Shown in pieces: positions 1 through 64,000 of a DNA stretch of 64,000 nt. The DNA is from an uncultured Flavobacteriaceae bacterium. GTDB taxonomy: Bacteria; Bacteroidota; Bacteroidia; Flavobacteriales; Flavobacteriaceae. Made by a program: the position numbers and the translations under genes. Under the pieces are notes generated by a model, which saw only the letters and a list, made by a program, of their open reading frames with translations, searched no databases and was not told the origin of the DNA. The stretch covers positions 930,001 to 994,000 of the forward strand of contig CANNCA010000001.1 of NCBI GenBank assembly GCA_947503005.1, written 5' to 3'. Each line of letters begins with the position of its first letter. Positions within the stretch are counted from its first letter, which is position 1.

Positions 1-1115
1 ACAAATACGTAAAATACGGATTAATAGCCGTAGCGGTTATCGTAATTCTAGGAGCAGTCGTGGTTTTTCTTAAGAAGAATAGTACTCCCGCAAAATTATA
101 TGAGACCGAAACTGTTGAAAGAAAGGATATTGTAAATCAAGTGATTGTTACCGGTAAGGTTATTCCTGAGGATGAGATTGAGATCAAACCGCAAATTTCA
201 GGAATTATCGAAAAAATATACCTCGAGGAAGGTGTAGATGTTAAGGCCGGAGACCTTATAGCAACGATAAAGATTGTTCCAAACGAACAATCGTTGAATC
301 AAGCTAGAGGGCGTGTACGAAACGCCGAAATTGCCTTAAACAACACTAAAATAGAGTACAACCGCAATAAAGCATTATTTGATAAGGGAGTTATCTCAAG
401 TCAAGACTTCAATAATATTCAACTACAATTAGATCAGTCACAACAAGAATTAACTAATGCACAAGCCGACTATCAAATAATACGTCGAGGTTCGGCAGGT
501 GGTTCGTCCACTGCCAATACCAATATCAGAGCTACAGTTGCAGGAACAATATTGGAGATTCCCGTGGAAGAAGGTGATCAGGTAATTCAGAGCAACAATT
601 TCAATGATGGTACTACCATTGCAACAATTGCTGATATGACTAAAATGATTTTTGAAGGTGAAGTAGACGAAGCTGAGGTAGGTAAGCTCAAATTGGGTAT
701 GCCTTTGGATATTAGTTTGGGTGCCTTGGAAAAATCCACCTATAACGCTAAACTCAAATTCATTGCTCCTAAAGGGATTGAAGAAGAAGGGGCTGTTCAA
801 TTCAAAATTGAAGGTGATTTGGTGGTAAGCGATAGCGCCTATGTTCGCGCTGGATATAGTGCAAATGCATCTATAGTTTTAGAAGAGAAAAAAGATGTTT
901 TGGCGATTAAAGAAGCACTGTTGCAGTTTGACAAAGAAACCGATAAACCATTCGTTGAGGTAGAGACTGGCGAGAATGAATTTGAAAAAAAAGAGCTGGA
1001 ATTAGGTGTAAGTGATGGCATCAATGTGGAGATAGTTTCTGGTCTTGATGAGGATGCCAAAATAAAAATCTGGAACGAGCTTGCACAAAAAGATAAAGAT
1101 GGGGACGATGACTAA
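1..1115 (+). CDS. Efflux periplasmic adaptor (HlyD/MacA family), 5' truncated
   Basis: Periplasmic adaptor linking an inner-membrane pump to an outer-membrane TolC channel. The reading frame is open to the first base of the window. The in-frame GTG at 60 is not the real start, because upstream codons encode a hydrophobic anchor (GLIAVAVIVILGAVVVF), so the N-terminus lies outside the window. After the anchor come a lipoyl-like half (IKPQISGIIEKIYLEEGVDV), a long helical hairpin rich in Q, N and A, a second lipoyl half (RATVAGTILEIPVEEGDQV) and beta-barrel and membrane-proximal domains. The tail is acidic and charged (KDKDGDDD). The TolC-family gene follows 46 bp downstream, supporting a tripartite exporter. 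MacA-type (ABC partner) is more likely than RND from the general look, but the pump gene is not visible. Confident in family, unsure of substrate. Confidence 0.9.
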   Translation, partial: KYVKYGLIAVAVIVILGAVVVFLKKNSTPAKLYETETVERKDIVNQVIVTGKVIPEDEIEIKPQISGIIEKIYLEEGVDVKAGDLIATIKIVPNEQSLNQARGRVRNAEIALNNTKIEYNRNKALFDKGVISSQDFNNIQLQLDQSQQELTNAQADYQIIRRGSAGGSSTANTNIRATVAGTILEIPVEEGDQVIQSNNFNDGTTIATIADMTKMIFEGEVDEAEVGKLKLGMPLDISLGALEKSTYNAKLKFIAPKGIEEEGAVQFKIEGDLVVSDSAYVRAGYSANASIVLEEKKDVLAIKEALLQFDKETDKPFVEVETGENEFEKKELELGVSDGINVEIVSGLDEDAKIKIWNELAQKDKDGDDD

Positions 1116-1161
1116 TATGCTTTAAGACATCAATCAAATTAAATAATCAAAAAATCAAAAC

Positions 1162-2511
1162 ATGAAATTTAAACTTTCAGCTATAGTGCTGGTATTTTCA
1201 ATAAGTATGGTCTTCGCTCAACAAAAACAATGGACACTTGAAGAGTGCATCGCCTATGCCGAGGAGAACAATATTTCAATTGCACAATTCGAGTTGGATT
1301 TAGAGAATGCTAAAATTGATCACTCAGATGCTTTTGGTAACTTCTTGCCGGACGCTAATGCACAAGTTAGTACATCGGCAAGCACTGGTCTTTCGTTTGA
1401 CCCTACAACTCAAGAACCTGTAACGACGACCATTCTTACGGGGAGCGGCAACCTAACCTCTACAGTCAATATTTTCAATGGTTTACGAAATATCAATCGT
1501 CTTCGTAGAGCGAAAATGAACGCACTTGCAAACCAATATCGCTTAGATGACCTCAAGGATGATATTCGCTTGAACGTCGCCAATGCCTACTTGAGTATAA
1601 TTTCTAACAAAGAAACCTTAGTGACACAGAAAGCCCAGTATACAGCTACCGAACAAGATTTGAAAAGAACAGCCGAGCTAGTTGACGCTGGAGTTCTACC
1701 TAAAGGTAATTTGCTAGATATTGAGGCCACTGCGGCTGGGCAAGAGCAGCAAATCGTGAATACGGAGAATCTCGTATTGATTTCACGAATTAATTTGGCA
1801 CAATTGCTCCAAATCACCGATTATGAGAATTTTGACGTTGCCGATGTAGATTTAGAGGTGCCACCTTCAGAGGTTACTAACCGAACTCCAAAAGAGATTT
1901 TTGCAGCGGCCCTAGCTTTCCGAAATGACATCAAATTGTCGGAGAGCAATGTAGCACTGGCAGAACAAGACCTAAAGATTTCCAAAGGGGCTCTATTACC
2001 AACGCTCGGAGCGTTTTTTAACTACAACACCCGATATTCAGATCAAGAACGATTCAATAATATTACGGGTATGTTGGAAAGGGAAAGCTTTACGGATCAA
2101 TTATGGTTGAATGATGGTATTTCATATGGAGTACAGTTGAACGTTCCAATTTTCAATCGTTTCGCAAATAGGAACAATATAAGACGTTCTGAAATCAATG
2201 TTCAGCAAACGCAATTGCAACTTGAACAGAATAAATTACAACTTGAAACGGATATTAACCAAGCTTATGTCAATGTCTTTAACTTAGCCAAAGCTTATGA
2301 GGCTGCCCAGAAAACCTTGGACGCGAGGAGATTGGCATATGACTATGCAAAAGAGAGGTATGAAGTTGGGTTGATGAATGCCTTTGATTTTAGTCAAGCA
2401 CAAGCACAGGTAGACAATGCAGAGGCATCAGTTGTACGTACCAAATATGATTACATTTTTAGTTTAAAGGTATTGGAGTTCTACTTCGGACTTCCTATTC
2501 AACTAAATTAA
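1162..2511 (+). CDS. TolC-family outer membrane efflux channel
   Basis: Outer-membrane channel of a tripartite efflux system. The 449-aa product starts with a signal peptide (KLSAIVLVFSISMVFAQQ). Two outer-membrane-efflux repeats follow, each with long amphipathic helices; the conserved opening WTLEECIAYAEENN is characteristic of Bacteroidota TolC homologues. The C-terminus (VLEFYFGLPIQLN) is also typical. The length matches the family. The gene lies 46 bp after the adaptor on the same strand and is probably co-transcribed with it. A strong hairpin terminator follows at 2531-2575, closing the operon before tsaB. What is exported cannot be read from the sequence. Confidence 0.93.
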   Translation: MKFKLSAIVLVFSISMVFAQQKQWTLEECIAYAEENNISIAQFELDLENAKIDHSDAFGNFLPDANAQVSTSASTGLSFDPTTQEPVTTTILTGSGNLTSTVNIFNGLRNINRLRRAKMNALANQYRLDDLKDDIRLNVANAYLSIISNKETLVTQKAQYTATEQDLKRTAELVDAGVLPKGNLLDIEATAAGQEQQIVNTENLVLISRINLAQLLQITDYENFDVADVDLEVPPSEVTNRTPKEIFAAALAFRNDIKLSESNVALAEQDLKISKGALLPTLGAFFNYNTRYSDQERFNNITGMLERESFTDQLWLNDGISYGVQLNVPIFNRFANRNNIRRSEINVQQTQLQLEQNKLQLETDINQAYVNVFNLAKAYEAAQKTLDARRLAYDYAKERYEVGLMNAFDFSQAQAQVDNAEASVVRTKYDYIFSLKVLEFYFGLPIQLN

Positions 2512-2530
2512 AAGTTAGTGTTTAATTGGG

Positions 2531-2575
2531 AAAAGACCCGGCAGCTTCGAAAGAACTGCAATGGGTCTTTTTTTT
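2531..2575 (+). terminator. Rho-independent terminator after the efflux operon
   Basis: The arm AAAAGACCC (2531-2539) pairs with GGGTCTTTT (2563-2571). Inside it GCAG (2541-2544) pairs with CTGC, and a run of T follows. It lies 19 bp after the TolC-family stop and just before the tsaB promoter. Confidence 0.8.
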
Positions 2576-2590
2576 GCTCTCCTTTAAACG

Positions 2591-2598
2591 TAATTTTG
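2591..2598 (+). promoter_or_regulatory. Bacteroidota -7 box of tsaB
   Basis: TAATTTTG is a full match to the TAnnTTTG consensus. It ends 8 bases before the ATG at 2607, implying a very short leader. No convincing -33 TTG at normal spacing was seen. Confidence 0.45.
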
Positions 2599-2606
2599 CA
2601 ATCGAT

Positions 2607-3281
2607 ATGGCGATTATTCTAAACTTAGAGACAGCGACTACCAATTGTTCGGTAAGCATTGCAGAAAATGGCAACGTGCTTGTGATTAAAGAACACAATA
2701 CGCCCAATTACTCCCATTCCGAACAATTGCACGTGTTTATCCTAGAAGTGGTTCAGAAAACTTCTTTGACCTTGAATGACATTGATGCGGTTGCTGTAAG
2801 TAAGGGTCCTGGGTCTTATACAGGATTGCGAATAGGGGTTTCGGCGGCAAAAGGACTGTGTTTTGCTCTGGATGTTCCACTGATTTCAATCGCGACATTG
2901 ACAAGTATGGCAAATCAAGTAAGTGGCAGCTATAATTTTATTATTCCTCTTTTGGATGCCAGACGCATGGAGGTCTATTCGGCGGTTTTTAATTCGGAAT
3001 TGGATGAAATCAGGGATACCAAAGCTGAAATAATCGAAGGCGATTCTTTCTCCGAATATGCTGAAAAAGGCAAAGTGCTTTTAATGGGCAGTGGAGCTCA
3101 AAAGTGTAGTGGGTTTTTAAAGCATCCTAATATTGATTATGATTTTGACGTGGTTCCTTCTGCGAATGAAATGGCTCGTTTGTCCTATAAAAAATTTCAA
3201 AAAAAAAACTTTGAAGACCTAGCGTATTTTGAACCCTTTTATTTGAAAGATTTCATTCTGCAAAAAAAGAAAACAAACTAG
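2607..3281 (+). CDS. tsaB: tRNA threonylcarbamoyladenosine biosynthesis protein TsaB
   Basis: TsaB pairs with the Kae1/TsaD ATPase in forming t6A at position 37 of ANN-decoding tRNAs. The product is about 224 aa. It opens with the actin-like/ASKHA strand ILNLETATTNCSVSI and carries the hallmark SKGPGSYTGLRIGVSAAKG near residues 62-80. The frame is open further upstream, to an ATG at 2526, but those codons overlap the terminator and the -7 box. The ATG at 2607 places ILNLET at the N-terminus as in other TsaB proteins, so it is chosen. The poly-A-rich end (FQKKNFEDL, LQKKKTN) is ordinary for the group. The downstream gene is convergent. Confidence 0.95.
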   Translation: MAIILNLETATTNCSVSIAENGNVLVIKEHNTPNYSHSEQLHVFILEVVQKTSLTLNDIDAVAVSKGPGSYTGLRIGVSAAKGLCFALDVPLISIATLTSMANQVSGSYNFIIPLLDARRMEVYSAVFNSELDEIRDTKAEIIEGDSFSEYAEKGKVLLMGSGAQKCSGFLKHPNIDYDFDVVPSANEMARLSYKKFQKKNFEDLAYFEPFYLKDFILQKKKTN

Positions 3282-3293
3282 TTTTGATTTTTT

Positions 3294-4055
3294 TTAGCTC
3301 TTGATTTGTTTTGGTAGTGCTTTCTGGGCGATTATAGTATTATAGTATTCGAGTAACTGAATAACATCCTCTTCTTTTCTTAATTTCAAATCATTTTCAG
3401 TTATAAAATAGTCTAACATGTTTTTATAGGTGGGGTCAAGATGGGTTAGAATAGTCGATTTGTTCAAGTTAATTTCAATCGCGGGCTTTTTGTCAATCAT
3501 GAGGTAGTGTGCGGTGGCGTCTCTGTAATAGCCTTTAGCAACAAGGCCATAACCATTATCCGTATGTTGGTAACGCCATTTTCCTAGTTCTAATTCTTTT
3601 TTTGGCATAATTAGCAATTTTACGTATCCGAAGTTTAAAGGATTGAAATATCCCAACTTTTCAGTTTTTCCATCGAGATATTTTTTGATTAAAAATTGGC
3701 GACCACCAAAGGTTGCTGATACATAGGGTCGGCGAAGAAGTTCCTTAGTTATTGTATCTTCTTTTATAAATTCTATTACGTCTTTAGCCGCATTATATCG
3801 CATTTTAGCCCGGAAACCCAATTTTTCTTGAATGATTGCTTTTCCCTGTTGATAGTCATCTTCTAAAAAAGGTGAATTCTCGATGAGCACCGATGACTTG
3901 ATATACTCCCTTCCAAGATTGTTATTATAGTTTTGTTCAAATGTACTTGGCAACATAGAGCCGATACCAATACTTGTGGGGGTAGGGTCTGGAGGCATCA
4001 TCTGGCCAAAAGAAATGGATGAAATTAAAAACAAAAGCATAACAGAAATTTTCAT
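3294..4055 (-). CDS. Secreted protein of unknown family, paralogue A
   Basis: Not recognised as a named family. The start is set at the ATG at 4055, which gives a clear signal peptide (MKISVMLLFLISSISFGQ); an ATG 33 bases upstream would bury it. The mature part has about 235 residues. It contains KMRYNAAKDVIEF and LLRRPYVSATFGGR-type strands and a conserved end, LRKEEDVIQLLEYYN. The upstream neighbour has the same layout (ALMRYNAYYDSIEL, LLRRKSIEANFDG, LKKESDVIKLIDYYN), so the two are tandem duplicates. The corrected start leaves 22 bp between them, consistent with one operon. The proteins are periplasmic or outer-surface; the function is unknown. Confidence 0.8.
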   Translation of the reverse strand: MKISVMLLFLISSISFGQMMPPDPTPTSIGIGSMLPSTFEQNYNNNLGREYIKSSVLIENSPFLEDDYQQGKAIIQEKLGFRAKMRYNAAKDVIEFIKEDTITKELLRRPYVSATFGGRQFLIKKYLDGKTEKLGYFNPLNFGYVKLLIMPKKELELGKWRYQHTDNGYGLVAKGYYRDATAHYLMIDKKPAIEINLNKSTILTHLDPTYKNMLDYFITENDLKLRKEEDVIQLLEYYNTIIAQKALPKQIKS

Positions 4056-4077
4056 AATGCAGGTGTTAAATTTAGCT

Positions 4078-4761
4078 TCAGGTGCCATTGTCAGATGAAT
4101 GAGGAACTAGTGAATTGTAATAGTCTATTAACTTGATTACATCACTTTCCTTTTTCAAATCCAGTTTTTCCATCGCCATGTACTTCTTGACTTCAGCAAT
4201 GTTTTTGTTCAGGTGTTTCAAAATCTGTTTTTTGCTCAACTTTGTTTTAGTAGCTGGTGAGTCCCCGGTTCGTATAAAATAAGAAGAAACGTCTTTATAT
4301 GTTGGCGGGTCGTACTTGTCATAACCGTCTTCGGGTTTCTCTGCTTGAACGAACAGTTTTTTGGGCCTGAAGAGTAACATGATTTCACCTTCATTTAGCG
4401 GGTTAAAGTATGCTTCACGAACCTTTCCCGCTTCGGAGTAATTAAATATTTTATAGGTCTTACCATCAAAATTGGCTTCGATGCTTTTTCTTCTCAAAAG
4501 TTTACGGGACACCCCATTTTCGTCTAAAAGCTCGATGGAATCATAATATGCGTTGTAACGCATTAAGGCTTTGGTTTTACTATTACCATTAATTATGGTT
4601 TCTCCTTCTTTATAGATAGGATTCACAAAAGGTGTACCCTCAATCGGTACTTCTCTAAATACTATTCCAGCTTGTGTATCAGTGGTAATACCGGATCCAT
4701 TGCCCACAACTTGTGCAAATGTGAAAATGGGAGTTAGTAAAATGAGTAGTAGAAGTTTCAT
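4078..4761 (-). CDS. Secreted protein of unknown family, paralogue B
   Basis: A 227-aa exported protein with signal peptide MKLLLLILLTPIFTFAQ. It shares its whole architecture with the next gene on the same strand: a MRYNA motif, a LLRRK motif followed by a beta-rich F-DGK segment, YFNPLNEGEIMLLF, and a terminal DVIKLIDYYNSL helix. A duplication of a single ancestral gene is the simplest explanation. No catalytic signature was seen. It is probably the first gene of a two-gene operon. The 227-bp gap upstream separates it from the mscS-type gene. Confidence 0.8.
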   Translation of the reverse strand: MKLLLLILLTPIFTFAQVVGNGSGITTDTQAGIVFREVPIEGTPFVNPIYKEGETIINGNSKTKALMRYNAYYDSIELLDENGVSRKLLRRKSIEANFDGKTYKIFNYSEAGKVREAYFNPLNEGEIMLLFRPKKLFVQAEKPEDGYDKYDPPTYKDVSSYFIRTGDSPATKTKLSKKQILKHLNKNIAEVKKYMAMEKLDLKKESDVIKLIDYYNSLVPHSSDNGT

Positions 4762-4878
4762 CTTTGTATTATTTTAGGTTAGCAAGTTCAACTTTATTGA
4801 CCAAAAAAACAAAGTAGTAATTTGTAAGAAATAGGCGGCTTTGTGCTGTCAAAAACCACAAAAATTAAACCAAACTAT

Positions 4879-4986
4879 ATGCTTAGTCAAAAAATATTCA
4901 AGACTTTGAATAGAAAAGATAATGAAATGGCAACAATGCTAAATTCCATAAAGTTGCAAAATCCTACGGAATATGTAAAATTCTGA
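4879..4986 (+). CDS. Possible small protein (35 aa)
   Basis: An ATG-to-TGA frame of 35 codons on the + strand, in the gap between two - strand genes. It is preceded by an A-rich stretch (ACCACAAAAATTAAACCAAACT) of the type that acts as a ribosome entry site in Bacteroidota. The product (start MLSQKIFKTLNRKDNEM, end TEYVKF) is basic, soluble and non-repetitive. It ends 3 bp before the stop of the convergent MscS-type gene. No clear promoter was seen. It could be a real small gene or chance. Confidence 0.25.
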   Translation: MLSQKIFKTLNRKDNEMATMLNSIKLQNPTEYVKF

Positions 4987-4988
4987 AA

Positions 4989-5810
4989 CTATTTCATATG
5001 AATGTCGCGCTGTGGAAAAGGTATTTCTATTCCCGCTGCATCAAATCTGTTTTTGGCCTCTTCGATAACGTAAAAGTGGGCTGGCCAAAATACGGTATTA
5101 TGTGCCCAAAATCGCAATGTAAGATTTACGGAGCTATCGCCAAGAGCGTCAACGTATACTTCAGGAATAGGATCTTCTAAAATGTTTTCATTTTCTGCAC
5201 ATATTTGCAGAAGTATGTCTTTCGCATTTTTGATGTTCGATCCATAGCCTATACCAATTTTTATATTGTCTCTTCTGGTACTCATGGTGTTGTAATTGAT
5301 CAAGTTGTCGTTTGACAACTTTCCGTTGGGCAAAACAGCAATCTGATTTCCAAAAGTGGTCAATTTGGTATAGAAAATAGTAATTTCTTTAACCGTGCCG
5401 TCAACCCCCTGCGCCGAAATGAAATCCCCCACTTTGAAGGGTTTAAAAAGTAAAATTAACACCCCGCCGGCAAAATTGGATAAAGACCCTTGTAAGGCCA
5501 GTCCTATGGCAAGGCCTGCTGCACCAACAATTGCTACGAGTGATGAAGACTTGACCCCTAGTTGGGTTACGACCAAAACAAAGAGAATTATTTTCAAAGC
5601 AATGCTTATAAAACTTTGTAAAAAAGTTTCTAACGCCGGATCATAGTCTTTTCTGATAAAAAACTTTCGGACCATATTGTTCAAAAAACGAACTACCCAT
5701 AACCCTACTATAAAAATCAAAATCGCCATGATTAGGTTGGGCAATGCACTCCAAAGCCACGCAATGGCGTTATCAATGTGTTGTTTGTAATTCGTTATTT
5801 CTTCCATCAT
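4989..5810 (-). CDS. Small-conductance mechanosensitive channel (MscS family)
   Basis: Inner-membrane tension-gated channel protecting against hypo-osmotic shock. At 273 aa it is close to E. coli MscS in size. Three predicted membrane segments occupy about residues 20-45, 65-85 and 90-120. The third is the pore helix, rich in G and A (VGAAGLAIGLALQGSLSNFAGGVLIL). The beta domain follows (FKVGDFISAQGVDGTVKEI), then the alpha/beta cage ending in a C-terminal amphipathic strand (EIPFPQRDIHMK). The start has two consecutive ATG codons; the first is used. The gene appears monocistronic: a strong hairpin at 5894-5925 separates it from the dodecin gene upstream. Confidence 0.95.
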   Translation of the reverse strand: MMEEITNYKQHIDNAIAWLWSALPNLIMAILIFIVGLWVVRFLNNMVRKFFIRKDYDPALETFLQSFISIALKIILFVLVVTQLGVKSSSLVAIVGAAGLAIGLALQGSLSNFAGGVLILLFKPFKVGDFISAQGVDGTVKEITIFYTKLTTFGNQIAVLPNGKLSNDNLINYNTMSTRRDNIKIGIGYGSNIKNAKDILLQICAENENILEDPIPEVYVDALGDSSVNLTLRFWAHNTVFWPAHFYVIEEAKNRFDAAGIEIPFPQRDIHMK

Positions 5811-5893
5811 GGTTTAGGTAATCAATCCATTAAAATTAGATTTTCTACAAGGATAAAGACATTAAAATTTATGAATAAAAAAAGGAATCAAAG

Positions 5894-5925
5894 AAAAAGC
5901 GCCGACTTCCTAGTGGGCGCTTTTT
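5894..5925 (-). terminator. Terminator of the dodecin transcript
   Basis: A perfect 10-bp inverted repeat, AAAAAGCGCC (5894-5903) and GGCGCTTTTT (5916-5925), with a 12-base loop. Read on the - strand it is a GC stem followed by T's, 20 bp after the dodecin stop. It should stop dodecin transcription before mscS. Confidence 0.85.
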
Positions 5926-5944
5926 CATTTTCAGCTTGAACATT

Positions 5945-6145
5945 TTATTTCACTTCAAAAGTGATTTTTACGTTAACGCGATAATCTGATATTTCTCCAT
6001 TATCAACCGTTGCACTCTGTTCATTTAAATATACCGAACGGATATTCTTTACAGATTTTGAAGCTTGATCCACTGCTTTTTTTGTGGCATCCTCCCAACT
6101 TTTATCGGAATTCGCCAATACTTCTATAACTTTTAATACTGCCAT
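5945..6145 (-). CDS. Dodecin family flavin-binding protein
   Basis: Dodecins form hollow dodecamers that bind and buffer flavins (FMN, riboflavin, or CoA plus FMN). The 66-aa product has the full family length and pattern: VLKVIEVLANSDKSWEDAT, then the helix KAVDQASKSVKNIRSV, then the strands VDNGEISDYRVNVKITFEV. The Trp at residue 17 and the DNGEISDYRV turn are as expected. The gene lies 69 bp downstream of nifU on the same strand. An 8-bp inverted repeat sits between them (6173-6195), and its own terminator follows. It is cytoplasmic. Confidence 0.93.
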   Translation of the reverse strand: MAVLKVIEVLANSDKSWEDATKKAVDQASKSVKNIRSVYLNEQSATVDNGEISDYRVNVKITFEVK

Positions 6146-6172
6146 AATTTTATTATTTGATTTTTCTCAAAG

Positions 6173-6195
6173 TACGAATTAAAAATGAATTCGTA
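6173..6195. repeat. Inverted repeat between nifU-type gene and dodecin gene
   Basis: TACGAATT and AATTCGTA form 8-bp perfect arms around a 7-base spacer. There is no T-run, so it is a poor terminator. It overlaps a sequence resembling a -7 box for dodecin (TACTTTG on the - strand), so it could be an operator or an mRNA 3' end hairpin. Confidence 0.4.
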
Positions 6196-6214
6196 AGAAA
6201 AATCGAAAGCAAAA

Positions 6215-7117
6215 TCAGCCATTTAATGCAACGACTTCATTGATTTTATCACCCATCATATTTTTAAGCATGGTCTCGATACCATTCTTTAAAGTAAAGG
6301 TAGACGAAGGGCAACCGCTACAAGCGCCTTGTAAAATTACGTTAACGGTTTTGGTTTCTTCTTCGTACGATTTGAAAAGGATATTACCGCCATCACTTGC
6401 CACGGCAGGTTTCACATATTCTTCTAAAATGTCAATGATTTGAAGTGATGTATCGTCATATTCTACAGCTTCTTCCTCGATTGCCGGGGCTTTTGTCGCA
6501 GTTGGCCCTATTTTTTCAGTTGCAACAACCTCTTTACCATCGGCAATAAAGTTTCTGATGAGCTCTCTTACTTCCATTGTGATATCATCCCATTCGACAA
6601 CGTCATACTTGCTTACTGAAACATAGTTTTCATCAATAAAAACTTGCTTGACAAAAGGAAATTGAAAAAGAGCGGTCGCCAATTCAGAGTCTTTTGCTTC
6701 TTCAATATTCTTAAATTCAAAAGTGGCAGGAACAATTTTTCGGCTTGCTACAAATTTCATAGTTGCCGGATTTGGGGTTACCTCGGCATAAACGGTTACA
6801 GCTACAGGTTTTGTAGTTTCCTCTTCGATAACCACCGGTTCACCGGCATTGAGATATTCCACCAATTGTTGGGCAACCTCATCTTTTACATCACTCCATT
6901 CAACAATGTCAAAGCGTTCCAGACCTATGAAATTACCTGAAATATAAACTGTCTTTATGAATGGTAGATAGAATAGTTGCTGTGCCAATGGAGCGTTTTT
7001 GGCTTCGTCAATATTCTTGAATTCATAATTCTTATGTTTAGTTATAAAATGATTGGTCTCGAATTTTAATATTGCGGGGTTATTGGTTTGAACCACTGTA
7101 ATTGAATACTCTTTCAT
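6215..7117 (-). CDS. NifU-family iron-sulfur cluster scaffold with duplicated N-terminal domain
   Basis: Cytoplasmic Fe-S cluster scaffold or carrier. The 300-aa protein has two tandem Nfu N-terminal-like domains, about residues 5-95 and 106-200. They share matching segments: NPAILKFETN versus NPATMKFVAS, YEFKNIDEAK versus FEFKNIEEAK, and RFDIVEWSDV versus KYDVVEWDDI. An acidic linker (EEEAVEYDD) leads to a C-terminal NifU domain with the cluster-binding CxxC (GACSGCPSS) near residue 268. The start ATG at 7117 is unambiguous. The dodecin gene follows on the same strand. A hairpin-rich 80-bp spacer precedes the gene. Confidence 0.92.
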   Translation of the reverse strand: MKEYSITVVQTNNPAILKFETNHFITKHKNYEFKNIDEAKNAPLAQQLFYLPFIKTVYISGNFIGLERFDIVEWSDVKDEVAQQLVEYLNAGEPVVIEEETTKPVAVTVYAEVTPNPATMKFVASRKIVPATFEFKNIEEAKDSELATALFQFPFVKQVFIDENYVSVSKYDVVEWDDITMEVRELIRNFIADGKEVVATEKIGPTATKAPAIEEEAVEYDDTSLQIIDILEEYVKPAVASDGGNILFKSYEEETKTVNVILQGACSGCPSSTFTLKNGIETMLKNMMGDKINEVVALNG

Positions 7118-7148
7118 TTGCTTTTTTTTATGAACCTGTAGAGGTCAG

Positions 7149-7167
7149 GCCTGCCTTTCCGGCAGAC
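7149..7167. repeat. Small GC-rich hairpin
   Basis: CTGCC (7151-7155) and GGCAG (7161-7165) flank TTTCC. The stem extends past one mismatch by one further pair. This GC-rich patch stands out in an AT-rich spacer between two divergent genes. It may be a remnant of a dispersed repeat; no second copy was seen in this window. Confidence 0.35.
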
Positions 7168-7345
7168 GGGTGTAATTTGACATTAAATTACTGATTTGTA
7201 TCAAGCATGTATAATGGCGTATCTCTTCAGATTTTGTGATGAGCAAAAATACGAAGTAAATCAAGTTAAAGCCAAGATAATATTGTTGCATTTCATCCGT
7301 TATACTGTATATTTAGTCGATGCTAATATTATCCCCAGCGCTTAT

Positions 7346-8338
7346 ATGAAGCTCCGTTTGATGTCCCTTCTTGCTTTCATTGTCTTTGGCTTTCAGTCAT
7401 TTGCACAAGAGGGCATTCCGGTTTATTTTGATTATCTGGCCGATAATTACTATCTCGTATACCCTTCAATGGCGGGCATAGGAGAAGGTGGTAAAATTAG
7501 AGGTACTGCAAGAAAACAGTGGTTCAATGTTGATCAGGCACCTAGCTTGCAGACTTTGAACGCCCATTTTCGCCTAGGAGAGTCAAATAGTGGTATCGGA
7601 GCAATAGTATTTAATGATGCCAACGGCTACCATTCTCAAACAGGGGTCAAAGTAACATATGCCCACCACTTAAAACTGGGGGGAGATATTCGATACCTGA
7701 ACCAACTTTCTTTTGGACTCAGTGTTGGAATTCTACAAAGTAATTTAGATGAGACCGAATTTCGCTCAGTTATACCAGATCCAGTAATCACAGGAACGAA
7801 CAATAGTGTTAGTTACGGCAATATTGATTTGGGATTTTCTTATAGTAAGATGGAGTTTTATGCACATTTTGCTGCCCTGAATCTTTTAGGCACCGGGCGT
7901 GATCTTTATTCGGCCATTGAATTTGACAACCTCAGAAGGTATCTAATTTCTGCCGGATACATAATCGGCAAAAATGAGGTGCAAATTGAACCTTCGGTAT
8001 TGTTTCAACTCACTGACTTCACCAAGGAAAAGACCATCGATATCAATGGAAAAATTTATAAGGATGTCGATTTCGGAAGAATTTGGGGTGGAATTTCGTA
8101 TCGTAGAAGTTTTGATGGAGCGCAGTTTCAAACTGACGGTAGTTTTGGTGAACAACGTTTACAACTGATTACGCCAATTGTCGGAGCCAACATTGGTAAT
8201 TTCTTAGTGTCATATAATTATTCCTATCAAATAGGTGATATACGTTTTGACAATGGTGGCTTTCATCAGATTACTTTAGGGTACGATTTTGGTCAGTCAG
8301 AAAGAAAGTACGACTGTTATTGCCCGGCTGCACAATAA
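7346..8338 (+). CDS. PorP/SprF family outer membrane protein (solitary)
   Basis: Type IX secretion-associated beta-barrel protein of about 330 aa. The start is set at the ATG at 7346, which gives the signal peptide MKLRLMSLLAFIVFGFQSFAQ; the frame extends 150 bp further upstream without a signal-like sequence. The family signature is visible in YLADNYYLVYPSMAGIG, then RKQWFNVDQAPSLQTLNAHF, then alternating barrel strands, and the last strand HQITLGYDFGQSERK. A tail with CYCPAAQ follows the last strand. Unlike the other two PorP copies in this window, it has no CHU_C adhesin next to it. The neighbours are NifU (divergent) and a VWA lipoprotein (convergent). Confidence 0.9.
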   Translation: MKLRLMSLLAFIVFGFQSFAQEGIPVYFDYLADNYYLVYPSMAGIGEGGKIRGTARKQWFNVDQAPSLQTLNAHFRLGESNSGIGAIVFNDANGYHSQTGVKVTYAHHLKLGGDIRYLNQLSFGLSVGILQSNLDETEFRSVIPDPVITGTNNSVSYGNIDLGFSYSKMEFYAHFAALNLLGTGRDLYSAIEFDNLRRYLISAGYIIGKNEVQIEPSVLFQLTDFTKEKTIDINGKIYKDVDFGRIWGGISYRRSFDGAQFQTDGSFGEQRLQLITPIVGANIGNFLVSYNYSYQIGDIRFDNGGFHQITLGYDFGQSERKYDCYCPAAQ

Positions 8339-8340
8339 AA

Positions 8341-8371
8341 TGGGCCTGCCACAACACTTTTGACAGACCCA
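8341..8371 (-). terminator. Terminator between convergent PorP and VWA genes
   Basis: TGGGCCTG (8341-8348) pairs with CAGACCCA (8364-8371) with one mismatch. On the - strand the stem is followed by TTTTATT, so it best fits termination of the VWA/DUF4349 transcript. Confidence 0.5.
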
Positions 8372-8445
8372 TAGCTAAACACCAACCAACTGCGTTCAAC
8401 AATTTGTATTTCAGAATTTAGTTTTCTGAGATATTGGTCAGTTGT

Positions 8446-9624
8446 CTATTCCCATTTATAATTTTTATTTTCCGCTTGCCTCGTGATTGCCTGGATCATT
8501 GCATTTTCCAATTCACCTTTTGAATCTTCTTTTTGGTTTTTTGCAATATACGCCTCACGTTTCTTATTGAGTTCTTGAATCTCTTTTTGAATACGATTAC
8601 GTTCCGTTTTCTTGTTGGAGATATGAATTTCGATTTCTTTTGCTGATTTACCTCGTAGTTCTTCGGGTAGTTCTTCGTCTTTGATTTCAGAAACATCAAA
8701 TTCAGCGTCATCGGCAGCATCAACTAAATCCCATTTCTTGTTGTTGTATAAACGTGAACTTTTACTGACAGCTCGTTTTACCGCAACACCTTCTTCCATT
8801 TGCATCGCATTTGCATCTTGTTTCGATTGCATTCGCATTTTGGCTTGGCCCATTGAACCGTAGGAAACATAGGTTTTGTTCAATTTTGAGTTCAATTCTA
8901 TAATGACTTTGTCATACGGAGTGTCAATGTGGACTACCTGTCGATTATGATTTATGGCCATATACTCACCACCGGTTAAGGTCGCTCCTTTTTTCCAATC
9001 GGTATTGATACCTTGCTGATAGTCCCCACAGAAAATGGTATTCACCACAATATCTTTTTCCTTGGCGTTTGCCACGGCATCCTTATAGTTTAATTTACCT
9101 TGTGTGAATGGCTCGTTGCCGGCAATGAATATCATTTTTAGATTGTCAGGGTTTTTTCCCCACTCCAGTTGCTTTAGCGAAGTATGGATGACCTCGCCAC
9201 AAAATTCCTCTCCACCATTGGTAGTCAAGGAGAACAACTTTTCGGAAATCTCATCAAGGTCATCGCTGAAACCAAGCACTTGTTGAATATACCCTTCTCG
9301 TGCCGAAAGTCCGTCATTGCCGTATTGATATAGCGCAATCTGCAAGTTTGGCCTTGAATCATTGCCACATTTAGCATGGGTGAATTTGTTAACGATGTCC
9401 CACAATTGGGCTTTTGCCTGATTGATCAGTCCGTCCATGCTGTTACTGGTATCGAGCAATAGAGCTATTTTTACGGTATTGTTCGAATCCTTTTTCTCTT
9501 TTGTAATTGCATGAGCAATTAGGGGTTTTTGAGATTGTTTTTCCTTTTTTGGCATGCATCCATAAGTCGAAACCGTTGCCAGGCTTAGCAAAGCGATACC
9601 TAGTATTTGTCTTGTATTTTTCAT
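8446..9624 (-). CDS. von Willebrand factor A domain lipoprotein
   Basis: The start is set at the ATG at 9624, giving a lipoprotein signal ending STYGC with Cys23; an ATG 21 bases upstream adds MKIKLWI. A vWA domain spans about residues 50-245 with a MIDAS motif DTSNS at 58-62 (IALLLDTSNSMDG), so it probably binds a divalent metal and a protein ligand. It is followed by a linker and a highly charged coiled coil (about residues 325-375, KKTERNRIQKEIQELNKKRE). It is anchored in the envelope, facing the periplasm or surface. It follows the DUF4349-like gene by 30 to 50 bp on the same strand, suggesting a two-gene unit. The ligand is unknown. Confidence 0.85.
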   Translation of the reverse strand: MKNTRQILGIALLSLATVSTYGCMPKKEKQSQKPLIAHAITKEKKDSNNTVKIALLLDTSNSMDGLINQAKAQLWDIVNKFTHAKCGNDSRPNLQIALYQYGNDGLSAREGYIQQVLGFSDDLDEISEKLFSLTTNGGEEFCGEVIHTSLKQLEWGKNPDNLKMIFIAGNEPFTQGKLNYKDAVANAKEKDIVVNTIFCGDYQQGINTDWKKGATLTGGEYMAINHNRQVVHIDTPYDKVIIELNSKLNKTYVSYGSMGQAKMRMQSKQDANAMQMEEGVAVKRAVSKSSRLYNNKKWDLVDAADDAEFDVSEIKDEELPEELRGKSAKEIEIHISNKKTERNRIQKEIQELNKKREAYIAKNQKEDSKGELENAMIQAITRQAENKNYKWE

Positions 9625-9675
9625 AATCCAAAGTTTTATTTTCATTTCCGTGAAGACGGAAATCTTTCGTTTATA

Positions 9676-10536
9676 TTAAATTTTCATTTTCATTTTTTCT
9701 ACTGACAATAGAAGTAAATAAGCAAAAAGGCTCATGAAGGTTAACGCTAAAATGAACATCAAATAGTTTTTGATGGTCCATTCCAAAGCCACTTTCACGC
9801 GTTGCATCAGACTAATCACAGTAACTTTTCCTTCCGACAGCAATACTTTTACAGTACAGAATTCATTTTCATCATCAAAGTTGCCCAAGCTGACCCCAAG
9901 CCCTTGCAATTGTTGCTCTATTTCTAAAATGCGGTTTTCAAGCTGCATATATTCATCTATTCTCCCTCCTTTTGATTTAAGGTCGATTAACGAGGCGCGA
10001 ATTTTTTCCAAGGATGCTTTTTTGGCATTTAGCTCTTTGTATTCATTGGTTTTATCGGTTTTGGTGATTTGTTTCGACTGAATTTTTCCCACCTTGATAA
10101 GACTGTTGTAGATGGAATCAAAATTTTCTGGAGGAATACCTATAACCAGGTTCAGTCTGCGGTAGCCCTTGTTGCCACTTTTATTTTCAAATTGTATAAG
10201 CCCGTCGTAGCTCTTGACCTGGGTTCTTATTTTCTTTTCGGCTGTCTCGAATTCCGTTGTAAACGATTTTATATCGGCAATTTTCTCATACTTCTGGTCC
10301 ACATTTACCGAAGTCATTCCACTGACTTGATGGTATTTTTTTGAAGCATAGTTTTTGCGTATGCTCAATAACGGTTCATCCATTTGTATAGCGAACATCT
10401 CGTTTTGCATGCCAGGTACCGTCCCCTCGGGAACGGTCTGATAACCGAATAACAATCGGAAAATGAATAGTCCTACAAATCCTAAAAAAAGCACTAGTAT
10501 GGTTTTCTTAAAATATTTCTTGACAAAAGGTTTCAT
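9676..10536 (-). CDS. DUF4349-like membrane protein with coiled coil
   Basis: A 286-aa envelope protein. An N-terminal membrane anchor (about residues 10-29, TILVLFLGFVGLFIFRLLFG) is followed by a domain with strand pattern DIKSFTTEFETAEKKIRTQV and RRLNLVIGIPPENFDSIYNSL. A coiled coil comes next (KELNAKKASLEKIRASLI through RILEIEQQLQG), and a C-terminal membrane hairpin (YLMFILALTFMSLFAYLLLL). This layout fits the DUF4349 family, whose function is poorly known. It precedes the VWA lipoprotein and is probably co-transcribed with it, which hints at a shared envelope role. Confidence 0.75.
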   Translation of the reverse strand: MKPFVKKYFKKTILVLFLGFVGLFIFRLLFGYQTVPEGTVPGMQNEMFAIQMDEPLLSIRKNYASKKYHQVSGMTSVNVDQKYEKIADIKSFTTEFETAEKKIRTQVKSYDGLIQFENKSGNKGYRRLNLVIGIPPENFDSIYNSLIKVGKIQSKQITKTDKTNEYKELNAKKASLEKIRASLIDLKSKGGRIDEYMQLENRILEIEQQLQGLGVSLGNFDDENEFCTVKVLLSEGKVTVISLMQRVKVALEWTIKNYLMFILALTFMSLFAYLLLLSVEKMKMKI

Positions 10537-10760
10537 GGAACTCAGTTTAGGTTACCCTTGTTAGGTTTAATACGGAGTAAAAGTATTTTTAAATGTTTTC
10601 AGAAAAAATGAGGAATGAGCGAAATGGCCTTTTCAATGCGTGAACATGATTTCTGGCTTCGTAAACCATATAAATAAGCCTTTAAAAGCCTTATTTTATG
10701 CGATGTCTCATTTTTTTGTGACACATAAATCAGCTAAGTTTACGTTGTATAGGTATACAT

Positions 10761-12980
10761 ATGTTGAAACTCAAATACATATTTATTTTATTTTTCTTCG
10801 GATGCGTGACAACGATTGCACAGGTGTCTGAAAGCGTGAAGAATGTCCGTATTAAAGGGACAGTTCTGGGCAAGGAAGACAACACCCCGATTTCAGATGT
10901 TGAAGTATCAAGCAATAGAGGGGCTTACACGCTTACAAATAGTTTGGGAGAATATGAGATTTCAGTGGCGATTGGAGATATCTTAATTTTTAGAAGTTCT
11001 GAAATCGAAACCATCAGGCATCGGGTTCAAACAGATGAAGATGTAGATGTATTGGTCGAGAATTATGTTGCGCCGTTAGAGGGTCAGAAGCAACAAAGTA
11101 AAAATAGGAGTAGTATTTCAAAGGATGTGGTTGCCATGCATCAAACCTATCTCGATTCAGCGAATTATTACAAAAAACAGGATATTGAGAAAAGCATTGA
11201 TTTCATCACGCAGTCAATTGCCCAATTAGGGAAAAGGTCAAATAAATTAGAATTGGCGGCTTCCCTTACCATGCTTGGCGAAGTGTATCAATACCACAAT
11301 CAGTACGATTTAGCAATTACCAGCTTTCAAGATGCCTTGGCCGCCAACAAGTCGACTAAGACCACTTTGCTTTTAGGTCAAGCTTATTTAGCTAATAGTG
11401 ACTATCAAAGTGCAGAGGATGTCTTACTTCCTTTAATCAAGATAAAGGGTATGATTCCTTTTCAACAAGTTCAGCTTTTTGAGGGCTTAGGAGATGTATA
11501 CTCAGGTTTAGGAGAAATTGATAAAGCAGTTGATTTTTATGAAGAAGGGTTGACGATAGCCAAAAAAAATCAGATTGCTCCAAAAATGACTGATTTGAAC
11601 TCGAAAATTGCAGATGCTTATGCCAAAGACAATCGCTCAATAGAGGCTGAAGGCTTTTACGGTAATTCATTGAAACTGGCCGAAAGTCAAGCTCCTCAAA
11701 GGGCAATTCAAGAAAAGGAGAAAGTTGCTGACTTTTATAACAAAAAGAGGAGGTACGATGAGGAAATAGAATTGCGCAAAAAAAGTCTTAATGAGCTCGA
11801 TAAGCTACCAGAAGCCAAGGTAGAGGTCAAGGGTATTTCAATAACCCCTGACACCATTTCCGCGCAGCGCATTAATTATAAAATCGCGAATGCATATATC
11901 GCACAGGATCAATATGAAAAAGCAATTCCCTATCTCGAAAAAAGTATTGATCAAGCCGATACGGAAGATGATCTTATTGTACAAAAAGATGCTACCAGAA
12001 AGTTGTCCGAGGTGTATGAATCTAGGGGTGATTTTACAAAAGCTCTCGAAACCTATCAGGCATATGTCTCAGTGGTTGACACATTGTACATCAGAAAGGA
12101 GCAGGAAATTTCTAGAGCTGCACGTTTCAATAGGGAGATTTCCACCAAGCAAAGCAGGATCTCTGGTCTCGAACAAGAACGTGAATTATCACAGAGCAAG
12201 TATGATCTTGCCCTGACCGAACAACAGTTGGTACGTGAAAACAACAGAAGACAAAAATGGGTTATCTATTCCCTCATTCTTGGCTTAATAATGCTAGGGC
12301 TTGCCACATTCTTTTTCTATCGCAGTAATCAGCAACAAAAGTTGGCGAACAATCTTTTGGCGTTGAAGTCGTTACGCTCACAAATGAATCCGCATTTCAT
12401 TTTTAACGCGCTCAATTCAGTGAATAATTATATTGCAAAAAGTGATGAACGTAGTGCTAACCGATACTTGAGCGAGTTTTCAACTTTGATGAGGTCCGTA
12501 TTGGAAAATTCGGAGGAAGATTTCATTCCATTGGATAAAGAACTGGAGTTGTTGCAACTTTACGTAAAGCTTGAACATTCTCGTTTTCCTGATAAGTTCG
12601 AGTATAAGATTGAAGTGGATCAATATGTAGATGTCGCTGCATTTGAAATTCCACCTATGTTATTACAGCCATATATTGAAAATGCTATATGGCATGGTTT
12701 GCGGTATAAGGAAGAAAAGGGTTATTTGAATATCGACCTAAAACAAAAAAATAAGGATTGGATTATCATCACTATTTCAGATAACGGAATCGGTAGGAAG
12801 AAATCGGCCCAATTAAAAACCCAGAATCAAAAGAAACAAAAGTCAAAGGGAATGGGAAACATCAAAAAACGAGTTGCTATCTTGAATGATATGTACAAGA
12901 ACAAGGTCGATGTTCATATCTCGGATTTGAAATCGGATGGCACAGGAACAAAAGTGGAATTCACCTTAAAAAAGGATTAG
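10761..12980 (+). CDS. LytS-type sensor histidine kinase with CarboxypepD-like and TPR sensor region
   Basis: Transmembrane sensor of a two-component system (739 aa). A signal peptide (YIFILFFFGCVTTIAQ) leads to a carboxypeptidase-regulatory-like beta-sandwich (about 28-100, IKGTVLGKEDNTPISDVEVSS). A periplasmic TPR array covers about 125-440, then a coiled coil, a membrane segment (about 499-519, WVIYSLILGLIMLGLATFFF), a His_kinase domain with SQMNPHFIFNALNS (phospho-His near 547), and an HATPase domain with ISDNGIGRKKS near 673. The response regulator begins 3 bp after its stop, so they form one operon. A weak promoter candidate lies near 10715-10742. The signal sensed is unknown. Confidence 0.92.
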   Translation: MLKLKYIFILFFFGCVTTIAQVSESVKNVRIKGTVLGKEDNTPISDVEVSSNRGAYTLTNSLGEYEISVAIGDILIFRSSEIETIRHRVQTDEDVDVLVENYVAPLEGQKQQSKNRSSISKDVVAMHQTYLDSANYYKKQDIEKSIDFITQSIAQLGKRSNKLELAASLTMLGEVYQYHNQYDLAITSFQDALAANKSTKTTLLLGQAYLANSDYQSAEDVLLPLIKIKGMIPFQQVQLFEGLGDVYSGLGEIDKAVDFYEEGLTIAKKNQIAPKMTDLNSKIADAYAKDNRSIEAEGFYGNSLKLAESQAPQRAIQEKEKVADFYNKKRRYDEEIELRKKSLNELDKLPEAKVEVKGISITPDTISAQRINYKIANAYIAQDQYEKAIPYLEKSIDQADTEDDLIVQKDATRKLSEVYESRGDFTKALETYQAYVSVVDTLYIRKEQEISRAARFNREISTKQSRISGLEQERELSQSKYDLALTEQQLVRENNRRQKWVIYSLILGLIMLGLATFFFYRSNQQQKLANNLLALKSLRSQMNPHFIFNALNSVNNYIAKSDERSANRYLSEFSTLMRSVLENSEEDFIPLDKELELLQLYVKLEHSRFPDKFEYKIEVDQYVDVAAFEIPPMLLQPYIENAIWHGLRYKEEKGYLNIDLKQKNKDWIIITISDNGIGRKKSAQLKTQNQKKQKSKGMGNIKKRVAILNDMYKNKVDVHISDLKSDGTGTKVEFTLKKD

Positions 12981-12983
12981 CAC

Positions 12984-13712
12984 ATGGCACTTAATGCAAT
13001 CATAGTGGAAGACGAGGCAAATAGTCGTGAGATTTTACGAAATTATTTGACCAAATATTGCCCTGAGGTGAATTTGAAGGGTGAAGCAGCTTCAATCGAT
13101 CAAGCCAAACAGCTTATCGTCAAGAATACTGTTGACCTGGTTTTTCTTGATGTGGAGATGCCTTTTGGCACTGGTTTTGACTTTCTGGACCAATTACCGG
13201 ATCGCACTTTTGAGACGGTTTTTGTAACTGCGTACGACCAATACGCCATTGATGCTCTGAACAATCATGCTGCCTATTATTTGATGAAACCTATTAACAT
13301 TGATGAACTGATCAAAGCGGTCGACTACGTCAAAGAGATACGACAAAAAGAAGATGCACTTGAAGATAAAGTGCTAAAACCTAAATTTAAAAAGGTAGAT
13401 GGCAAGATTACATTACCACAGCAAGACGGTTTCCAGATTTTGAATGTTTCGGATATATTGTATTGCAAGGCCGATGATAATTATACTGAAATCTATCTTG
13501 AGAATAAGAAAATATTGGTGAGTAAGACTTTGAAATATTTTGAGGAAGCACTTTTAGAGTTTCCGTTTGCGCGAATCCACAAAACTTATTTGGTGAATGT
13601 TAACGAAGTTGTGAAATACAAAAAAGGAAAGGGAGGAAGTGTAGTGGTTTCCAATGGGAAAGAACTATTGGTCTCCGCGTCCAAGAAAAAAGAATTGTTG
13701 GCCTATTTTTAA
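12984..13712 (+). CDS. LytTR family response regulator
   Basis: DNA-binding response regulator paired with the upstream kinase. Of 242 aa, residues 1-125 form a receiver with the acidic pair near E9-D10, the phospho-acceptor Asp56 (LVFLDVEMP), Thr in FVTAYD and Lys in LMKP. Residues about 135-242 form a LytTR domain with ILYCKADDNYTEIYLENKK and FARIHKTYLVNVNEVVKY. The LytTR class binds short direct repeats in promoters, but no target could be assigned here. The 3-bp spacing to the kinase supports translational coupling. Confidence 0.95.
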   Translation: MALNAIIVEDEANSREILRNYLTKYCPEVNLKGEAASIDQAKQLIVKNTVDLVFLDVEMPFGTGFDFLDQLPDRTFETVFVTAYDQYAIDALNNHAAYYLMKPINIDELIKAVDYVKEIRQKEDALEDKVLKPKFKKVDGKITLPQQDGFQILNVSDILYCKADDNYTEIYLENKKILVSKTLKYFEEALLEFPFARIHKTYLVNVNEVVKYKKGKGGSVVVSNGKELLVSASKKKELLAYF

Positions 13713-13734
13713 GGCGCTTTTAGAAAACTATGAG

Positions 13735-14247
13735 ATGATTAAAACTATAAACGGAAAGACACCTGTGATAGGAGGCGATTGTTTTATCGCCGAGAATGCC
13801 ACTATTGTCGGTGAGGTAAGTATGGGTCATCAATGTAGTATTTGGTTCAATGCTGTTCTACGTGGAGACGTACATTTTATAAAATTAGGAGACAAAGTAA
13901 ATGTGCAAGACGGGGCAGTGATTCATTGTACCTATCAAAAGTCGCCCACCACAATAGGTAACAATGTGTCTATTGGTCACAATGCCATCGTTCACGGTTG
14001 CACTATCAAGGATAATGTCTTAATCGGCATGGGAAGCATCGTAATGGATGACTGTATAATTGAAAGCAATAGCATTATAGCGGCCGGTGCCGTTTTGACC
14101 AAAGGAACCCATGTACCATCTGGGAGTATTTTTGCAGGAATGCCAGCTAAAAAAATTAAAGATATTAGTCCTGAGTTAAGTTCAGGCGAAATTGACAGGA
14201 TCGCAAATAACTATGTCAAATACTCGAGTTGGTTCAAGGAAAAGTAG
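13735..14247 (+). CDS. Gamma-carbonic-anhydrase-like hexapeptide-repeat protein
   Basis: A left-handed beta-helix protein (170 aa) of the YrdA/PaaY/gamma-CA group. The start is taken at the ATG at 13735 (MIKTINGKTPVIGGDCFIAE). The frame opens earlier, at 13654, but there it overlaps the response regulator. Hexapeptide turns are clear (NATIVGEVSMG, NNVSIGHNAIVHG, DNVLIGMGSIVMD). Histidines at the metal-ligand positions are present: one in VIHCTY and two in SIGHNAIVHG, consistent with metal binding. A helical C-terminus closes the trimer. It lies 22 bp after the regulator and may share its transcript. Carbonic anhydrase activity is unproven for much of this family. Confidence 0.88.
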   Translation: MIKTINGKTPVIGGDCFIAENATIVGEVSMGHQCSIWFNAVLRGDVHFIKLGDKVNVQDGAVIHCTYQKSPTTIGNNVSIGHNAIVHGCTIKDNVLIGMGSIVMDDCIIESNSIIAAGAVLTKGTHVPSGSIFAGMPAKKIKDISPELSSGEIDRIANNYVKYSSWFKEK

Positions 14248-14363
14248 CCTGCCATGAGGGTAGGGTAAATCCAATTTCAATTGTTTGGAACATGTAAGAT
14301 TAATATAAATTTCTTTTTCAGTTCTTAATGGTTCCAAAGGTAATATTCATCCCATTTATTCCG

Positions 14364-14371
14364 TATTTTTG
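14364..14371 (+). promoter_or_regulatory. Bacteroidota -7 box of fabD
   Basis: TATTTTTG fully matches TAnnTTTG and lies 18 bases before the fabD ATG at 14390. No clear -33 TTG was found upstream. Confidence 0.45.
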
Positions 14372-14389
14372 CCGCTTTAATTTGGACTT

Positions 14390-15274
14390 ATGAATGCATA
14401 TATTTTTCCCGGACAGGGCGCACAATTTGTCGGTATGGGACTAGATCTTTACGAGAAGTATCCCTTGGCCCAAGAATTATTTGAGAACGCCAATGAACTA
14501 CTCGGATTTAACATTACCGATATCATGTTCGAAGGAACTCCTGAAGACTTGAAAGAAACAAAGGTCACCCAACCAGCCATTTTTCTGCATTCCGTGATTT
14601 TAAGTAAAGTCATGGGTGAGAATTTTAAACCGGATATGGTTGCTGGCCATTCGTTGGGTGAATTCTCAGCGTTGGTGGCAAATGGAGTATTAAATTTTGA
14701 AGATGGATTGAAACTGGTGTCCCAAAGAGCCTTGGCGATGCAAAAAGCGTGTGAATTGCAACCGAGCACCATGGCCGCAGTATTGGGATTGGAAGATGAG
14801 CGTGTAGAACAAATTTGTGAGGCTACACCTGGTATAGTGGTCGCGGCCAACTACAATTGCCCAGGACAATTAGTCATTTCTGGTGATGTATCAGCTATTG
14901 AAGTTGCCTGTGAAAAAATGAAAGAAGCAGGTGCCCGTAGGGCTTTGGTGCTTCCCGTAGGAGGTGCTTTTCATTCTCCCCTGATGGAACCCGCGAGAGA
15001 AGAGCTTGCCACCGCTATTGAAGCAACAAGCTTCAACGCTACCACTTGCCCTATATATCAAAATGTCACTACAATTGCGGTCAGTGATTCCGAAGAAATC
15101 AAGAAAAATTTGATTTCACAGTTGACAGCTCCAGTAAAATGGACACAAAGTGTGCAGAATATGATAAAAGACGGTGCAAATTATTTTGTTGAAGTCGGTC
15201 CTGGAAGGGTTTTACAAGGTTTGGTTAAAAAAATCAACCCTGAAATGGAAACCACCTCGGCAATTCTGACGTAA
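14390..15274 (+). CDS. fabD: Malonyl-CoA:ACP transacylase
   Basis: Transfers malonyl groups from malonyl-CoA to acyl carrier protein for fatty acid synthesis, in the cytoplasm. The 294-aa product has the whole family layout: IFPGQGAQFVGMG at the N-terminus, the nucleophile Ser88 in VAGHSLGEFSA, and His195 in VGGAFHSPLM. Gln in the FPGQG loop and Arg in SQRALAM are also present. The final YFVEVGPGRVLQGLVKKI is typical. It is expressed from its own -7 box and ends in a strong hairpin, so it is probably monocistronic. Confidence 0.96.
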   Translation: MNAYIFPGQGAQFVGMGLDLYEKYPLAQELFENANELLGFNITDIMFEGTPEDLKETKVTQPAIFLHSVILSKVMGENFKPDMVAGHSLGEFSALVANGVLNFEDGLKLVSQRALAMQKACELQPSTMAAVLGLEDERVEQICEATPGIVVAANYNCPGQLVISGDVSAIEVACEKMKEAGARRALVLPVGGAFHSPLMEPAREELATAIEATSFNATTCPIYQNVTTIAVSDSEEIKKNLISQLTAPVKWTQSVQNMIKDGANYFVEVGPGRVLQGLVKKINPEMETTSAILT

Positions 15275-15308
15275 ATACATTTGCCTACACAAACTGTATT
15301 TCGTCTAT

Positions 15309-15354
15309 AAAACCCCTATTTAAACCCTTATTTAAGGTAATAGGTGTTTTTTTT
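15309..15354 (+). terminator. Terminator after fabD
   Basis: AAAACCCCTATT (15309-15320) pairs with AATAGGTGTTTT (15339-15350) with one mismatch. Inside it CCTTA and TAAGG can also pair. Four further T's follow. Confidence 0.7.
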
Positions 15355-15436
15355 AGTAATATTGAGTCCCATTTTTTACCGATACTTAGTACCTATTTGT
15401 GCTGTAAAATGAATTTTTGAATTCAGTGAGCAGCCT

Positions 15437-18400
15437 ATGAAATTGAAAAAAGAACATTTGACCTCTTTTCTGAGTACCTCTAGTGCTTATAAGGGATTGT
15501 TGCTTTTAGTCTTTGTACTATTCAGTGCAGTGACCCATGCACAGACTATATCTATCACAGCAGTTGCAGGTTCCGCTTCTGAAGCTGGAGCAACAGATAG
15601 TTTTACGGTTTCAAGGACTGGTGGAATTTCAATTGGATCAGAAGTTAGTTACACAGTTAGTGGTACTGCAACGGCCACGGATGATTTTTCAGGGTTAACA
15701 GGTTCTTTAAATTTGATGACGGGTTCGATTACATTACCATTTGGAGGAGATGTTTCGGAGACGATAGAACTTACCGGTATTGTGGACGATGATATCGTTG
15801 AAGGAAATGAAACGGTAATAATTACCCTTACCGGCGTTATAGGGGGCGGGGTTATTGGACCTCAAGATAGTGCTCAGGCAACCATACTCGATAATGACAC
15901 GGGTACCTTTTCGGTGACTACTGTGGACGCAGCCGCGATTGAAGAAACCCCAAGTACCGTTGCCGGTGAGGCTAGATTTCGAATTGATTTGGATAAAGAA
16001 AATGGAACAGGCACCTCAGTAACTTTACCATACACAATAACGGGTACCGCTACCAATGGAGGTGTTGGATCTGATTTTGATATTGCGGGTCAAACTACTT
16101 TTACATTCCCAGCAGGAATTACCGCTAGAACCATACGGATACAGCCAATTGATGATATCTTGGCTGAAGACGACGAAACGGTTATCCTTACCTTGGGTAC
16201 ACCGAGCAGTTTATTGTTTTCGGTAGGAACCCCTAGTTCCGGAACAGCAACTATAGAAGATAACGATTGCGTTGCAGGTACTACAGCTCCTCCTTTAAAT
16301 ACTGCAACACTTACCGAAAGATGTGATGTTGCGAGCGTTAACTTGAATACGTTTGTGGTTGGTGGAGCTGGGAGTGCACCAGCAGGTTCAGCATTAAGAT
16401 GGAGTTTGATACCAAACCCGACTTCTTCTGCAGATTTAGTGGCGACTACGGCAACTACTTCCGACACTTATTATGGAGTTTATTGGGACAGTGTAAATTC
16501 ATGTGCCAGTCCTTCTTTGGAGATTGTACTGACATTGAGCACCTCACCTTCGGCAGGTACAACTATAAATGCCAGTGCATGTAATAACGCAGATAATAAT
16601 TTTCCTCCAAGAAAAATTGATTTAGATGATCTGATTACAGACGAAGATGACGGTGATTGGTCCCAAACGGGTGGACCATCTGTGGGTACCATACCTAATA
16701 ACAATGATATTAGTTTTGATAATCGACCGGCCGGTGTTTATGAATTTACCTATACTACAACAGGGGCTGTAGCACCATGTATGGATTCATCTTCTGTGGT
16801 AACCATAACGGTAACCAACTGCGACCCTTGTACAGCAGGAAATACGGCGCCAGTTTTAAACTCCAATCAAACTGTCTTTTGCGGTCCGATACCTGCCAGC
16901 GTCGAATTGACAGATTATGCACCTAATACAGGGCCAAATAATAATCCGTTAAAATGGTCATCGAGCCAGACAGATCCTATTCCCAATATTGTGGCTAATG
17001 CGGTGGTTCAAAACCCCGGACCTGGAACTTATTACGGTTTTTACCATGATGAGACCAATGATTGTGCAAGTCCAGTAGCTGCCCTGACCTTGGCGTCAAA
17101 ACCAGTACCAGCTGTTAGTGCTGCAAACGGCGCAGAAAGATGTGGCCCAGGTGTGGTAACCCTTACCGCGTCGGTAACGCTTAACGCAACTATCAATTGG
17201 TATGCCAGTGCGAACAGTAGCACCATATTGGCTTCTGGTGCAAATTTTGCGCCCAACGTGTCACAAACTACGACCTATTGGGTAGAAGCAACTTTAAACG
17301 ATTGTACTTCCGAAAGGGAAGCTGTTGTGGCAACCGTTGTTCCTCAGCCTTCGGCCGGAATACCTCAAAATGGGGGTAACGCTTCGGCATGTAGCGATGA
17401 AGACAATGGTCCAACAATTTTGGATCTCGATGATTTGATTACAGGGGAGGATGCCGGTGCATGGGCATACACCGGTGGTCCGTTAGGAGAAAATATCACA
17501 ATTCCTTCCAACAATATCATTGATTTTGAAAATAAAGCGGACGGTGACTATGAATTCACTTATACAACAACGGGTGCACAGGCTCCTTGTACCAATGAAT
17601 CATCCGTTATTACGATTTCGGTGAATGATTGTGATGTGGATTCGGACTTGGACGGACTTTTTGATGGTCCAGAAGCTGTTTTGGGAACCAATCCCAATAA
17701 CCCCGATACTGATGGTGATGGTCTCAATGACGGGGAAGAAGTGGGTCCCGATATCGAAAACCCCTTAGACGAGGATGAAGATGGAATAATTGATGCCTTA
17801 GACTCCAATATAGAAGATACCGATATGGACGGGGTAGTAGATCAACTGGATCCCGCAAATGAAAATCCGTGTATACCACAAAGACTGAACGGAGTTTGTG
17901 ATTTTGATGGTGATGGTATTTCAGATGGTGATGAAAGGGACAATGGTAGTGACCCTGATGATCCATGTGATCCTGATGCGGAAAATGCAGCATGTAACGC
18001 GGAGGTTGATCTCGAAGTTGTAAAATCTGTAGACAATATCAACGCACAGATCGGTGAAACCGTTGTCTTTACAATTACGGTAAACAACCTTTCCGACAGT
18101 AAGGCAAGCAGCGTTGTTATAGGAGATTTGTTAGAAAGTGGATTTGAATATGTTTCTCATACCCCCGCCACTGAACAGTATGATGCCTTAACTGGTGAAT
18201 GGGCAATTCCTTTGGTCGAGGCCATGGGGTCGACCGCCTTGGAGATTACTGTAAACATCCTTGAGAGCGGCATTTACTCCAATACCGCCGAATTGCTTTC
18301 GGTTTTTCAAACCGATATAAACGAGGCCAATGATAAAAGTGAGGAGATTACATTGCCGATTTTGATACCTGAAGGAATAGATTTGGTACTTGAAAAAACA

Positions 18401-19057
18401 GCCCTTAGCCCAAATCCTTTGATTAATGATGAGGTCATTTTTACCATAAAGATCATCAATGCTTCAATTGATGAGCTGCCAGTAACGAATATCGAAGTTG
18501 AGGATATCATTACAGCGGATAGCGGATTTGTATATATTGACCACAATACGCAAGCAGGAGTATACGACAGCGCTACAGGTATCTGGTCGATTGAAAGCCT
18601 GAATAAAGGCCAAGAAGTCACTTTAGAAATTAGGGTCAGTGTACCCACCGAAGGAAGGTTTACAAATACGGCACAAATTCGCAGATCTTCTCCGGCAGAT
18701 GGCAATCCTGCGAATAATGAAGCGACCGTAGAGGTGAATGTAAGTTTGCCTACACCAGCAGATGTTGGTTTCTTGTTCAATCAATTTTCTCCTAACGGAG
18801 ATGGTACAAATGACGTTTTGAAGATTAACAAGGTCAATAGAGAGACCAATCTAGAAGCATCCATTATTTATAATGTTCAGATTTTCAACAGATACGGCAA
18901 TTTGGTTTTTGAAGCGAACAATAAGTCTGATAGTGAAGTTTGGGACGGTACTTGGAAAGGAAAGGATGCTCCTGATGGCACTTATTTCTATACGATGAGC
19001 ATCGATGTTGGAAACGGGCCTGAACCCAAAAAAGGCTGGATTCAGCTTATAAGATAA
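15437..19057 (+). CDS. Giant T9SS type B adhesin with Calx-beta, TSP3, DUF11 and CHU_C domains
   Basis: Secreted cell-surface protein of 1206 aa. The signal peptide ends near residue 36 (FSAVTHAQ). Two Calx-beta-like domains cover about 37-155 and 156-272 (VDDDIVEGNETVIITL, IDDILAEDDETVILTL). Cys-containing Ig-like modules follow to about 730, including two closely related blocks (DLITDEDDGDWSQTGG, DLITGEDAGAWAYTGG). Calcium-binding TSP3 repeats lie at about 732-851 (DTDGDGLNDGEEV), DUF11-like domains at 854-971 and 978-1101, and a CHU_C/type B sorting domain at 1109-1206 (FSPNGDGTNDVLKI, IFNRYGNLVFE, DGTYFYTM). The type B domain routes export through T9SS. A PorP/SprF gene begins 8 bp later and an OmpA-like gene follows, forming a standard secretion cassette. 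The role is probably adhesion or gliding. Confidence 0.92.
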   Translation: MKLKKEHLTSFLSTSSAYKGLLLLVFVLFSAVTHAQTISITAVAGSASEAGATDSFTVSRTGGISIGSEVSYTVSGTATATDDFSGLTGSLNLMTGSITLPFGGDVSETIELTGIVDDDIVEGNETVIITLTGVIGGGVIGPQDSAQATILDNDTGTFSVTTVDAAAIEETPSTVAGEARFRIDLDKENGTGTSVTLPYTITGTATNGGVGSDFDIAGQTTFTFPAGITARTIRIQPIDDILAEDDETVILTLGTPSSLLFSVGTPSSGTATIEDNDCVAGTTAPPLNTATLTERCDVASVNLNTFVVGGAGSAPAGSALRWSLIPNPTSSADLVATTATTSDTYYGVYWDSVNSCASPSLEIVLTLSTSPSAGTTINASACNNADNNFPPRKIDLDDLITDEDDGDWSQTGGPSVGTIPNNNDISFDNRPAGVYEFTYTTTGAVAPCMDSSSVVTITVTNCDPCTAGNTAPVLNSNQTVFCGPIPASVELTDYAPNTGPNNNPLKWSSSQTDPIPNIVANAVVQNPGPGTYYGFYHDETNDCASPVAALTLASKPVPAVSAANGAERCGPGVVTLTASVTLNATINWYASANSSTILASGANFAPNVSQTTTYWVEATLNDCTSEREAVVATVVPQPSAGIPQNGGNASACSDEDNGPTILDLDDLITGEDAGAWAYTGGPLGENITIPSNNIIDFENKADGDYEFTYTTTGAQAPCTNESSVITISVNDCDVDSDLDGLFDGPEAVLGTNPNNPDTDGDGLNDGEEVGPDIENPLDEDEDGIIDALDSNIEDTDMDGVVDQLDPANENPCIPQRLNGVCDFDGDGISDGDERDNGSDPDDPCDPDAENAACNAEVDLEVVKSVDNINAQIGETVVFTITVNNLSDSKASSVVIGDLLESGFEYVSHTPATEQYDALTGEWAIPLVEAMGSTALEITVNILESGIYSNTAELLSVFQTDINEANDKSEEITLPILIPEGIDLVLEKTALSPNPLINDEVIFTIKIINASIDELPVTNIEVEDIITADSGFVYIDHNTQAGVYDSATGIWSIESLNKGQEVTLEIRVSVPTEGRFTNTAQIRRSSPADGNPANNEATVEVNVSLPTPADVGFLFNQFSPNGDGTNDVLKINKVNRETNLEASIIYNVQIFNRYGNLVFEANNKSDSEVWDGTWKGKDAPDGTYFYTMSIDVGNGPEPKKGWIQLIR

Positions 19058-19065
19058 TATTCCGA

Positions 19066-20061
19066 ATGATATACCCAAAATATACCATTACCCATACCAA
19101 AAGCTTCATAGCCACACTGCTTCTTTTTTGTAGTGTTTTTGCAATGAATGCTCAGAAAGAACCACAATATACACAGTACATGTATAATATTGGTAGTTTT
19201 AACCCCGGTTACGTGGGTACAACTGAAACTCCTGAAATCATGGCTTTATATCGTGCACAATGGTTAAGCATTCCGGGGGCGCCGAGAACCATCCGTTTGG
19301 GGTCGAACATTCCTTTCTCGAACGAAAAAATGGGCCTAGGGTTCAATGTGGTCAGTGATCAATTGGGTCCGTCTACACAGACGTATGTGGATCTAGCTTA
19401 TTCTTATCAATTCAATGTTTCGGAAAACACGAAACTGTCTTTCGGTATGGATGTTGGAGGATCCTTTTTAAATGTAGATTTTGCCAAAGGCACCTTTGAG
19501 AATCCTGGAGAACCTATTTTGGATCGCGAGAAAATCAATAGATTTTATCCGACCATTGGAGCTGGACTCTTTTTATATGGAGAAGATACTTGGTATTTAG
19601 GAGCTTCCATTCCCAATTTTTTGACTGATGGCATATATAATGACGATGTCGCGACCATTGTGGAAGACAAGGTACAGTTCAATTTTATTGGAGGCTATGT
19701 TTTTGAGCTATCTGAAAGTTTGAAATTCAAACCTGCTTTTCTATTGAACTATATAAATGGAGCCCCTTTGAATTCCAATGTGTCGGCGAATTTTTTGTTC
19801 AATGATAGGCTTACCTTGGGAGCGTCTTATAGAATAGGAAACGCTTTTAGTGGTTTGGCCGGGTTTCAGATAGGTAGTGGTACTTTTATCGGGTATGCTT
19901 ATGACTATAATACCAATGCCCTTGGGCAGTTCAATAGCGGTTCACATGAGATAATACTCAAATTCTATCTTGGCGGTAGAGAAGGCGGAACCGGTGGAAG
20001 TTCGAAAAATAAGAAGTTAAAAGGTAAGCCTAAGCAAATTGATACTCCTAGGTTTTTCTAA
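19066..20061 (+). CDS. PorP/SprF family protein, partner of the 1206-aa adhesin
   Basis: Outer-membrane beta-barrel of 331 aa, with signal peptide ending FAMNAQ. Signature segments are PQYTQYMYNIGSFNPGYVGT, YRAQWLSIPGAPRTIRLGSN and the final strands HEIILKFYLGGR. A Gly/Lys-rich tail follows (GGREGGTGGSSKNKKLKGK). In Flavobacterium johnsoniae, SprF is needed for secretion of the type B substrate SprB. The position 8 bp downstream of the adhesin and 9 bp upstream of the OmpA protein implies co-translation and a dedicated partner role here. Confidence 0.94.
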   Translation: MIYPKYTITHTKSFIATLLLFCSVFAMNAQKEPQYTQYMYNIGSFNPGYVGTTETPEIMALYRAQWLSIPGAPRTIRLGSNIPFSNEKMGLGFNVVSDQLGPSTQTYVDLAYSYQFNVSENTKLSFGMDVGGSFLNVDFAKGTFENPGEPILDREKINRFYPTIGAGLFLYGEDTWYLGASIPNFLTDGIYNDDVATIVEDKVQFNFIGGYVFELSESLKFKPAFLLNYINGAPLNSNVSANFLFNDRLTLGASYRIGNAFSGLAGFQIGSGTFIGYAYDYNTNALGQFNSGSHEIILKFYLGGREGGTGGSSKNKKLKGKPKQIDTPRFF

Positions 20062-20070
20062 AGCAAAAAA

Positions 20071-22008
20071 ATGAAGACGAAGCTATTCATACTGGCAATA
20101 TTGACGTTCGTTATGACATCTCAAGCGCAAGAGATGACATCACTTGGGGACAAGTATTTTTACAGTTATGCCTATAAAGAAGCCATAACGGCATATCAAA
20201 AAGATATGGCAAGTGGAAAGTTGGTTACCAATCAACAAATGTTGAATCTTGCTGATTCTTACTTTAAAACAAACGACTATAAGAACGCTTCCAAAATCTA
20301 TTTGGATATCAACACTAAGGCAGACAGTATCATAAGTGCTAATCGCTTCAACATGATGCTACAGAGTTTATCAAAAACATCGGAACCGGAAAGAGTTAAG
20401 GCCTTTATGAATTCAAAAAGAGAACAGTTGTCAAATGAACTGTTGGAAAATGCCGAGTTCAATTTTCAGCTTTTAGAAACCAATTCGGGCAAAGCATCGG
20501 AAGTAGAAATATTCAATTCGAATGGTAATAGCCCTCAGGCTGATTTTTCACCTACTTTTTATAAAGACAAGCTACTATTCAGTAGTGCAAGACCTGAAAA
20601 ATCGAAAAAGGTATATGCACCCTCTGGAGACTCCTATTTAGATATATATGTGGCAAGGATCGCTGAGAGCGGTAGAATCTTGAATCCTAATAGATTTACG
20701 AGTATGCCCGATTCAAAATACCATAAATCAACTCCACAATATTCTGAAGAGATGGGACGTCTTTTCTATATATTATCGAACGCGGAGGATGATCAATTGT
20801 CCTTTGATGATAATGGTAAGAACGCCCTTGCCATTGGAATGGTGTATGACGGAGGTTTTTTTCGGTTTCTACTACGTGATTTAAGTACCTCATTCTATTA
20901 TCCCTATTTTGATTATGAAACGGGCAAACTCTATTTTGCCGCTAATTTTGACGAGGGTTATGGTGGTACGGATATTTACTATGTGTATACCAACAATGGT
21001 CAGATCATGTCTGAACCCATTAATCTCGGACCTCGAATAAATTCACCCGGCAATGAGATTTCACCATATATACATGATGGAAGTCTATATTTTTCATCTG
21101 ATATTTTTTATGGCCTGGGGGGTATGGATGTTTATAAGTCTAACATTCAAGCCGACCAAACTTTTAGTATTCCTGTAAATATTGGAAAAGGAATCAATTC
21201 AGAAGCTGATGATTTTGGTTTTATTTTACGAAAAGATGATAAGAAAGGGCTTGTAGGATACTTTGCTTCTAATAGACCCGGGGGACTGGGCAAGGATGAT
21301 ATTTATGGTTTTACCATGAAACAAATTCCGGGTTTGAGAACATTCGCACTTAAGGGAAAAGTTGTAAACCTCTCTTCGAATCAAGGTATTTCTGAAGCTC
21401 AGGTTCGATTGGTGGGTAAAAACGGTACAGTAATCAAGGAGCTATTTACCAATACGGATGGAGATTTTAGAATAGAAATACCATGGCAAGATGAAATTAC
21501 CATTCAAAGTACCAAAGCCGGTCATTCTGTTTTTACGGCTACCTACGCTGAGGCGGCTTTAGAAGAGGTTCAAAAAAATTCCTTTAACATGGGAATTACG
21601 GCTCTTGAAGATTTACTAGCTGAGGCCGAAGGTAAAACTATTTTGGATGTCGAGAAGTTCTTTTTTGCGAGAAATAGAAGCGATTTAACCCCGGCGATTA
21701 CCGCTGAACTCGATAAGGTGATAGATGCAATCTCAAGATTTCCTAAACTTCAGATACGCATTGAAACGCATACTGACAGTAGGGGAAGTGGTACTACAAA
21801 TAAAAGGGTCTCACAAAAACGTGCCGATGCAATGAAGAATTATTTGTTGGCCAATGGGGCGTCATCAGCTAATATTTCTGAAGCAATTGGTTATGGAGAA
21901 GATAGGATTATGAACAATTGCACCAATGGGGTCTACTGTCTTGATTTCTTACATAAACAAAACACGAGAACACATTTTGTGGTTACGAATTTCGAGGAAT
22001 TGAATTAA
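20071..22008 (+). CDS. OmpA-like outer membrane protein with TPR-like, PD40 and CarboxypepD domains
   Basis: Peptidoglycan-anchored envelope protein (645 aa). Signal peptide MKTKLFILAILTFVMTSQAQ; TPR-like N-terminal helices (about 20-140); a PD40/WD40-like propeller (about 150-430, with repeats such as QADFSPTFYKDKLLFSSARP and SPYIHDGSLYFSSD); a carboxypeptidase-regulatory-like sandwich (430-515); and an OmpA C-terminal domain (520-645) with the peptidoglycan-binding pattern THTDSRGSGTTNKRVSQKRA. It is the third gene of the adhesin-PorP-OmpA cassette, 9 bp after PorP. The family is often found beside CHU_C adhesins and probably holds the surface complex to the cell wall. Confidence 0.93.
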   Translation: MKTKLFILAILTFVMTSQAQEMTSLGDKYFYSYAYKEAITAYQKDMASGKLVTNQQMLNLADSYFKTNDYKNASKIYLDINTKADSIISANRFNMMLQSLSKTSEPERVKAFMNSKREQLSNELLENAEFNFQLLETNSGKASEVEIFNSNGNSPQADFSPTFYKDKLLFSSARPEKSKKVYAPSGDSYLDIYVARIAESGRILNPNRFTSMPDSKYHKSTPQYSEEMGRLFYILSNAEDDQLSFDDNGKNALAIGMVYDGGFFRFLLRDLSTSFYYPYFDYETGKLYFAANFDEGYGGTDIYYVYTNNGQIMSEPINLGPRINSPGNEISPYIHDGSLYFSSDIFYGLGGMDVYKSNIQADQTFSIPVNIGKGINSEADDFGFILRKDDKKGLVGYFASNRPGGLGKDDIYGFTMKQIPGLRTFALKGKVVNLSSNQGISEAQVRLVGKNGTVIKELFTNTDGDFRIEIPWQDEITIQSTKAGHSVFTATYAEAALEEVQKNSFNMGITALEDLLAEAEGKTILDVEKFFFARNRSDLTPAITAELDKVIDAISRFPKLQIRIETHTDSRGSGTTNKRVSQKRADAMKNYLLANGASSANISEAIGYGEDRIMNNCTNGVYCLDFLHKQNTRTHFVVTNFEELN

Positions 22009-22020
22009 TTTCATTGCCAC

Positions 22021-23277
22021 CTAGTTCAGAACTTCCAAGTAGAAATAGTATAGTGAAAAGAAGCTGAGAAAAACGATCCCAGCATAGGTGAGTAGCTGTA
22101 ACCATCTTTTGGGTCGATCTTTTACATGTACATCTTCGCTCATCACATTCTTAAGATTCATATATCCAATAATGGGCGCTACCACAAACGAGACAAAAGT
22201 CGCCAGCGCCACCAACTTACCCATATTAGCCGAAAAGTAGGAGAGCACTATGAAGTTCACCAGAGCCAATAAAACCACCCCCATAGCAAAGAATATTCTT
22301 TTATCAGACAGTTTCACTTTAGGAGATAGTAGGTCAATAATATCGAGGCTCACCCGTGTTACGGCATCATGAGCGGTCATACAGGTGCTGAACATGGTGG
22401 CAAATGCCGAGACGGCAATAAAAAGATAGGCCCATGAGCCAATGTGAGTAGTGAATAGGTTGACAACCTGGTCAGCGAAGACGACCGAATTACCGCTCAG
22501 CTCAGTATTCGTTCCATATAGTGTGAACCAGCCGATAATTAAGAAAAAGACAGCTAAGATGGCAGTCATGAGATACCCGATATTGAATTCTTGCAAAGAT
22601 TCTTTCAAAGATGGTTTTTGATCTTGTGTCTTCCATTTTTCAATACTCCACAAACTTACCCAGCTGGAGGCTTCTACCGTAGTTGGCATCCAACCCATGA
22701 GACTGATTAAAAATAGGATACTGGCATTTTCGAATATGGGTATCGGTTTAAAATCGGAAACAGAGTCGACTTGACCTTTGAAAACTACCATGGCGGTGGT
22801 AATGACCAAGGCAACGAATAAAATCGAGACAACGAATTTCAAAGACACTTCCAAAAGCCTGTAGCGCCCGATAATCAACAATGCACTGATAAAAATGAAC
22901 AAACCTAGGGCAATGTGCGAGGTTTCATAACCGGTTACTTTGAAGAGATTAATGAACAGCCCTGCGGTGACCGAATACAATGCTGCCAAAATAGTAAAGG
23001 TGGTAAAAAGGGTGATAAAAGCATAAAACCATAAGTACCCCTTACCACGATTAAGATACCCTTCAATAAGGGTCTTGTTCGTGACGTTCGTATAGCGCAC
23101 CCCGAATTCAAAAAACGGATACTTGAATACATTCGCCAGAATAATAGGAATTACCATGATCCAACCATACTGTGCACCCGCCTTGGTGGACAAAACAAGA
23201 TGCGATGTTCCAATGGCCATACTGGCAAATAAAAGGCCGGGTCCAAGGTTTTTGATAAGGGTTTTGAATGCTGTCAT
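22021..23277 (-). CDS. Nramp-related transporter with atypical metal-site motifs
   Basis: Inner-membrane transporter (418 aa) with about eleven hydrophobic segments. The opening LGPGLLFASMAIGTSHLVLSTKAGAQYG aligns by eye with Nramp segment 1, but the DPGN motif that binds Mn/Fe is replaced by IGTSH-type residues. In segment 6 the usual MPH motif reads GWMPTTVEASSW. These are core substrate ligands in characterised Nramp proteins, so the cargo may differ (another metal or a non-metal ion). The start ATG at 23277 fits. It is convergent with the OmpA-like gene, 12 bp between stops, and stands apart from the SanA-like gene upstream. Confidence 0.82.
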   Translation of the reverse strand: MTAFKTLIKNLGPGLLFASMAIGTSHLVLSTKAGAQYGWIMVIPIILANVFKYPFFEFGVRYTNVTNKTLIEGYLNRGKGYLWFYAFITLFTTFTILAALYSVTAGLFINLFKVTGYETSHIALGLFIFISALLIIGRYRLLEVSLKFVVSILFVALVITTAMVVFKGQVDSVSDFKPIPIFENASILFLISLMGWMPTTVEASSWVSLWSIEKWKTQDQKPSLKESLQEFNIGYLMTAILAVFFLIIGWFTLYGTNTELSGNSVVFADQVVNLFTTHIGSWAYLFIAVSAFATMFSTCMTAHDAVTRVSLDIIDLLSPKVKLSDKRIFFAMGVVLLALVNFIVLSYFSANMGKLVALATFVSFVVAPIIGYMNLKNVMSEDVHVKDRPKRWLQLLTYAGIVFLSFFSLYYFYLEVLN

Positions 23278-23328
23278 TGATATGATATTTCCCTTCTAAA
23301 ATAAGCATTTTGTTCTATGAAATTAGCG

Positions 23329-23964
23329 CTACTCGATTTTGATTTTTTCGCCGAAGAATTTTGGCTGAGTATTGAAAACTAAATCGACAAAAACTTTTAC
23401 GCGTGCAAGATATTCACGTAGATGAACTTTTAGGCCACTATTGCCTGAAACGTCATAGGCGTTGAAGCCGATTGCCGTCAATCCTTTCTTTTCGGCCAAA
23501 TAAATAGCTCTTTCATTATGGAACTTTTGAGAAATGACGGTAACCCGCTCTAGACCAAAAACCTCTTTGGCCCTTACCATTGAATCAAGGGTACGAAAAC
23601 CTGCGTAGTCCAGAAAAATTTTTTCGGCGGGTATTCCACCTTCAATAAGGTCTTTCTTGATAGTCTCCGGTTCATTGTAGTACTTTGTTCCATTGTCACC
23701 GCTTACGAGTACATATTCTATTTTTCCAGCTTTATAAAGTGCTATCGTTGCTGAAATTCTATGGCTATAATATAAATTGGGTTGGCCTCCCATCAATTTT
23801 TTTGCGGTGCCCAAAACTAGGCCTACTTTATTTTTGGCGACTTCTTCTACCCGTGAAAAGGTTTTTCCGTTTGCAGCATTGCTGATTGTGAAATTGCAAA
23901 GTAGAATGACCAATAATGGAACGACAACGAGCCATCCGAATATTTTGAAATACTTTTTTTTCAT
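23329..23964 (-). CDS. SanA/YdcF-like DUF218 protein
   Basis: Membrane-anchored DUF218 protein (211 aa). The N-terminal anchor is FGWLVVVPLLVILLCNF (about 9-25). The DUF218 core has VGLVLGTAKKLMGGQPNLYYSHRI, YVLVSGDNG near 82-90, the DYAGFRTLDSMVRAKEVF segment, and VTVISQKFHNERAIYLAEKKG. This matches SanA, a protein linked in Enterobacteria to vancomycin exclusion and envelope barrier function; the biochemical activity is uncertain. The gene is single, with 51 bp to the Nramp-related gene on the same strand, so co-transcription is possible. Confidence 0.88.
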   Translation of the reverse strand: MKKKYFKIFGWLVVVPLLVILLCNFTISNAANGKTFSRVEEVAKNKVGLVLGTAKKLMGGQPNLYYSHRISATIALYKAGKIEYVLVSGDNGTKYYNEPETIKKDLIEGGIPAEKIFLDYAGFRTLDSMVRAKEVFGLERVTVISQKFHNERAIYLAEKKGLTAIGFNAYDVSGNSGLKVHLREYLARVKVFVDLVFNTQPKFFGEKIKIE

Positions 23965-24121
23965 TTTGGTTTGCTGGTAGGATAAAGGTAGGGAAATGTG
24001 ATAGATTCGATGTGAATAAAGACCAACTGATAATAGTTATGTGTTGAATAATGTAGAAAGGAAGAGTTGTGTAATATAATTTTGGAGGAAAAGCCAACCA
24101 AAGCTATTACGAAACCTTAGC

Positions 24122-25057
24122 CTACTTTGTTGAGTACCCCCTTTTAAAGCTATAACTAAGTATCACCCCATGTGTATTTCCAAAAGCCAAATTTTTTGGG
24201 GCGGCGTTATAGTGATATATTATTCTGAGACTCTCAAACAAATAGAATCCCGCAAGCATATTAAAAGAAGAATTTGTTCGGTAACCAACACCTAATTCTA
24301 ATATATTTCTATAGCTCAAAGCTAAGTTCAAGTCTCCCTGCAAGGGGGCTCCTTCTTCATATTTTAGGAGTAGACTAGGTTTAAGAAGAAGATTTTCATA
24401 TTGACTTGAAAAAAAACGATATCCAAAATAACCATAGTAAGGACTTCGCAACTCTATGCTATCGTCGGAAGAAAATCGAGTACCCAGAAGATTTGGAGTT
24501 GACAATCCGGCGTAGAAATTCGATTTATTGAACAATACACCTGCCCCTATTGTAGGAATGCTGGCATTTACATTTCGCGAAAACGTAGGATCATTGGTAA
24601 TTCCTAATTCCAATAAATTGTTTTGATATTGTTGCATTCCTGCAGTTATTCCAAAGGAAAGCGAAGGTTTTTGAAATACTTCCCAATAGGGTCTGTTTTC
24701 CTGAAAGTCAAAAAATATTTTATAAGAGTACGCTACAAAAGCACTTGTGGAAGTAGTAACCCCAATTTTATCCTGAATCAAAGCTGCTCCAATACCCATC
24801 TTGTCTGCTTTTAGAGGCATGTGAAAACTAAGATTCAGATTTTCGGGACTTCCATCGATACTACTGAACAAACCATTGGTAGCAAATGTTATTTCACCAG
24901 CTTTGGAAAGACCAGCATAGGCAGAATTTACAATGAAAGGATTGTAGTTGTATTCTGAAAAAACAGGTGTTTGTTGCCCGTAACATTTCATGCCAATCGC
25001 AAAAAAGGAAAGGTAGAATAATCTATATGCTATACTTTTCAAAGAAGTTTGTATCAT
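24122..25057 (-). CDS. PorP/SprF family protein, partner of the 1717-aa adhesin
   Basis: Outer-membrane beta-barrel (311 aa). The signal peptide region is LFYLSFFAIGMKCYGQ. The family opening TPVFSEYNYNPFIVNSAYAGL is clear, as are ITFATNGLFSSIDGSPENLNL and the final HGVILSYSFKRGY. It begins 4 bp after the stop of the 1717-aa type B adhesin, so it is almost certainly co-translated and acts as its secretion or anchoring partner. It is divergent in sequence from the other two PorP copies here. No OmpA gene follows, unlike the other cassette. Confidence 0.93.
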   Translation of the reverse strand: MIQTSLKSIAYRLFYLSFFAIGMKCYGQQTPVFSEYNYNPFIVNSAYAGLSKAGEITFATNGLFSSIDGSPENLNLSFHMPLKADKMGIGAALIQDKIGVTTSTSAFVAYSYKIFFDFQENRPYWEVFQKPSLSFGITAGMQQYQNNLLELGITNDPTFSRNVNASIPTIGAGVLFNKSNFYAGLSTPNLLGTRFSSDDSIELRSPYYGYFGYRFFSSQYENLLLKPSLLLKYEEGAPLQGDLNLALSYRNILELGVGYRTNSSFNMLAGFYLFESLRIIYHYNAAPKNLAFGNTHGVILSYSFKRGYSTK

Positions 25058-25061
25058 CAGA

Positions 25062-28000
25062 CTATCGCTCGAGCACTAAATACCCTTTGGTTTTTTTAAG
25101 ATTGTGCTCACTAGCAACATTTATCGTGAAGAAATAGGTTCCTTCTGGTAATCTTCCCGCTCCTGTTCCGGTCATTTGATTGGCTACACCCGAAAATACA
25201 TTGGTGAAATTATCATAACCTGTAGTCTTAAATATTGCATCACCCCATCGGTTATAAATAGTCACTATATTGTCTGGATAATTTTCAATTCCATCTATAA
25301 CCCAAAAATCATTGATACCATCCGAGTTTGGCGAGAATCCATATTCTGTTTTGTCCGTAGGGGGTTCTACAAAGGTGGTTATAAATTTAGATTCTTGGCA
25401 TCCCTCTTGAATGCCTTGCGCATTATAGGATTTAATCAATACATAGATGATACTCCCTATGGGTAGATCTTCAACTTCATAACTAGTGTTTAAACCAACA
25501 TCAAAATCATCTAAAATGTCATTTTCACCTGAAGCTGTTCCGAGAGTTAATAGGTAACCTTCGGTATTAGTTACTTCGTTCCAAATTAGCGTAGTTGTAG
25601 TCTGCACATTTGATTGACCATCAATTGGCTCATTTACAGTGGTACAAAACGGCACTAAGTCTACACTAGAAAAAGCGGTAGTAAAAGACTGGCTTGCACA
25701 AGTTAAATTTTCTCCGAAGGCATTGTATGGTGTTATTGTCACATATATTTGGGTAGCCGTGGGCAAAGCTTCACCAAGTGAGAATTCTGTAAGCAGTCCT
25801 ACATCTTGATTGTCGACAATGTCCGTACCCCCCGCCGTTGTACCTACTGAAAAACGATATCCATCAGCATCTGATACTGCATTCCACCCGATGCTGGTAT
25901 TGGGGTTTACGGCTTGGGCGCCTTCTGTGGGTGCTATCAGTATAGAACATGACGGAACAGTTGGCGCATCAGACGTCGTAAATTTTTCTTCAAAACAGCC
26001 TTGAGCTTCGCCCAAAGTATTGTAAGCTCCAATGGTCACAAAAATATCGGTACTCTCAGGCAACTCATTTGCTAAATCATACCAGGTTGTACTTCCAACG
26101 TCACCAGAGAAAATATCAGCTTCTCCAGATGAAGTTCCAATTTGCAAAGTGTATCCTTCAGCATTGTCTACCAGATTCCACGCGAAATTTGTCAACGTAT
26201 TCACGGATTCTTCCCCGTTTAATGGCAAAATAAGTGATGTGCATGAAGGAACAGTTGGTGCCGCAGCCGTAGTAAATGAATCTTCCATACATCCGATTGC
26301 TATACCTTCATCATTATATGGTAAAATGGATACATAAATTGTTGTGCTTGGAGGTAAATCTTGTGGTAAATCATAAAAATTCGATAAGCCTATATCTTCC
26401 GAAAATAGATCAGTAGCACCAGAAGAGCTACCTATATTTAAGAAATAGCCAGTTGTATTCGAAACAGCGCTCCAAGCAAAATTCGTAGACATACTTACCA
26501 CTGTAGCACCATTTGTTGGCATTGTCAAGTTAGCACAGCTAGGTGGGGCAGGGGCAGCAGAAGTTGTAAAAGTTTGCTCGGTACACGAAAGCGCCTCTCC
26601 CGAAGCGTTATACGGCGTAACTAAAACATAGATAGTAGTGTTTTCTGGTAAATTTTCAGGAAGATTTATGGCATTGGAGATACCTACATCTTCAGAAAAT
26701 ACATCAGAAGCGCCGCTAGAAGTGCCTATTGTTATTTTATACCCATCTATATTGGGGACTGCATTCCAAGCAAGACTCGTGGTAATTGGCACAGCGTTTT
26801 CACCATTACTGGGCATAGTCAAATTGGTACACTCAGGTAGGCCAATCGCTGCACTTGTGGTAAAACTTTCCTCTTCACAATCCATTGCAAATCCTGAATC
26901 GTTATACGGTACAATACTTACGTAAATTATTTGTTCTGCTGGTAAGATATTCGGTATATCAAAAAAAGTTGTTGCCCCAACATCTTCTGAAAAGATATCG
27001 GTCGCCCCAGGTGCAGTACCGATATTCAAGGTATATCCTTTGGCGGTTGAAATGGCATTCCATGCAAAATTGGTAGCGGTGCTAACATTAATATCACCGT
27101 TTTCAGGAAGCGCGAGGGTCGTACAAACTGGCCTTGTTGGAATACTTGTTGAAAAACTTTCTCCTTCACAGTCAATTGCTTCGCCGGTTTCATTGTATGG
27201 AGTGATCTTCACATATATGGGTCTTCCCTCGGGTAAATCATCCCTGAAATTATAAAATGTGGTCAGACCAACATCTTGAGAAAAGAAATCGTCACCATCT
27301 GGGGTAGTGCCAACCTTTAAAATATATCCAGTTGCATTTTCAGAAATATTCCATGCTAGATCTGTTAAGGGATCGATATCTCTGTCCCCATTTGCTGGTG
27401 CAAGTAAAGTAGTGCATTCCGGTAAGGGTACTTCAGCTGCGGTCTGAAAACTTTCAGAAATACATCCTTCTGCAGAACCTTGAGTATTATAAGGAATAAC
27501 CGTTACATAAATGGTTTGTTCGGTTGGTAAGTCATTATCAGGTTGAAACTCTATTTCCGAACCTACATCGCGTGAGAGTATTTCAGTACCGAAGGCAGTG
27601 GTGCCAATATTTAAGATGTATCCACTGGCATTGCCAACTCTATTCCACCGTACAATGGAGTTTACTTTAACGTCAATCTCACCATTTAGGGGTCTTGAAA
27701 GAGAGGTACAGGGTGGCAGCGCATTTGCAGATGCAATGATAAAACTATCTTCGCCACATTCCAGAGCATCACCTACCTCATTGAACGGCGTAATGGTCAC
27801 GAAAACTTCGGAACCAACTATAAAGTCGACCGCGGGGTCATAGGTTGTACTCCCATCAACCACATTAGCATTTGCGAGGTCATCACCGCCAGGGGTCGTA
27901 CCTAATTTTATGCGATATCCATTTGCGCCACTTGCAACCGACCAACTGATATCTGTGTCGGCAGTAACACCAACACTACCCGCTAGTGGTTGTGTAAGAA

Positions 28001-30215
28001 TGGCACAATCAGGTACGGTGGTCTCACTGCTAGTAAAAAATGATTCCTCAAGACAACCGGCCAGGGAACCATTTTCAAAATAGGGTGTGATGGTTACAAA
28101 GATTTCGGAATTAGGCGGAAAATTATTTTCAAAGTTATACCCACTGACATTACCAACATCTTCTGCATCAAGTATATCCGTTGCACCGGAAGATGTACCT
28201 ACGCTTAATAGAAAACCACAGGCTCCTGATTCGCTTTCCCATTCAATACCCGAATTAATGGGCACATCAACCGACTTGTTCAAGGGATTTATCAGCAGCG
28301 CACAGGTTGGAGTTCCGTTGGCTCCCAAAACCAAGTCATTACGCAACAATACTAGATTTCGTCCATTGTTACCTGGGTCATCACCGTTTTCAAGGGGCAC
28401 CAAATCACTGGTTATTTCGGCATAATAAATACCTGATTCACAAGATCCTGGAGCAGAAATGGTATATTCAGGAGCATCAGCGGCACCTGGGATTTCAACA
28501 CCATCTTTAAACCATTTGTAGTGATTTTGGGCGCCGCGCACAACGGTAGATAAAGTGATTGGCTGACCGGGTACTGTAGTAATCACTTCTCTTATATTCA
28601 CCTTATTTTGACCGGCATACGAGTAGGTCTTAAAAATGTTGCCACCACCTCTTGGCGTGTCACGGTAGTTCAAATATTGGGCATGCTGTTGCTCAAAATC
28701 GCCAAAATGGAAATTATTATTATGAAAACTAAGGCTGAAATTTTCCGTGGTGCCATTTACTAATGAGGTAAAATCTGGTATTTGGTTTGATAATAAATTA
28801 TCATTCAACTTATAGGTCTCCCCACCTAAGGCCCTGCCCGCAGTTTGATAATTCTGAACAATTTGTTCTAAAATATTATTGCCTGAAAGTTGGTTGAACG
28901 AAAGATCAACATTTACAAGCTTGAGGTTTCCGGTGATGTCAAGAGAAGAAATTTTGTTATTTGACATATTTAGGTCAACTAACTCCGTATTTTGAGTTAA
29001 GTCAGGCCCTTCACCTGAAAATAAATTTTTAGAAAGATCTAGGTTGGTCAATAGTACATTTTGACTTAAGTCTATACTTTTTATCCTATTTTCTGAAAGT
29101 CTTAAGTCGACAATTTCCGAGTTGTTTCTTAGGTCGATATTGCTCAACAAATTACTATGGGCCCAAACCATTTCAAGTTTTTGGTTTTTATTTAAATCAA
29201 GCTCTTCTAGATTATTCTCATATACTCTTAAATCAAGTAAGTCCGGATTACCCTCTAAATTCAGGTTTACCATTTTATTATCAGCAAGAATAAGTGTTTC
29301 AAGGGCAGCGTTTGTACGAATATCGATTTCGAATGGAGTTTCCGTTCTATTACCTCTCATATCCAGATAACTCAATTGCGGCATTCCATCAAAAGATAAA
29401 GGGGTTGCAATAGAATGAGGCCCGATATGTATATAATTCATTGTGTTGGATATAGGAAACTTGATAAATTCGGTGAGGGTGAATAATCGTATTTCCTCGA
29501 GATTAACGAATGCTGCTAGGTTACGAAAGTCAGATATATTTCCATTGGCAATTCGAATCGTTTTCAAATTGGTTTTGACATCAGGTAATGTTAAGGTAAT
29601 GAGTTTACCACCGCTTACACTTAGGTCAAGATTTTCTAGATTATCATAAAATGATAAGTCAGCCAGCAGGTCAAAATTTGATGTTATAGAAAGGTATTTT
29701 AAACTCTTTGTTTGTGGGAAAATTATGTTTTCTAAATCTTGAAAATTGAAAATATGAATGTACTCCAATTGAATATTGGAGGAAAGGTCAAGCGTGGTTA
29801 TCAACGAAGTATTAATGGCTTGTATCGACCTTATATCAAGCTTTTTAAGGTTAAGATTTTGACTTAAGTCAAGGGTTGCTAAAAGCACGTTATCTCTGAA
29901 AATCAATTCTTCCAAAGCTGCTAAGTTCTCCAATGGCAATGTTGTGAATTGATTTCTGCCTAAATCAAGTCTTGTGATATTTCTAAAGGCCTGTAAACCA
30001 TCAAAATTAGTAATGTTATCTCCGTTGGTAATAAGCTCTGTTACAGTTTGGGCGTCAGAATTTAGAATATTGCCATTCTGCCCATTTGAATCATGGCCCA
30101 AAGCAATTAACTGTGCTTCAAAATTGGGATCAGGGATGGGAGTGGTTTGGCCAAATGCGGAACAGCAAACAACAAAAAACAAGACAAAAAATAATTTTGT
30201 GGGTGTTTTGATCAT
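25062..30215 (-). CDS. Giant LRR adhesin with ten ~98-aa repeats and a CHU_C (T9SS type B) domain
   Basis: Secreted surface protein of 1717 aa. The signal peptide ends CCSAFGQ (residue 23). Leucine-rich repeats run from about 45 to 480 (LDLGRNQFTTLPL, LRLSENRIKSIDLSQN). An Ig-like module lies near 540-637. Ten tandem FN3-like repeats of about 98 aa run from 638 to 1615, each starting C(T/A)xLxxPxNG, with GYxLxIGTxxGxxDIF and IYVxIxPYN, and a second Cys near residue 83. The CHU_C sorting domain spans about 1620-1717 (YGFSPNSDGINDFWV, IYNRWGDAIFKT, LPEGTYFFTI). Export should use T9SS. The PorP gene follows 4 bp later. A weak promoter-like TTACTTTG lies about 35 bp upstream. The role is probably adhesion or protein binding. 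Confidence 0.93.
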   Translation of the reverse strand: MIKTPTKLFFVLFFVVCCSAFGQTTPIPDPNFEAQLIALGHDSNGQNGNILNSDAQTVTELITNGDNITNFDGLQAFRNITRLDLGRNQFTTLPLENLAALEELIFRDNVLLATLDLSQNLNLKKLDIRSIQAINTSLITTLDLSSNIQLEYIHIFNFQDLENIIFPQTKSLKYLSITSNFDLLADLSFYDNLENLDLSVSGGKLITLTLPDVKTNLKTIRIANGNISDFRNLAAFVNLEEIRLFTLTEFIKFPISNTMNYIHIGPHSIATPLSFDGMPQLSYLDMRGNRTETPFEIDIRTNAALETLILADNKMVNLNLEGNPDLLDLRVYENNLEELDLNKNQKLEMVWAHSNLLSNIDLRNNSEIVDLRLSENRIKSIDLSQNVLLTNLDLSKNLFSGEGPDLTQNTELVDLNMSNNKISSLDITGNLKLVNVDLSFNQLSGNNILEQIVQNYQTAGRALGGETYKLNDNLLSNQIPDFTSLVNGTTENFSLSFHNNNFHFGDFEQQHAQYLNYRDTPRGGGNIFKTYSYAGQNKVNIREVITTVPGQPITLSTVVRGAQNHYKWFKDGVEIPGAADAPEYTISAPGSCESGIYYAEITSDLVPLENGDDPGNNGRNLVLLRNDLVLGANGTPTCALLINPLNKSVDVPINSGIEWESESGACGFLLSVGTSSGATDILDAEDVGNVSGYNFENNFPPNSEIFVTITPYFENGSLAGCLEESFFTSSETTVPDCAILTQPLAGSVGVTADTDISWSVASGANGYRIKLGTTPGGDDLANANVVDGSTTYDPAVDFIVGSEVFVTITPFNEVGDALECGEDSFIIASANALPPCTSLSRPLNGEIDVKVNSIVRWNRVGNASGYILNIGTTAFGTEILSRDVGSEIEFQPDNDLPTEQTIYVTVIPYNTQGSAEGCISESFQTAAEVPLPECTTLLAPANGDRDIDPLTDLAWNISENATGYILKVGTTPDGDDFFSQDVGLTTFYNFRDDLPEGRPIYVKITPYNETGEAIDCEGESFSTSIPTRPVCTTLALPENGDINVSTATNFAWNAISTAKGYTLNIGTAPGATDIFSEDVGATTFFDIPNILPAEQIIYVSIVPYNDSGFAMDCEEESFTTSAAIGLPECTNLTMPSNGENAVPITTSLAWNAVPNIDGYKITIGTSSGASDVFSEDVGISNAINLPENLPENTTIYVLVTPYNASGEALSCTEQTFTTSAAPAPPSCANLTMPTNGATVVSMSTNFAWSAVSNTTGYFLNIGSSSGATDLFSEDIGLSNFYDLPQDLPPSTTIYVSILPYNDEGIAIGCMEDSFTTAAAPTVPSCTSLILPLNGEESVNTLTNFAWNLVDNAEGYTLQIGTSSGEADIFSGDVGSTTWYDLANELPESTDIFVTIGAYNTLGEAQGCFEEKFTTSDAPTVPSCSILIAPTEGAQAVNPNTSIGWNAVSDADGYRFSVGTTAGGTDIVDNQDVGLLTEFSLGEALPTATQIYVTITPYNAFGENLTCASQSFTTAFSSVDLVPFCTTVNEPIDGQSNVQTTTTLIWNEVTNTEGYLLTLGTASGENDILDDFDVGLNTSYEVEDLPIGSIIYVLIKSYNAQGIQEGCQESKFITTFVEPPTDKTEYGFSPNSDGINDFWVIDGIENYPDNIVTIYNRWGDAIFKTTGYDNFTNVFSGVANQMTGTGAGRLPEGTYFFTINVASEHNLKKTKGYLVLER
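25365..28304 (-). repeat. Ten tandem ~294-bp coding repeats
   Basis: The part of the adhesin gene encoding the ten ~98-residue modules. The copies are similar in protein but clearly diverged in DNA, so they are old duplications. Each copy has one Cys at its start and one near its end, which could form a disulfide per module. Copy number may vary between strains. Confidence 0.85.
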
Positions 30216-30546
30216 AATCTTATGTCTTCATTGTAAAATGAACAATGCTCAAAGTAACTAATCTATTTGTGTCAATACTTCGAAAAAGAAACAATTTTCG
30301 AAGAAGGTGGATAAATCTATAAAAATATCACTGTTCTAGCGTATTTTACCGATGATATTGATATATCATCGGTAAACCAATATAAGCTATGGGCTGAGCT
30401 TTAGAATTAAATCAACATGCGGCCTCCCCATTTCAGTAAGGGCTATAAGAAATAATAGTAATACTTTTTCTAAAATAAAATATTTGGTCATTTTCTCAAT
30501 TTTACGGTGTGATAGCTACTGAAATAGGTGGTAAATATTTTGCACG
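30216..30546. other. Intergenic region upstream of the LRR adhesin
   Basis: No gene seen. It holds the promoter region of the adhesin (a TTACTTTG-like element near 30250 on the - strand) and the perfect hairpin at 30345-30376. The rest is AT-rich without recognised features. Confidence 0.6.
30345..30376. repeat. Perfect 14-bp inverted repeat
   Basis: TTTACCGATGATAT and its exact complement ATATCATCGGTAAA flank a 4-base loop TGAT. No T-run follows on either strand, so it is not a typical terminator. It lies about 130 bp upstream of the LRR adhesin start and about 90 bp upstream of its promoter-like element. It could be an operator for a dimeric regulator or a structured RNA element. Confidence 0.75.
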
Positions 30547-30745
30547 ATGAAGGTGTCGATAATACAATTTTATCAAGAGCCTTAGAGATTTATTACCTTC
30601 GAACCTATCGTTCAAGATAAAAACAGTTATTGAAGAAGTAGATGGTAACAACATCTTTAATATCACTAATTCAAGAAAAGTCGGTAGGAATATTGAGATT
30701 GAAAAATTATCGGGACATATTTTACCCCTTACGAAAAGAAGTTAA
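30547..30745 (+). pseudogene. Possible coding remnant at the locus boundary
   Basis: An ATG at 30547 opens MKVSIIQFYQEP and stops at once. The overlapping second frame is open from 30563 to a TAA at 30743-30745. It reads as plausible protein (SLRDLLPSNLSFKIKTVIEE and NIEIEKLSGHILPLTKRS) without an ATG. A start in one frame continued in another is what a decayed, frameshifted gene looks like. Family not recognised; could be chance. Confidence 0.25.
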
Positions 30746-30766
30746 AATTTCGGTGTTTGCTAAAGA

Positions 30767-31573
30767 TTACTTTTTCAAAGAAATTTTTTTCCAATTCTGC
30801 CCATCACCATGTCCATTGTCATAGTAGAAACAGGTTTCATCTACATAAACACTATTGGTATGTTTTAATGCTCTAAGCCAACAATCATAATCTTCCATCC
30901 CATTTTCTATATTTTTAAAATTACCGATTGTATTTAATATCGACTTTTCCATAATCACACTGCTTGTAATTATGCAATTATGGACATTTAAGAACTCAAA
31001 AGTCCATATATCGGGAAAACCATTTCTTAACATGTTCTTGGTGTTTGGTTTTACCATTGTTTTTATTAATGGAATTTTCCGTAGCGTTTTTCTTAAAGTA
31101 TCATCCGAATAATTTTCATATATCGTATAAAGGGTTTGAAAATAATGTTCGGCATTATACTTTTGATATTCAGTGTTTGGATTGTAGATTCCATGCCCGA
31201 TAAGTCCATCAGTTGAGGACATTTTACATTCGGTTTTTTTCATTGCTTCCAATTGAAGTTTGGTTTTATCGGGAAACCAAATATCATCGTCGTCACAAAA
31301 GGCAATATATTTTCCCTTGGAAACTTCTATTCCCTTATTTCTAACATAGGCGCAACCCGCTTGGCCAACTATACTTCTTGAGTTTTCTTTTAAATGTATG
31401 ATGTTAACGCCATTACCTTTCCAGTCATATTCATAATACTCTTTTTCCGCTGAACAATCATTGACTACGACAATTTCTAAATCGGTATAAGTTTGCTGTT
31501 TTATAGAATTTATCGTGTTCAACAGATATTTGAACCTGTTAAATGACGGAATAACTACAGAAACTTCACCCAT
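30767..31573 (-). CDS. Family 2 glycosyltransferase
   Basis: GT-A fold transferase (about 268 aa), last gene of the polysaccharide locus on this side. The start is the ATG at 31573, giving MGEVSVVIPSFNRFKYLLNT. An ATG 45 bases upstream falls on a -7 promoter box (31616-31623) and is rejected. Motifs: VVIPSFNR, EIVVVNDCSAEKEY, a nucleotide/metal segment AFCDDDDIWFPDK (DDD near residue 87), and a later MEDYDCWLRAL that resembles the catalytic-base region. It adds a sugar from a nucleotide-sugar donor; donor and acceptor are unknown. It is separated from the rest of the locus by two + strand genes. Confidence 0.9.
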   Translation of the reverse strand: MGEVSVVIPSFNRFKYLLNTINSIKQQTYTDLEIVVVNDCSAEKEYYEYDWKGNGVNIIHLKENSRSIVGQAGCAYVRNKGIEVSKGKYIAFCDDDDIWFPDKTKLQLEAMKKTECKMSSTDGLIGHGIYNPNTEYQKYNAEHYFQTLYTIYENYSDDTLRKTLRKIPLIKTMVKPNTKNMLRNGFPDIWTFEFLNVHNCIITSSVIMEKSILNTIGNFKNIENGMEDYDCWLRALKHTNSVYVDETCFYYDNGHGDGQNWKKISLKK

Positions 31574-31615
31574 ACAATCGAATATTAGAAAAAGAGGATT
31601 TTTAAATTGAAAAAT

Positions 31616-31623
31616 CAAATGTA
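31616..31623 (-). promoter_or_regulatory. -7 box of the terminal glycosyltransferase
   Basis: CAAATGTA on the + strand reads TACATTTG on the - strand, a full TAnnTTTG match. It lies 43 bp before the ATG at 31573 and indicates that this gene has its own promoter. Confidence 0.4.
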
Positions 31624-31902
31624 TTTAAATTATTGCCTTTTCATATGTTTTTATGGATGATATTGTAACAGCATTCTCATTATTGACTTTTTCACTCCTT
31701 TCCTTAAAATAAGTTAATGTGGAATTTCATTGAAATAACGCTGACGATTGTACATTTTATCGGCATAATTTTTACTTTCATAGGTTATTCAGGTGTCAAT
31801 CTCTAGATTGTAAATGAAAGTACTTATCTTGGTTATACTAAAATTACTAAGGAAAAGGTTTACGTCAAATTGTAAGTGGTTATTGATATTGGAAAGTTCC
31901 CG

Positions 31903-32982
31903 ATGAGTAAAAATTTGGTGCATGTAAAATACTGTATTTTGGGTTATGGATATGCTTCTTTGATTGCCTACCATAAATTACTCAAAAAGCAGAAGCATGA
32001 AAATGTTCTGATTCTTCAAAATAAAAAGGAGGAGTTTTTTATAACGGTTGAGTATCAAGATATTTTATTTAGTCCATTACCTATTTTTCCTGTAAAAGAA
32101 TCAGAACTTTACAATTCAGATCTTTTTGCTAATGTTCCAAAACAAGACCCTATTACTGTCTCGTTTTCAGAATTTGCCAATTTCAATTACAACGCTTTTG
32201 AAATGAAAAAAGGTTCGCTTGCAGATTTCATGGTCAAAGCGCAAGGGATTGATAAAAACCTGTGTTTGGGCGCCAAACAATGGGGTGAGGAGATGTTTAG
32301 CCTACCTTTTAGTCAAGTGCAATCGAAGATAAAGAGACACTATGTGGAGCCAAAAGGAAATACGAGAATTGGGTATCTGAACGGTCAATCACTTTTTAAA
32401 TACGCCATTGAAGAACTTTCACCAAAGGTCCAAGAATATTCAAGTATTCAACGGATAAATGTTTTAGAAAAAAAGATACATCTTCAAGACACTGTCATTA
32501 GCTATGATAATTTGATTTCCACCATACCATTGAATTACTTGTTTCAATTATGTGGTCTTGATAGTAATACTAATAGTGCCTTTACGGGCTGTCATTTTTA
32601 TTTCTTTACGTATGAAAGTGGTTTAGAAGAAAATAATATGATCTATGATTGTGATTACATTTCTAAGATTATTCGGATTTTTTCAATTCGTGATGATTTC
32701 TTAATGGTTCAGTTAAATGGTAAAGCGTATAATAAAGTAGCAATTTCAGAAATTAAAGATAGAATAGAAGTTTTAGCACCTAGCATTAGGGGTATAGAAT
32801 ATGCAAGAGATCTATACTTACCCATGTGTTATCCTTTAGAACTAATTTCTGACCCAGATACTCTTGAGCGTATGACGTATTTGCAAAATAATAACGTATT
32901 GCCTTTCGGTCGCTTTGGGAATTGGGAGTACTCAGATTTACATGAGTTGGATTGGTCAAGCCTTGACTCCATAGGCGTTTAG
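31903..32982 (+). CDS. FAD/NAD(P)-binding amine-oxidase-like oxidoreductase
   Basis: A 360-aa flavoprotein-like enzyme inside the polysaccharide locus but on the opposite strand. The ATG at 31903 is chosen; an earlier GTG adds nine unlikely residues. The N-terminus has a Rossmann-type dinucleotide fold, YCILGYGYASLIAYHKL, with G14 and G16. Later segments resemble UDP-galactopyranose mutase and protoporphyrinogen-oxidase-like proteins: NGQSLFKYAIEEL, YDNLISTIPLNYLF, and a C-terminal LPFGRFGNWEYSDLHELDW. The exact substrate is unclear; modification of a sugar or a lipid carrier is one possibility. A weak promoter (TTG at 31748, TAATTTTT at 31766) lies upstream. Next on the strand is the GH16-like lipoprotein, 103 bp away. 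Confidence 0.7.
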   Translation: MSKNLVHVKYCILGYGYASLIAYHKLLKKQKHENVLILQNKKEEFFITVEYQDILFSPLPIFPVKESELYNSDLFANVPKQDPITVSFSEFANFNYNAFEMKKGSLADFMVKAQGIDKNLCLGAKQWGEEMFSLPFSQVQSKIKRHYVEPKGNTRIGYLNGQSLFKYAIEELSPKVQEYSSIQRINVLEKKIHLQDTVISYDNLISTIPLNYLFQLCGLDSNTNSAFTGCHFYFFTYESGLEENNMIYDCDYISKIIRIFSIRDDFLMVQLNGKAYNKVAISEIKDRIEVLAPSIRGIEYARDLYLPMCYPLELISDPDTLERMTYLQNNNVLPFGRFGNWEYSDLHELDWSSLDSIGV

Positions 32983-33085
32983 ATAGATGATTTTTTTAAT
33001 AAGAAGAATGGGCAATTAAATTTTATCAAACAACTGAATGTTGGCTTATTTTTTTTTACAAATAGGAAACCTTAATTTGAAACAT

Positions 33086-33979
33086 ATGAATGTTGTTAAG
33101 ATGTTAGTTTTAGTAGGCTTGAGTTTTGTTACTTTTAGCTGCACAAGGCCAGACGAAAATTCAGATCCGGTGAATTCTGGAAAGCCCGAAATTAACGATT
33201 CTTCGGTGCTTACCGATGATGTAAATTCAGCGGATTATTGGTCAAAAACAAAATTGGTATGGAACGATGAATTTGACGGAAATGAATTGTCTAATGACAA
33301 TTGGATTATAGAAACTTCTTTAGCTGGAATAGGCTATCCAGGTTGGCAGAATTTTACAAGTGAAGGAAATTTGGAGGTTAGTGATGGGACCCTAAAAATT
33401 ATATCAAAAAAAACAGGGGAGGGACAAAAAGCAGGGGATTATTCTTCAGCTCGCATTAATAGCTCCATTGCTTTTACCTATGGAAGATTAGAAATTCGCG
33501 CCAAATTGCCAAATGGAAATGGAAGCGGACTTTGGTCGAAATTATTTCTTTTGGGAAATAATATTGGCATAGTAGGTTACCCGAAGAGCGGGCAAATTTC
33601 TATTATGGAATACACAAGTCACCTTCAAGATCATATTTTTAATACTGTACATACCGCGGAGAATGTTCTAACAGGTCAAAAAATTGCTGCAAATTCAGGT
33701 TATATTCCAATAGAGACTACCGAAGAAGAATTTCATTTATATGGAATTTTATGGACGGATAAGTATTTGAAATTCTATATAGATGATATAGATAATATTA
33801 TCTATTCGTTCGCACAACCACCCTCTCCAAACGAAAGTAATTGGCCTTTTTCAAAATCATTCTATTTTGTGATGGATACTGCCATTGGCAGTGAATTTTC
33901 AGATGGAAATGGTGTTGATGATAATATTTTTCCGACTACTTTAGAAATTGATTACGTGCGAGTCTACCATGCAGAATAA
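33086..33979 (+). CDS. GH16-fold lipoprotein with a degenerate catalytic motif
   Basis: Exported lipoprotein (297 aa). The start at the ATG at 33086 gives a signal ending VTFSC with the lipid Cys. The body has the GH16 beta-jelly-roll signature: KLVWNDEFDGNELSNDNW, YGRLEIRAKLPNGNGSGLW, FNTVHTAEN, FHLYGILWTDKYLKFYIDD, and the final LEIDYVRVYHAE. The catalytic segment, normally ExDxxE, reads GQISIMEY: Gln170 and Ser172 replace the nucleophile Glu and assisting Asp, and only Glu175 remains. Standard GH16 hydrolysis is therefore unlikely. It may bind a beta-glucan or galactan or help retain polysaccharide at the surface. It may be co-transcribed with the FAD oxidoreductase. Confidence 0.88.
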   Translation: MNVVKMLVLVGLSFVTFSCTRPDENSDPVNSGKPEINDSSVLTDDVNSADYWSKTKLVWNDEFDGNELSNDNWIIETSLAGIGYPGWQNFTSEGNLEVSDGTLKIISKKTGEGQKAGDYSSARINSSIAFTYGRLEIRAKLPNGNGSGLWSKLFLLGNNIGIVGYPKSGQISIMEYTSHLQDHIFNTVHTAENVLTGQKIAANSGYIPIETTEEEFHLYGILWTDKYLKFYIDDIDNIIYSFAQPPSPNESNWPFSKSFYFVMDTAIGSEFSDGNGVDDNIFPTTLEIDYVRVYHAE

Positions 33980-34063
33980 CTAAAACTTATTTGAATCTTT
34001 TCCTTGCGACTTTTGGAACAAAATTGTTAAAGAATATTTAGACTGGTCTTGAGAGTTAAGCAC

Positions 34064-34948
34064 CTACAAATAAGGGTTTATAGGGAGTTGTTCAATGTGA
34101 AATCCTTTTGATTTTAAATCTTTCAAGAGATTACTTTCAATGTTGTCTTTAAATAATATTACAGCTGCTAAACCATAATCCATCAACCTAAGTTTGCATA
34201 AAAGATTCTGTACTCCTAACGCAAGAGAAAATGTTATTTTGGCTTTACTGAAGTCTTTATTGGGCTTACTCGATACTGATTCAGCATAGAAGTCATTGAA
34301 TCTTAGATATGCCAAATACTTATAGTTCATCGCTATCATCGCTTTGGAAATTTCCTTTAAATTGATTCTATAAATGAAATTTCCCGATGATTCGAATTGC
34401 AAACTTTCATCCTTTCTCCAAACTTTTTTAATACCTTTTTTCAAAATATCCAGAACTCTAACTGTGCCTTCTTGAGGCTCTATCAACACTACTCCCTTTT
34501 TGGCTACTCTCAACATTTCATACAAGCCGACAAATGGTCGTGGGAAATGGTGAAATGCTTCTTTACAGAAAACGTAATCATAAGCTTCGTCTTTCTCCAA
34601 AATGTTTTCGGCATTGATTTCCTTATATTTCTTTATATATCCCAATTCGTATGCAACAGATATAGTTTCATCGGAAATACTACTGGCCACAACATCTAAT
34701 CCTTCATTCTCAATATAATGAGCGTCAGAGCCAAAATTACCATCTCCTATGGTAATCCAAGTGTTTTTTTTGGATGATTTAATCAAAGGGTCAACCATAC
34801 CACGCATTCTATCATGACGCCATGCGTCTATACTATTTGGATTTGAATATGCAGCAGGCAACCTATTTTCAAGCTTTTGATTTTTTTCCCATGCCTGATG
34901 TTTTGAATAACTGCTTTGGGTATTCATGCGTTTTCTATTTGTGCTCAT
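34064..34948 (-). CDS. Class I SAM-dependent methyltransferase
   Basis: Methyltransferase (294 aa; an in-frame ATG 21 bases later is an alternative start). Motif I is TWITIGDGNFGSDAHYI near residue 85, followed by VVASSISDETISVAYE, the motif YDYVFCKEAFHHFPRPFVGLYE and the post-motif GVVLIEPQEG. These fit a class I fold. The location inside the polysaccharide locus suggests it methylates a sugar or a lipid-linked intermediate, but the acceptor is unknown. It is convergent with the GH16-like gene and separated by about 200 bp from the GT26 gene upstream, so it may be a separate unit. Confidence 0.85.
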   Translation of the reverse strand: MSTNRKRMNTQSSYSKHQAWEKNQKLENRLPAAYSNPNSIDAWRHDRMRGMVDPLIKSSKKNTWITIGDGNFGSDAHYIENEGLDVVASSISDETISVAYELGYIKKYKEINAENILEKDEAYDYVFCKEAFHHFPRPFVGLYEMLRVAKKGVVLIEPQEGTVRVLDILKKGIKKVWRKDESLQFESSGNFIYRINLKEISKAMIAMNYKYLAYLRFNDFYAESVSSKPNKDFSKAKITFSLALGVQNLLCKLRLMDYGLAAVILFKDNIESNLLKDLKSKGFHIEQLPINPYL

Positions 34949-35146
34949 TTTATATAGACCTTAAAGAAGATTCAAATAAAAAATACGGAGAACATTAGTA
35001 CTTTAAATGTAGTTCTTTTTCAATCGCAACCCAATAAGAAACTGAAATTATCAAAATGGCAATATCAAAGAGATTACTTGAGCTGGTCAGATAGGGTTGG
35101 TTTTACTTCATTGTGTTTATATATGCTGTTTTTAAAGACACATTGC

Positions 35147-35887
35147 CTAGTTTTTAAGATTATCTGTGAATTTTTCATTTATTAAATAATATCCAAAAAT
35201 AAAACCATAGTATATATATCTTTTCCACATGCGCTTAGGTTCCTTTAACAGACGACCCAACCATTCAAGACCTAGATCTATCCAGACTTTACCTGGCCTT
35301 TCAACGGTGCCAGCATAAAAATCAAATACAGCACCTATGGAGCAGATTACTTTTGAATCAAGTTTAAGCTTATACTCGTAACTCCACTTTTCTTGTTTCG
35401 GAGCGGTCATACCAACAAATAATACATCGGGTTTGAATTGATTTACCTTTTTGATCATTTGGTTCGTATCCTCTAAACTAAAAACGGGTTTGTAAGGTGG
35501 TGAATACGCCCCAAATCTAATATTAGGAAATTCGCTGTGAATTCTCTCCTTTATTTTTGAAAGAGTGGCTTCAGAAGCACCCAGATAGAAGCAAGAACCA
35601 GATTCTCGGTTTAATTTTTCAAGATAAAAATGGTGAATATCCGCACCTGCAATCTTTTTGATTTTCTTGCCGTACAAAAACTTAACAGCCCACACTATGG
35701 CAATTCCGTCAGGAAGTAAAACATCTGATTGGCTTAAAGCCTCCTTAAAATCTTGATCTTTCTGTGCTATACAATAGGAGTATTGATTGATAGTACTAAT
35801 CAAAGTTTTTTTCGAAGACGGTATATTTTCAGGTTTGTCAGCAAATACCAAATATTCGAGAAATTCTATGGTATAACTATCATTCAT
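35147..35887 (-). CDS. WecG/TagA/CpsF family glycosyltransferase (GT26)
   Basis: A 246-aa enzyme of the GT26 family, which adds ManNAcA-type or similar residues to a lipid-linked sugar. Family hallmarks are present: LLPDGIAIVWAVKFLYGKKIKKIAGADIHHFYLE near 70-100, GSCFYLGASEATLSKIKERI, PDVLFVGMTAPKQEKWSYEY near 154-173, and CSIGAVFDFYAGTVERPGKVW near 182-200. Its length matches the family. It probably acts at the cytoplasmic membrane on undecaprenyl-PP-sugar. It lies 38 bp after the acyltransferase gene on the same strand. Confidence 0.92.
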   Translation of the reverse strand: MNDSYTIEFLEYLVFADKPENIPSSKKTLISTINQYSYCIAQKDQDFKEALSQSDVLLPDGIAIVWAVKFLYGKKIKKIAGADIHHFYLEKLNRESGSCFYLGASEATLSKIKERIHSEFPNIRFGAYSPPYKPVFSLEDTNQMIKKVNQFKPDVLFVGMTAPKQEKWSYEYKLKLDSKVICSIGAVFDFYAGTVERPGKVWIDLGLEWLGRLLKEPKRMWKRYIYYGFIFGYYLINEKFTDNLKN

Positions 35888-35925
35888 TTAAATCTAGATA
35901 TGTTTATTTATCGACTAATCTTCTC

Positions 35926-36492
35926 TTAGATTTTAGAAAGATTCTTTAAATCCTTCAATGTAGTAATTTCTAATTCAAGATGTCGCAGCAATTCTTTCTC
36001 AGAATTAAAACGAAAAGCAATTTCTCTTGCTGGGTTACCACCATAAATGTGATATGGTTTGGTATCCTTTGTTACAACTGAACCAGCTGCAATAATACAG
36101 CCTTTTCCCAAGGTAACACCACTCATAATGATAGCACCATATCCCACCCAAACATCGTCTTCTATGGTGGTGGATTGATTCAACCCCTTCCAATTGTAGT
36201 TTTTATCACGAATTCTTGGAGCAAGTCTTGTCGGTATTCCAATTTTTTGATAATGGTGGTCATACTTACCTACTATGGCAACTTTGTTGGCAAATATGAC
36301 GTTATCTCCAATAGTACAATCTGTTTCTATCTGAGAATCTCTTCCAATATAAAAGTTGTCACCAATTGAGATTTTGTTTCTTGCCCATAGGTATACCCTT
36401 AAGCCCGCATAGAAATTTTTTCCTATTTCAAACCTTCTAAACTTGATATGTTTTAAGTAGAAAAACCGAACTCTCTTTATATCTGCTATCAT
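35926..36492 (-). CDS. Hexapeptide-repeat acyltransferase (left-handed beta helix)
   Basis: A 188-aa acetyltransferase-type protein. Hexapeptide turns are clear (ISIGDNFYIGRDSQIETDCTIGDNV, IEDDVWVGYGAIIMSGVTLGKG, CIIAAGSVVTKDTKPYHIYGGNPA). The catalytic His probably lies in KYDHHYQKIG near residue 80. The layout resembles the CatB/WcaF acyltransferases that decorate polysaccharide subunits. Its ATG overlaps the upstream glycosyltransferase stop (ATGA), implying translational coupling. The acyl donor and sugar acceptor are not known. Confidence 0.9.
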   Translation of the reverse strand: MIADIKRVRFFYLKHIKFRRFEIGKNFYAGLRVYLWARNKISIGDNFYIGRDSQIETDCTIGDNVIFANKVAIVGKYDHHYQKIGIPTRLAPRIRDKNYNWKGLNQSTTIEDDVWVGYGAIIMSGVTLGKGCIIAAGSVVTKDTKPYHIYGGNPAREIAFRFNSEKELLRHLELEITTLKDLKNLSKI

Positions 36493-37403
36493 TTACTTGT
36501 AAGGTATTTTATAAAGAGCGTTTCTAATCTTGAAAAAACCCTAGCCTTGATTCCCATTCTTCTTAGAAAAAGGTTTTGATATTTTTCATCTACTTCAATC
36601 CTTTTTGGAAATTGAACATTTAGACTGTTTTTTTTGTCTAAAAGCGGTAGGTATCTTTTATTTGAACCTGTGGTGTGAGTAGCATCGGTATCGAAGCCAT
36701 CATTATAAACTTTTGAATACAAAGGAAAAAGAGTAATACCATCTACTTTGAATTGATGGTAAAACCATCGAATCGCCCATGAATCAAGCGAACCTTCCAT
36801 TTGACGTTTTAGCATTCTGTTTACATCTGAACCTCCTTTTCTAAATTGCTTTTTAAGCCTTTTACTTTTTTTAAAGGTATTGTAATCACTTACCTCCCAA
36901 TCTATATCGGTCCATCTATCTTTCCAAGTAGCCCAACCCCAAGACCAACCTCGATAGAGAAAATAAGTTTCTTCTTGGGATTTTGATTCGATTCCAAAGT
37001 CAAATGAAAACCCTGATATTGAAAAAACCTTTGACTTATTTTGATACTCATCTAGTGATAAATTCATGTAGGTCAGAAAATTTGGTGTTGTTATTAGATC
37101 ATCTTCTAATACAATTACCGTATCAGAAAAAGTCAATACCTCAGACACCCCCGATATAATTGAATTAGCTAAACCTTTGTTTGAAGCGGATTCTGTAATA
37201 GAAATACTCTTAAACCCGTCTATCGACCGTAAAAAGGCTCGTACTTCTTTCACTTTATGTGCATCGGTTTTTCTTTTTGGGCCGTCTGAGAAAATATAAA
37301 GGTCTGAATCTTTTGCAAGGGCGTTCTTTTTAAGAGCGGTTATAGTATTTGTCAAGGTGTCAAGCCTAAGATATGTAAAAAGTAAGATCGGGGATACTTT
37401 CAT
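36489..37403 (-). CDS. GT2-like glycosyltransferase (sugar-transferase type)
   Basis: A 304-aa protein with a GT-A style start, KVSPILLFTYLRLDTLTNTI. It then has DSDLYIFSDGPKRKTD, a metal-binding IVLEDDLITTPNFL near residue 95, and YLFYRGWSWGWATWKDRW near 145-162. Aromatic RGWSWGWATW segments are typical of Bacteroidota capsule transferases of this kind. It ends with a basic amphipathic tail (RRMGIKARVFSRLETLFIKY) that may sit on the membrane. Its stop overlaps the acyltransferase start by 4 bp. The donor sugar is unknown. Confidence 0.86.
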   Translation of the reverse strand: MKVSPILLFTYLRLDTLTNTITALKKNALAKDSDLYIFSDGPKRKTDAHKVKEVRAFLRSIDGFKSISITESASNKGLANSIISGVSEVLTFSDTVIVLEDDLITTPNFLTYMNLSLDEYQNKSKVFSISGFSFDFGIESKSQEETYFLYRGWSWGWATWKDRWTDIDWEVSDYNTFKKSKRLKKQFRKGGSDVNRMLKRQMEGSLDSWAIRWFYHQFKVDGITLFPLYSKVYNDGFDTDATHTTGSNKRYLPLLDKKNSLNVQFPKRIEVDEKYQNLFLRRMGIKARVFSRLETLFIKYLTSK

Positions 37404-37457
37404 GTTTTAGGGGTTCAATTTTTAAAAATTAAGATAGGCTTTTTAAGTTATAATAGC

Positions 37458-38579
37458 TTAATTCGAATTAATAACCCTGTTTAAAATATTAGTCATCCTA
37501 CTTTCAAATTTATCTAGTGTAAATTCTTCTTCGAATCGATTTCTCGCAGCAATACCCATACTTATCCGAAGGTCTGGAGAATCGATTAAAATTTTAATTT
37601 TGTCCGCTAGTTTTTTAGCATTTTGCTGAGGAACAAGAAAACCTGTTTCTCCTTCAATAATAATTTCTCGAATGCCTCCTTCCGGTGTCGAAATTATGGG
37701 CAGGCCATGCTGCATTGCCTCTAAAGTCACTAACGGAAATGCTTCATAATGATAGAACGTTGGAAAAACGAAAATATCCGATGTTTCAAGAAATTCAAGT
37801 TTTTCATCATCATACTTAGGGCCATGCGCAAAAACAACTGATTGTAATTCAAGTTCGGTAACTTTCTTATTGAAATCATTTTCGCTAACATCTGCCCATC
37901 CTCCCACAAAATGGCATTCGAAAACAGCGTTATCTATCTTTAATATGGAACAAGCTTCAAGCAATACTAGAACCCCTTTCTGCTCAATCATATTTGAAAG
38001 AAAAACTAATTTGCAAGGGCTTTTCGTATTTCTTTTTTGTTTCATTAAATCTATGCTGTAACCTTTTGCGACATCTGTACCGGCATTCGGGCAATAAAAA
38101 ACATTTTTTTCGGATACGTAACTTTCAATATCTGAATACAAAAATGGCGATAGTAAAATACTCCTGGTATTTCTGAACGTAAAGCGATAGAGTTTATTAT
38201 TGAGCCAACCCTTAGATTTTGAAACTCCTTTATTTTGAAAATGATATACAATATCCTTACGGAAGAGTTTTAGTATTATTACAATACCTAAATCTTTGTA
38301 AAAACCAGGTCCGTTTGCTGTGATACTCATGTAGCACAAATCATAACTATTTTTGATTAGCATTGAAAGAACTTTTTGATACAACGCTAGAATAGTCAAA
38401 AATTTAGCAAAAAATCCTTTACCAGTTTCTGTAAGTTTTTTTGAAGTTTGAAGGTTAATATAATTACAAAGAAAACTTGAATTAATTAATTTGCTTTGGT
38501 GTATATATTGACCCATCATTGCCGCACCATGTACCGGTGGTGGCAGGGTGACAATAAACAGAATTTTAGGTTTATCCAT
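37458..38579 (-). CDS. Family 4 glycosyltransferase
   Basis: A 373-aa GT-B enzyme. The N-terminal half begins PKILFIVTLPPPVHGAAMMG, a typical GT4 opening with the GxA loop. The C-terminal half has KLVFLSNMIEQKGVLVLLEA, VFAHGPKYDDEKLEFLETSDIF, and the E-x7-E motif in YHYEAFPLVTLEAMQHGLP near 278-296. A retaining transferase adding a hexose-type unit is expected. It precedes the GT2-like gene by 54 bp. A candidate -7 box (TATATTTG at 38747-38754, - strand) lies 168 bp upstream, so it may start its own transcript. Confidence 0.92.
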   Translation of the reverse strand: MDKPKILFIVTLPPPVHGAAMMGQYIHQSKLINSSFLCNYINLQTSKKLTETGKGFFAKFLTILALYQKVLSMLIKNSYDLCYMSITANGPGFYKDLGIVIILKLFRKDIVYHFQNKGVSKSKGWLNNKLYRFTFRNTRSILLSPFLYSDIESYVSEKNVFYCPNAGTDVAKGYSIDLMKQKRNTKSPCKLVFLSNMIEQKGVLVLLEACSILKIDNAVFECHFVGGWADVSENDFNKKVTELELQSVVFAHGPKYDDEKLEFLETSDIFVFPTFYHYEAFPLVTLEAMQHGLPIISTPEGGIREIIIEGETGFLVPQQNAKKLADKIKILIDSPDLRISMGIAARNRFEEEFTLDKFESRMTNILNRVINSN

Positions 38580-38837
38580 TCTATTTTCTTAAAATCCAGC
38601 TCTTTAAATTCGATTCAAAAAAATAAATATGTATTATTAAGTCCTTAACAATGAAAGTTTTGGTTAGTCCGTTCAACGCTACTATTAGTTCTGATTAATT
38701 CTTATTTAAAAGAGTATCATTAAAAGGAATTACTTTTTCACTTATCCAAATATAATTTAAAAGTGAATGTTCAGAAATTAAAATCGAAAATCGGCAAATT
38801 TACCTGTCTAATTCAACTTTTAAAGGAAATTATAAAA

Positions 38838-39764
38838 TTATTGATTCTTGGCATATTCATGAAATTTGATGTTGAGTATTGCCGCGAAACTACCCAAAGA
38901 AGGTGCTAGAAGTTTTATAAGGCCGTAGTATCTATTTTCTACTGGAAACAAAATTAGTGGTAATAACAGTAAGCCAAGGATAGAACTCACCGTGTTCACA
39001 GCTAACTTTTTCAAGATTAAAAAATATTTCTTTTCAAGTATAAGGATGTAAGTATATGTATTTCCGCCTCGATAATATCTCTTAAAAAGCCATTTTATAC
39101 CAGCCCTTGACTTTGGGATGTTTTCATAAGCTATTGCTTTGTCTGCCCAAAATATTCTAGCTTCTTTTTTTAAAGCTTGTACTCCAAAGTAAGTGTCTTC
39201 ACCTCCAGTGGTATTAAATCGCATATCGTATTTAAGGTTATTTTCTTTTAAAAATGTAGACCTAAACATCAGATTTCCTCCGCCAAAAAAATTGGTTAAT
39301 TGTTCATTGTTTTGGTGTTTTGTTCGCCAGAACCATTTAGATATCTGAATGGAGGTTTCATTCTCAAACATTGGAAAAACGGGGCCGACAACAATATCTG
39401 CATTGTTATTTAAAATGGTTTTGATAAGTTCGGTCAGCCATTCTTTAACAACCTGCTCATCATCATCTACACAAATCAAATAATCTGAGTTGAATGTATA
39501 CGATTGCTTTAAAATTTCGTTTCGAACATGGGATAAACCTTTTTTGGCATTGTTGAAGTAATGTAGCTTGAATTTACTGGGAACTTGCTGACTTAAGTTT
39601 AGGACTGTACCCTTTGCTGACTTTGCAATATCATTATCAACAACAATAATATCAATCATTTTGATATTATTCTCATCCAGATGACATTCGAAGATGCTGG
39701 TGATTAACTTTTCTAATAAGACTAATCTTTTATATGTAGGTATACCTATAACCAAATGATTCAT
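38838..39764 (-). CDS. Family 2 glycosyltransferase, paralogue 1
   Basis: A 308-aa GT2. Start MNHLVIGIPTYKRLVLLEKL; VDNDIAKSAKGT; the metal motif DYLICVDDDEQVVKEW near 93-108; RFNTTGGEDTYFGVQALKKEARIFWADKA near 183-211; then KRYYRGGNTYTYILILEKKY and a membrane-associated C-terminus (LGLLLLPLILFPVENRYY). The next gene upstream is a close paralogue with the same motifs in the same order, so the pair arose by tandem duplication. The two probably add different residues of one repeat unit, or one is redundant. Confidence 0.9.
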   Translation of the reverse strand: MNHLVIGIPTYKRLVLLEKLITSIFECHLDENNIKMIDIIVVDNDIAKSAKGTVLNLSQQVPSKFKLHYFNNAKKGLSHVRNEILKQSYTFNSDYLICVDDDEQVVKEWLTELIKTILNNNADIVVGPVFPMFENETSIQISKWFWRTKHQNNEQLTNFFGGGNLMFRSTFLKENNLKYDMRFNTTGGEDTYFGVQALKKEARIFWADKAIAYENIPKSRAGIKWLFKRYYRGGNTYTYILILEKKYFLILKKLAVNTVSSILGLLLLPLILFPVENRYYGLIKLLAPSLGSFAAILNIKFHEYAKNQ

Positions 39765-39901
39765 CGTGCAGAATGTATGTTGATTTTCATATACTTTGTT
39801 AATGAAAATTGGTTATTGAAATCTTAGACTAAATCGTTGACTTTAAATAATAGAGATAAAACTACACTAATGATTTGAAATTTTTCTTACAGTATTAATG
39901 A

Positions 39902-40813
39902 TTATGAATACTCTTTATATCTTTTATTGAATAAACCTGCAAAACCACCAAAAGAATTACAAATTTTAAGAAGCCCCCAATATCTATTTTTAATTGGGAA
40001 AAATATTAGTGGCATTGATAATGTGCCTACTAGCAAATAAATTAAACTAACAATAACTTTTTTCACAAGTCGAAGAATTTCTTTTTCTAATTTCAGAATA
40101 TAGGTATATGTAGTAGCCCCTCGATACGCCCTCTTTACCAACCAGTTTAAACTTGCTCTTTTAGCTGGTATGGTCTCGTATACAACAGCGTTTTGCGCCC
40201 AAAAAATTCTGGCCCCAGAGTTTACCGCCTCTACTCCAAAGTAAGTGTCTTCGCCACCAGTTTGATTAAAACGAGAATCAAATCTAAGTTTATGTTTAAT
40301 GATAAACTCAGCTCTAATAATTAAGTTATTGGTTTTCACAAAGTCGACCTGAGTATTGTTGGCAAATTCAATTGTATCAAATAAGTGTGCAAAATTAGGG
40401 TGAACTTCCTTCTCAAAAACGGGTTTATTAGGTCCCAAAACAATATCGGCGTCGTTAGCATAAAGTATGTCTACCAATTCTGAAATCCAGTTTGTGGCTG
40501 GGTATTCATCGTCATCAATTAAAGCAATTAAATCGGGACTTAGCTCCAAGGCTCTATCCAAAATTTCATTTCTTACATGGGCGAGCCCCTTATTTGGGCA
40601 GTTAAAATAATTTAATGAGAATTTATCAGGGCACTCACTTATAAGATCCTGTGTGACTTTTTCTGCGGTTCTTTCCGCATCATTATCTACAATTACTACG
40701 TCGATAGATTTAACCAAATTTAGCTTTACTTCACAACTAAAAATACTAAGGATTAGTTTTTTTAGCATTTGAGGTCTCTTGTAGGTAGGAATTCCTATTA
40801 CAACGTGATTCAT
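39902..40813 (-). CDS. Family 2 glycosyltransferase, paralogue 2
   Basis: A 303-aa GT2, tandem duplicate of the next gene downstream. Shared landmarks: MNHVVIGIPTYKRPQMLKKL, VDNDAERTAEKVT, DLIALIDDDEYPATNW near 96-111, RFNQTGGEDTYFGVEAVNSGARIFWAQNA, KRAYRGATTYTYILKLEKEI, and a hydrophobic end (LVGTLSMPLIFFPIKNRYW). The DDD metal site and the GGEDTYFG segment are intact in both. The pair is separated by 137 bp. It lies 48 bp after the C1q-like protein gene on the same strand. Confidence 0.9.
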   Translation of the reverse strand: MNHVVIGIPTYKRPQMLKKLILSIFSCEVKLNLVKSIDVVIVDNDAERTAEKVTQDLISECPDKFSLNYFNCPNKGLAHVRNEILDRALELSPDLIALIDDDEYPATNWISELVDILYANDADIVLGPNKPVFEKEVHPNFAHLFDTIEFANNTQVDFVKTNNLIIRAEFIIKHKLRFDSRFNQTGGEDTYFGVEAVNSGARIFWAQNAVVYETIPAKRASLNWLVKRAYRGATTYTYILKLEKEILRLVKKVIVSLIYLLVGTLSMPLIFFPIKNRYWGLLKICNSFGGFAGLFNKRYKEYS

Positions 40814-40861
40814 GAATTTTTCTATTGCTACTATTAACCTAAATTATTGATCTAGCATATA

Positions 40862-42256
40862 CTAATCCAATTTGGTAATGGAAAAATTGGAAGTGCCCTC
40901 GCTATTAAAATAAACTGTGTTTGAAAAAGCATTAGTAGATACGACAATTGTAATTACATCATTAGCTTTTAATTGTAAAAGGTCGTTAATAGCTATACTT
41001 GATAGAACTGTTTTATCATTGGAACCATTGTTTGCAGCCACATTAATAGCTCCTACGGATAAGCCATTTATATGTATTCTGGCACTTATAGTTGCAATTT
41101 GTCCAGTAGTAGATGTATTCGCTCCTATTAAAGAAAGAATGCAGCGTAAGTCGTATCGTCCGGATAGTTTTACGATTAGCGAATTACCATTTACCTCATA
41201 AATTGAATTAGCCCCGTCTTTAAAGTTCTCTGAAGCAAAAATTGGAGCTTCGGTCTTTCCAAAACTTAAACCGATTCGCATTTCATTGTTTGTCCACCTT
41301 CCGGATAAATACTTGAATGAATTTGGGGTTTGTTTGCCGGAAACAGAATTAGTAACAGACCTATGGAATACCCCATTGGCATCTACTGTGACATAATTAT
41401 CGGTAGTTAGGGAAGGGGCTAACTGCCGTACTCTAAAAGTTCCGTTGACATCTAAGGTTTCAGTTGGGGTTCGTGTTTCTATACCCATGCCACCCAAAAT
41501 TTTTATAAACAATCTATGCTCTTTATTGATCTCATCAATATTCAGGCCTGCACCTCTAAAATTTATATTAAAAAGGGTATTGCCTTGATTTTCATCTTGA
41601 AAGGAAATCATTTTTTGACTTTCACCAAGTCCTCGTATTATAAGAGGTGTAGCTTCTTGATTAGCATTGTTCAGTAGCATTTGGGTTGCTCCGATGTCAC
41701 CATTTACCGTGAGTTTGTTGTTGAGATTGGTATTTGTTCCTATGCCAAGGCGATTGGTAACAGTATCCCAATAAAGCTCACTATTGTTTTCTGTTGCATT
41801 AGTATCCGTACCAGCAAAGAATATAGAGCCCGGGTCTCCGGTTAATGCATTTCCATTGTCATTATTAAAGGATATCAGTGTCTCTATCCCATTGGCATCT
41901 GTAAAGGTATAAGTATTGTTTCCATTATCAATCAAAGTTGCGCCATCTCTTCCTCCTCCTTCAGTGCAAAGATTTTTCCAGCCGTTTGCATCGAAATAGA
42001 ATATGCATTGTTGATCAATATTGTATACAACAGCCCCTTGCAGGGGTTCAATTAATTGCATCTGGGTATCGGTCACTCTCGTTATGACTAAGGCGCGTGA
42101 GGTACTTTCTAGTTCTAAAACAGAAGCAGTGTCGATAGTATTCGGGTTATCGCCAATTTTAACCTGTGCCTGAGTCTTGATGAGCAAAAGAAAAAACAGA
42201 AAAAACATTCCAATTCTTCTTGAAATTGCAACTAATGGGGCTAATTTTTTTTTCAT
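40862..42256 (-). CDS. Secreted protein with Bacteroidota stalk-like repeats and a C1q/TNF-like C-terminus
   Basis: A 464-aa exported protein. The ATG at 42256 is used; a TTG five codons upstream is rejected, and a -7 box (TAGTTTTG, 42279-42286) fits this start. The signal peptide is hydrophobic and ends IKTQA. Residues about 32-110 carry the common surface motif IGDNPNTIDTASVLELESTS followed by IFYFDANGWKNLC. The middle (110-300) resembles tail-fibre-like sequence (DVNGTFRVRQLA, DANGVFHRS). The last 150 residues form a beta-rich domain (SGRYDLRCILSLIGANTS, ISARIHINGLSVGAINV), similar to bacterial C1q/TNF jelly rolls. Such proteins often trimerise. It may bind the exopolysaccharide or a host or diatom glycan. 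Confidence 0.75.
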   Translation of the reverse strand: MKKKLAPLVAISRRIGMFFLFFLLLIKTQAQVKIGDNPNTIDTASVLELESTSRALVITRVTDTQMQLIEPLQGAVVYNIDQQCIFYFDANGWKNLCTEGGGRDGATLIDNGNNTYTFTDANGIETLISFNNDNGNALTGDPGSIFFAGTDTNATENNSELYWDTVTNRLGIGTNTNLNNKLTVNGDIGATQMLLNNANQEATPLIIRGLGESQKMISFQDENQGNTLFNINFRGAGLNIDEINKEHRLFIKILGGMGIETRTPTETLDVNGTFRVRQLAPSLTTDNYVTVDANGVFHRSVTNSVSGKQTPNSFKYLSGRWTNNEMRIGLSFGKTEAPIFASENFKDGANSIYEVNGNSLIVKLSGRYDLRCILSLIGANTSTTGQIATISARIHINGLSVGAINVAANNGSNDKTVLSSIAINDLLQLKANDVITIVVSTNAFSNTVYFNSEGTSNFSITKLD

Positions 42257-42278
42257 TCTAGGGAACTTCAATAGCGTT

Positions 42279-42286
42279 CAAAACTA
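42279..42286 (-). promoter_or_regulatory. -7 box of the C1q-like protein gene
   Basis: CAAAACTA on the + strand reads TAGTTTTG, a full TAnnTTTG match. It lies 22 bp upstream of the ATG at 42256. A 5-bp inverted repeat (AATAG/CTATT, 42289-42302) lies directly behind it. Confidence 0.4.
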
Positions 42287-42587
42287 GCAATAGAAAGCTA
42301 TTCTTAAAAATTGGTCTTCGCTTTCATATTGTAATTGTACTATCCAAACCATTCAACTTTAGAAAACCCTACCAAATTAATTTCATGGTAAAAGTCATAA
42401 TTATGTGGGTAAGTGATTAAGTTTCGATAATATAATCTTTTGTCAAAGGCTTTAAAGCACCAAAGTAGTATTTTTACGAGTAGATTTACACAATTTTCGA
42501 TAATCGTCAGAGTTAATCGGATAAATCTTGTTACTTATAGTTTACGAATTCAATGAGTGCATTTAAGGATGTGTAATCGGCTAATTA
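42287..42587. other. Intergenic gap inside the polysaccharide locus
   Basis: About 300 bp of AT-rich DNA between the C1q-like gene and the next glycosyltransferase. Apart from the promoter element and small inverted repeat at its edge, nothing was recognised. The gap suggests that separate transcription units meet here. Confidence 0.5.
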
Positions 42588-43913
42588 TTAGCTTTTTGCT
42601 GTTTTCGCTGCTTCTACGATTATTTTCTGAAAATTTTTAGCAACTATCTTAGTATCATGATTTAATTCAGCGCGTTTTTTGGCTATCCCTGCAATTTCTT
42701 GACGAAGATTTTTATCTGTGAAGAGCTTTTTTAGAGTACTGGTTAGAAGACCTATCTCTTGTTGATTCACAATTGCCGCCCATTGGTGTTCCCTTGCGTA
42801 TTGCACTAAAGCTGTATTTTCTGGAGCATAAATTAGAATAGGTGTGCCACTTGCCATGTACTCAGATGCTTTGGTAGGCATCGAATATTTTATGTAGGCA
42901 AGCGATTTAGTGCTGAAATCATAGGGTAGAATAAGAAAATCAGCAGAGCCGAATTCTTTAGGAAGGTCACCGTAGGGTACAAATCCTTTATGTTCTGTAA
43001 GTTGATGATCTTTTATCCAAACGGGTGCCTTTTGCGCTTGAATAATAAAACGTACCGATAGCCCCATTTCGGCGTTGACGTTGGCAACTGCTTTAGCAAT
43101 TAACTTTAACGATTTGTCAATTCCAAGGCCGACTCTACCCGCATAAAGTATAGTAGGATTTTTACTTAGTTCATAGTCTAACTTTTGACCTCCTTGCCAA
43201 AAGTCTACATCAATTGGGTTGTGGAAGGTTATGAAGTCTTTTCCATATCGTTTTTTATAAGCCTCACCCATAAAATCACTGATACATAGATGAACATCGG
43301 TAATATCTAGCAAATGCTGAAACTCCGTATTGATTTTTTTTTGCCAATATGCGCTCATAAAACCTTTTACACCGATTAGTGAGGGCCAATCATCCATTAC
43401 ATGATGTACGGAGGGTTTTCCTAAATATTCTTGAACAGCTATGCAAAACTGGATACTTTCCCTGGATGAACATTGAGCGTAAATCACATCGGGGTTATAT
43501 TCATCTAACCAATCGCGAAATCTTTTTGACAAAACAATTTGCGTAATGAAATTAGTGAAACCTAGAAATTCAAGAGCAGGGTTAACGTACTTCATTATAA
43601 AACCAACTCTTGTTTTTGATTTTTGGGAGTCATCAACCACTTTAGTTTTTGAAGTATCACTGAATCGTATTGGCCCACTCTGATATTTTCTGCTTAAAAG
43701 ATTGAAGGGAAACAGCCATTTTCTTTCCTCATGACCTAATTGGTAGTAATTGTTACAGGGGCCTGGGTCTATGTTAGAGTTCAAAATATATCCTAAACAG
43801 ACAACAGCAAGTTTATCAGTTTCCCATCCTGAAAAGAGATTTGACATGGTGATACCACCTCCGGTATCAGTAACAAAAGGTTGGTTCAATATTAAAACCT
43901 TTGGTAATTGCAT
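42588..43913 (-). CDS. Family 4 glycosyltransferase
   Basis: A 441-aa GT-B transferase. The start PKVLILNQPFVTDTGGGITMSNLF has the GT4 glycine loop. The central part includes YNPDVIYAQCSSRESIQFCIA and KPSVHHVMDDWPSLIG. The C-terminal domain has PTILYAGRVGLGIDKSLKLIA, FGSADFLILPYDF and YSMPTKASEYMASGTPILIYAPE. The usual E-x7-E is partly replaced by KASEYMASG, a common variant in this subfamily. It precedes the C1q-like gene by 331 bp. Donor and acceptor are unknown. Confidence 0.9.
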   Translation of the reverse strand: MQLPKVLILNQPFVTDTGGGITMSNLFSGWETDKLAVVCLGYILNSNIDPGPCNNYYQLGHEERKWLFPFNLLSRKYQSGPIRFSDTSKTKVVDDSQKSKTRVGFIMKYVNPALEFLGFTNFITQIVLSKRFRDWLDEYNPDVIYAQCSSRESIQFCIAVQEYLGKPSVHHVMDDWPSLIGVKGFMSAYWQKKINTEFQHLLDITDVHLCISDFMGEAYKKRYGKDFITFHNPIDVDFWQGGQKLDYELSKNPTILYAGRVGLGIDKSLKLIAKAVANVNAEMGLSVRFIIQAQKAPVWIKDHQLTEHKGFVPYGDLPKEFGSADFLILPYDFSTKSLAYIKYSMPTKASEYMASGTPILIYAPENTALVQYAREHQWAAIVNQQEIGLLTSTLKKLFTDKNLRQEIAGIAKKRAELNHDTKIVAKNFQKIIVEAAKTAKS

Positions 43914-43944
43914 AAATGTTGAGTTATAAAAATATTGTGTTTTT

Positions 43945-45210
43945 TTATCGAGACAAGAAGTATTCTTTCAAAACTTCGTCTGACATATTACGCACAGATT
44001 TTGAATAGCAGATACCTATTGAAATCCATACCAGAATATAGTTTAGTGTAAAAGTGGTAACGGTTGAGGGGTATAAAGAAATTAGCCAAAGAATAATCCA
44101 GAAGGCAGCTGCTTTCGATAGCGTATTCTTTGAAAGAAATAAGCCTTGGATAACTGCAGGTATGGCAATTAATAATAATAACCCTAAACTAATAATACCG
44201 CCTTTTAAAATAATGTTCAGATAATCTGTTTCGATACCTTTTCGATATCCAGGGGTCGGACTATCGACATCTATTCCAATCGGTGCAGCGACCATACCAC
44301 TCATGCCTCGTCCAATTATCCAGTCTTTGAGCTGCATATCGGCGTAGTAAAAGTCCTCTACCCCACTACGTGTATCTTCGGTTCCACGTTCTATGGTCTT
44401 ACTTAGAAGTTTTGAATCTTCGATATCAAGAGATGTAACAGCATAGCCTAAAATTAAGCCTCCGGCAAGGAAAGAAAATATCAAAAGAAGTATCTTCCGC
44501 TTATTAAGGTATATGAATATTAAAAAGGTGAAAATAAAAATACTCCCAGACATGAAAATCAGACCTCTTCGAGCTCTGTAAACAGCAAAAAGGAAGACGG
44601 CAGTTATTACTAAGAATGCAATTATTCGACTTTTTTTAGGTTGATAATTGAATGTCATTAATAGAAACCCGCAAGGTAGGGCAAGTGTTTTGACGAAAAC
44701 TTCCAAACGATCTCTGCTGCTATCGTCTGTATTATCCAGAAATTCTGGAGCACCCAAACCTATATGAATTAGATAAAATACACCTAGCACAAGTGCAATA
44801 AAAAAAATAAACTTATAGAATATTGGAGGTTTTGTTATTAAAAGTATTAGCGGAACGCTATATAAAAAGACCCCGCTACCCGGATCGAAAAGCGTATTCT
44901 TGATAAACTCATAATTAAGGGTGAAACCTCTTAATACAACTGTAAAAAGCCAGAGTAGGTAAAAGGTATATAGAATTTTAAGATATCTATTTTCGAACCG
45001 TAGGGATATCAACGAAATGGATGAGATTAGGATAAGCCCAATACCAAATAAACGCATAAGATCACAAACTATAAAAATAGGGCTTACGGTAACTGACATT
45101 GTATACCCTAAAGTGTAAATGACAAAACCTAACAAAAACAGTTTCAACATTTTTCCATGCTTAAAACTGGCATCTATTTGGTGTAAGTCTCTAGTCGTAA
45201 AGTTTTGCAT
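43945..45210 (-). CDS. O-antigen polymerase/ligase-like membrane protein (Wzy-type)
   Basis: A 421-aa polytopic inner-membrane protein with about ten hydrophobic segments (LFLLGFVIYTLGYTMSV, IILWLISLYPSTV and others). A large loop near residues 280-330 contains charged and Gly-rich sequence (WIIGRGMSGMVAAPIGID), as in Wzy/WaaL proteins where catalytic Arg and His residues lie in big periplasmic loops. It is the only candidate polymerase in the locus and sits among glycosyltransferases close to the flippase, so a Wzy role in joining repeat units is inferred. Sequence alone cannot separate Wzy from a ligase. Confidence 0.8.
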   Translation of the reverse strand: MQNFTTRDLHQIDASFKHGKMLKLFLLGFVIYTLGYTMSVTVSPIFIVCDLMRLFGIGLILISSISLISLRFENRYLKILYTFYLLWLFTVVLRGFTLNYEFIKNTLFDPGSGVFLYSVPLILLITKPPIFYKFIFFIALVLGVFYLIHIGLGAPEFLDNTDDSSRDRLEVFVKTLALPCGFLLMTFNYQPKKSRIIAFLVITAVFLFAVYRARRGLIFMSGSIFIFTFLIFIYLNKRKILLLIFSFLAGGLILGYAVTSLDIEDSKLLSKTIERGTEDTRSGVEDFYYADMQLKDWIIGRGMSGMVAAPIGIDVDSPTPGYRKGIETDYLNIILKGGIISLGLLLLIAIPAVIQGLFLSKNTLSKAAAFWIILWLISLYPSTVTTFTLNYILVWISIGICYSKSVRNMSDEVLKEYFLSR

Positions 45211-45220
45211 TTCGAATCAC

Positions 45221-46447
45221 CTATTTTTGGCTGAGAAGTCTTTTGTAAAGTGAAATATGTTTATCAACAATGATTTTTTTATTTAAAGATGGGCTTGCTT
45301 CTACCTTGAGTTTTTCATTCAAACAAAATACGATGCCCTCAGCCAAATCTTCAGCGTCTTTATATTTCGCCAGATACCCATTCTGCTTATGGTCAATTAT
45401 GTCACTTATGCCACCGGTATCAAATGCTGCTACAGGTGTTTGACAGCGGATGGATTCCAAGACAACCATGCCAAATGTTTCTGCAAGTGATGGCGCGACG
45501 AAAACATCAGCAGCGTTATAGGCCGTTGCCGTTGAGTACTCATCTCTTAAGCGCCCTAAAAATTTTGTTTTAAAGGGAATTGCAGCTGCAACCTTCTCAT
45601 TATAGTCACTGCCAAAAATGGCAACCGTTATTTCAGGTATATTTTTCTTAGTTGCTAAGTGTTCTAATGCTTTTATCAAATAATTCCATCCTTTATAAGG
45701 ACTATACGGAGACGCCGCACCAAAGAGAATAATTGAACCCGAAGCATCAAGTCCTAGAATTTTCCTGGCAAATTTTTGATCAACTGGTTTAAAAGGTTCT
45801 GAATCTACGAGGTTTGAAATTTTCACGATATCCTTTCCTTTGGTCAACATTGACTTTTTAGCTAAGTCAAATAGCCAAGTACTGGGTGCCAGAAAATGAA
45901 AATTTCTATAGGTGTTGTATAGGTTCATTTTTTTCTTGAACTCTTTCATTGGCAAGTCTGCCCCTCCATTTGGAAACATTTGACAAGAAGAACAATCGGT
46001 TTCAAAATTTTTACATGAAAAGCTATAATGGCAGCCACCGGTAATCGTCCACATGTCGTGCATAAAAAAAATAATGGGTTTGTTTAATCTTGCCAGAGCA
46101 TCAATGTTTTTTAAGTTCAGGAACCCCCCCAATATCCAATGCAAATAGATGACATCGGCATTTTGGACCAATTTATGATTAACAACATCGTTTCCTAAAA
46201 TTGGAGCGGAGAACATACCGTAGCTCGTATCAACTTTATTAATTTTTAATTTATGCAGTTTATTATTCAATAGCACTTTAAAATTGGCTCGTAACCTAAG
46301 TTTGTCCACTCTTTTGCTCAGCGGAACTTCTGAGTTCAAGGAAAGCATATTTGAATCTACATCATGTTCTAATAACGCTTTATGTAGCCTATAGGCTGCA
46401 TTGCCTGATGGAGAGATATGATTAATAAGGTGTACAACTTTTGTCAT
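45221..46447 (-). CDS. Family 4 glycosyltransferase
   Basis: A 408-aa GT-B transferase. It begins TKVVHLINHISPSGNAAYRL and has ADVIYLHWILGGFLN and FFMHDMWTITGGCHYSF, with a Cys-rich insert (CKNFETDCSSCQMF) near 147-162. The C-terminal domain has SIILFGAASPYSPYKGWNYL and AFDTGGISDIIDHKQNGY. The E-x7-E motif is in PSLAETFGMVVLESIRCQTP. The four Cys residues could form a small metal site; similar inserts occur in other WcaC-like transferases. It begins 2 bp after the preceding gene, so the two are tightly coupled. Confidence 0.92.
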   Translation of the reverse strand: MTKVVHLINHISPSGNAAYRLHKALLEHDVDSNMLSLNSEVPLSKRVDKLRLRANFKVLLNNKLHKLKINKVDTSYGMFSAPILGNDVVNHKLVQNADVIYLHWILGGFLNLKNIDALARLNKPIIFFMHDMWTITGGCHYSFSCKNFETDCSSCQMFPNGGADLPMKEFKKKMNLYNTYRNFHFLAPSTWLFDLAKKSMLTKGKDIVKISNLVDSEPFKPVDQKFARKILGLDASGSIILFGAASPYSPYKGWNYLIKALEHLATKKNIPEITVAIFGSDYNEKVAAAIPFKTKFLGRLRDEYSTATAYNAADVFVAPSLAETFGMVVLESIRCQTPVAAFDTGGISDIIDHKQNGYLAKYKDAEDLAEGIVFCLNEKLKVEASPSLNKKIIVDKHISLYKRLLSQK

Positions 46448-46449
46448 TC

Positions 46450-47634
46450 CTATTTCAGGTTTAAGATGTTTTGCATGATTTTCTTAAAACTTCGCTCAAA
46501 AGAATTAGGCAGAAAGTTTTGGTGAGCAAAATCATATACGCACATACTGAAATGTTCTAGTTCAGCAGATGACCTTTCTGAGATTTCAGTGAGTTCCTTA
46601 TCAATATAGGCCACCTTATAATCTTTTAAAAGAATCACATTTTCGTTCAGACGATTGAAGCCAGTATCTTTCATCACCACAGGTATCATGCCATGTAGCA
46701 TACCAGTGGTAATTGCAGTTGAGAACCCCTCGGAACAAGACGGCAAGATTACAAAACTGCAGGTTTGAACTACCTTGAGAAAAGTGTCTGTTTGTATATT
46801 GAGGTAGCCATGATTGATAATATTGGATTTTTTCTTTGGACTTAAAAGCTTTTCGTCCTCGTCAGATAAACCTGCAATATGCAGAACAATATCGTCCCTG
46901 CTTTCAAATACATCAAGTAAAAGATCTAAACCCTTATGAATGGCCCCATAAGAACCTAACCAAAGGAAATTTCGTCTTCCTGAATGATGATCTTTACCTT
47001 CAATTTTAAAGTTTGAATTGGCCACTCCTGTTGGGAAAATAGAGAACGGATTGGCATAAGTGTTTTTGAAAGGCTCAACCTCACTCATTGTAATTACATG
47101 CGAAAAAGGTTTTATCAAGTGATGTGGTTTGTAAAAATTACCACTTCGTACAATTCTTGCCTTCTTCTTGTGACGCTCATAGAAATAAGCGAGGCGCTTT
47201 TTTTCTTCTTGATCGGCAAACTCCGGATGATGTTCCGTCATATATAAAATGGACAACGCCTTAGGGTGTTTTTGAGTCAGCTGGAAAAAGGTTTCTCCAA
47301 AACCGAATATAAGATCATATTTTTTATCCTTTAAATAAGGTAAGGCTTTCGTGTCGTTGCAATCGACAATGTCAATACAATATCCTGCATCGGCCAGTAC
47401 TTTAGAGATAGACAGTATTTCAAAAGGTTGTGTTCGACCTATATTATTGTTTTCCCAATCTTTGGTATAACTTGCTGTTATATAGCAAATAACTGCTTTT
47501 TTTTGAGCCCCTAAAGAACTGAAATTGATATTTTGAACAATAGCAGTATTGGCAATACGATGGTCGTAAAAACGATCTTTGACCATGCGCCATAGCTTAT
47601 CGATAATTCTTGCTTTAAAACTGTCTCCCTTCAT
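46450..47634 (-). CDS. Glycosyltransferase, GT4-like
   Basis: A 394-aa GT-B-like protein. The N-terminal half differs from the neighbours (KKAVICYITASYTKDWENNN, GRTQPFEILSISKVLADAGY). The C-terminal half has NFLWLGSYGAIHKGLDLLLDVF near 223-244, NHGYLNIQTDTFLKVVQTCSFV, and LPSCSEGFSTAITTGMLHGMIP, a degenerate nucleotide-sugar motif where the second Glu is replaced. A retaining transferase is still likely. It lies 24 bp after the flippase gene and 2 bp before the next transferase. Confidence 0.85.
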   Translation of the reverse strand: MKGDSFKARIIDKLWRMVKDRFYDHRIANTAIVQNINFSSLGAQKKAVICYITASYTKDWENNNIGRTQPFEILSISKVLADAGYCIDIVDCNDTKALPYLKDKKYDLIFGFGETFFQLTQKHPKALSILYMTEHHPEFADQEEKKRLAYFYERHKKKARIVRSGNFYKPHHLIKPFSHVITMSEVEPFKNTYANPFSIFPTGVANSNFKIEGKDHHSGRRNFLWLGSYGAIHKGLDLLLDVFESRDDIVLHIAGLSDEDEKLLSPKKKSNIINHGYLNIQTDTFLKVVQTCSFVILPSCSEGFSTAITTGMLHGMIPVVMKDTGFNRLNENVILLKDYKVAYIDKELTEISERSSAELEHFSMCVYDFAHQNFLPNSFERSFKKIMQNILNLK

Positions 47635-47658
47635 ATTTTCATTTAAAACAAATTCATT

Positions 47659-49029
47659 TTAACGAATCCAAATTCCTTTTTTCTTTTTATGAATGATCAT
47701 ATGATACTGAATTGGTGCTAAAATAAATGCATTAAAATTCGCAATTACTGAAGCAACGAATAGCGCATAAACACCCATCTCGAAATAGTTGATAAAAAGT
47801 AAAGTTAAAGCGATGTACAAAATTGGACTTAGAATACTTGCCCAGAACTGCAAACGGAGTGCGCTTATTCCATTTAAAAAACTCACATATTTTGATCCAA
47901 AAATAGAGGTCATAAAAAATATGAGTCCCCATAACGATAGGTAAAATTCAATTTCAACGGTGTCTTTGCCCAACCAGAGGTCATAAATTGTGTCTGATAA
48001 GTAAAGCATAACACAACCAATTAAAAAAAAGCCGATATTCAAGATGTTGTATTTCTTGATACTTTTTTTAATCCAACCAATATCCTCTTTTACGTATGCC
48101 TCTGTTGCAGCCGACCAAAATGGAGTCAGGAATATCATGAACCCCATGCTTAATATGCCAAAATACTTGAACACAATATTGTAATTGGTGACATCTTCAG
48201 GGCCAAAGTTTCTCGATATAATGAAATTGGCGGTTTGGAACTGAACCAGCCCGGCAATCTGGATAACAAAGAATACAACGCCAAGATTAAAAAGGCTTTT
48301 GGCATAAGAAAATTTTACCTTTGATAGCCTCGGACTAAACGCCTTATACTTTCCTCGAAAGAAAAATATATTCGCGGCAATTAGTGCGAGTAGGGGTGCA
48401 GCACATAGCGCAAGGCCAAGGTTTACAAGAGAACCTTCGGTTGTTTTTACGAGAATTACGATTATGATTAAAGAAATCAATTGCCCAATAACATCAATTA
48501 GCGAGGCTTGCGCGGGTTCTTGATCCGCCGCTATGATTGTGCTAAGGGTCCGTAATATAAATTGCATACAGAAATAGGTAAAAACGATTACTGCAAGTTT
48601 TGAAACGTCAGAGCTGTATTCCGGGGATATTTTAAGAATATCGGACCAGTTTAGAAACGGATTAATCACCAGAAAAAGCACCCAAATTGATATAAAGACG
48701 ATAGCTAGTATTCCATAAGTTGTACTTACATAAATTTGAGCCGATGAATCATCACCTTTTGCTCTTGCTTCTGCAAATTTGTTTCGTAAGCCGTGGGTAA
48801 TACCAATGTCAAAAAAACTGAACCACGCAACAATGGAGCTCAATGTTAACCAGATGCCGTATCGTGAGGGATTTACATAGTTCAAGGTTAATGGAACAAC
48901 CACCAAACTGATAACAATACTTGCCGCTTTTATTATAAAGGAAGACAGAATATTCTTATTTGCACGAGCTGTTCGTTCATGACCTCCAAATATGGTGTTT
49001 CTGACTTTTTGTATGGCTTTTTGAATCAA
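47659..49029 (-). CDS. Wzx-type oligosaccharide flippase
   Basis: Polytopic inner-membrane flippase (456 aa, about 12-14 segments) that moves lipid-linked repeat units to the periplasm. The opening SSFIIKAASIVISLVVVPLTLNYVNPSRYGIWLTL is typical of MATE/Wzx proteins, as is the later YAKSLFNLGVVFFVIQIAGLVQ. No ATG is available near the 5' end: codons upstream reach a stop, and the best start is TTG at 49029, an uncommon choice. It sits between the acyltransferase and a GT gene with short gaps (39 and 24 bp). Confidence 0.92.
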   Translation of the reverse strand: MIQKAIQKVRNTIFGGHERTARANKNILSSFIIKAASIVISLVVVPLTLNYVNPSRYGIWLTLSSIVAWFSFFDIGITHGLRNKFAEARAKGDDSSAQIYVSTTYGILAIVFISIWVLFLVINPFLNWSDILKISPEYSSDVSKLAVIVFTYFCMQFILRTLSTIIAADQEPAQASLIDVIGQLISLIIIVILVKTTEGSLVNLGLALCAAPLLALIAANIFFFRGKYKAFSPRLSKVKFSYAKSLFNLGVVFFVIQIAGLVQFQTANFIISRNFGPEDVTNYNIVFKYFGILSMGFMIFLTPFWSAATEAYVKEDIGWIKKSIKKYNILNIGFFLIGCVMLYLSDTIYDLWLGKDTVEIEFYLSLWGLIFFMTSIFGSKYVSFLNGISALRLQFWASILSPILYIALTLLFINYFEMGVYALFVASVIANFNAFILAPIQYHMIIHKKKKGIWIR

Positions 49030-49068
49030 ATTGGCAGGGGGCTTTTAAGTGAATGTGAATAATTAGTA

Positions 49069-49767
49069 CTAATCAATTCTTGCTCTATTCCAAGTAATAT
49101 CACGTTTGATGATTTTTGCAGGAATACCTGCAACGAGTATTCCCTTCTCTTCAAAACTTTTTGTCACGACTGATCTTGTTGCTACGATAGAATTATCCGC
49201 CAAACTTGATCCCTTTAGAATTGAGGTGTGGGCGCCCACCCAAACGTGATCGGCAATGGTCACGTTCTTGGCATGATTGATCCTCTTATTGAGCTGCGTG
49301 TCAATAATGGAATGAGAATCCCCTGTTCGAATATCGATATCATTTGCAAACATGCAATCATTACCAATAATAACCTTGGAGTTTGTTTCGGTTACCGCAA
49401 TGTGTGTGTCTTCAAAAGTTGTATTCGCACCGATATAAAGTTTGCAATTTTCATCTTCAACCCATAGTTCACCAGCACGATTGAATTTAACTTCTTTCGA
49501 AACAGCAATTTCATTTTTATTTCCTCGAATAAATATTAATACGTTTTTAAGCAAGCTGCCTTCTTCAATTGAGATTAGGTTAGCGTCGCCGACAATATCT
49601 ATTTTGCAATTGGTCAAACGTGCTGAATTGTGAATTTTTAGGATGTTATTTTTCCCTTTAACAGATTTAGTATATGAGTTTTTCAACAGGTTACCATCGC
49701 GAAAGTTTCTCGCTGTCTTCAGTAGTAAGGGAAATCGCTTTACAAAAGACTTCAATTGTTCTTTCAT
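49069..49767 (-). CDS. Hexapeptide-repeat acyltransferase
   Basis: A 232-aa left-handed beta-helix protein. Long stretches of repeats are visible (RLTNCKIDIVGDANLISIEEGSLLKNV, LYIGANTTFEDTHIAVTETNSK, VIIGNDCMFANDIDIRTGDSH). The C-terminal part has the acyltransferase signature VTIADHVWVGAHTSILKGSSLADN and IVAGIPAKIIKRDITW. A His in TGDSHSI near 153 is the likely catalytic base. It probably O-acetylates a sugar or repeat unit. It lies 60 bp after the BY-kinase gene and 39 bp before the flippase. Confidence 0.88.
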   Translation of the reverse strand: MKEQLKSFVKRFPLLLKTARNFRDGNLLKNSYTKSVKGKNNILKIHNSARLTNCKIDIVGDANLISIEEGSLLKNVLIFIRGNKNEIAVSKEVKFNRAGELWVEDENCKLYIGANTTFEDTHIAVTETNSKVIIGNDCMFANDIDIRTGDSHSIIDTQLNKRINHAKNVTIADHVWVGAHTSILKGSSLADNSIVATRSVVTKSFEEKGILVAGIPAKIIKRDITWNRARID

Positions 49768-49827
49768 GTTTTTTTGTGCTTCCTGGCACCTTTCTTGAGG
49801 AATAAACCTATTCTTTTTGAATTAATC

Positions 49828-52251
49828 TTATTGTTCCACGAAAGAACCATATTCTTCTCCATAAACCATATAGTCATAACCATAACCGTAATTATAATCA
49901 CCCTTAACCAAACCTCTTTGTTTTATGCCATTGAAAACCAGTGAAATATTTTTTAGGCCCTTCAAAATTCCTGAATCATCAAGATGTTTTATTACTTTAA
50001 GCGGTGTTTTTCCGTGTCTTATAACGTAAAGGGTTTCATCGCTATACTCGGCCAGCAGTTTAACATCGGCCACTAGATTTACGGGTGCGGAATCAATAAT
50101 TACATAGTCGAAATCACGTGATAACTTCTCAAAAAGAAAGTCTAGTTTACCATTTAAGAGAAGTTGGGTATGATTTTTTCCAGACTTACCTACAGGAACC
50201 ACAAATAAATTTTTGTTATTAGGAGAATTAGCCAATACCTCATTGTAATCAGCTCCATAAGAAAGAAAATCTAAAATGCCCTTGTGATTTACAAGATTAA
50301 AGAAACGTGATGTTTGTGGTTTTAAAATGTCCATGTCAAGTAGCGCAACTTTTTTACCAGATTGGGCAAGGCAAAAAGCAAGATTGGTACAGACAAAACT
50401 TTTGCCTTCGCCTGCAATACTAGAAGTGACTAATATTTTCTTTTTAGTAAAATTACGGCTGTAAAGCCCCAAGGAAGCGCCGAGTTGCCTAAAAGAATCG
50501 ACTAGTACAGCTTCACCGGGCTTAATTTTAGCGTCAGCATCTTTTGAATTAGAATAAAAAATGTTCCGAAGCCCGAGTTTATTAGTTAAGAGGGTTAGAT
50601 TATTAGATGGTTTTTGTGATTCGTTATATTCATCAACTACACTTAGATGGGGTAATTCTAAAATAACTGGATAGTCTACGAATTTTTCTATTTCTGAACG
50701 GAATAAGACATTTTTGTTCATCATTTCTTTGAAGATGATGAACCCTAGACCAATGCTTAATGCTAACACTAAAGAAACCAAGTAAATAAGAGAAGAATTT
50801 GGAGAAACAGGCCCAGCGGATGATTGCGCCAAATCAACAACCCGGCCATCACCTCCATTTGGAGCATAACTCAACGCCGTCTCTTCTCTTTTTTGCTGCA
50901 AAAATGAATATAATTCGTTTTTAATTTCTTTACCCCGTTCTATTTCTAAAAGCGCTCTTTCTTTTTCCGGTATATTGTTAAGTGCGGATTCTGACCTATT
51001 GACATTGTAACTCAGATTACCTAAACTTGCTCTAAGATTGTTTTTCTGATTTCGAATGCTTTCCAGAATACTAGGTCTTATTTTATTTATTTCGTTCGCA
51101 AGGGATGTAAGGATCGGATTATTTTCTGCCGTCGTTTTTCGTAACCTTTCATATTCGATTTCGGAATCATAAAGCTTTCCTAAAAGTTGTGTCAAAACAG
51201 GATCCTCCACACCCAAAGTGGAAGGTACCAAACCAGCTTGATCATTTTTTGAAACTACGTACTGTTCTACCTTATTTAAAATGGCCAACTGTCTGCTGCT
51301 ACGGGCTATTTGACGATCGTATTCACCTACATCTTGTAAATAAAGTTTTCCTTGTTCACTAAGATTTACAACACCTTCCTCGGATCTAAAACGTTGTATA
51401 GAAAATTCAAGCTCGTTAAGCTCTTTTTCAACTTTGTTCATGCGCTCCTCAATAAAAGTAAGGGTGTTTGTAGCAAGTTCATTTCGATCTGAAACGGCTT
51501 TTTGATTGTAAGCTGAAATTAAATGGTTCAATATATTTTCACCTCTTTGTGGAATTGGGTCTTTGTAAGTAAGACGAACGACAGTCGATAATTTATCTGT
51601 GGGGTTCGCTTCAAGCCCATTTAATAAGGCTCCGGTCAATGCCTTTGGGTGGACAAAGGTGTAGAAAAGATCTCTTTTCGTACTACTTAGTTTATTGGGG
51701 TTTAATTTGAATTTTGTTTCTCCAAAAGCCGGGCCACGAACCCACTCGTCAAGGGGGTAAGTCTTGTCTTTGATTTTGACCATTTTCTTAATCGAGTCGT
51801 ATTCAAAATATACCTTTAGGGGACTTGAATTTTGGGGTTGAAAAACCTTATCCGGATTTTTTAATTCAATAAGTATCGGTGAGGTATTATAGGCAGGTTT
51901 TGACCCTATTAATTTGTTCTCAAAAACTGGGGCGTACAGCTGTAGGTTTTTGACAACTTGATTCATTAAAGCTCTTGACTGAATAACTTCTATTTCATTT
52001 TCAACAATTTTTTTTGAATCGAAAGGGTTCATACCTTCCATTACTTCGTAATCATCTACACCTTTATTTTCATCTTTGATGATGAGGGTTGCAGCCGCCT
52101 CATAGATAGGGGTCGTTGTTTTTAGATACCCCCAAGCTCCTATTAAAAACAATGGAATCAATAGTGCAAATAGTGGCCAATAGGGCAAAAACATAGATAA
52201 GAGCATACGCAAGATGTTCTCATCAGTATTCGGATTATTCACTTCATGCAT
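49828..52251 (-). CDS. Wzc-type polysaccharide co-polymerase / BY-kinase
   Basis: An 807-aa inner-membrane protein that controls chain length and export with Wza. The Wzz domain is N-terminal, with a first membrane segment YWPLFALLIPLFLIGAWGY and a second near residues 490-512. A long periplasmic coiled coil lies between (EERMNKVEKELNELEFSIQR). The tyrosine-kinase domain has Walker A SIAGEGKSFVCTNLA (about 605-615), Walker A' VALLDMDILKPQTS, Walker B FDYVIIDSAP (near 715), and a C-terminal Tyr cluster with seven Tyr in about 25 residues (NYGYGYDYMVYGEEYGSF). The Wza-like gene ends 14 bp upstream. No partner phosphatase gene was seen in the window. Confidence 0.95.
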   Translation of the reverse strand: MHEVNNPNTDENILRMLLSMFLPYWPLFALLIPLFLIGAWGYLKTTTPIYEAAATLIIKDENKGVDDYEVMEGMNPFDSKKIVENEIEVIQSRALMNQVVKNLQLYAPVFENKLIGSKPAYNTSPILIELKNPDKVFQPQNSSPLKVYFEYDSIKKMVKIKDKTYPLDEWVRGPAFGETKFKLNPNKLSSTKRDLFYTFVHPKALTGALLNGLEANPTDKLSTVVRLTYKDPIPQRGENILNHLISAYNQKAVSDRNELATNTLTFIEERMNKVEKELNELEFSIQRFRSEEGVVNLSEQGKLYLQDVGEYDRQIARSSRQLAILNKVEQYVVSKNDQAGLVPSTLGVEDPVLTQLLGKLYDSEIEYERLRKTTAENNPILTSLANEINKIRPSILESIRNQKNNLRASLGNLSYNVNRSESALNNIPEKERALLEIERGKEIKNELYSFLQQKREETALSYAPNGGDGRVVDLAQSSAGPVSPNSSLIYLVSLVLALSIGLGFIIFKEMMNKNVLFRSEIEKFVDYPVILELPHLSVVDEYNESQKPSNNLTLLTNKLGLRNIFYSNSKDADAKIKPGEAVLVDSFRQLGASLGLYSRNFTKKKILVTSSIAGEGKSFVCTNLAFCLAQSGKKVALLDMDILKPQTSRFFNLVNHKGILDFLSYGADYNEVLANSPNNKNLFVVPVGKSGKNHTQLLLNGKLDFLFEKLSRDFDYVIIDSAPVNLVADVKLLAEYSDETLYVIRHGKTPLKVIKHLDDSGILKGLKNISLVFNGIKQRGLVKGDYNYGYGYDYMVYGEEYGSFVEQ

Positions 52252-52265
52252 TTTTTAAAATTTTA

Positions 52266-53081
52266 CTAACGATTTACCACGATAATGATTCCTAAAGAGA
52301 TGGCACTTAGAACGACCGGTATCCAGTCGCGGTAACCAGTAGAACTCGATACCTTTGCTTTATTTGGCTCGACGTAGATAATATCGTTTGACTGTAAATA
52401 GTAATAGGGAGAGCTGAAAATTGCGTTTGTAGTAAGATCGATTTTTCGCATTCGTTTGATTCCATTTTCCTCTCTGATTAGCGTAACATTATCGCGTCTT
52501 CCATAAATAGTTATGTCTCCAGCCAGACCTAATGCTTCCAACAGCGATATTTTTTCATTCGGAATAATCAATACCGATGGATTCTTTACTTCACCTAAAA
52601 CCGAAATTTTATAATTCAAATAACGAATGTCAACAATAGGTTCTATGAGTAGTTTTTTATCAATAAGCGTCTGTGTAATTTCTTTTCTTAATTCACTTTT
52701 TGCTTTTCCAGCCGCTACAATATCACCTAAAATAGGAAACTTTATATATCCATCTTGGCCCACTAAATAGCCTGACGCCCTTGTGGTATTGCCAGCGTTA
52801 GTCGAAGATTGTGCCACCACTTGGTTTTGAAGATTGAATATTTCCGTAGCTTCAGGGTTCGCGCTGCTTACCGTAATACTGAGAAGGTCGTTCTTTTGAA
52901 TAATGGGTTCTAAACCTTGATTGTCGTTAGTATAGGTCATACTGGACGAACTATTGAAATATGTCGCATTTTTGACATTTCCACAGGAAGAAAACAACGC
53001 ACTTATAAAAATAGTGAATAGTATTATTAAGGGTCGAATCGACCATTTATCGACTTTTATATATTTAGTTTTTTGTTGCAT
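52266..53081 (-). CDS. Wza-type polysaccharide export lipoprotein
   Basis: Outer-membrane export protein (271 aa). A lipoprotein signal ends ALFSSCGN. The Poly_export domain begins near 58 with QGLEPIIQKNDLLSITVSSANPE and includes YLVGQDGYIKFPILGDIVAAGK. An SLBB-like domain follows (YKISVLGEVKNPSVLIIPNEKISLLEALGLAGDITIYGRR). A C-terminal helix (WIPVVLSAISLGIIIVV) may insert in the membrane; it is short compared with E. coli Wza. Together with the Wzc-type kinase 14 bp downstream it forms the export core. Confidence 0.94.
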   Translation of the reverse strand: MQQKTKYIKVDKWSIRPLIILFTIFISALFSSCGNVKNATYFNSSSSMTYTNDNQGLEPIIQKNDLLSITVSSANPEATEIFNLQNQVVAQSSTNAGNTTRASGYLVGQDGYIKFPILGDIVAAGKAKSELRKEITQTLIDKKLLIEPIVDIRYLNYKISVLGEVKNPSVLIIPNEKISLLEALGLAGDITIYGRRDNVTLIREENGIKRMRKIDLTTNAIFSSPYYYLQSNDIIYVEPNKAKVSSSTGYRDWIPVVLSAISLGIIIVVNR

Positions 53082-53137
53082 ATCATTATGAAAATTGTTA
53101 ATAATTGATTTTGTCTTTCTTATTACAATGATGTTTT

Positions 53138-53145
53138 CAAATTTA
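53138..53145 (-). promoter_or_regulatory. -7 box upstream of the Wza/Wzc operon
   Basis: CAAATTTA on the + strand reads TAAATTTG, a full TAnnTTTG match, 57 bp before the Wza-like ATG. No convincing -33 element was found. Confidence 0.35.
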
Positions 53146-53370
53146 CTCGGTTTGAAAGTGATTACAGAATTATCTCATTTCTAGTATCACTATGGTACTA
53201 TTTTTCTAATAGTTTTTGAGGTTATGCTTATATTATATTAAAAAGTGAAAATACGTTATAAGTGAATTGAGCACAAAAAAAAACGTCAAAGTTATCCTTT
53301 TATCATTTTTAAGGCACTTTTAGATTGGTATCATTTAATTCACATATAAAAATACTGTTTGTTTTCATGT

Positions 53371-54726
53371 TTAATAAGCTTTTTCTTGCCCCCTAACTGC
53401 ATTCACCACGGTTTTGAGGATGATTTCTAAATCTAACCATATTGACCATTTTTCCACATAAAAAATATCTAATCGCACCCTGTTCAGAATATCGGTCTTT
53501 TTTACTACTTCACCGCGATACCCCTTGACCTGCGCTAGACCGGTGATTCCCGGTTTTACGAAATGGCGCACTAGGTACTTGTCTACTGAAACCTCATAGT
53601 CTATGGTATGAAGTTCCATATGCGGCCTTGGCCCAACAACACTCATATCACCCATAAAAACATTAAAGAACTGGGGCAGTTCATCGATGCTCGTTTTTCG
53701 TAAAAATTTACCAATTCTTGTAAGTCTGGCATCATTTTTCTTTGCCATTTTAAGGTCGGCATCTGATGTCGTAGTCATTGACCTGAACTTATAACACCAA
53801 AATACTTTTCTTTTTAATCCGTGTCTTTTTTGTTTGAAATACAAGGTGCCCGGAGACTCTAGCTTTATCAAGACAAAAACTATGGGTGTTAACCAGGATA
53901 GAATAAAAACAATGACAAGCGATGAAAATATAATGTCGAAGGTTCTTTTTAGAATTCTGGCGTATTCGGTATCTAGAGGTACTTTTCTAAGATTCAATAC
54001 CGGAATATTGTCATACGATTCTATCGACATGGCCTTTGAAAAAATGGCCTTATTATCAGGAATGATTTTTAGCCGAATTAGGTTATTATCTGCAAAATTG
54101 ATTAAATTTTTAAGCTCTTTGTGATTGAATTTTGAGGCAACACAGTAAATTTCATCGATATCATTTTCCAAAATATAAAGAAAACAGTCGATTATCTTTC
54201 CTAAATACGTGGGGCTTTTTGATGATGCGTCATCAAAATATCCTTTGTAGCGATATCCTAAGAAAGGGTCGTCGAACACGGTTCTTATTTTTTTCAAGGT
54301 TGAATCTCTTCCAAGCACCACAACGTTGACCGAGTTGCCACCTACCTTGCGGTATTTGCCACGAGCCCAAAAGAAAAGTACGCGATACCATGTAATACAA
54401 AGAAAAATCAATAGGATAATGAATAGTTGGTATTCTAGTGAAGCAAAATGTTGTGCGGCAATGCTGAAGAAGGCAAAATATGCTAGACCATAAATTAAAT
54501 AAAGCTGTACCGATTTATGGATATTGGTTATAAATTTTTCCTTTCGGTCCGTGGGATAATAATTGAGCGAATAGGCAATTATCAGCCAGGTTACATTGTA
54601 ATAGATAATATTGGTAATATGAAGATAAGTTTCAGGGGTCAGTAACCATAAAATTCCATTAATGATACACAAGTGAATCAATATTGAAATAGGAATGACT
54701 AAATCTGAATTTTTAAATCTTCTCAT
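53371..54726 (-). CDS. Polyprenyl glycosylphosphotransferase (WbaP/WcaJ type)
   Basis: Initiating enzyme of the locus (451 aa): transfers a sugar-1-phosphate to undecaprenyl phosphate. Several membrane segments occupy the first 130 residues. A Rossmann-like domain follows (VVVLGRDSTLKKIRTVFDDP). A further membrane segment lies near 270-290, and then the bacterial sugar transferase domain: LESPGTLYFKQKRHGLKRKVFWCYKFRSM, IDELPQFFNVFMGDMSVVGPRPH, and GITGLAQVKGYRGEV. This is the first gene of the - strand locus, with a two-box promoter about 210 bp upstream. The 289-bp gap to Wza suggests separate control. Confidence 0.95.
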   Translation of the reverse strand: MRRFKNSDLVIPISILIHLCIINGILWLLTPETYLHITNIIYYNVTWLIIAYSLNYYPTDRKEKFITNIHKSVQLYLIYGLAYFAFFSIAAQHFASLEYQLFIILLIFLCITWYRVLFFWARGKYRKVGGNSVNVVVLGRDSTLKKIRTVFDDPFLGYRYKGYFDDASSKSPTYLGKIIDCFLYILENDIDEIYCVASKFNHKELKNLINFADNNLIRLKIIPDNKAIFSKAMSIESYDNIPVLNLRKVPLDTEYARILKRTFDIIFSSLVIVFILSWLTPIVFVLIKLESPGTLYFKQKRHGLKRKVFWCYKFRSMTTTSDADLKMAKKNDARLTRIGKFLRKTSIDELPQFFNVFMGDMSVVGPRPHMELHTIDYEVSVDKYLVRHFVKPGITGLAQVKGYRGEVVKKTDILNRVRLDIFYVEKWSIWLDLEIILKTVVNAVRGQEKAY

Positions 54727-55265
54727 TTATTGAATTATACTCAAAATCTTATGTACCACAATAGTTCCCAATCAACAAATATGAAGCCATTTTTAAAAGA
54801 AAAAAGGCCACTATTGATATCTAAATTAGTTACGTAATTAAGATACACTTTTATGTATACAAATCACGAAATAAAGCATTTAAAATGTAGGAATTTCGGG
54901 GTCTTAGGGAAAGGTGCCGGTTAGTGCTCCCGGTCAAATATATAGCTTCATTTGAAAATGCACAATCCAAAAGATCAACTTTCAATTAAATCTTGTATAA
55001 AGAGAATTAGTGGGTAGGTTCATTATTCTATGAAATGTTCAGTAAAAATCACAGCTATCAGATAAAAGGTAGGAACCCTGAAGACAGAATATGATCTTTT
55101 TACAAAATGCTTGCCTTTTTTACCCAATCGATTAAAGTATTGAAAGTGTCGACAACAGGTAGTCCATAAATTTCAAAAGGCTTTTAATTATTCCGTATAA
55201 CAGATATAATTAATCAGGCTCACTTTCAATTAACTTTCTTGTTCTGTAGATTGGATCCGTCTCTT
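54727..55265. other. Intergenic region between mutA and the polysaccharide locus
   Basis: No intact gene. It contains the promoter at 54935-54965 for the glycosylphosphotransferase and a 27-codon open stretch on the - strand (55103-55183). The stretch begins after a stop, has no start codon, and reads like a protein end (FEIYGLPVVDTF, WVKKASIL). The rest is AT-rich. Confidence 0.55.
54935..54965 (-). promoter_or_regulatory. Two-box Bacteroidota promoter for the polysaccharide locus
   Basis: On the - strand: TTG (54963-54965), a 20-base spacer, then TATATTTG (54935-54942), matching TTG-N17-23-TAnnTTTG. It would give a leader of about 200 nt before the glycosylphosphotransferase ATG at 54726, long enough for leader regulation. 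Confidence 0.5.
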
Positions 55266-56648
55266 TTATTCATCTGCCAAACGCTGCTTTTCTATTGCCT
55301 CGGATAGTCTTTTTTCAATAATAGGCTCAATAATGGTTTTGCGAATCTTGGTTTTTACAAAAGGATAGAGTTCCAACTCATTCTTCATTTTCACGTTCTG
55401 ATCTTGAAATTTGTTCGTTCCCACCAGAATTAATTTATTGTTATCGAACAAGTCCTGTTCTTTTTGAGCACTCTCTTTAATCTTTCTTTGGATAGTATGA
55501 TTTTTTAACTGCTCTAAAAATCCACCACCATTTTCTATCGTTTTAAATAATTGTAGTGCTTTTTCTGCTAATTGACTTGTAATAGATTCAATGAAATAGG
55601 CGCCATTTGCGGCGGTGTTCATTTCTTTGAAATAACTTTCTTCCTTGAGCAGCAGCAGTTGGTTCAAAGAAATACGACTTCCAAATTCATTATCCTTGTG
55701 ATAAAGGGTATCATAGGGCAAGTTAAAGATGGTATCCGCACCACCTAAAACGGCGGCCATACTTTCAGTAGTGGTTCTGATCAAATTTGTATTATAGTCA
55801 TAGAGGGTTTTGTTCCGCTTGGTAGGAATAGCCATAATATGACAATCCGCTGATATTTTATATTCGCCGGCCAACGTTTTCCATAATATGCGAAGCGCCC
55901 TGAGCTTAGCAATTTCAAAAAAGTAGTTTGAGCCAATAGACACTTTAAATGTGAATATTACGCCTCTGCTTTTTGATTTTACATTGGTTTGAAGATTATT
56001 TAAATACTCATTGCCAAGGGCCAAGGCATAAGCCAATTGCTGGACTATGTTGGCTCCGGCATTTTGATAAAGTGATGCGTCAATGTAGAATGCTGAATTG
56101 CTTTTCAAAGAGATGATAGTATTAAAGATGTTGTGATCCTGGTCTCGGTTGAAAAACCAATTTCCGTTGCGAGCCAAATTGCCTATCAAGTCAACATTCA
56201 AAAAGAAATCAGTTTCCAAATTTTTGAAAAACTCCACAATGGATTTTACATAATCGGATGATAAAAAAAGTAACTCAAAGTGAATAATAATTTTTTCTAA
56301 AGGAATGTTTTTTAGAAGTAAACTGAGATTCATGTTTTCAGCAGGAATTATAAAACACAAACTTTCCGCTCCTTTTTCTATAAATGTCAAGGTCTTTTTA
56401 TTAGCCTGCACGGCATCTGCAACATAAATATGCTGACCGATTTTCCATCCCTTCTTGGGGGGCAACATTACATTAAGATTGGATTCAAGATCTTCCTCAT
56501 GATAAAAAGGTTTTACCTTAATACCTTCTTGTGATTCCCAAACCAGCGATTCATTGTAATCTGCCCCTTTTAGGTCAAACTGTATTTTCTGTTTCCATTC
56601 CTTGGCCGAAATCTTAGGAAAATCACTGAATAAATTGGTTTTTGGCAT
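55266..56648 (-). CDS. mutA: Methylmalonyl-CoA mutase small (beta) subunit, without adjacent large subunit
   Basis: Structural, non-catalytic subunit of the B12-dependent mutase that interconverts succinyl-CoA and methylmalonyl-CoA (460 aa). Family sequence includes SAKEWKQKIQFDLKGADYNES near the start, TRTTTESMAAVLGGADTIFNLPYD-like text (here IRTTTESMAAVLGGADTIF), GAYFIESITSQLAEKALQLF and the C-terminal IIEPIIEKRLSEAIEKQRL. In most Bacteroidota the large subunit gene (mutB) follows directly; here a 538-bp gap and then the polysaccharide locus follow. The mutB partner must be elsewhere or lost, so the enzyme may not be functional from this copy alone. Confidence 0.9.
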   Translation of the reverse strand: MPKTNLFSDFPKISAKEWKQKIQFDLKGADYNESLVWESQEGIKVKPFYHEEDLESNLNVMLPPKKGWKIGQHIYVADAVQANKKTLTFIEKGAESLCFIIPAENMNLSLLLKNIPLEKIIIHFELLFLSSDYVKSIVEFFKNLETDFFLNVDLIGNLARNGNWFFNRDQDHNIFNTIISLKSNSAFYIDASLYQNAGANIVQQLAYALALGNEYLNNLQTNVKSKSRGVIFTFKVSIGSNYFFEIAKLRALRILWKTLAGEYKISADCHIMAIPTKRNKTLYDYNTNLIRTTTESMAAVLGGADTIFNLPYDTLYHKDNEFGSRISLNQLLLLKEESYFKEMNTAANGAYFIESITSQLAEKALQLFKTIENGGGFLEQLKNHTIQRKIKESAQKEQDLFDNNKLILVGTNKFQDQNVKMKNELELYPFVKTKIRKTIIEPIIEKRLSEAIEKQRLADE

Positions 56649-56819
56649 TGCAGCACCTTATTTTTTGTTGGGAAGGCAATTTAATTACTTATTAGACCAA
56701 CTCATAAAATAGTTAAACTAATTTTCCGTTTCGCTGTATATAGACATATTGGCACGAATACTATTTATAGTAATCTTGATTTTATGACAAACGTCATATT
56801 CTTAGAGTTCTAAATAGCT

Positions 56820-56827
56820 TAATTTTG
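56820..56827 (+). promoter_or_regulatory. -7 box upstream of the PKD/malectin dehydrogenase gene
   Basis: TAATTTTG fully matches TAnnTTTG and lies 85 bp before the ATG at 56913. It is read divergently from mutA. Confidence 0.35.
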
Positions 56828-56912
56828 TCGTTCTTTTGGTTTGCTTTGAACTTATAATGTCGCCAAACCAAACTACCAATTTGAAGAATTGCTATTGATA
56901 ATAAACTTGACC

Positions 56913-59900
56913 ATGAAAATTAATAACTCGTCGCTTTTGAAATGGGCTGTGGCGACTTTTTTTTGTTTGTTCATAAGTACGGCTTTCAACCCAGTTCAAG
57001 CGCAGATTAATTTTACAAAAAGTGATCTTGACTTTAACGGTTTTGGCTCGGCGCCTATGGTTACTTCGTTGACCTATGGCCCAGATGGCCGACTTTATGT
57101 GATGGAGTACCCTGGTACGGTATATGCGCTAACCGTTCAAAAGAATGGTTCAAACGACTATATAGTAACCGCAAAGGAGGCAATTACAGGCGTGAAAAAC
57201 ATACCCAATCATGACGATGACGGTACGGCTTGTAGTGGTACTTCCACTAACTGCACTAGTCGACAAGCAACAGGGTTGGCAGTTGCAGGTACTGCGGCCA
57301 ATCCAATAGTATATGTAACTTCTAGTGACTTTAGGATCGGATCAGGTTCCGGTGGAGGTACAGGCGATGTTGATTTAGATACGAATTCAGGTGTAATAAC
57401 ACGCCTCACATGGAACGGAAGTTCTTGGGATGTGGTCGATATGGTGAGGGGACTTCCCAGGTCTGAAGAAAATCACGCAACAAATGGACTAGAATTCACC
57501 ACCATAAACGGCACGGACTATCTAATAGTGACTCAAGGAGGCCACGCGAATGCCGGTGCGCCTTCCATTAATTTCTCACTTATCTGCGAATATGCCTTGT
57601 CAGCCTCAATTTTGGCCATTAATTTGACAACTTTGGAGAGTTTGCCTATCCTTAATGATGGGCGTGACTATATTTACGACCTACCCACTCTTGATGATCC
57701 AACACGTGCCAACGTGAACGGAATTACAGATCCCGATAATCCTGCCTATGATGGGATTGATATAAACGACCCTTTTGGTGGAAACGACGGATTGAATCAG
57801 GCGATTATTGTTCCTGGAGGTCCCGTACAAATTTTTTCACCAGGGTATAGGAATGCGTATGATTTAGTAGTTACTGAAAGTGGGGCTGTGTATGCAAGCG
57901 ATAATGGCGCCAATGTTGATTGGGGAGGCTTTCCAATAAATGAAGGTGGGGGGGCAGTAACAAATGATTATGACCCAATTGAAACGGGTGGCAGTCCTTC
58001 AACAGCTACTTCAGACGGAGAATTCGTAAACAACTTGGATCACCTTCAACTGATTACAACAAATAAGGATACCTATACTTTTGGTAGTTTTTACGGCGGG
58101 CACCCAAATCCCACTCGGGCCAACCCAACGGGTGCTGGCTTATATACCGCTCCCGCGACCGTTGGTACGGCCGGTGCGGTTTTCAGAACACAGCACTATG
58201 ATCCTGACGGTTCTACACCGGGTTCTACTTCAAATGCAAGTTTAGCCTTGCCTGCCAATTGGCCACCGGTGCAAACCGCTAATACTGTAGAAGGTGATTG
58301 GCGTGGACCTGGGGTAGCGAATCCCGATGGTCCAAATGACAATGCTATAACTACTTGGGCCACCAATACCAACGGGATTGATGAATACACTGCTACTACT
58401 TTCGGTGGTGCCTTGAAAGGGAATCTTATGGCAGGTAGTAGCCAGGGTGAAATTCGTCGCGTAGAACTAAAACCAGATGGCACATTGGATAATTTTACTC
58501 CCACTTTTTTAGATGGAATAGGGGGTAATGCGCTAGGAATAAGCTGTAATGGAGATGCTGAAGTATTTCCAGGCACAATTTGGGCAGGTACATTGAATGG
58601 CAAAATAGTGGTCTTTGAACCTCAGGAACCAGCTTCGGTGACTTTTCCATTTAGAATAAACGCTGGTGGCCCTGAGCTAACCCACAACGGTGACCTTTTT
58701 TTAGCGGATCAATACTTTGTGAACGGAACGGATTTTAGCAATGCGAGCGCAATGGTGCCTGCTCTATTTCAAACGGAGCATACCAATTCACAACCTGCCT
58801 TCGATTATCAAATTCCTATTCCCAACGGAAATTATGAGGTTGTTCTGCATTTCGCAGAAATTTTTTGGGGAGCTACTGGTGGAGGTTCCGGTGGAATAGG
58901 TTCAAGGATTTTTGATGTTAGCATTGAAGGTTCTTTGGTCATGGACGATTATGATATTATAGCCGATGTGGGCACTGAAACGCCTGTTGCAAAAACTTTC
59001 AATGTCACGGTGTCCGACGGTATTCTTGATTTGAACTTCTCCGCCTTGTCAGCTACCGGTGGAGTAGACCAAGCTAAGGTTTCCGCAATCGAGATTTTAG
59101 TCGGTAATATGGCACCTGTAGCAATTGCGAACGGAAACCCGCTTAACGGAGACATTCCATTACAGGTGACTTTTACCGGAGATAACTCCACCGATGATGT
59201 TGCCGTAGTTAGCTATTTATGGGATTTCAAGGACGGTTCTCCAACATCCAACCTAGCGAACCCAACTCATACGTTTACGGTGGCCGGGACTTATAATGTA
59301 GAACTGACCGTTGAAGATGCGGAAGGCTTGAGTGATACCACAACAGTTACAATTACTGCCAACACCCCTACTAATGAACCTCCAGTTGCAATAGCGAGTG
59401 CTGATCCGGTAAGCGGAACGGCGCCCTTATTGGTGAATTTCACCGGGGATAGTTCAACAGATGATGTTGGGGTGGTGAGCTACTTATGGGATTTTAAGGA
59501 CGGCTCAGCCACGGTTGCCGATGCTAACCCCACTCATACTTTTACCCTCGCCGGAACCTATTTGGTGGAGCTTACCGTAGAAGATGATGAGGGATTGACC
59601 GACATGACAACGGTCACAATAGTAGTGGGTACAGAAGGTAATGAAGCACCAGTCGCCGTTATCAATGCTACGCCCGAAAGCGGAAGCGCACCGCTTGAAG
59701 TTGCCTTTACGGCAACAAACTCTACTGATGATGGTGGGATTGTAAGTTATTTATGGGATTTTAATGACGGTTCAGCTACTTCGACAGAAATGGCCCCCAA
59801 TCATATTTTCACCGAAAGTGGAACTTATGTAGTTTCCTTAACTGTGGAAGACGCGGAGGGGTTGAATGATACACAAACCATATCGATAGTGGTTGGTGAA

Positions 59901-60182
59901 GGAGGTAATAGTGATGTTATTGGTATGTTATTGGTAAATCCGGCAAGCGACATTGCTCAAGTCCGTATCATCGATAGTGGACCTGGATTGAGAAAAGTTG
60001 TTAAGGTTTATGTACATGACACGTCTGGAAGACTGGTTGCATCGTATAATGCTAAAGATATTGTTGCAAACGGTCTGTATGAAGTTCCAATTGAAATGCT
60101 TGGGGCTAATGAAATTTATTATTTAGGTTTTGAAATGGACAAAGGAGACCGTATTGTTTTGAATTTGGTCGTAAACCAATAA
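56913..60182 (+). CDS. Secreted sugar-dehydrogenase-like propeller with malectin and three PKD domains
   Basis: Exported protein of 1089 aa. The ATG at 56913 is used; a TTG eight codons upstream is less likely. The signal peptide ends NPVQAQ. A glucose/sorbosone dehydrogenase-like beta-propeller covers about 35-570 (APMVTSLTYGPDGRLYVMEY, ENHATNGLEF, PGYRNAYDLVVTESGAVYASDNG). A malectin-like carbohydrate-binding domain spans about 577-728 (FRINAGGPELTHNGDLFLAD, YEVVLHFAEIFWG). Three PKD domains follow at about 732-998, each 89 codons. The end (about 1005-1089) has LLVNPASDIAQVRI, VYVHDTSGRLVASY and GLYEV, a divergent type A T9SS sorting domain. PQQ dependence is possible but not shown. A diheme cytochrome lipoprotein gene follows, suggesting electron transfer from sugar oxidation. 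Confidence 0.85.
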   Translation: MKINNSSLLKWAVATFFCLFISTAFNPVQAQINFTKSDLDFNGFGSAPMVTSLTYGPDGRLYVMEYPGTVYALTVQKNGSNDYIVTAKEAITGVKNIPNHDDDGTACSGTSTNCTSRQATGLAVAGTAANPIVYVTSSDFRIGSGSGGGTGDVDLDTNSGVITRLTWNGSSWDVVDMVRGLPRSEENHATNGLEFTTINGTDYLIVTQGGHANAGAPSINFSLICEYALSASILAINLTTLESLPILNDGRDYIYDLPTLDDPTRANVNGITDPDNPAYDGIDINDPFGGNDGLNQAIIVPGGPVQIFSPGYRNAYDLVVTESGAVYASDNGANVDWGGFPINEGGGAVTNDYDPIETGGSPSTATSDGEFVNNLDHLQLITTNKDTYTFGSFYGGHPNPTRANPTGAGLYTAPATVGTAGAVFRTQHYDPDGSTPGSTSNASLALPANWPPVQTANTVEGDWRGPGVANPDGPNDNAITTWATNTNGIDEYTATTFGGALKGNLMAGSSQGEIRRVELKPDGTLDNFTPTFLDGIGGNALGISCNGDAEVFPGTIWAGTLNGKIVVFEPQEPASVTFPFRINAGGPELTHNGDLFLADQYFVNGTDFSNASAMVPALFQTEHTNSQPAFDYQIPIPNGNYEVVLHFAEIFWGATGGGSGGIGSRIFDVSIEGSLVMDDYDIIADVGTETPVAKTFNVTVSDGILDLNFSALSATGGVDQAKVSAIEILVGNMAPVAIANGNPLNGDIPLQVTFTGDNSTDDVAVVSYLWDFKDGSPTSNLANPTHTFTVAGTYNVELTVEDAEGLSDTTTVTITANTPTNEPPVAIASADPVSGTAPLLVNFTGDSSTDDVGVVSYLWDFKDGSATVADANPTHTFTLAGTYLVELTVEDDEGLTDMTTVTIVVGTEGNEAPVAVINATPESGSAPLEVAFTATNSTDDGGIVSYLWDFNDGSATSTEMAPNHIFTESGTYVVSLTVEDAEGLNDTQTISIVVGEGGNSDVIGMLLVNPASDIAQVRIIDSGPGLRKVVKVYVHDTSGRLVASYNAKDIVANGLYEVPIEMLGANEIYYLGFEMDKGDRIVLNLVVNQ
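59106..59906 (+). repeat. Three tandem PKD coding repeats of exactly 267 bp
   Basis: Units begin at 59106, 59373 and 59640, each with an in-frame Asn codon and then PVA. Each encodes 89 residues with SYLWDFKDG or SYLWDFNDG and a final VELTVEDAEGL-like strand. The identical length and good conservation point to recent duplication compared with the ten-repeat adhesin. Confidence 0.85.
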
Positions 60183-60270
60183 ACGATAAATAAGAACAAT
60201 ACAACAGTAATGACAGTACGATAGTATAATAGTTAAAGTACCTTTGTCAAAAAAAAGTTTTAAACGTTTA

Positions 60271-61506
60271 ATGATGGAAAAGAAACACTTTACTAGGGCA
60301 ACCTTGTTTCTTGGGGTTGCAATGTTATTTGTTGGACTTTATTCTTGTACCTCGGATCAGGCAGATGAATTTGAGGACTATGATATTGATACCGATGGCG
60401 ACGGTATCTTCGATAGTCAAGAAGTATTGGACGGTACCGACAAGAACAATCCATGTGATCCAGGGCACGACTCGAGCTATACCGCTTATGACCCCCTGAA
60501 CCTTTTATGGTTGGGTGGAGATTGTGATAGTGATGGCCTAAACAATGGTGACGAGCTTTCTTTGGACAGTAACCCTTATGGCGACCCTATCGAAAGGGAC
60601 TTAGCCGTACCAGAGTTTTTACCGAACTTATCGCAATTGAACTTGTTCAAAGGCAATATCACCGATTTTCAATACACTGACAATGTTTATGAGTATAGCA
60701 TGATTACACCGCTTTTTACCGACTATGCATATAAATTGAGAGTTGTTGCAATTCCTGATGGAGAGCAGTTAACCTATAAAGGTGAAGGATTATTGGAGTT
60801 TCCGGATAATTCGATCATGGCTAAAACATTTTACTACCTCAATGATGAAAGAGACCCTTCTCTCGGAAAAAAAATCATCGAAACTCGAGTGTTGATTAAA
60901 AAGGAAGGTCAGTGGTTGGTACGTAATTATGTTTGGAACGAAGAGCAAACTGATGCTGTATTAGATGATAATATTCACGCACTTCAAGTAGATTGGATTG
61001 ATGAATCAGGCACATCCAAGTCTGTTGATTATGTGGTTCCTCCGAATAATATGTGTATTCAATGCCATAATAGTGAAGGGGAGATACTGCCTATTGGGCC
61101 TAAGGCACGGGTTCTGAATTTCAATCATAAAGGACAAAACATACTTCAATTTTTTAAGGACAATGAATTGTTGACCGGTGCACCGGCTGTTTCCGAGATA
61201 CCTACCCTTCCAGATTGGGCTGATGAAAGTCTTCCGTTAGAAGATCGCGCAAGAGCCTATCTCGATGTGAACTGTGCCCATTGCCACAGAACGGGTGGGT
61301 CTTATAACGAAAGTTTCGGAGATACTTTTCAATTCACGTATGAGACTTCATTTGAAGACAGCAATATTTTTCAGGTCCGGACCCAAATCAAAGATCGTAT
61401 GAATACTCAAATACCTGGTTATTTCATGCCATTGATCGGAGTCAATATAAAGCATGATGAAGGTATCGCCTTAATAAATGACTATATAGATTCGCTAGAG
61501 AACTAG
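60271..61506 (+). CDS. Diheme c-type cytochrome lipoprotein (SO2930-like)
   Basis: Exported electron-transfer protein of 411 aa. The ATG at 60271 (or 60274) is used; a TTG 27 bases upstream is rejected. The lipoprotein signal ends VGLYSC (Cys26). A calcium-binding TSP3-like stretch follows (DTDGDGIFDSQEVLDGTDKNNP), then a domain with SQLNLFKGNITDFQYTDNVY. Two heme c motifs CxxCH are present: CIQCH at 262-266 and CAHCH at 335-339. The later FMPLIGVNIKHDEG carries a possible Met/His axial ligand. It follows the dehydrogenase-like gene by 88 bp and ends in a strong terminator, so the two probably form one operon. Confidence 0.85.
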   Translation: MMEKKHFTRATLFLGVAMLFVGLYSCTSDQADEFEDYDIDTDGDGIFDSQEVLDGTDKNNPCDPGHDSSYTAYDPLNLLWLGGDCDSDGLNNGDELSLDSNPYGDPIERDLAVPEFLPNLSQLNLFKGNITDFQYTDNVYEYSMITPLFTDYAYKLRVVAIPDGEQLTYKGEGLLEFPDNSIMAKTFYYLNDERDPSLGKKIIETRVLIKKEGQWLVRNYVWNEEQTDAVLDDNIHALQVDWIDESGTSKSVDYVVPPNNMCIQCHNSEGEILPIGPKARVLNFNHKGQNILQFFKDNELLTGAPAVSEIPTLPDWADESLPLEDRARAYLDVNCAHCHRTGGSYNESFGDTFQFTYETSFEDSNIFQVRTQIKDRMNTQIPGYFMPLIGVNIKHDEGIALINDYIDSLEN

Positions 61507-61909
61507 AGTGATTAATAATTATGTATAGCTGAAAAGCTGTATATATTTTATAGTAAGAAATAGATAATAAAAGCCGTAATACTATTGCGGCTTTTTGTAT
61601 TCATGAAATCTTTGAAACAGTTAGCATTAGTCCATTTTCTGACACTAAGAAAGGTCTCTTTTCGTGGAAGTATTCTTGATTTTGGTCAAGGTCCGAATAA
61701 TCTTTAACAATCATTTAATCTTAACGTTTCAACCTTTTAAAACTGCTGTTTCATATACGTTTAGAATTTTTGTGATACAGCACGCTATAGCGGCACAATA
61801 AAACTAATTTTACATGGGACTCAATATCTAATGGTATTGATGCGAAAAAGATTTGCAAAGTGAAGTCTTGGCTTTTCGAAATTTGAGCACCTAATTAAAG
61901 AAAAACAAT
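61507..61909. other. Intergenic region with terminator and GH3-gene leader
   Basis: Besides the terminator at 61569-61596, no gene was found. A near -7 element (TAATTTTA, about 61806-61813) is a possible GH3-gene promoter. The rest is AT-rich. Confidence 0.5.
61569..61596 (+). terminator. Terminator after the dehydrogenase/cytochrome operon
   Basis: AAAAGCCGTAAT (61569-61580) pairs with ATTGCGGCTTTT (61584-61595), including one G-T pair, around a 3-base loop, then a T. It is a near-ideal intrinsic terminator. Confidence 0.85.
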
Positions 61910-63430
61910 ATGCATATAGTTGGAAGTATTATAAAGGGATTGATTGATTTAAAGGATAAGCTTTCGCCAGAATCCAATCCAACCGAAGAACAGAAGAACG
62001 TATTGAAACATCTTCTCGAAACGGCCGAGAATACGTCTTTTGGTCAATTTTATGATTTTTCAGATATACTTTCCGCATCTGATGTACAAAAATCTTTTTC
62101 AAAGAACGTTCCTTATTTTGATTATGACAAAATCAATACGGAATGGTGGAGCAGATTACACAAAGGCGAAGTCGATGTGACATGGCCAGGAAGCCCCAAC
62201 TATTTCGCGCTGAGTTCGGGTACAACTGGTAAGACCAGCAAGCGAATACCAGTAACCGAAGCAATGATTTCTGCAATACGATCGACCGGTATTGCACAGG
62301 TTTCCGCGTTGAGCAATTATAATTTACCACCTACTTTTTTTGAAAAAGGAATTTTGATGTTGGGAAGTTCGACCGACCTTGCCGAAAAAGAAGATCATTT
62401 GGAAGGCGAAATCAGCGGAATAAGCGCAAGTAATATTCCCTCATGGTTCAAAGGATATTACAAACCGGGAGAGGAGATTGCCCAAATCGATGATTGGGAT
62501 GACCGAGTACAACGCATCGCCGAAAAAGCAAAAGATTGGGATATAGGGGCCATCAGTGGTATTCCTTCATGGATTGAATTGATGTTGGAGAAGGTAATTA
62601 AATTCCATAATGCAGACCATATTCATGAGATTTGGCCGAATTTAGAAGTATATACTTCTGGGGGCGTTGCTTTTGGCCCTTATGAGAAGAGTTTTAATGC
62701 TTTGCTAGGCAGACCGATAACCGTAATCGACACTTATCTAGCCTCGGAAGGTTTTATTGCGTTTCAAAACCGACCTGAAACAGATGCCATGAAACTAGCT
62801 ACCAACAATGGTATCTATTTCGAATTTGTACCGTTCCGTCCTGAATATATCAATCAAGATGGTTCGCTTGTACCCGAAGCACCTTCGATAACCTTAGACG
62901 AAGTAGAGACCGATCAAGATTATGTGTTGTTAATGAGCACTGTTTCAGGTGCTTGGCGATATTTGATAGGTGATACTATTGAATTTAACGATGTTGAAAG
63001 GGCAGAAATAAGAATTACAGGTCGCACCAAGTTCTTCTTAAACACTGTCGGTTCGCAATTATCGGTCAATAAATTGAATGATGGAGTAAAACACCTAGAA
63101 AATACCTTTAATATCAAGATTCCAGAATTTACCCTTAGTGCAAAACGATACGACGGCGAATTTTACCACAGTTGGTACTTGGGAACAGAATCAAGTATTG
63201 ATACCAGTGAACTTGCGAGCGCCATTGATGAGTTTCTACGGAATGCCAACAAGAACTATAAGGTAGCACGTACCAAAGCTCTGAAAGGAGTTAAAGTTAG
63301 TACCGTTCCTCCATCGGTTTTTTATGATTGGAACGGAGCAAACAAAAAGAAAGGTGGACAAGTAAAAATGGAACGGGTAATGGGTGAGGAGAAGTTTGCC
63401 GAATGGGAAGACTTCGTGTCGAAAGAGTAA
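61910..63430 (+). CDS. GH3 auxin-responsive-promoter family protein (acyl-adenylase-like)
   Basis: A 506-aa member of the ANL/firefly-luciferase-like superfamily, related to plant GH3 acyl-acid amido synthetases. An ATP-binding-type motif LSSGTTGKTSKRIPVTEAM lies near residues 101-119. Other landmarks: LPPTFFEKGILMLGSSTDL, the middle YTSGGVAFGPYEKSF, and a core segment YVLLMSTVSGAWRYLIGDTIEF followed by the hinge region RITGRTKFFLNTVGSQLS. The end KKKGGQVKMERVMGEEKFAEWEDF is conserved. Bacterial GH3 proteins are common in Bacteroidota but their acyl substrate is unknown. It is convergent with the metalloprotease, 5 bp apart. Confidence 0.88.
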   Translation: MHIVGSIIKGLIDLKDKLSPESNPTEEQKNVLKHLLETAENTSFGQFYDFSDILSASDVQKSFSKNVPYFDYDKINTEWWSRLHKGEVDVTWPGSPNYFALSSGTTGKTSKRIPVTEAMISAIRSTGIAQVSALSNYNLPPTFFEKGILMLGSSTDLAEKEDHLEGEISGISASNIPSWFKGYYKPGEEIAQIDDWDDRVQRIAEKAKDWDIGAISGIPSWIELMLEKVIKFHNADHIHEIWPNLEVYTSGGVAFGPYEKSFNALLGRPITVIDTYLASEGFIAFQNRPETDAMKLATNNGIYFEFVPFRPEYINQDGSLVPEAPSITLDEVETDQDYVLLMSTVSGAWRYLIGDTIEFNDVERAEIRITGRTKFFLNTVGSQLSVNKLNDGVKHLENTFNIKIPEFTLSAKRYDGEFYHSWYLGTESSIDTSELASAIDEFLRNANKNYKVARTKALKGVKVSTVPPSVFYDWNGANKKKGGQVKMERVMGEEKFAEWEDFVSKE

Positions 63431-63435
63431 CAATT

Positions 63436-64000
63436 TTACTTGATTTTCAACACCTTGTCTTTGGTATCGCGTTCTTCCACGAGTAACATTATTTCGTCAG
63501 GAGATAGATAATATCTTTTAATGCGGTTCTTATACTTTTCAGAGAACCCGGCTTCATTTAAAATGAAGTTTTTCGTCGCTAGAATATATTTTTCCATACC
63601 ATGGTTTACAGCATAGGTGTCGGCAGTACGTTCCGCTTTCTTCATATAACGTTCAGAAAATGAATATCCCAATCCAAAGCCGATGAGGTTCAATGCCGTT
63701 CTTTGCTCATAATCCATCACATGGCCCAATTCATGGCCAAGCCAACCGATAAGCACATCTGTGGGAATATCCACTGTTCTATAAATAGTGTCTGCTATTT
63801 TGAAACGCTCGCTCATCAAGATCACATACCGTCTATTTTTCCTAGGGCGAAAAATGCTTCCAAAAGTTGGTTGTGCCTGCATTGTTGATTTGCGAATTTT
63901 ACTCTTGAACTTGAAAGTAATGTTTGTTTTTTCCAATTTCGGAAAGTACGATAGTGCCTTAACAGCTTCTTTTTCAATAGATTGTGGAAATACATGCTGT
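63436..64000 (-). CDS. HExxH zinc metalloprotease-like protein, 5' truncated
   Basis: The gene runs off the right end of the window. The frame is open to base 64000; a TTG at 63936 is not taken as start, because upstream codons continue as normal protein (EKEAVKALSYFP). The visible ~188 residues contain the zinc motif HELGH in VLIGWLGHELGHVMDYE and, 40-some residues later, AERTADTYAVNHG, which could give the third ligand and a D/E partner as in M48-type peptidases. A soluble metallopeptidase or regulatory homologue is likely. Only 5 bp separate it from the convergent GH3 gene. Confidence 0.8.
   Translation of the reverse strand, partial: QHVFPQSIEKEAVKALSYFPKLEKTNITFKFKSKIRKSTMQAQPTFGSIFRPRKNRRYVILMSERFKIADTIYRTVDIPTDVLIGWLGHELGHVMDYEQRTALNLIGFGLGYSFSERYMKKAERTADTYAVNHGMEKYILATKNFILNEAGFSEKYKNRIKRYYLSPDEIMLLVEERDTKDKVLKIK

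Follow-up and report, generated by a model that had tools for sequence, protein, structure and literature searches.

The closest described relatives of the protein treated here are the GH16 laminarinases ULam111 (PDB entry 5wut), from Flavobacterium, and ZgLamA. In ULam111, Glu118 is taken as the nucleophile and Glu123 as the proton donor, Asp120 pairs with His137, and the sugar cleft is lined by Trp98, Trp102, Trp113 and Arg71, with Trp98 and Trp102 reported to stack in the cleft (PMC5595797). Since the nucleophile-dead variant E269S of ZgLamA still binds laminarin with a Kd of 1.78 uM (PMC4606783), a dead GH16 protein can act as a lectin. Non-catalytic GH16 proteins are already known elsewhere. 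The insect relatives (the beta-1,3-glucan recognition proteins, or GNBP, and Aedes GH16.4) are described as lacking the catalytic glutamates and are considered glucan-binding (PMC6403176), and Rv0315 of Mycobacterium tuberculosis (4wzf), a bacterial protein of the GH16 fold, is reported to have no glucanase activity and, inactive as it is, to show no laminarin binding (PMC4606783). In the retention of polysaccharide, the outer-membrane lectin Wzi of the E. coli group 1 capsule has been proposed to hold Wzx/Wzy-made polysaccharide at the surface (PMC3791409).

The protein described in this work is encoded in the window (the whole 64,000-nucleotide stretch of DNA from an uncultured Flavobacteriaceae bacterium that was analysed). 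It shares with ULam111 and ZgLamA the fold, the position of the catalytic motif and the main cleft aromatics (37% identity to 5wut by Foldseek), and differs from both in that the nucleophile and assisting Asp are replaced, a Pro-Ala pair has become Ser-Lys and the GWGN loop is lost. Like the insect proteins it is a GH16 relative missing a catalytic glutamate, but those are animal immune proteins, whereas this is a bacterial protein of an exopolysaccharide (EPS) locus with an independent loss. Rv0315 is a structural match of the window model, yet it has both catalytic glutamates, is inactive through an open cleft and is not described in that source as an EPS-locus protein (PMC4606783). By analogy, Wzi would be the nearest functional parallel, although it is an integral outer-membrane barrel of unrelated fold. 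ExoK, a GH16 glycanase encoded in the succinoglycan locus of rhizobia, is likewise linked to an EPS locus; it is an active depolymerase, whereas the motif of the window protein is degenerate, and the NCBIfam ExoK model matches the latter weakly (E 2.7e-06, 27 bits against a cut-off of 350). A GH16 gene on a Sinorhizobium plasmid, a potential ExoK control, lay in unannotated sequence and was set aside. Literature searches at the level of titles and the starts of abstracts found no non-catalytic GH16 protein tied to bacterial EPS loci.

Degenerate catalytic motif of the window protein

The gene occupies 33086 to 33979 on the plus strand and encodes 297 amino acids. Its product belongs to GH16, as it matches PF00722 at E 2e-13 (50.6 bits against a Pfam cut-off of 22) and the best Foldseek matches of its model are GH16 laminarinases; its top PDB sequence match is ULam111 (E 7.9e-42). 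The original prediction had read the catalytic motif as Q-I-S-I-M-E at residues 170 to 175, with Gln for the nucleophile and Ser for the assisting Asp, and translation together with alignment to 5wut confirms this reading: Q170, S172 and E175 (codons CAA, TCT and GAA; motif at 33593 to 33610, plus strand) align to E118, D120 and E123 of ULam111. The active-GH16 motif E-x-D-x-(x)-E is absent from the protein, and, much as in the insect GNBP type of GH16 protein without catalytic glutamates, the nucleophile is lost, with the acid/base retained here and other pairs gone in two relatives. The laminarinase cleft signature has also given way, with WSKLF, GIGY and YPKSGQISIME found against WPAxW, GWGN and WPxxGEIDIME.

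With the start at 33086, which aligns with the starts of relatives, Cys19 follows a short hydrophobic segment (33086 to 33142, plus strand, Cys19 included) that may be a lipoprotein signal (TFSC), and an upstream in-frame ATG at 33038 could extend the N-terminus by 33038 to 33085 (plus strand) to a total of 313 amino acids. The TFSC lipobox is weak by eye. An N-terminal Cys at the equivalent place after a hydrophobic stretch in all three degenerate proteins described below suggests that the window protein is a lipoprotein, which would then carry a lipid anchor and may be exposed at the surface. Rfam and tRNA scans found nothing, the number of sites in a promoter scan was no higher than in shuffled sequence, and a plasmid search gave no match at an identity of at least 60%.

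Fold and remodelled cleft

The AlphaFold2 model of the window protein, built from 35 aligned sequences, has a mean pLDDT of 82.2, with residues 1 to 43 below 50; its top Foldseek match is 5wut (E 4.3e-24, with a TM of 0.91 by target and 0.71 by query). The expectation that the rest of the fold would be well kept holds for the fold itself and fails for the cleft, which is remodelled. Besides the three motif positions (E118, D120 and E123 equivalent to Q170, S172 and E175), H137 of ULam111 corresponds to H189, W98 to W150, W102 to F154, W113 to Y165 and R71 to R123. The cleft strand W150-S151-K152-L153-F154 (33533 to 33547, plus strand) reads W-P-A-x-W in ordinary relatives, and the cleft changes comprise Pro-Ala to S151-K152, Trp to F154, Trp to Y165 and GWGN to GIGY.

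Two further degenerate proteins, described below, can be compared at the same positions. The ULam111 W98 and R71 positions are retained in 3/3, and the W102 (F/W/W) and W113 (Y/F/Y) positions are aromatic in all three. At the A100 position all three carry Lys, against Ala in 22/22 ordinary relatives; since this residue sits two positions from Trp98 and from Trp102 on one strand (149 to 157 in the model), the side chain of the Lys (K152 in the window protein) is predicted to be directed towards the cleft interior. The GWGN Trp is missing in all three, Asn38 in the window protein, and the His137 position is lost in one relative (G199). Lys152, Thr190, Thr284 and His295 are among the residues that the three have in common and that almost no ordinary relative carries. 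A shared replacement catalytic acid was also considered and rejected, as no new Asp or Glu occurs at the positions at which the three proteins all differ from 90% or more of the 22 ordinary relatives.

A small clade with different catalytic losses

Searches with the window protein (P0001) covered 199 and 397 family genomes, 14 of the genus, the genome_contigs set (65 loci) and the genera of G399 (9 genomes) and G269 (15 genomes), while P0003 was run against 394 relatives and P0004 against 395 genomes from the order; these search sets overlap. Close relatives occur in Eudoraea, Maribacter, other Flavobacteriaceae and Carboxylicivirga. Two further proteins are degenerate: one of the same genus (G199:C1:431787-432680, 52% identity) that reads WAKLWLLG and GVIDIMKY, and one of another genus (G399:C1:622095-622991, 49% identity) that reads WSKIWMLG and GELIFMTY. 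The triad positions are Q/S/E in the window protein, V/D/K in G199 and E/I/T in G399, such that the lost pairs are nucleophile and Asp, nucleophile and acid/base, and Asp and acid/base, respectively, and no replacement residue is common to any two of the three. As no catalytic carboxylate is common to all of them, the GH16 mechanism is not retained by them as a clade. The suggestion that the window protein is a pseudo-enzyme is thereby well supported, with each of three members of a small clade missing a different pair of catalytic carboxylates, and the protein is probably inactive as an enzyme. The original prediction had covered neither the changes elsewhere in the cleft nor these relatives.

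Degeneracy of this kind is rare among relatives. Matches at E of at most 1e-55 occur in 15 of the 397 family genomes, and 2 of those 15 proteins are degenerate (those of the window and G399). Of 133 aligned rows spanning the motif (each distinct over a 60-residue segment, with later-fetched loci outside the count), 125 read E-D-E; four rows are the three degenerate proteins, that of G199 entering twice (also as a cut piece), and the remaining four (L114/L115, E 5e-13 to 9e-12) are too distant for safe motif alignment. All 22 distinct ordinary relatives examined have the intact motif. The degenerate motif of the window protein is thus more than alignment noise, and sequencing error or plain decay is disfavoured as a source, since degenerate motifs stand in open frames of three separate genomes with dS of at least 1.9. 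A further GH16-like sequence in G399 (G399:C10:380863-381387, L203) scores 20.4 bits, below the Pfam cut-off, and the E-x-D-x-E pattern was not found in it.

In trees built without the motif columns (window residues 146 to 178), the window, G199 and G399 proteins form one clade with bootstrap/SH-aLRT values of 99/94 (36 rows) and 98/92 (35 rows). Its sister clade comprises five proteins, all from genus g32 (G269, G773, G775, G776 and G777), and the eight together have 98/92 in the 35-row tree. The sister clade has E-D-E in 5/5 and WAK in 4/5, with WAS in G773; ordinary relatives at WPA have Pro in 21/22 and Ala in 22/22. The simplest order is that the cleft changed first and catalysis was lost later. 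Read off the 35-row tree by eye rather than from a computed reconstruction, the pattern calls for at least two separate losses of the nucleophile and likewise of the Asp. The terminal branches of the degenerate proteins measure 0.66-0.79 where the median is 0.26, and that of one ordinary relative (L155) reaches 0.85. Among the three pairs dN is 0.35-0.38, with dS 1.9, 2.2 or saturated; the figures show that the frames were preserved, but over a span that includes time before catalytic loss.

The exopolysaccharide locus and its counterparts

The original prediction placed the gene in an exopolysaccharide locus, and this is supported for all three degenerate clade members. In the window, the EPS locus identified by Pfam extends over 30767 to 54726 on the minus strand, with a sugar transferase at 53371, a Wza-type export protein at 52266, a Wzc-type protein at 49828, a Wzx-type flippase at 47659, WecG/TagA at 35147, and eight glycosyltransferases and two hexapeptide proteins within the same span. 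The GH16-like gene and its upstream neighbour at 31876 to 32982 lie on the plus strand amid these minus-strand genes. A gene of Wzi-like function would lie within a Wzx/Wzy locus carrying Wza and Wzc, and the window gene lies in such a setting, with Wza-, Wzc- and Wzx-type genes all present. Wzy was not identified by Pfam in this locus; two minus-strand proteins with no Pfam or NCBIfam match (40862-42271, 469 aa, and 43945-45210, 421 aa) are candidate Wzy polymerases. A Methyltransf_11 methyltransferase (34064-34948, minus strand) lies between WecG and the GH16-like gene and has no counterpart in the otherwise similar EPS locus of G210. The edge of the locus (24122-30215, minus strand) is occupied by a type IX secretion (CHU_C) protein of 1717 aa, whose LRR and lectin-like matches are weak, together with its PorP/SprF partner, a pair conserved beside the EPS locus in G199, G210 and G203.

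The degenerate gene of G199 lies between Wzx (38%) and WecG (72%), and that of G399 shares a cluster with Wza (73%), Wzc (29%), Wzx (38%) and WecG (64%). Many glycosyltransferases are not common to the three EPS loci, which therefore probably make different polysaccharides. We compared contexts by searching for homologues (E <= 1e-8) of the window EPS proteins in about 10 kb on each side of each GH16 gene. Such homologues flank 3/3 degenerate genes against 0/24 ordinary loci, of which 22 are distinct (L063/L177 and L064/L169 being treated as duplicates because their contigs are equal in length) and four (L058, L125, L128 and L168) have flanks shortened by contig ends. Next to the ordinary paralogue of G199 itself are genes for uvrD, an M20 peptidase and a glutamate synthase; around the ordinary genes of G202, G206 and G209 the neighbours are similar in size to these. 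In the sister clade, 2/5 loci have an EPS homologue, with one match each (WecG in G773, a glycosyltransferase in G777). Overall this gives 3/3 degenerate genes against 2/27 others, for which a calculation by hand yields 10/4060, or ~0.0025, with ordinary loci that are syntenic and not independent.

Pfam places glycosyltransferases and WecG near the G773 gene and glycosyltransferases near the G777 gene. These intact GH16 genes (L223 5649-9243 and L222 11135-13559) also adjoin beta-helix proteins or polysaccharide lyases, and such mixed neighbourhoods would fit EPS-processing enzymes. A strict rule that only dead GH16 genes occur in glycan loci is broken by the two genes, and since 2/5 intact sister-clade genes adjoin glycan-synthesis genes, context alone is no marker of a lectin. 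G210 has counterparts for most window EPS genes (Wzx 83%, Wzc 72%, glycosyltransferases 44-70%), yet 60 kb of its EPS region contains neither a GH16-like gene nor a homologue of the 31876 neighbour, and the same holds for 40 kb of G203 with Wza, Wzc and WecG. The GH16-like gene is therefore an accessory rather than a core EPS gene.

The same-strand upstream neighbour (31876 to 32982, plus strand, 368 aa) has no match in Pfam, NCBIfam or PHROGs. All three genomes that carry a degenerate GH16 gene encode a homologue of it (49-56% identity), against 0/11 other genomes tested; in the 397 family genomes a homologue was found in 5, including G011, G239 and G393. A strict pairing is ruled out by these last three, which have no GH16-like sequence in 20 kb around the neighbour homologue. 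As the neighbour occurs in genomes without a nearby GH16 gene, and in G399 on a different contig from it, the relation is one of association only. A single-sequence model of the neighbour has a mean pLDDT of 32.8, and its PDB matches are very weak, mostly to UDP-galactopyranose mutase (E ~0.45).

Discussion

On balance, we consider it probable that the window protein is a non-catalytic GH16 protein of the laminarinase fold and a likely lipoprotein, belonging to a small EPS-locus clade and most likely binding the polysaccharide of its own locus at the outer membrane. An ancestral GH16 enzyme would have changed its cleft strand from Pro-Ala to Ala/Ser-Lys, and on the branch to the window, G199 and G399 proteins the catalytic carboxylates would have been lost more than once, while the fold was retained together with the Arg in the cleft and the stacking aromatic positions. 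The surviving protein would most likely sit on the outer membrane, bound to polysaccharide from its own locus, where it may hold this polysaccharide at the cell surface or guide its assembly, much as Wzi does in the E. coli group 1 capsule. A role in polysaccharide binding or anchoring, raised in the original prediction, seems plausible given the cleft aromatic and Arg positions, the shared Lys, the lipoprotein-like N-terminus and the gene context. Binding by the window protein is not to be assumed, because residues of the beta-1,3-glucan cleft are lost and Rv0315 is reported not to bind laminarin (PMC4606783); we prefer a lectin whose ligand is something other than plain beta-1,3-glucan, in the simplest case its own locus's EPS, which is perhaps acidic. 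Counting against this explanation are the less than ideal TFSC lipobox, the finding of just three members, the probable differences among their polysaccharides, the absence of the gene from the G210 EPS locus and the glycan-synthesis genes beside two intact sister-clade genes.

A rather unlikely alternative is that the dead jelly roll binds a protein partner, as a structural or assembly part of the EPS export machine. The context with Wza and Wzc and the loss of some sugar-contact residues would agree with this, but retention of the cleft Arg and aromatic positions does not, and G210 has a similar EPS machine without the gene. It is improbable that the protein serves nutrition as a surface glycan-binding protein for environmental beta-glucan, its position in the EPS locus having little meaning: laminarinases are indeed the closest relatives, and many relatives are probably nutritional enzymes, yet all three degenerate genes are in EPS loci, the beta-1,3-glucan contacts are lost, and no SusC/SusD pair occurs in 20.9 kb around the window gene or among the Pfam-scanned window genes. 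We find it very improbable that the protein is still an enzyme that uses another residue or, in EPS processing, an activated substrate. The window protein does have Glu175, the acid/base, as well as His189, and the sister clade has an intact triad with two members adjoining glycan-synthesis genes, but no new Asp or Glu is common to the three and a different pair is lost in each. Least likely of all is a functionless enzyme decaying into a pseudogene, since the long end branches, the different residues lost and the accessory nature of a gene absent from the G210 and G203 EPS regions are set against three open frames with saturated dS and dN of 0.35-0.38, a Lys, aromatic positions and Cys in common, and equally long end branches in some ordinary rows.

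Returning to the EPS-binding lectin, a broader proposal can be made tentatively: these proteins may form a class of EPS lectins derived from a laminarinase, in which the cleft Lys and the association with glycan loci preceded repeated catalytic loss at different residues and alongside differing polysaccharides. Such a cleft would recognise an acidic sugar in the cell's own EPS and tether it, making the protein a possible Bacteroidota counterpart of Wzi. The natural series available here, from ordinary enzymes through a sister clade with a changed cleft and intact triad to three lineages dead at different residues, allows one to ask if a new role precedes catalytic loss. To our knowledge, the retention of Wzx/Wzy-made exopolysaccharide on the Bacteroidota surface is poorly known, and a glucanase turned lectin inside a glycan-making locus, if true, would be a concrete candidate for it. 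Annotation by PF00722 alone would label these degenerate proteins glucanases; in the window, G199 and G399 genomes, the family matches 12 proteins, the L203 sequence of G399 among them, and the 11 above cut-off are the three EPS-locus copies and eight proteins with an intact motif.
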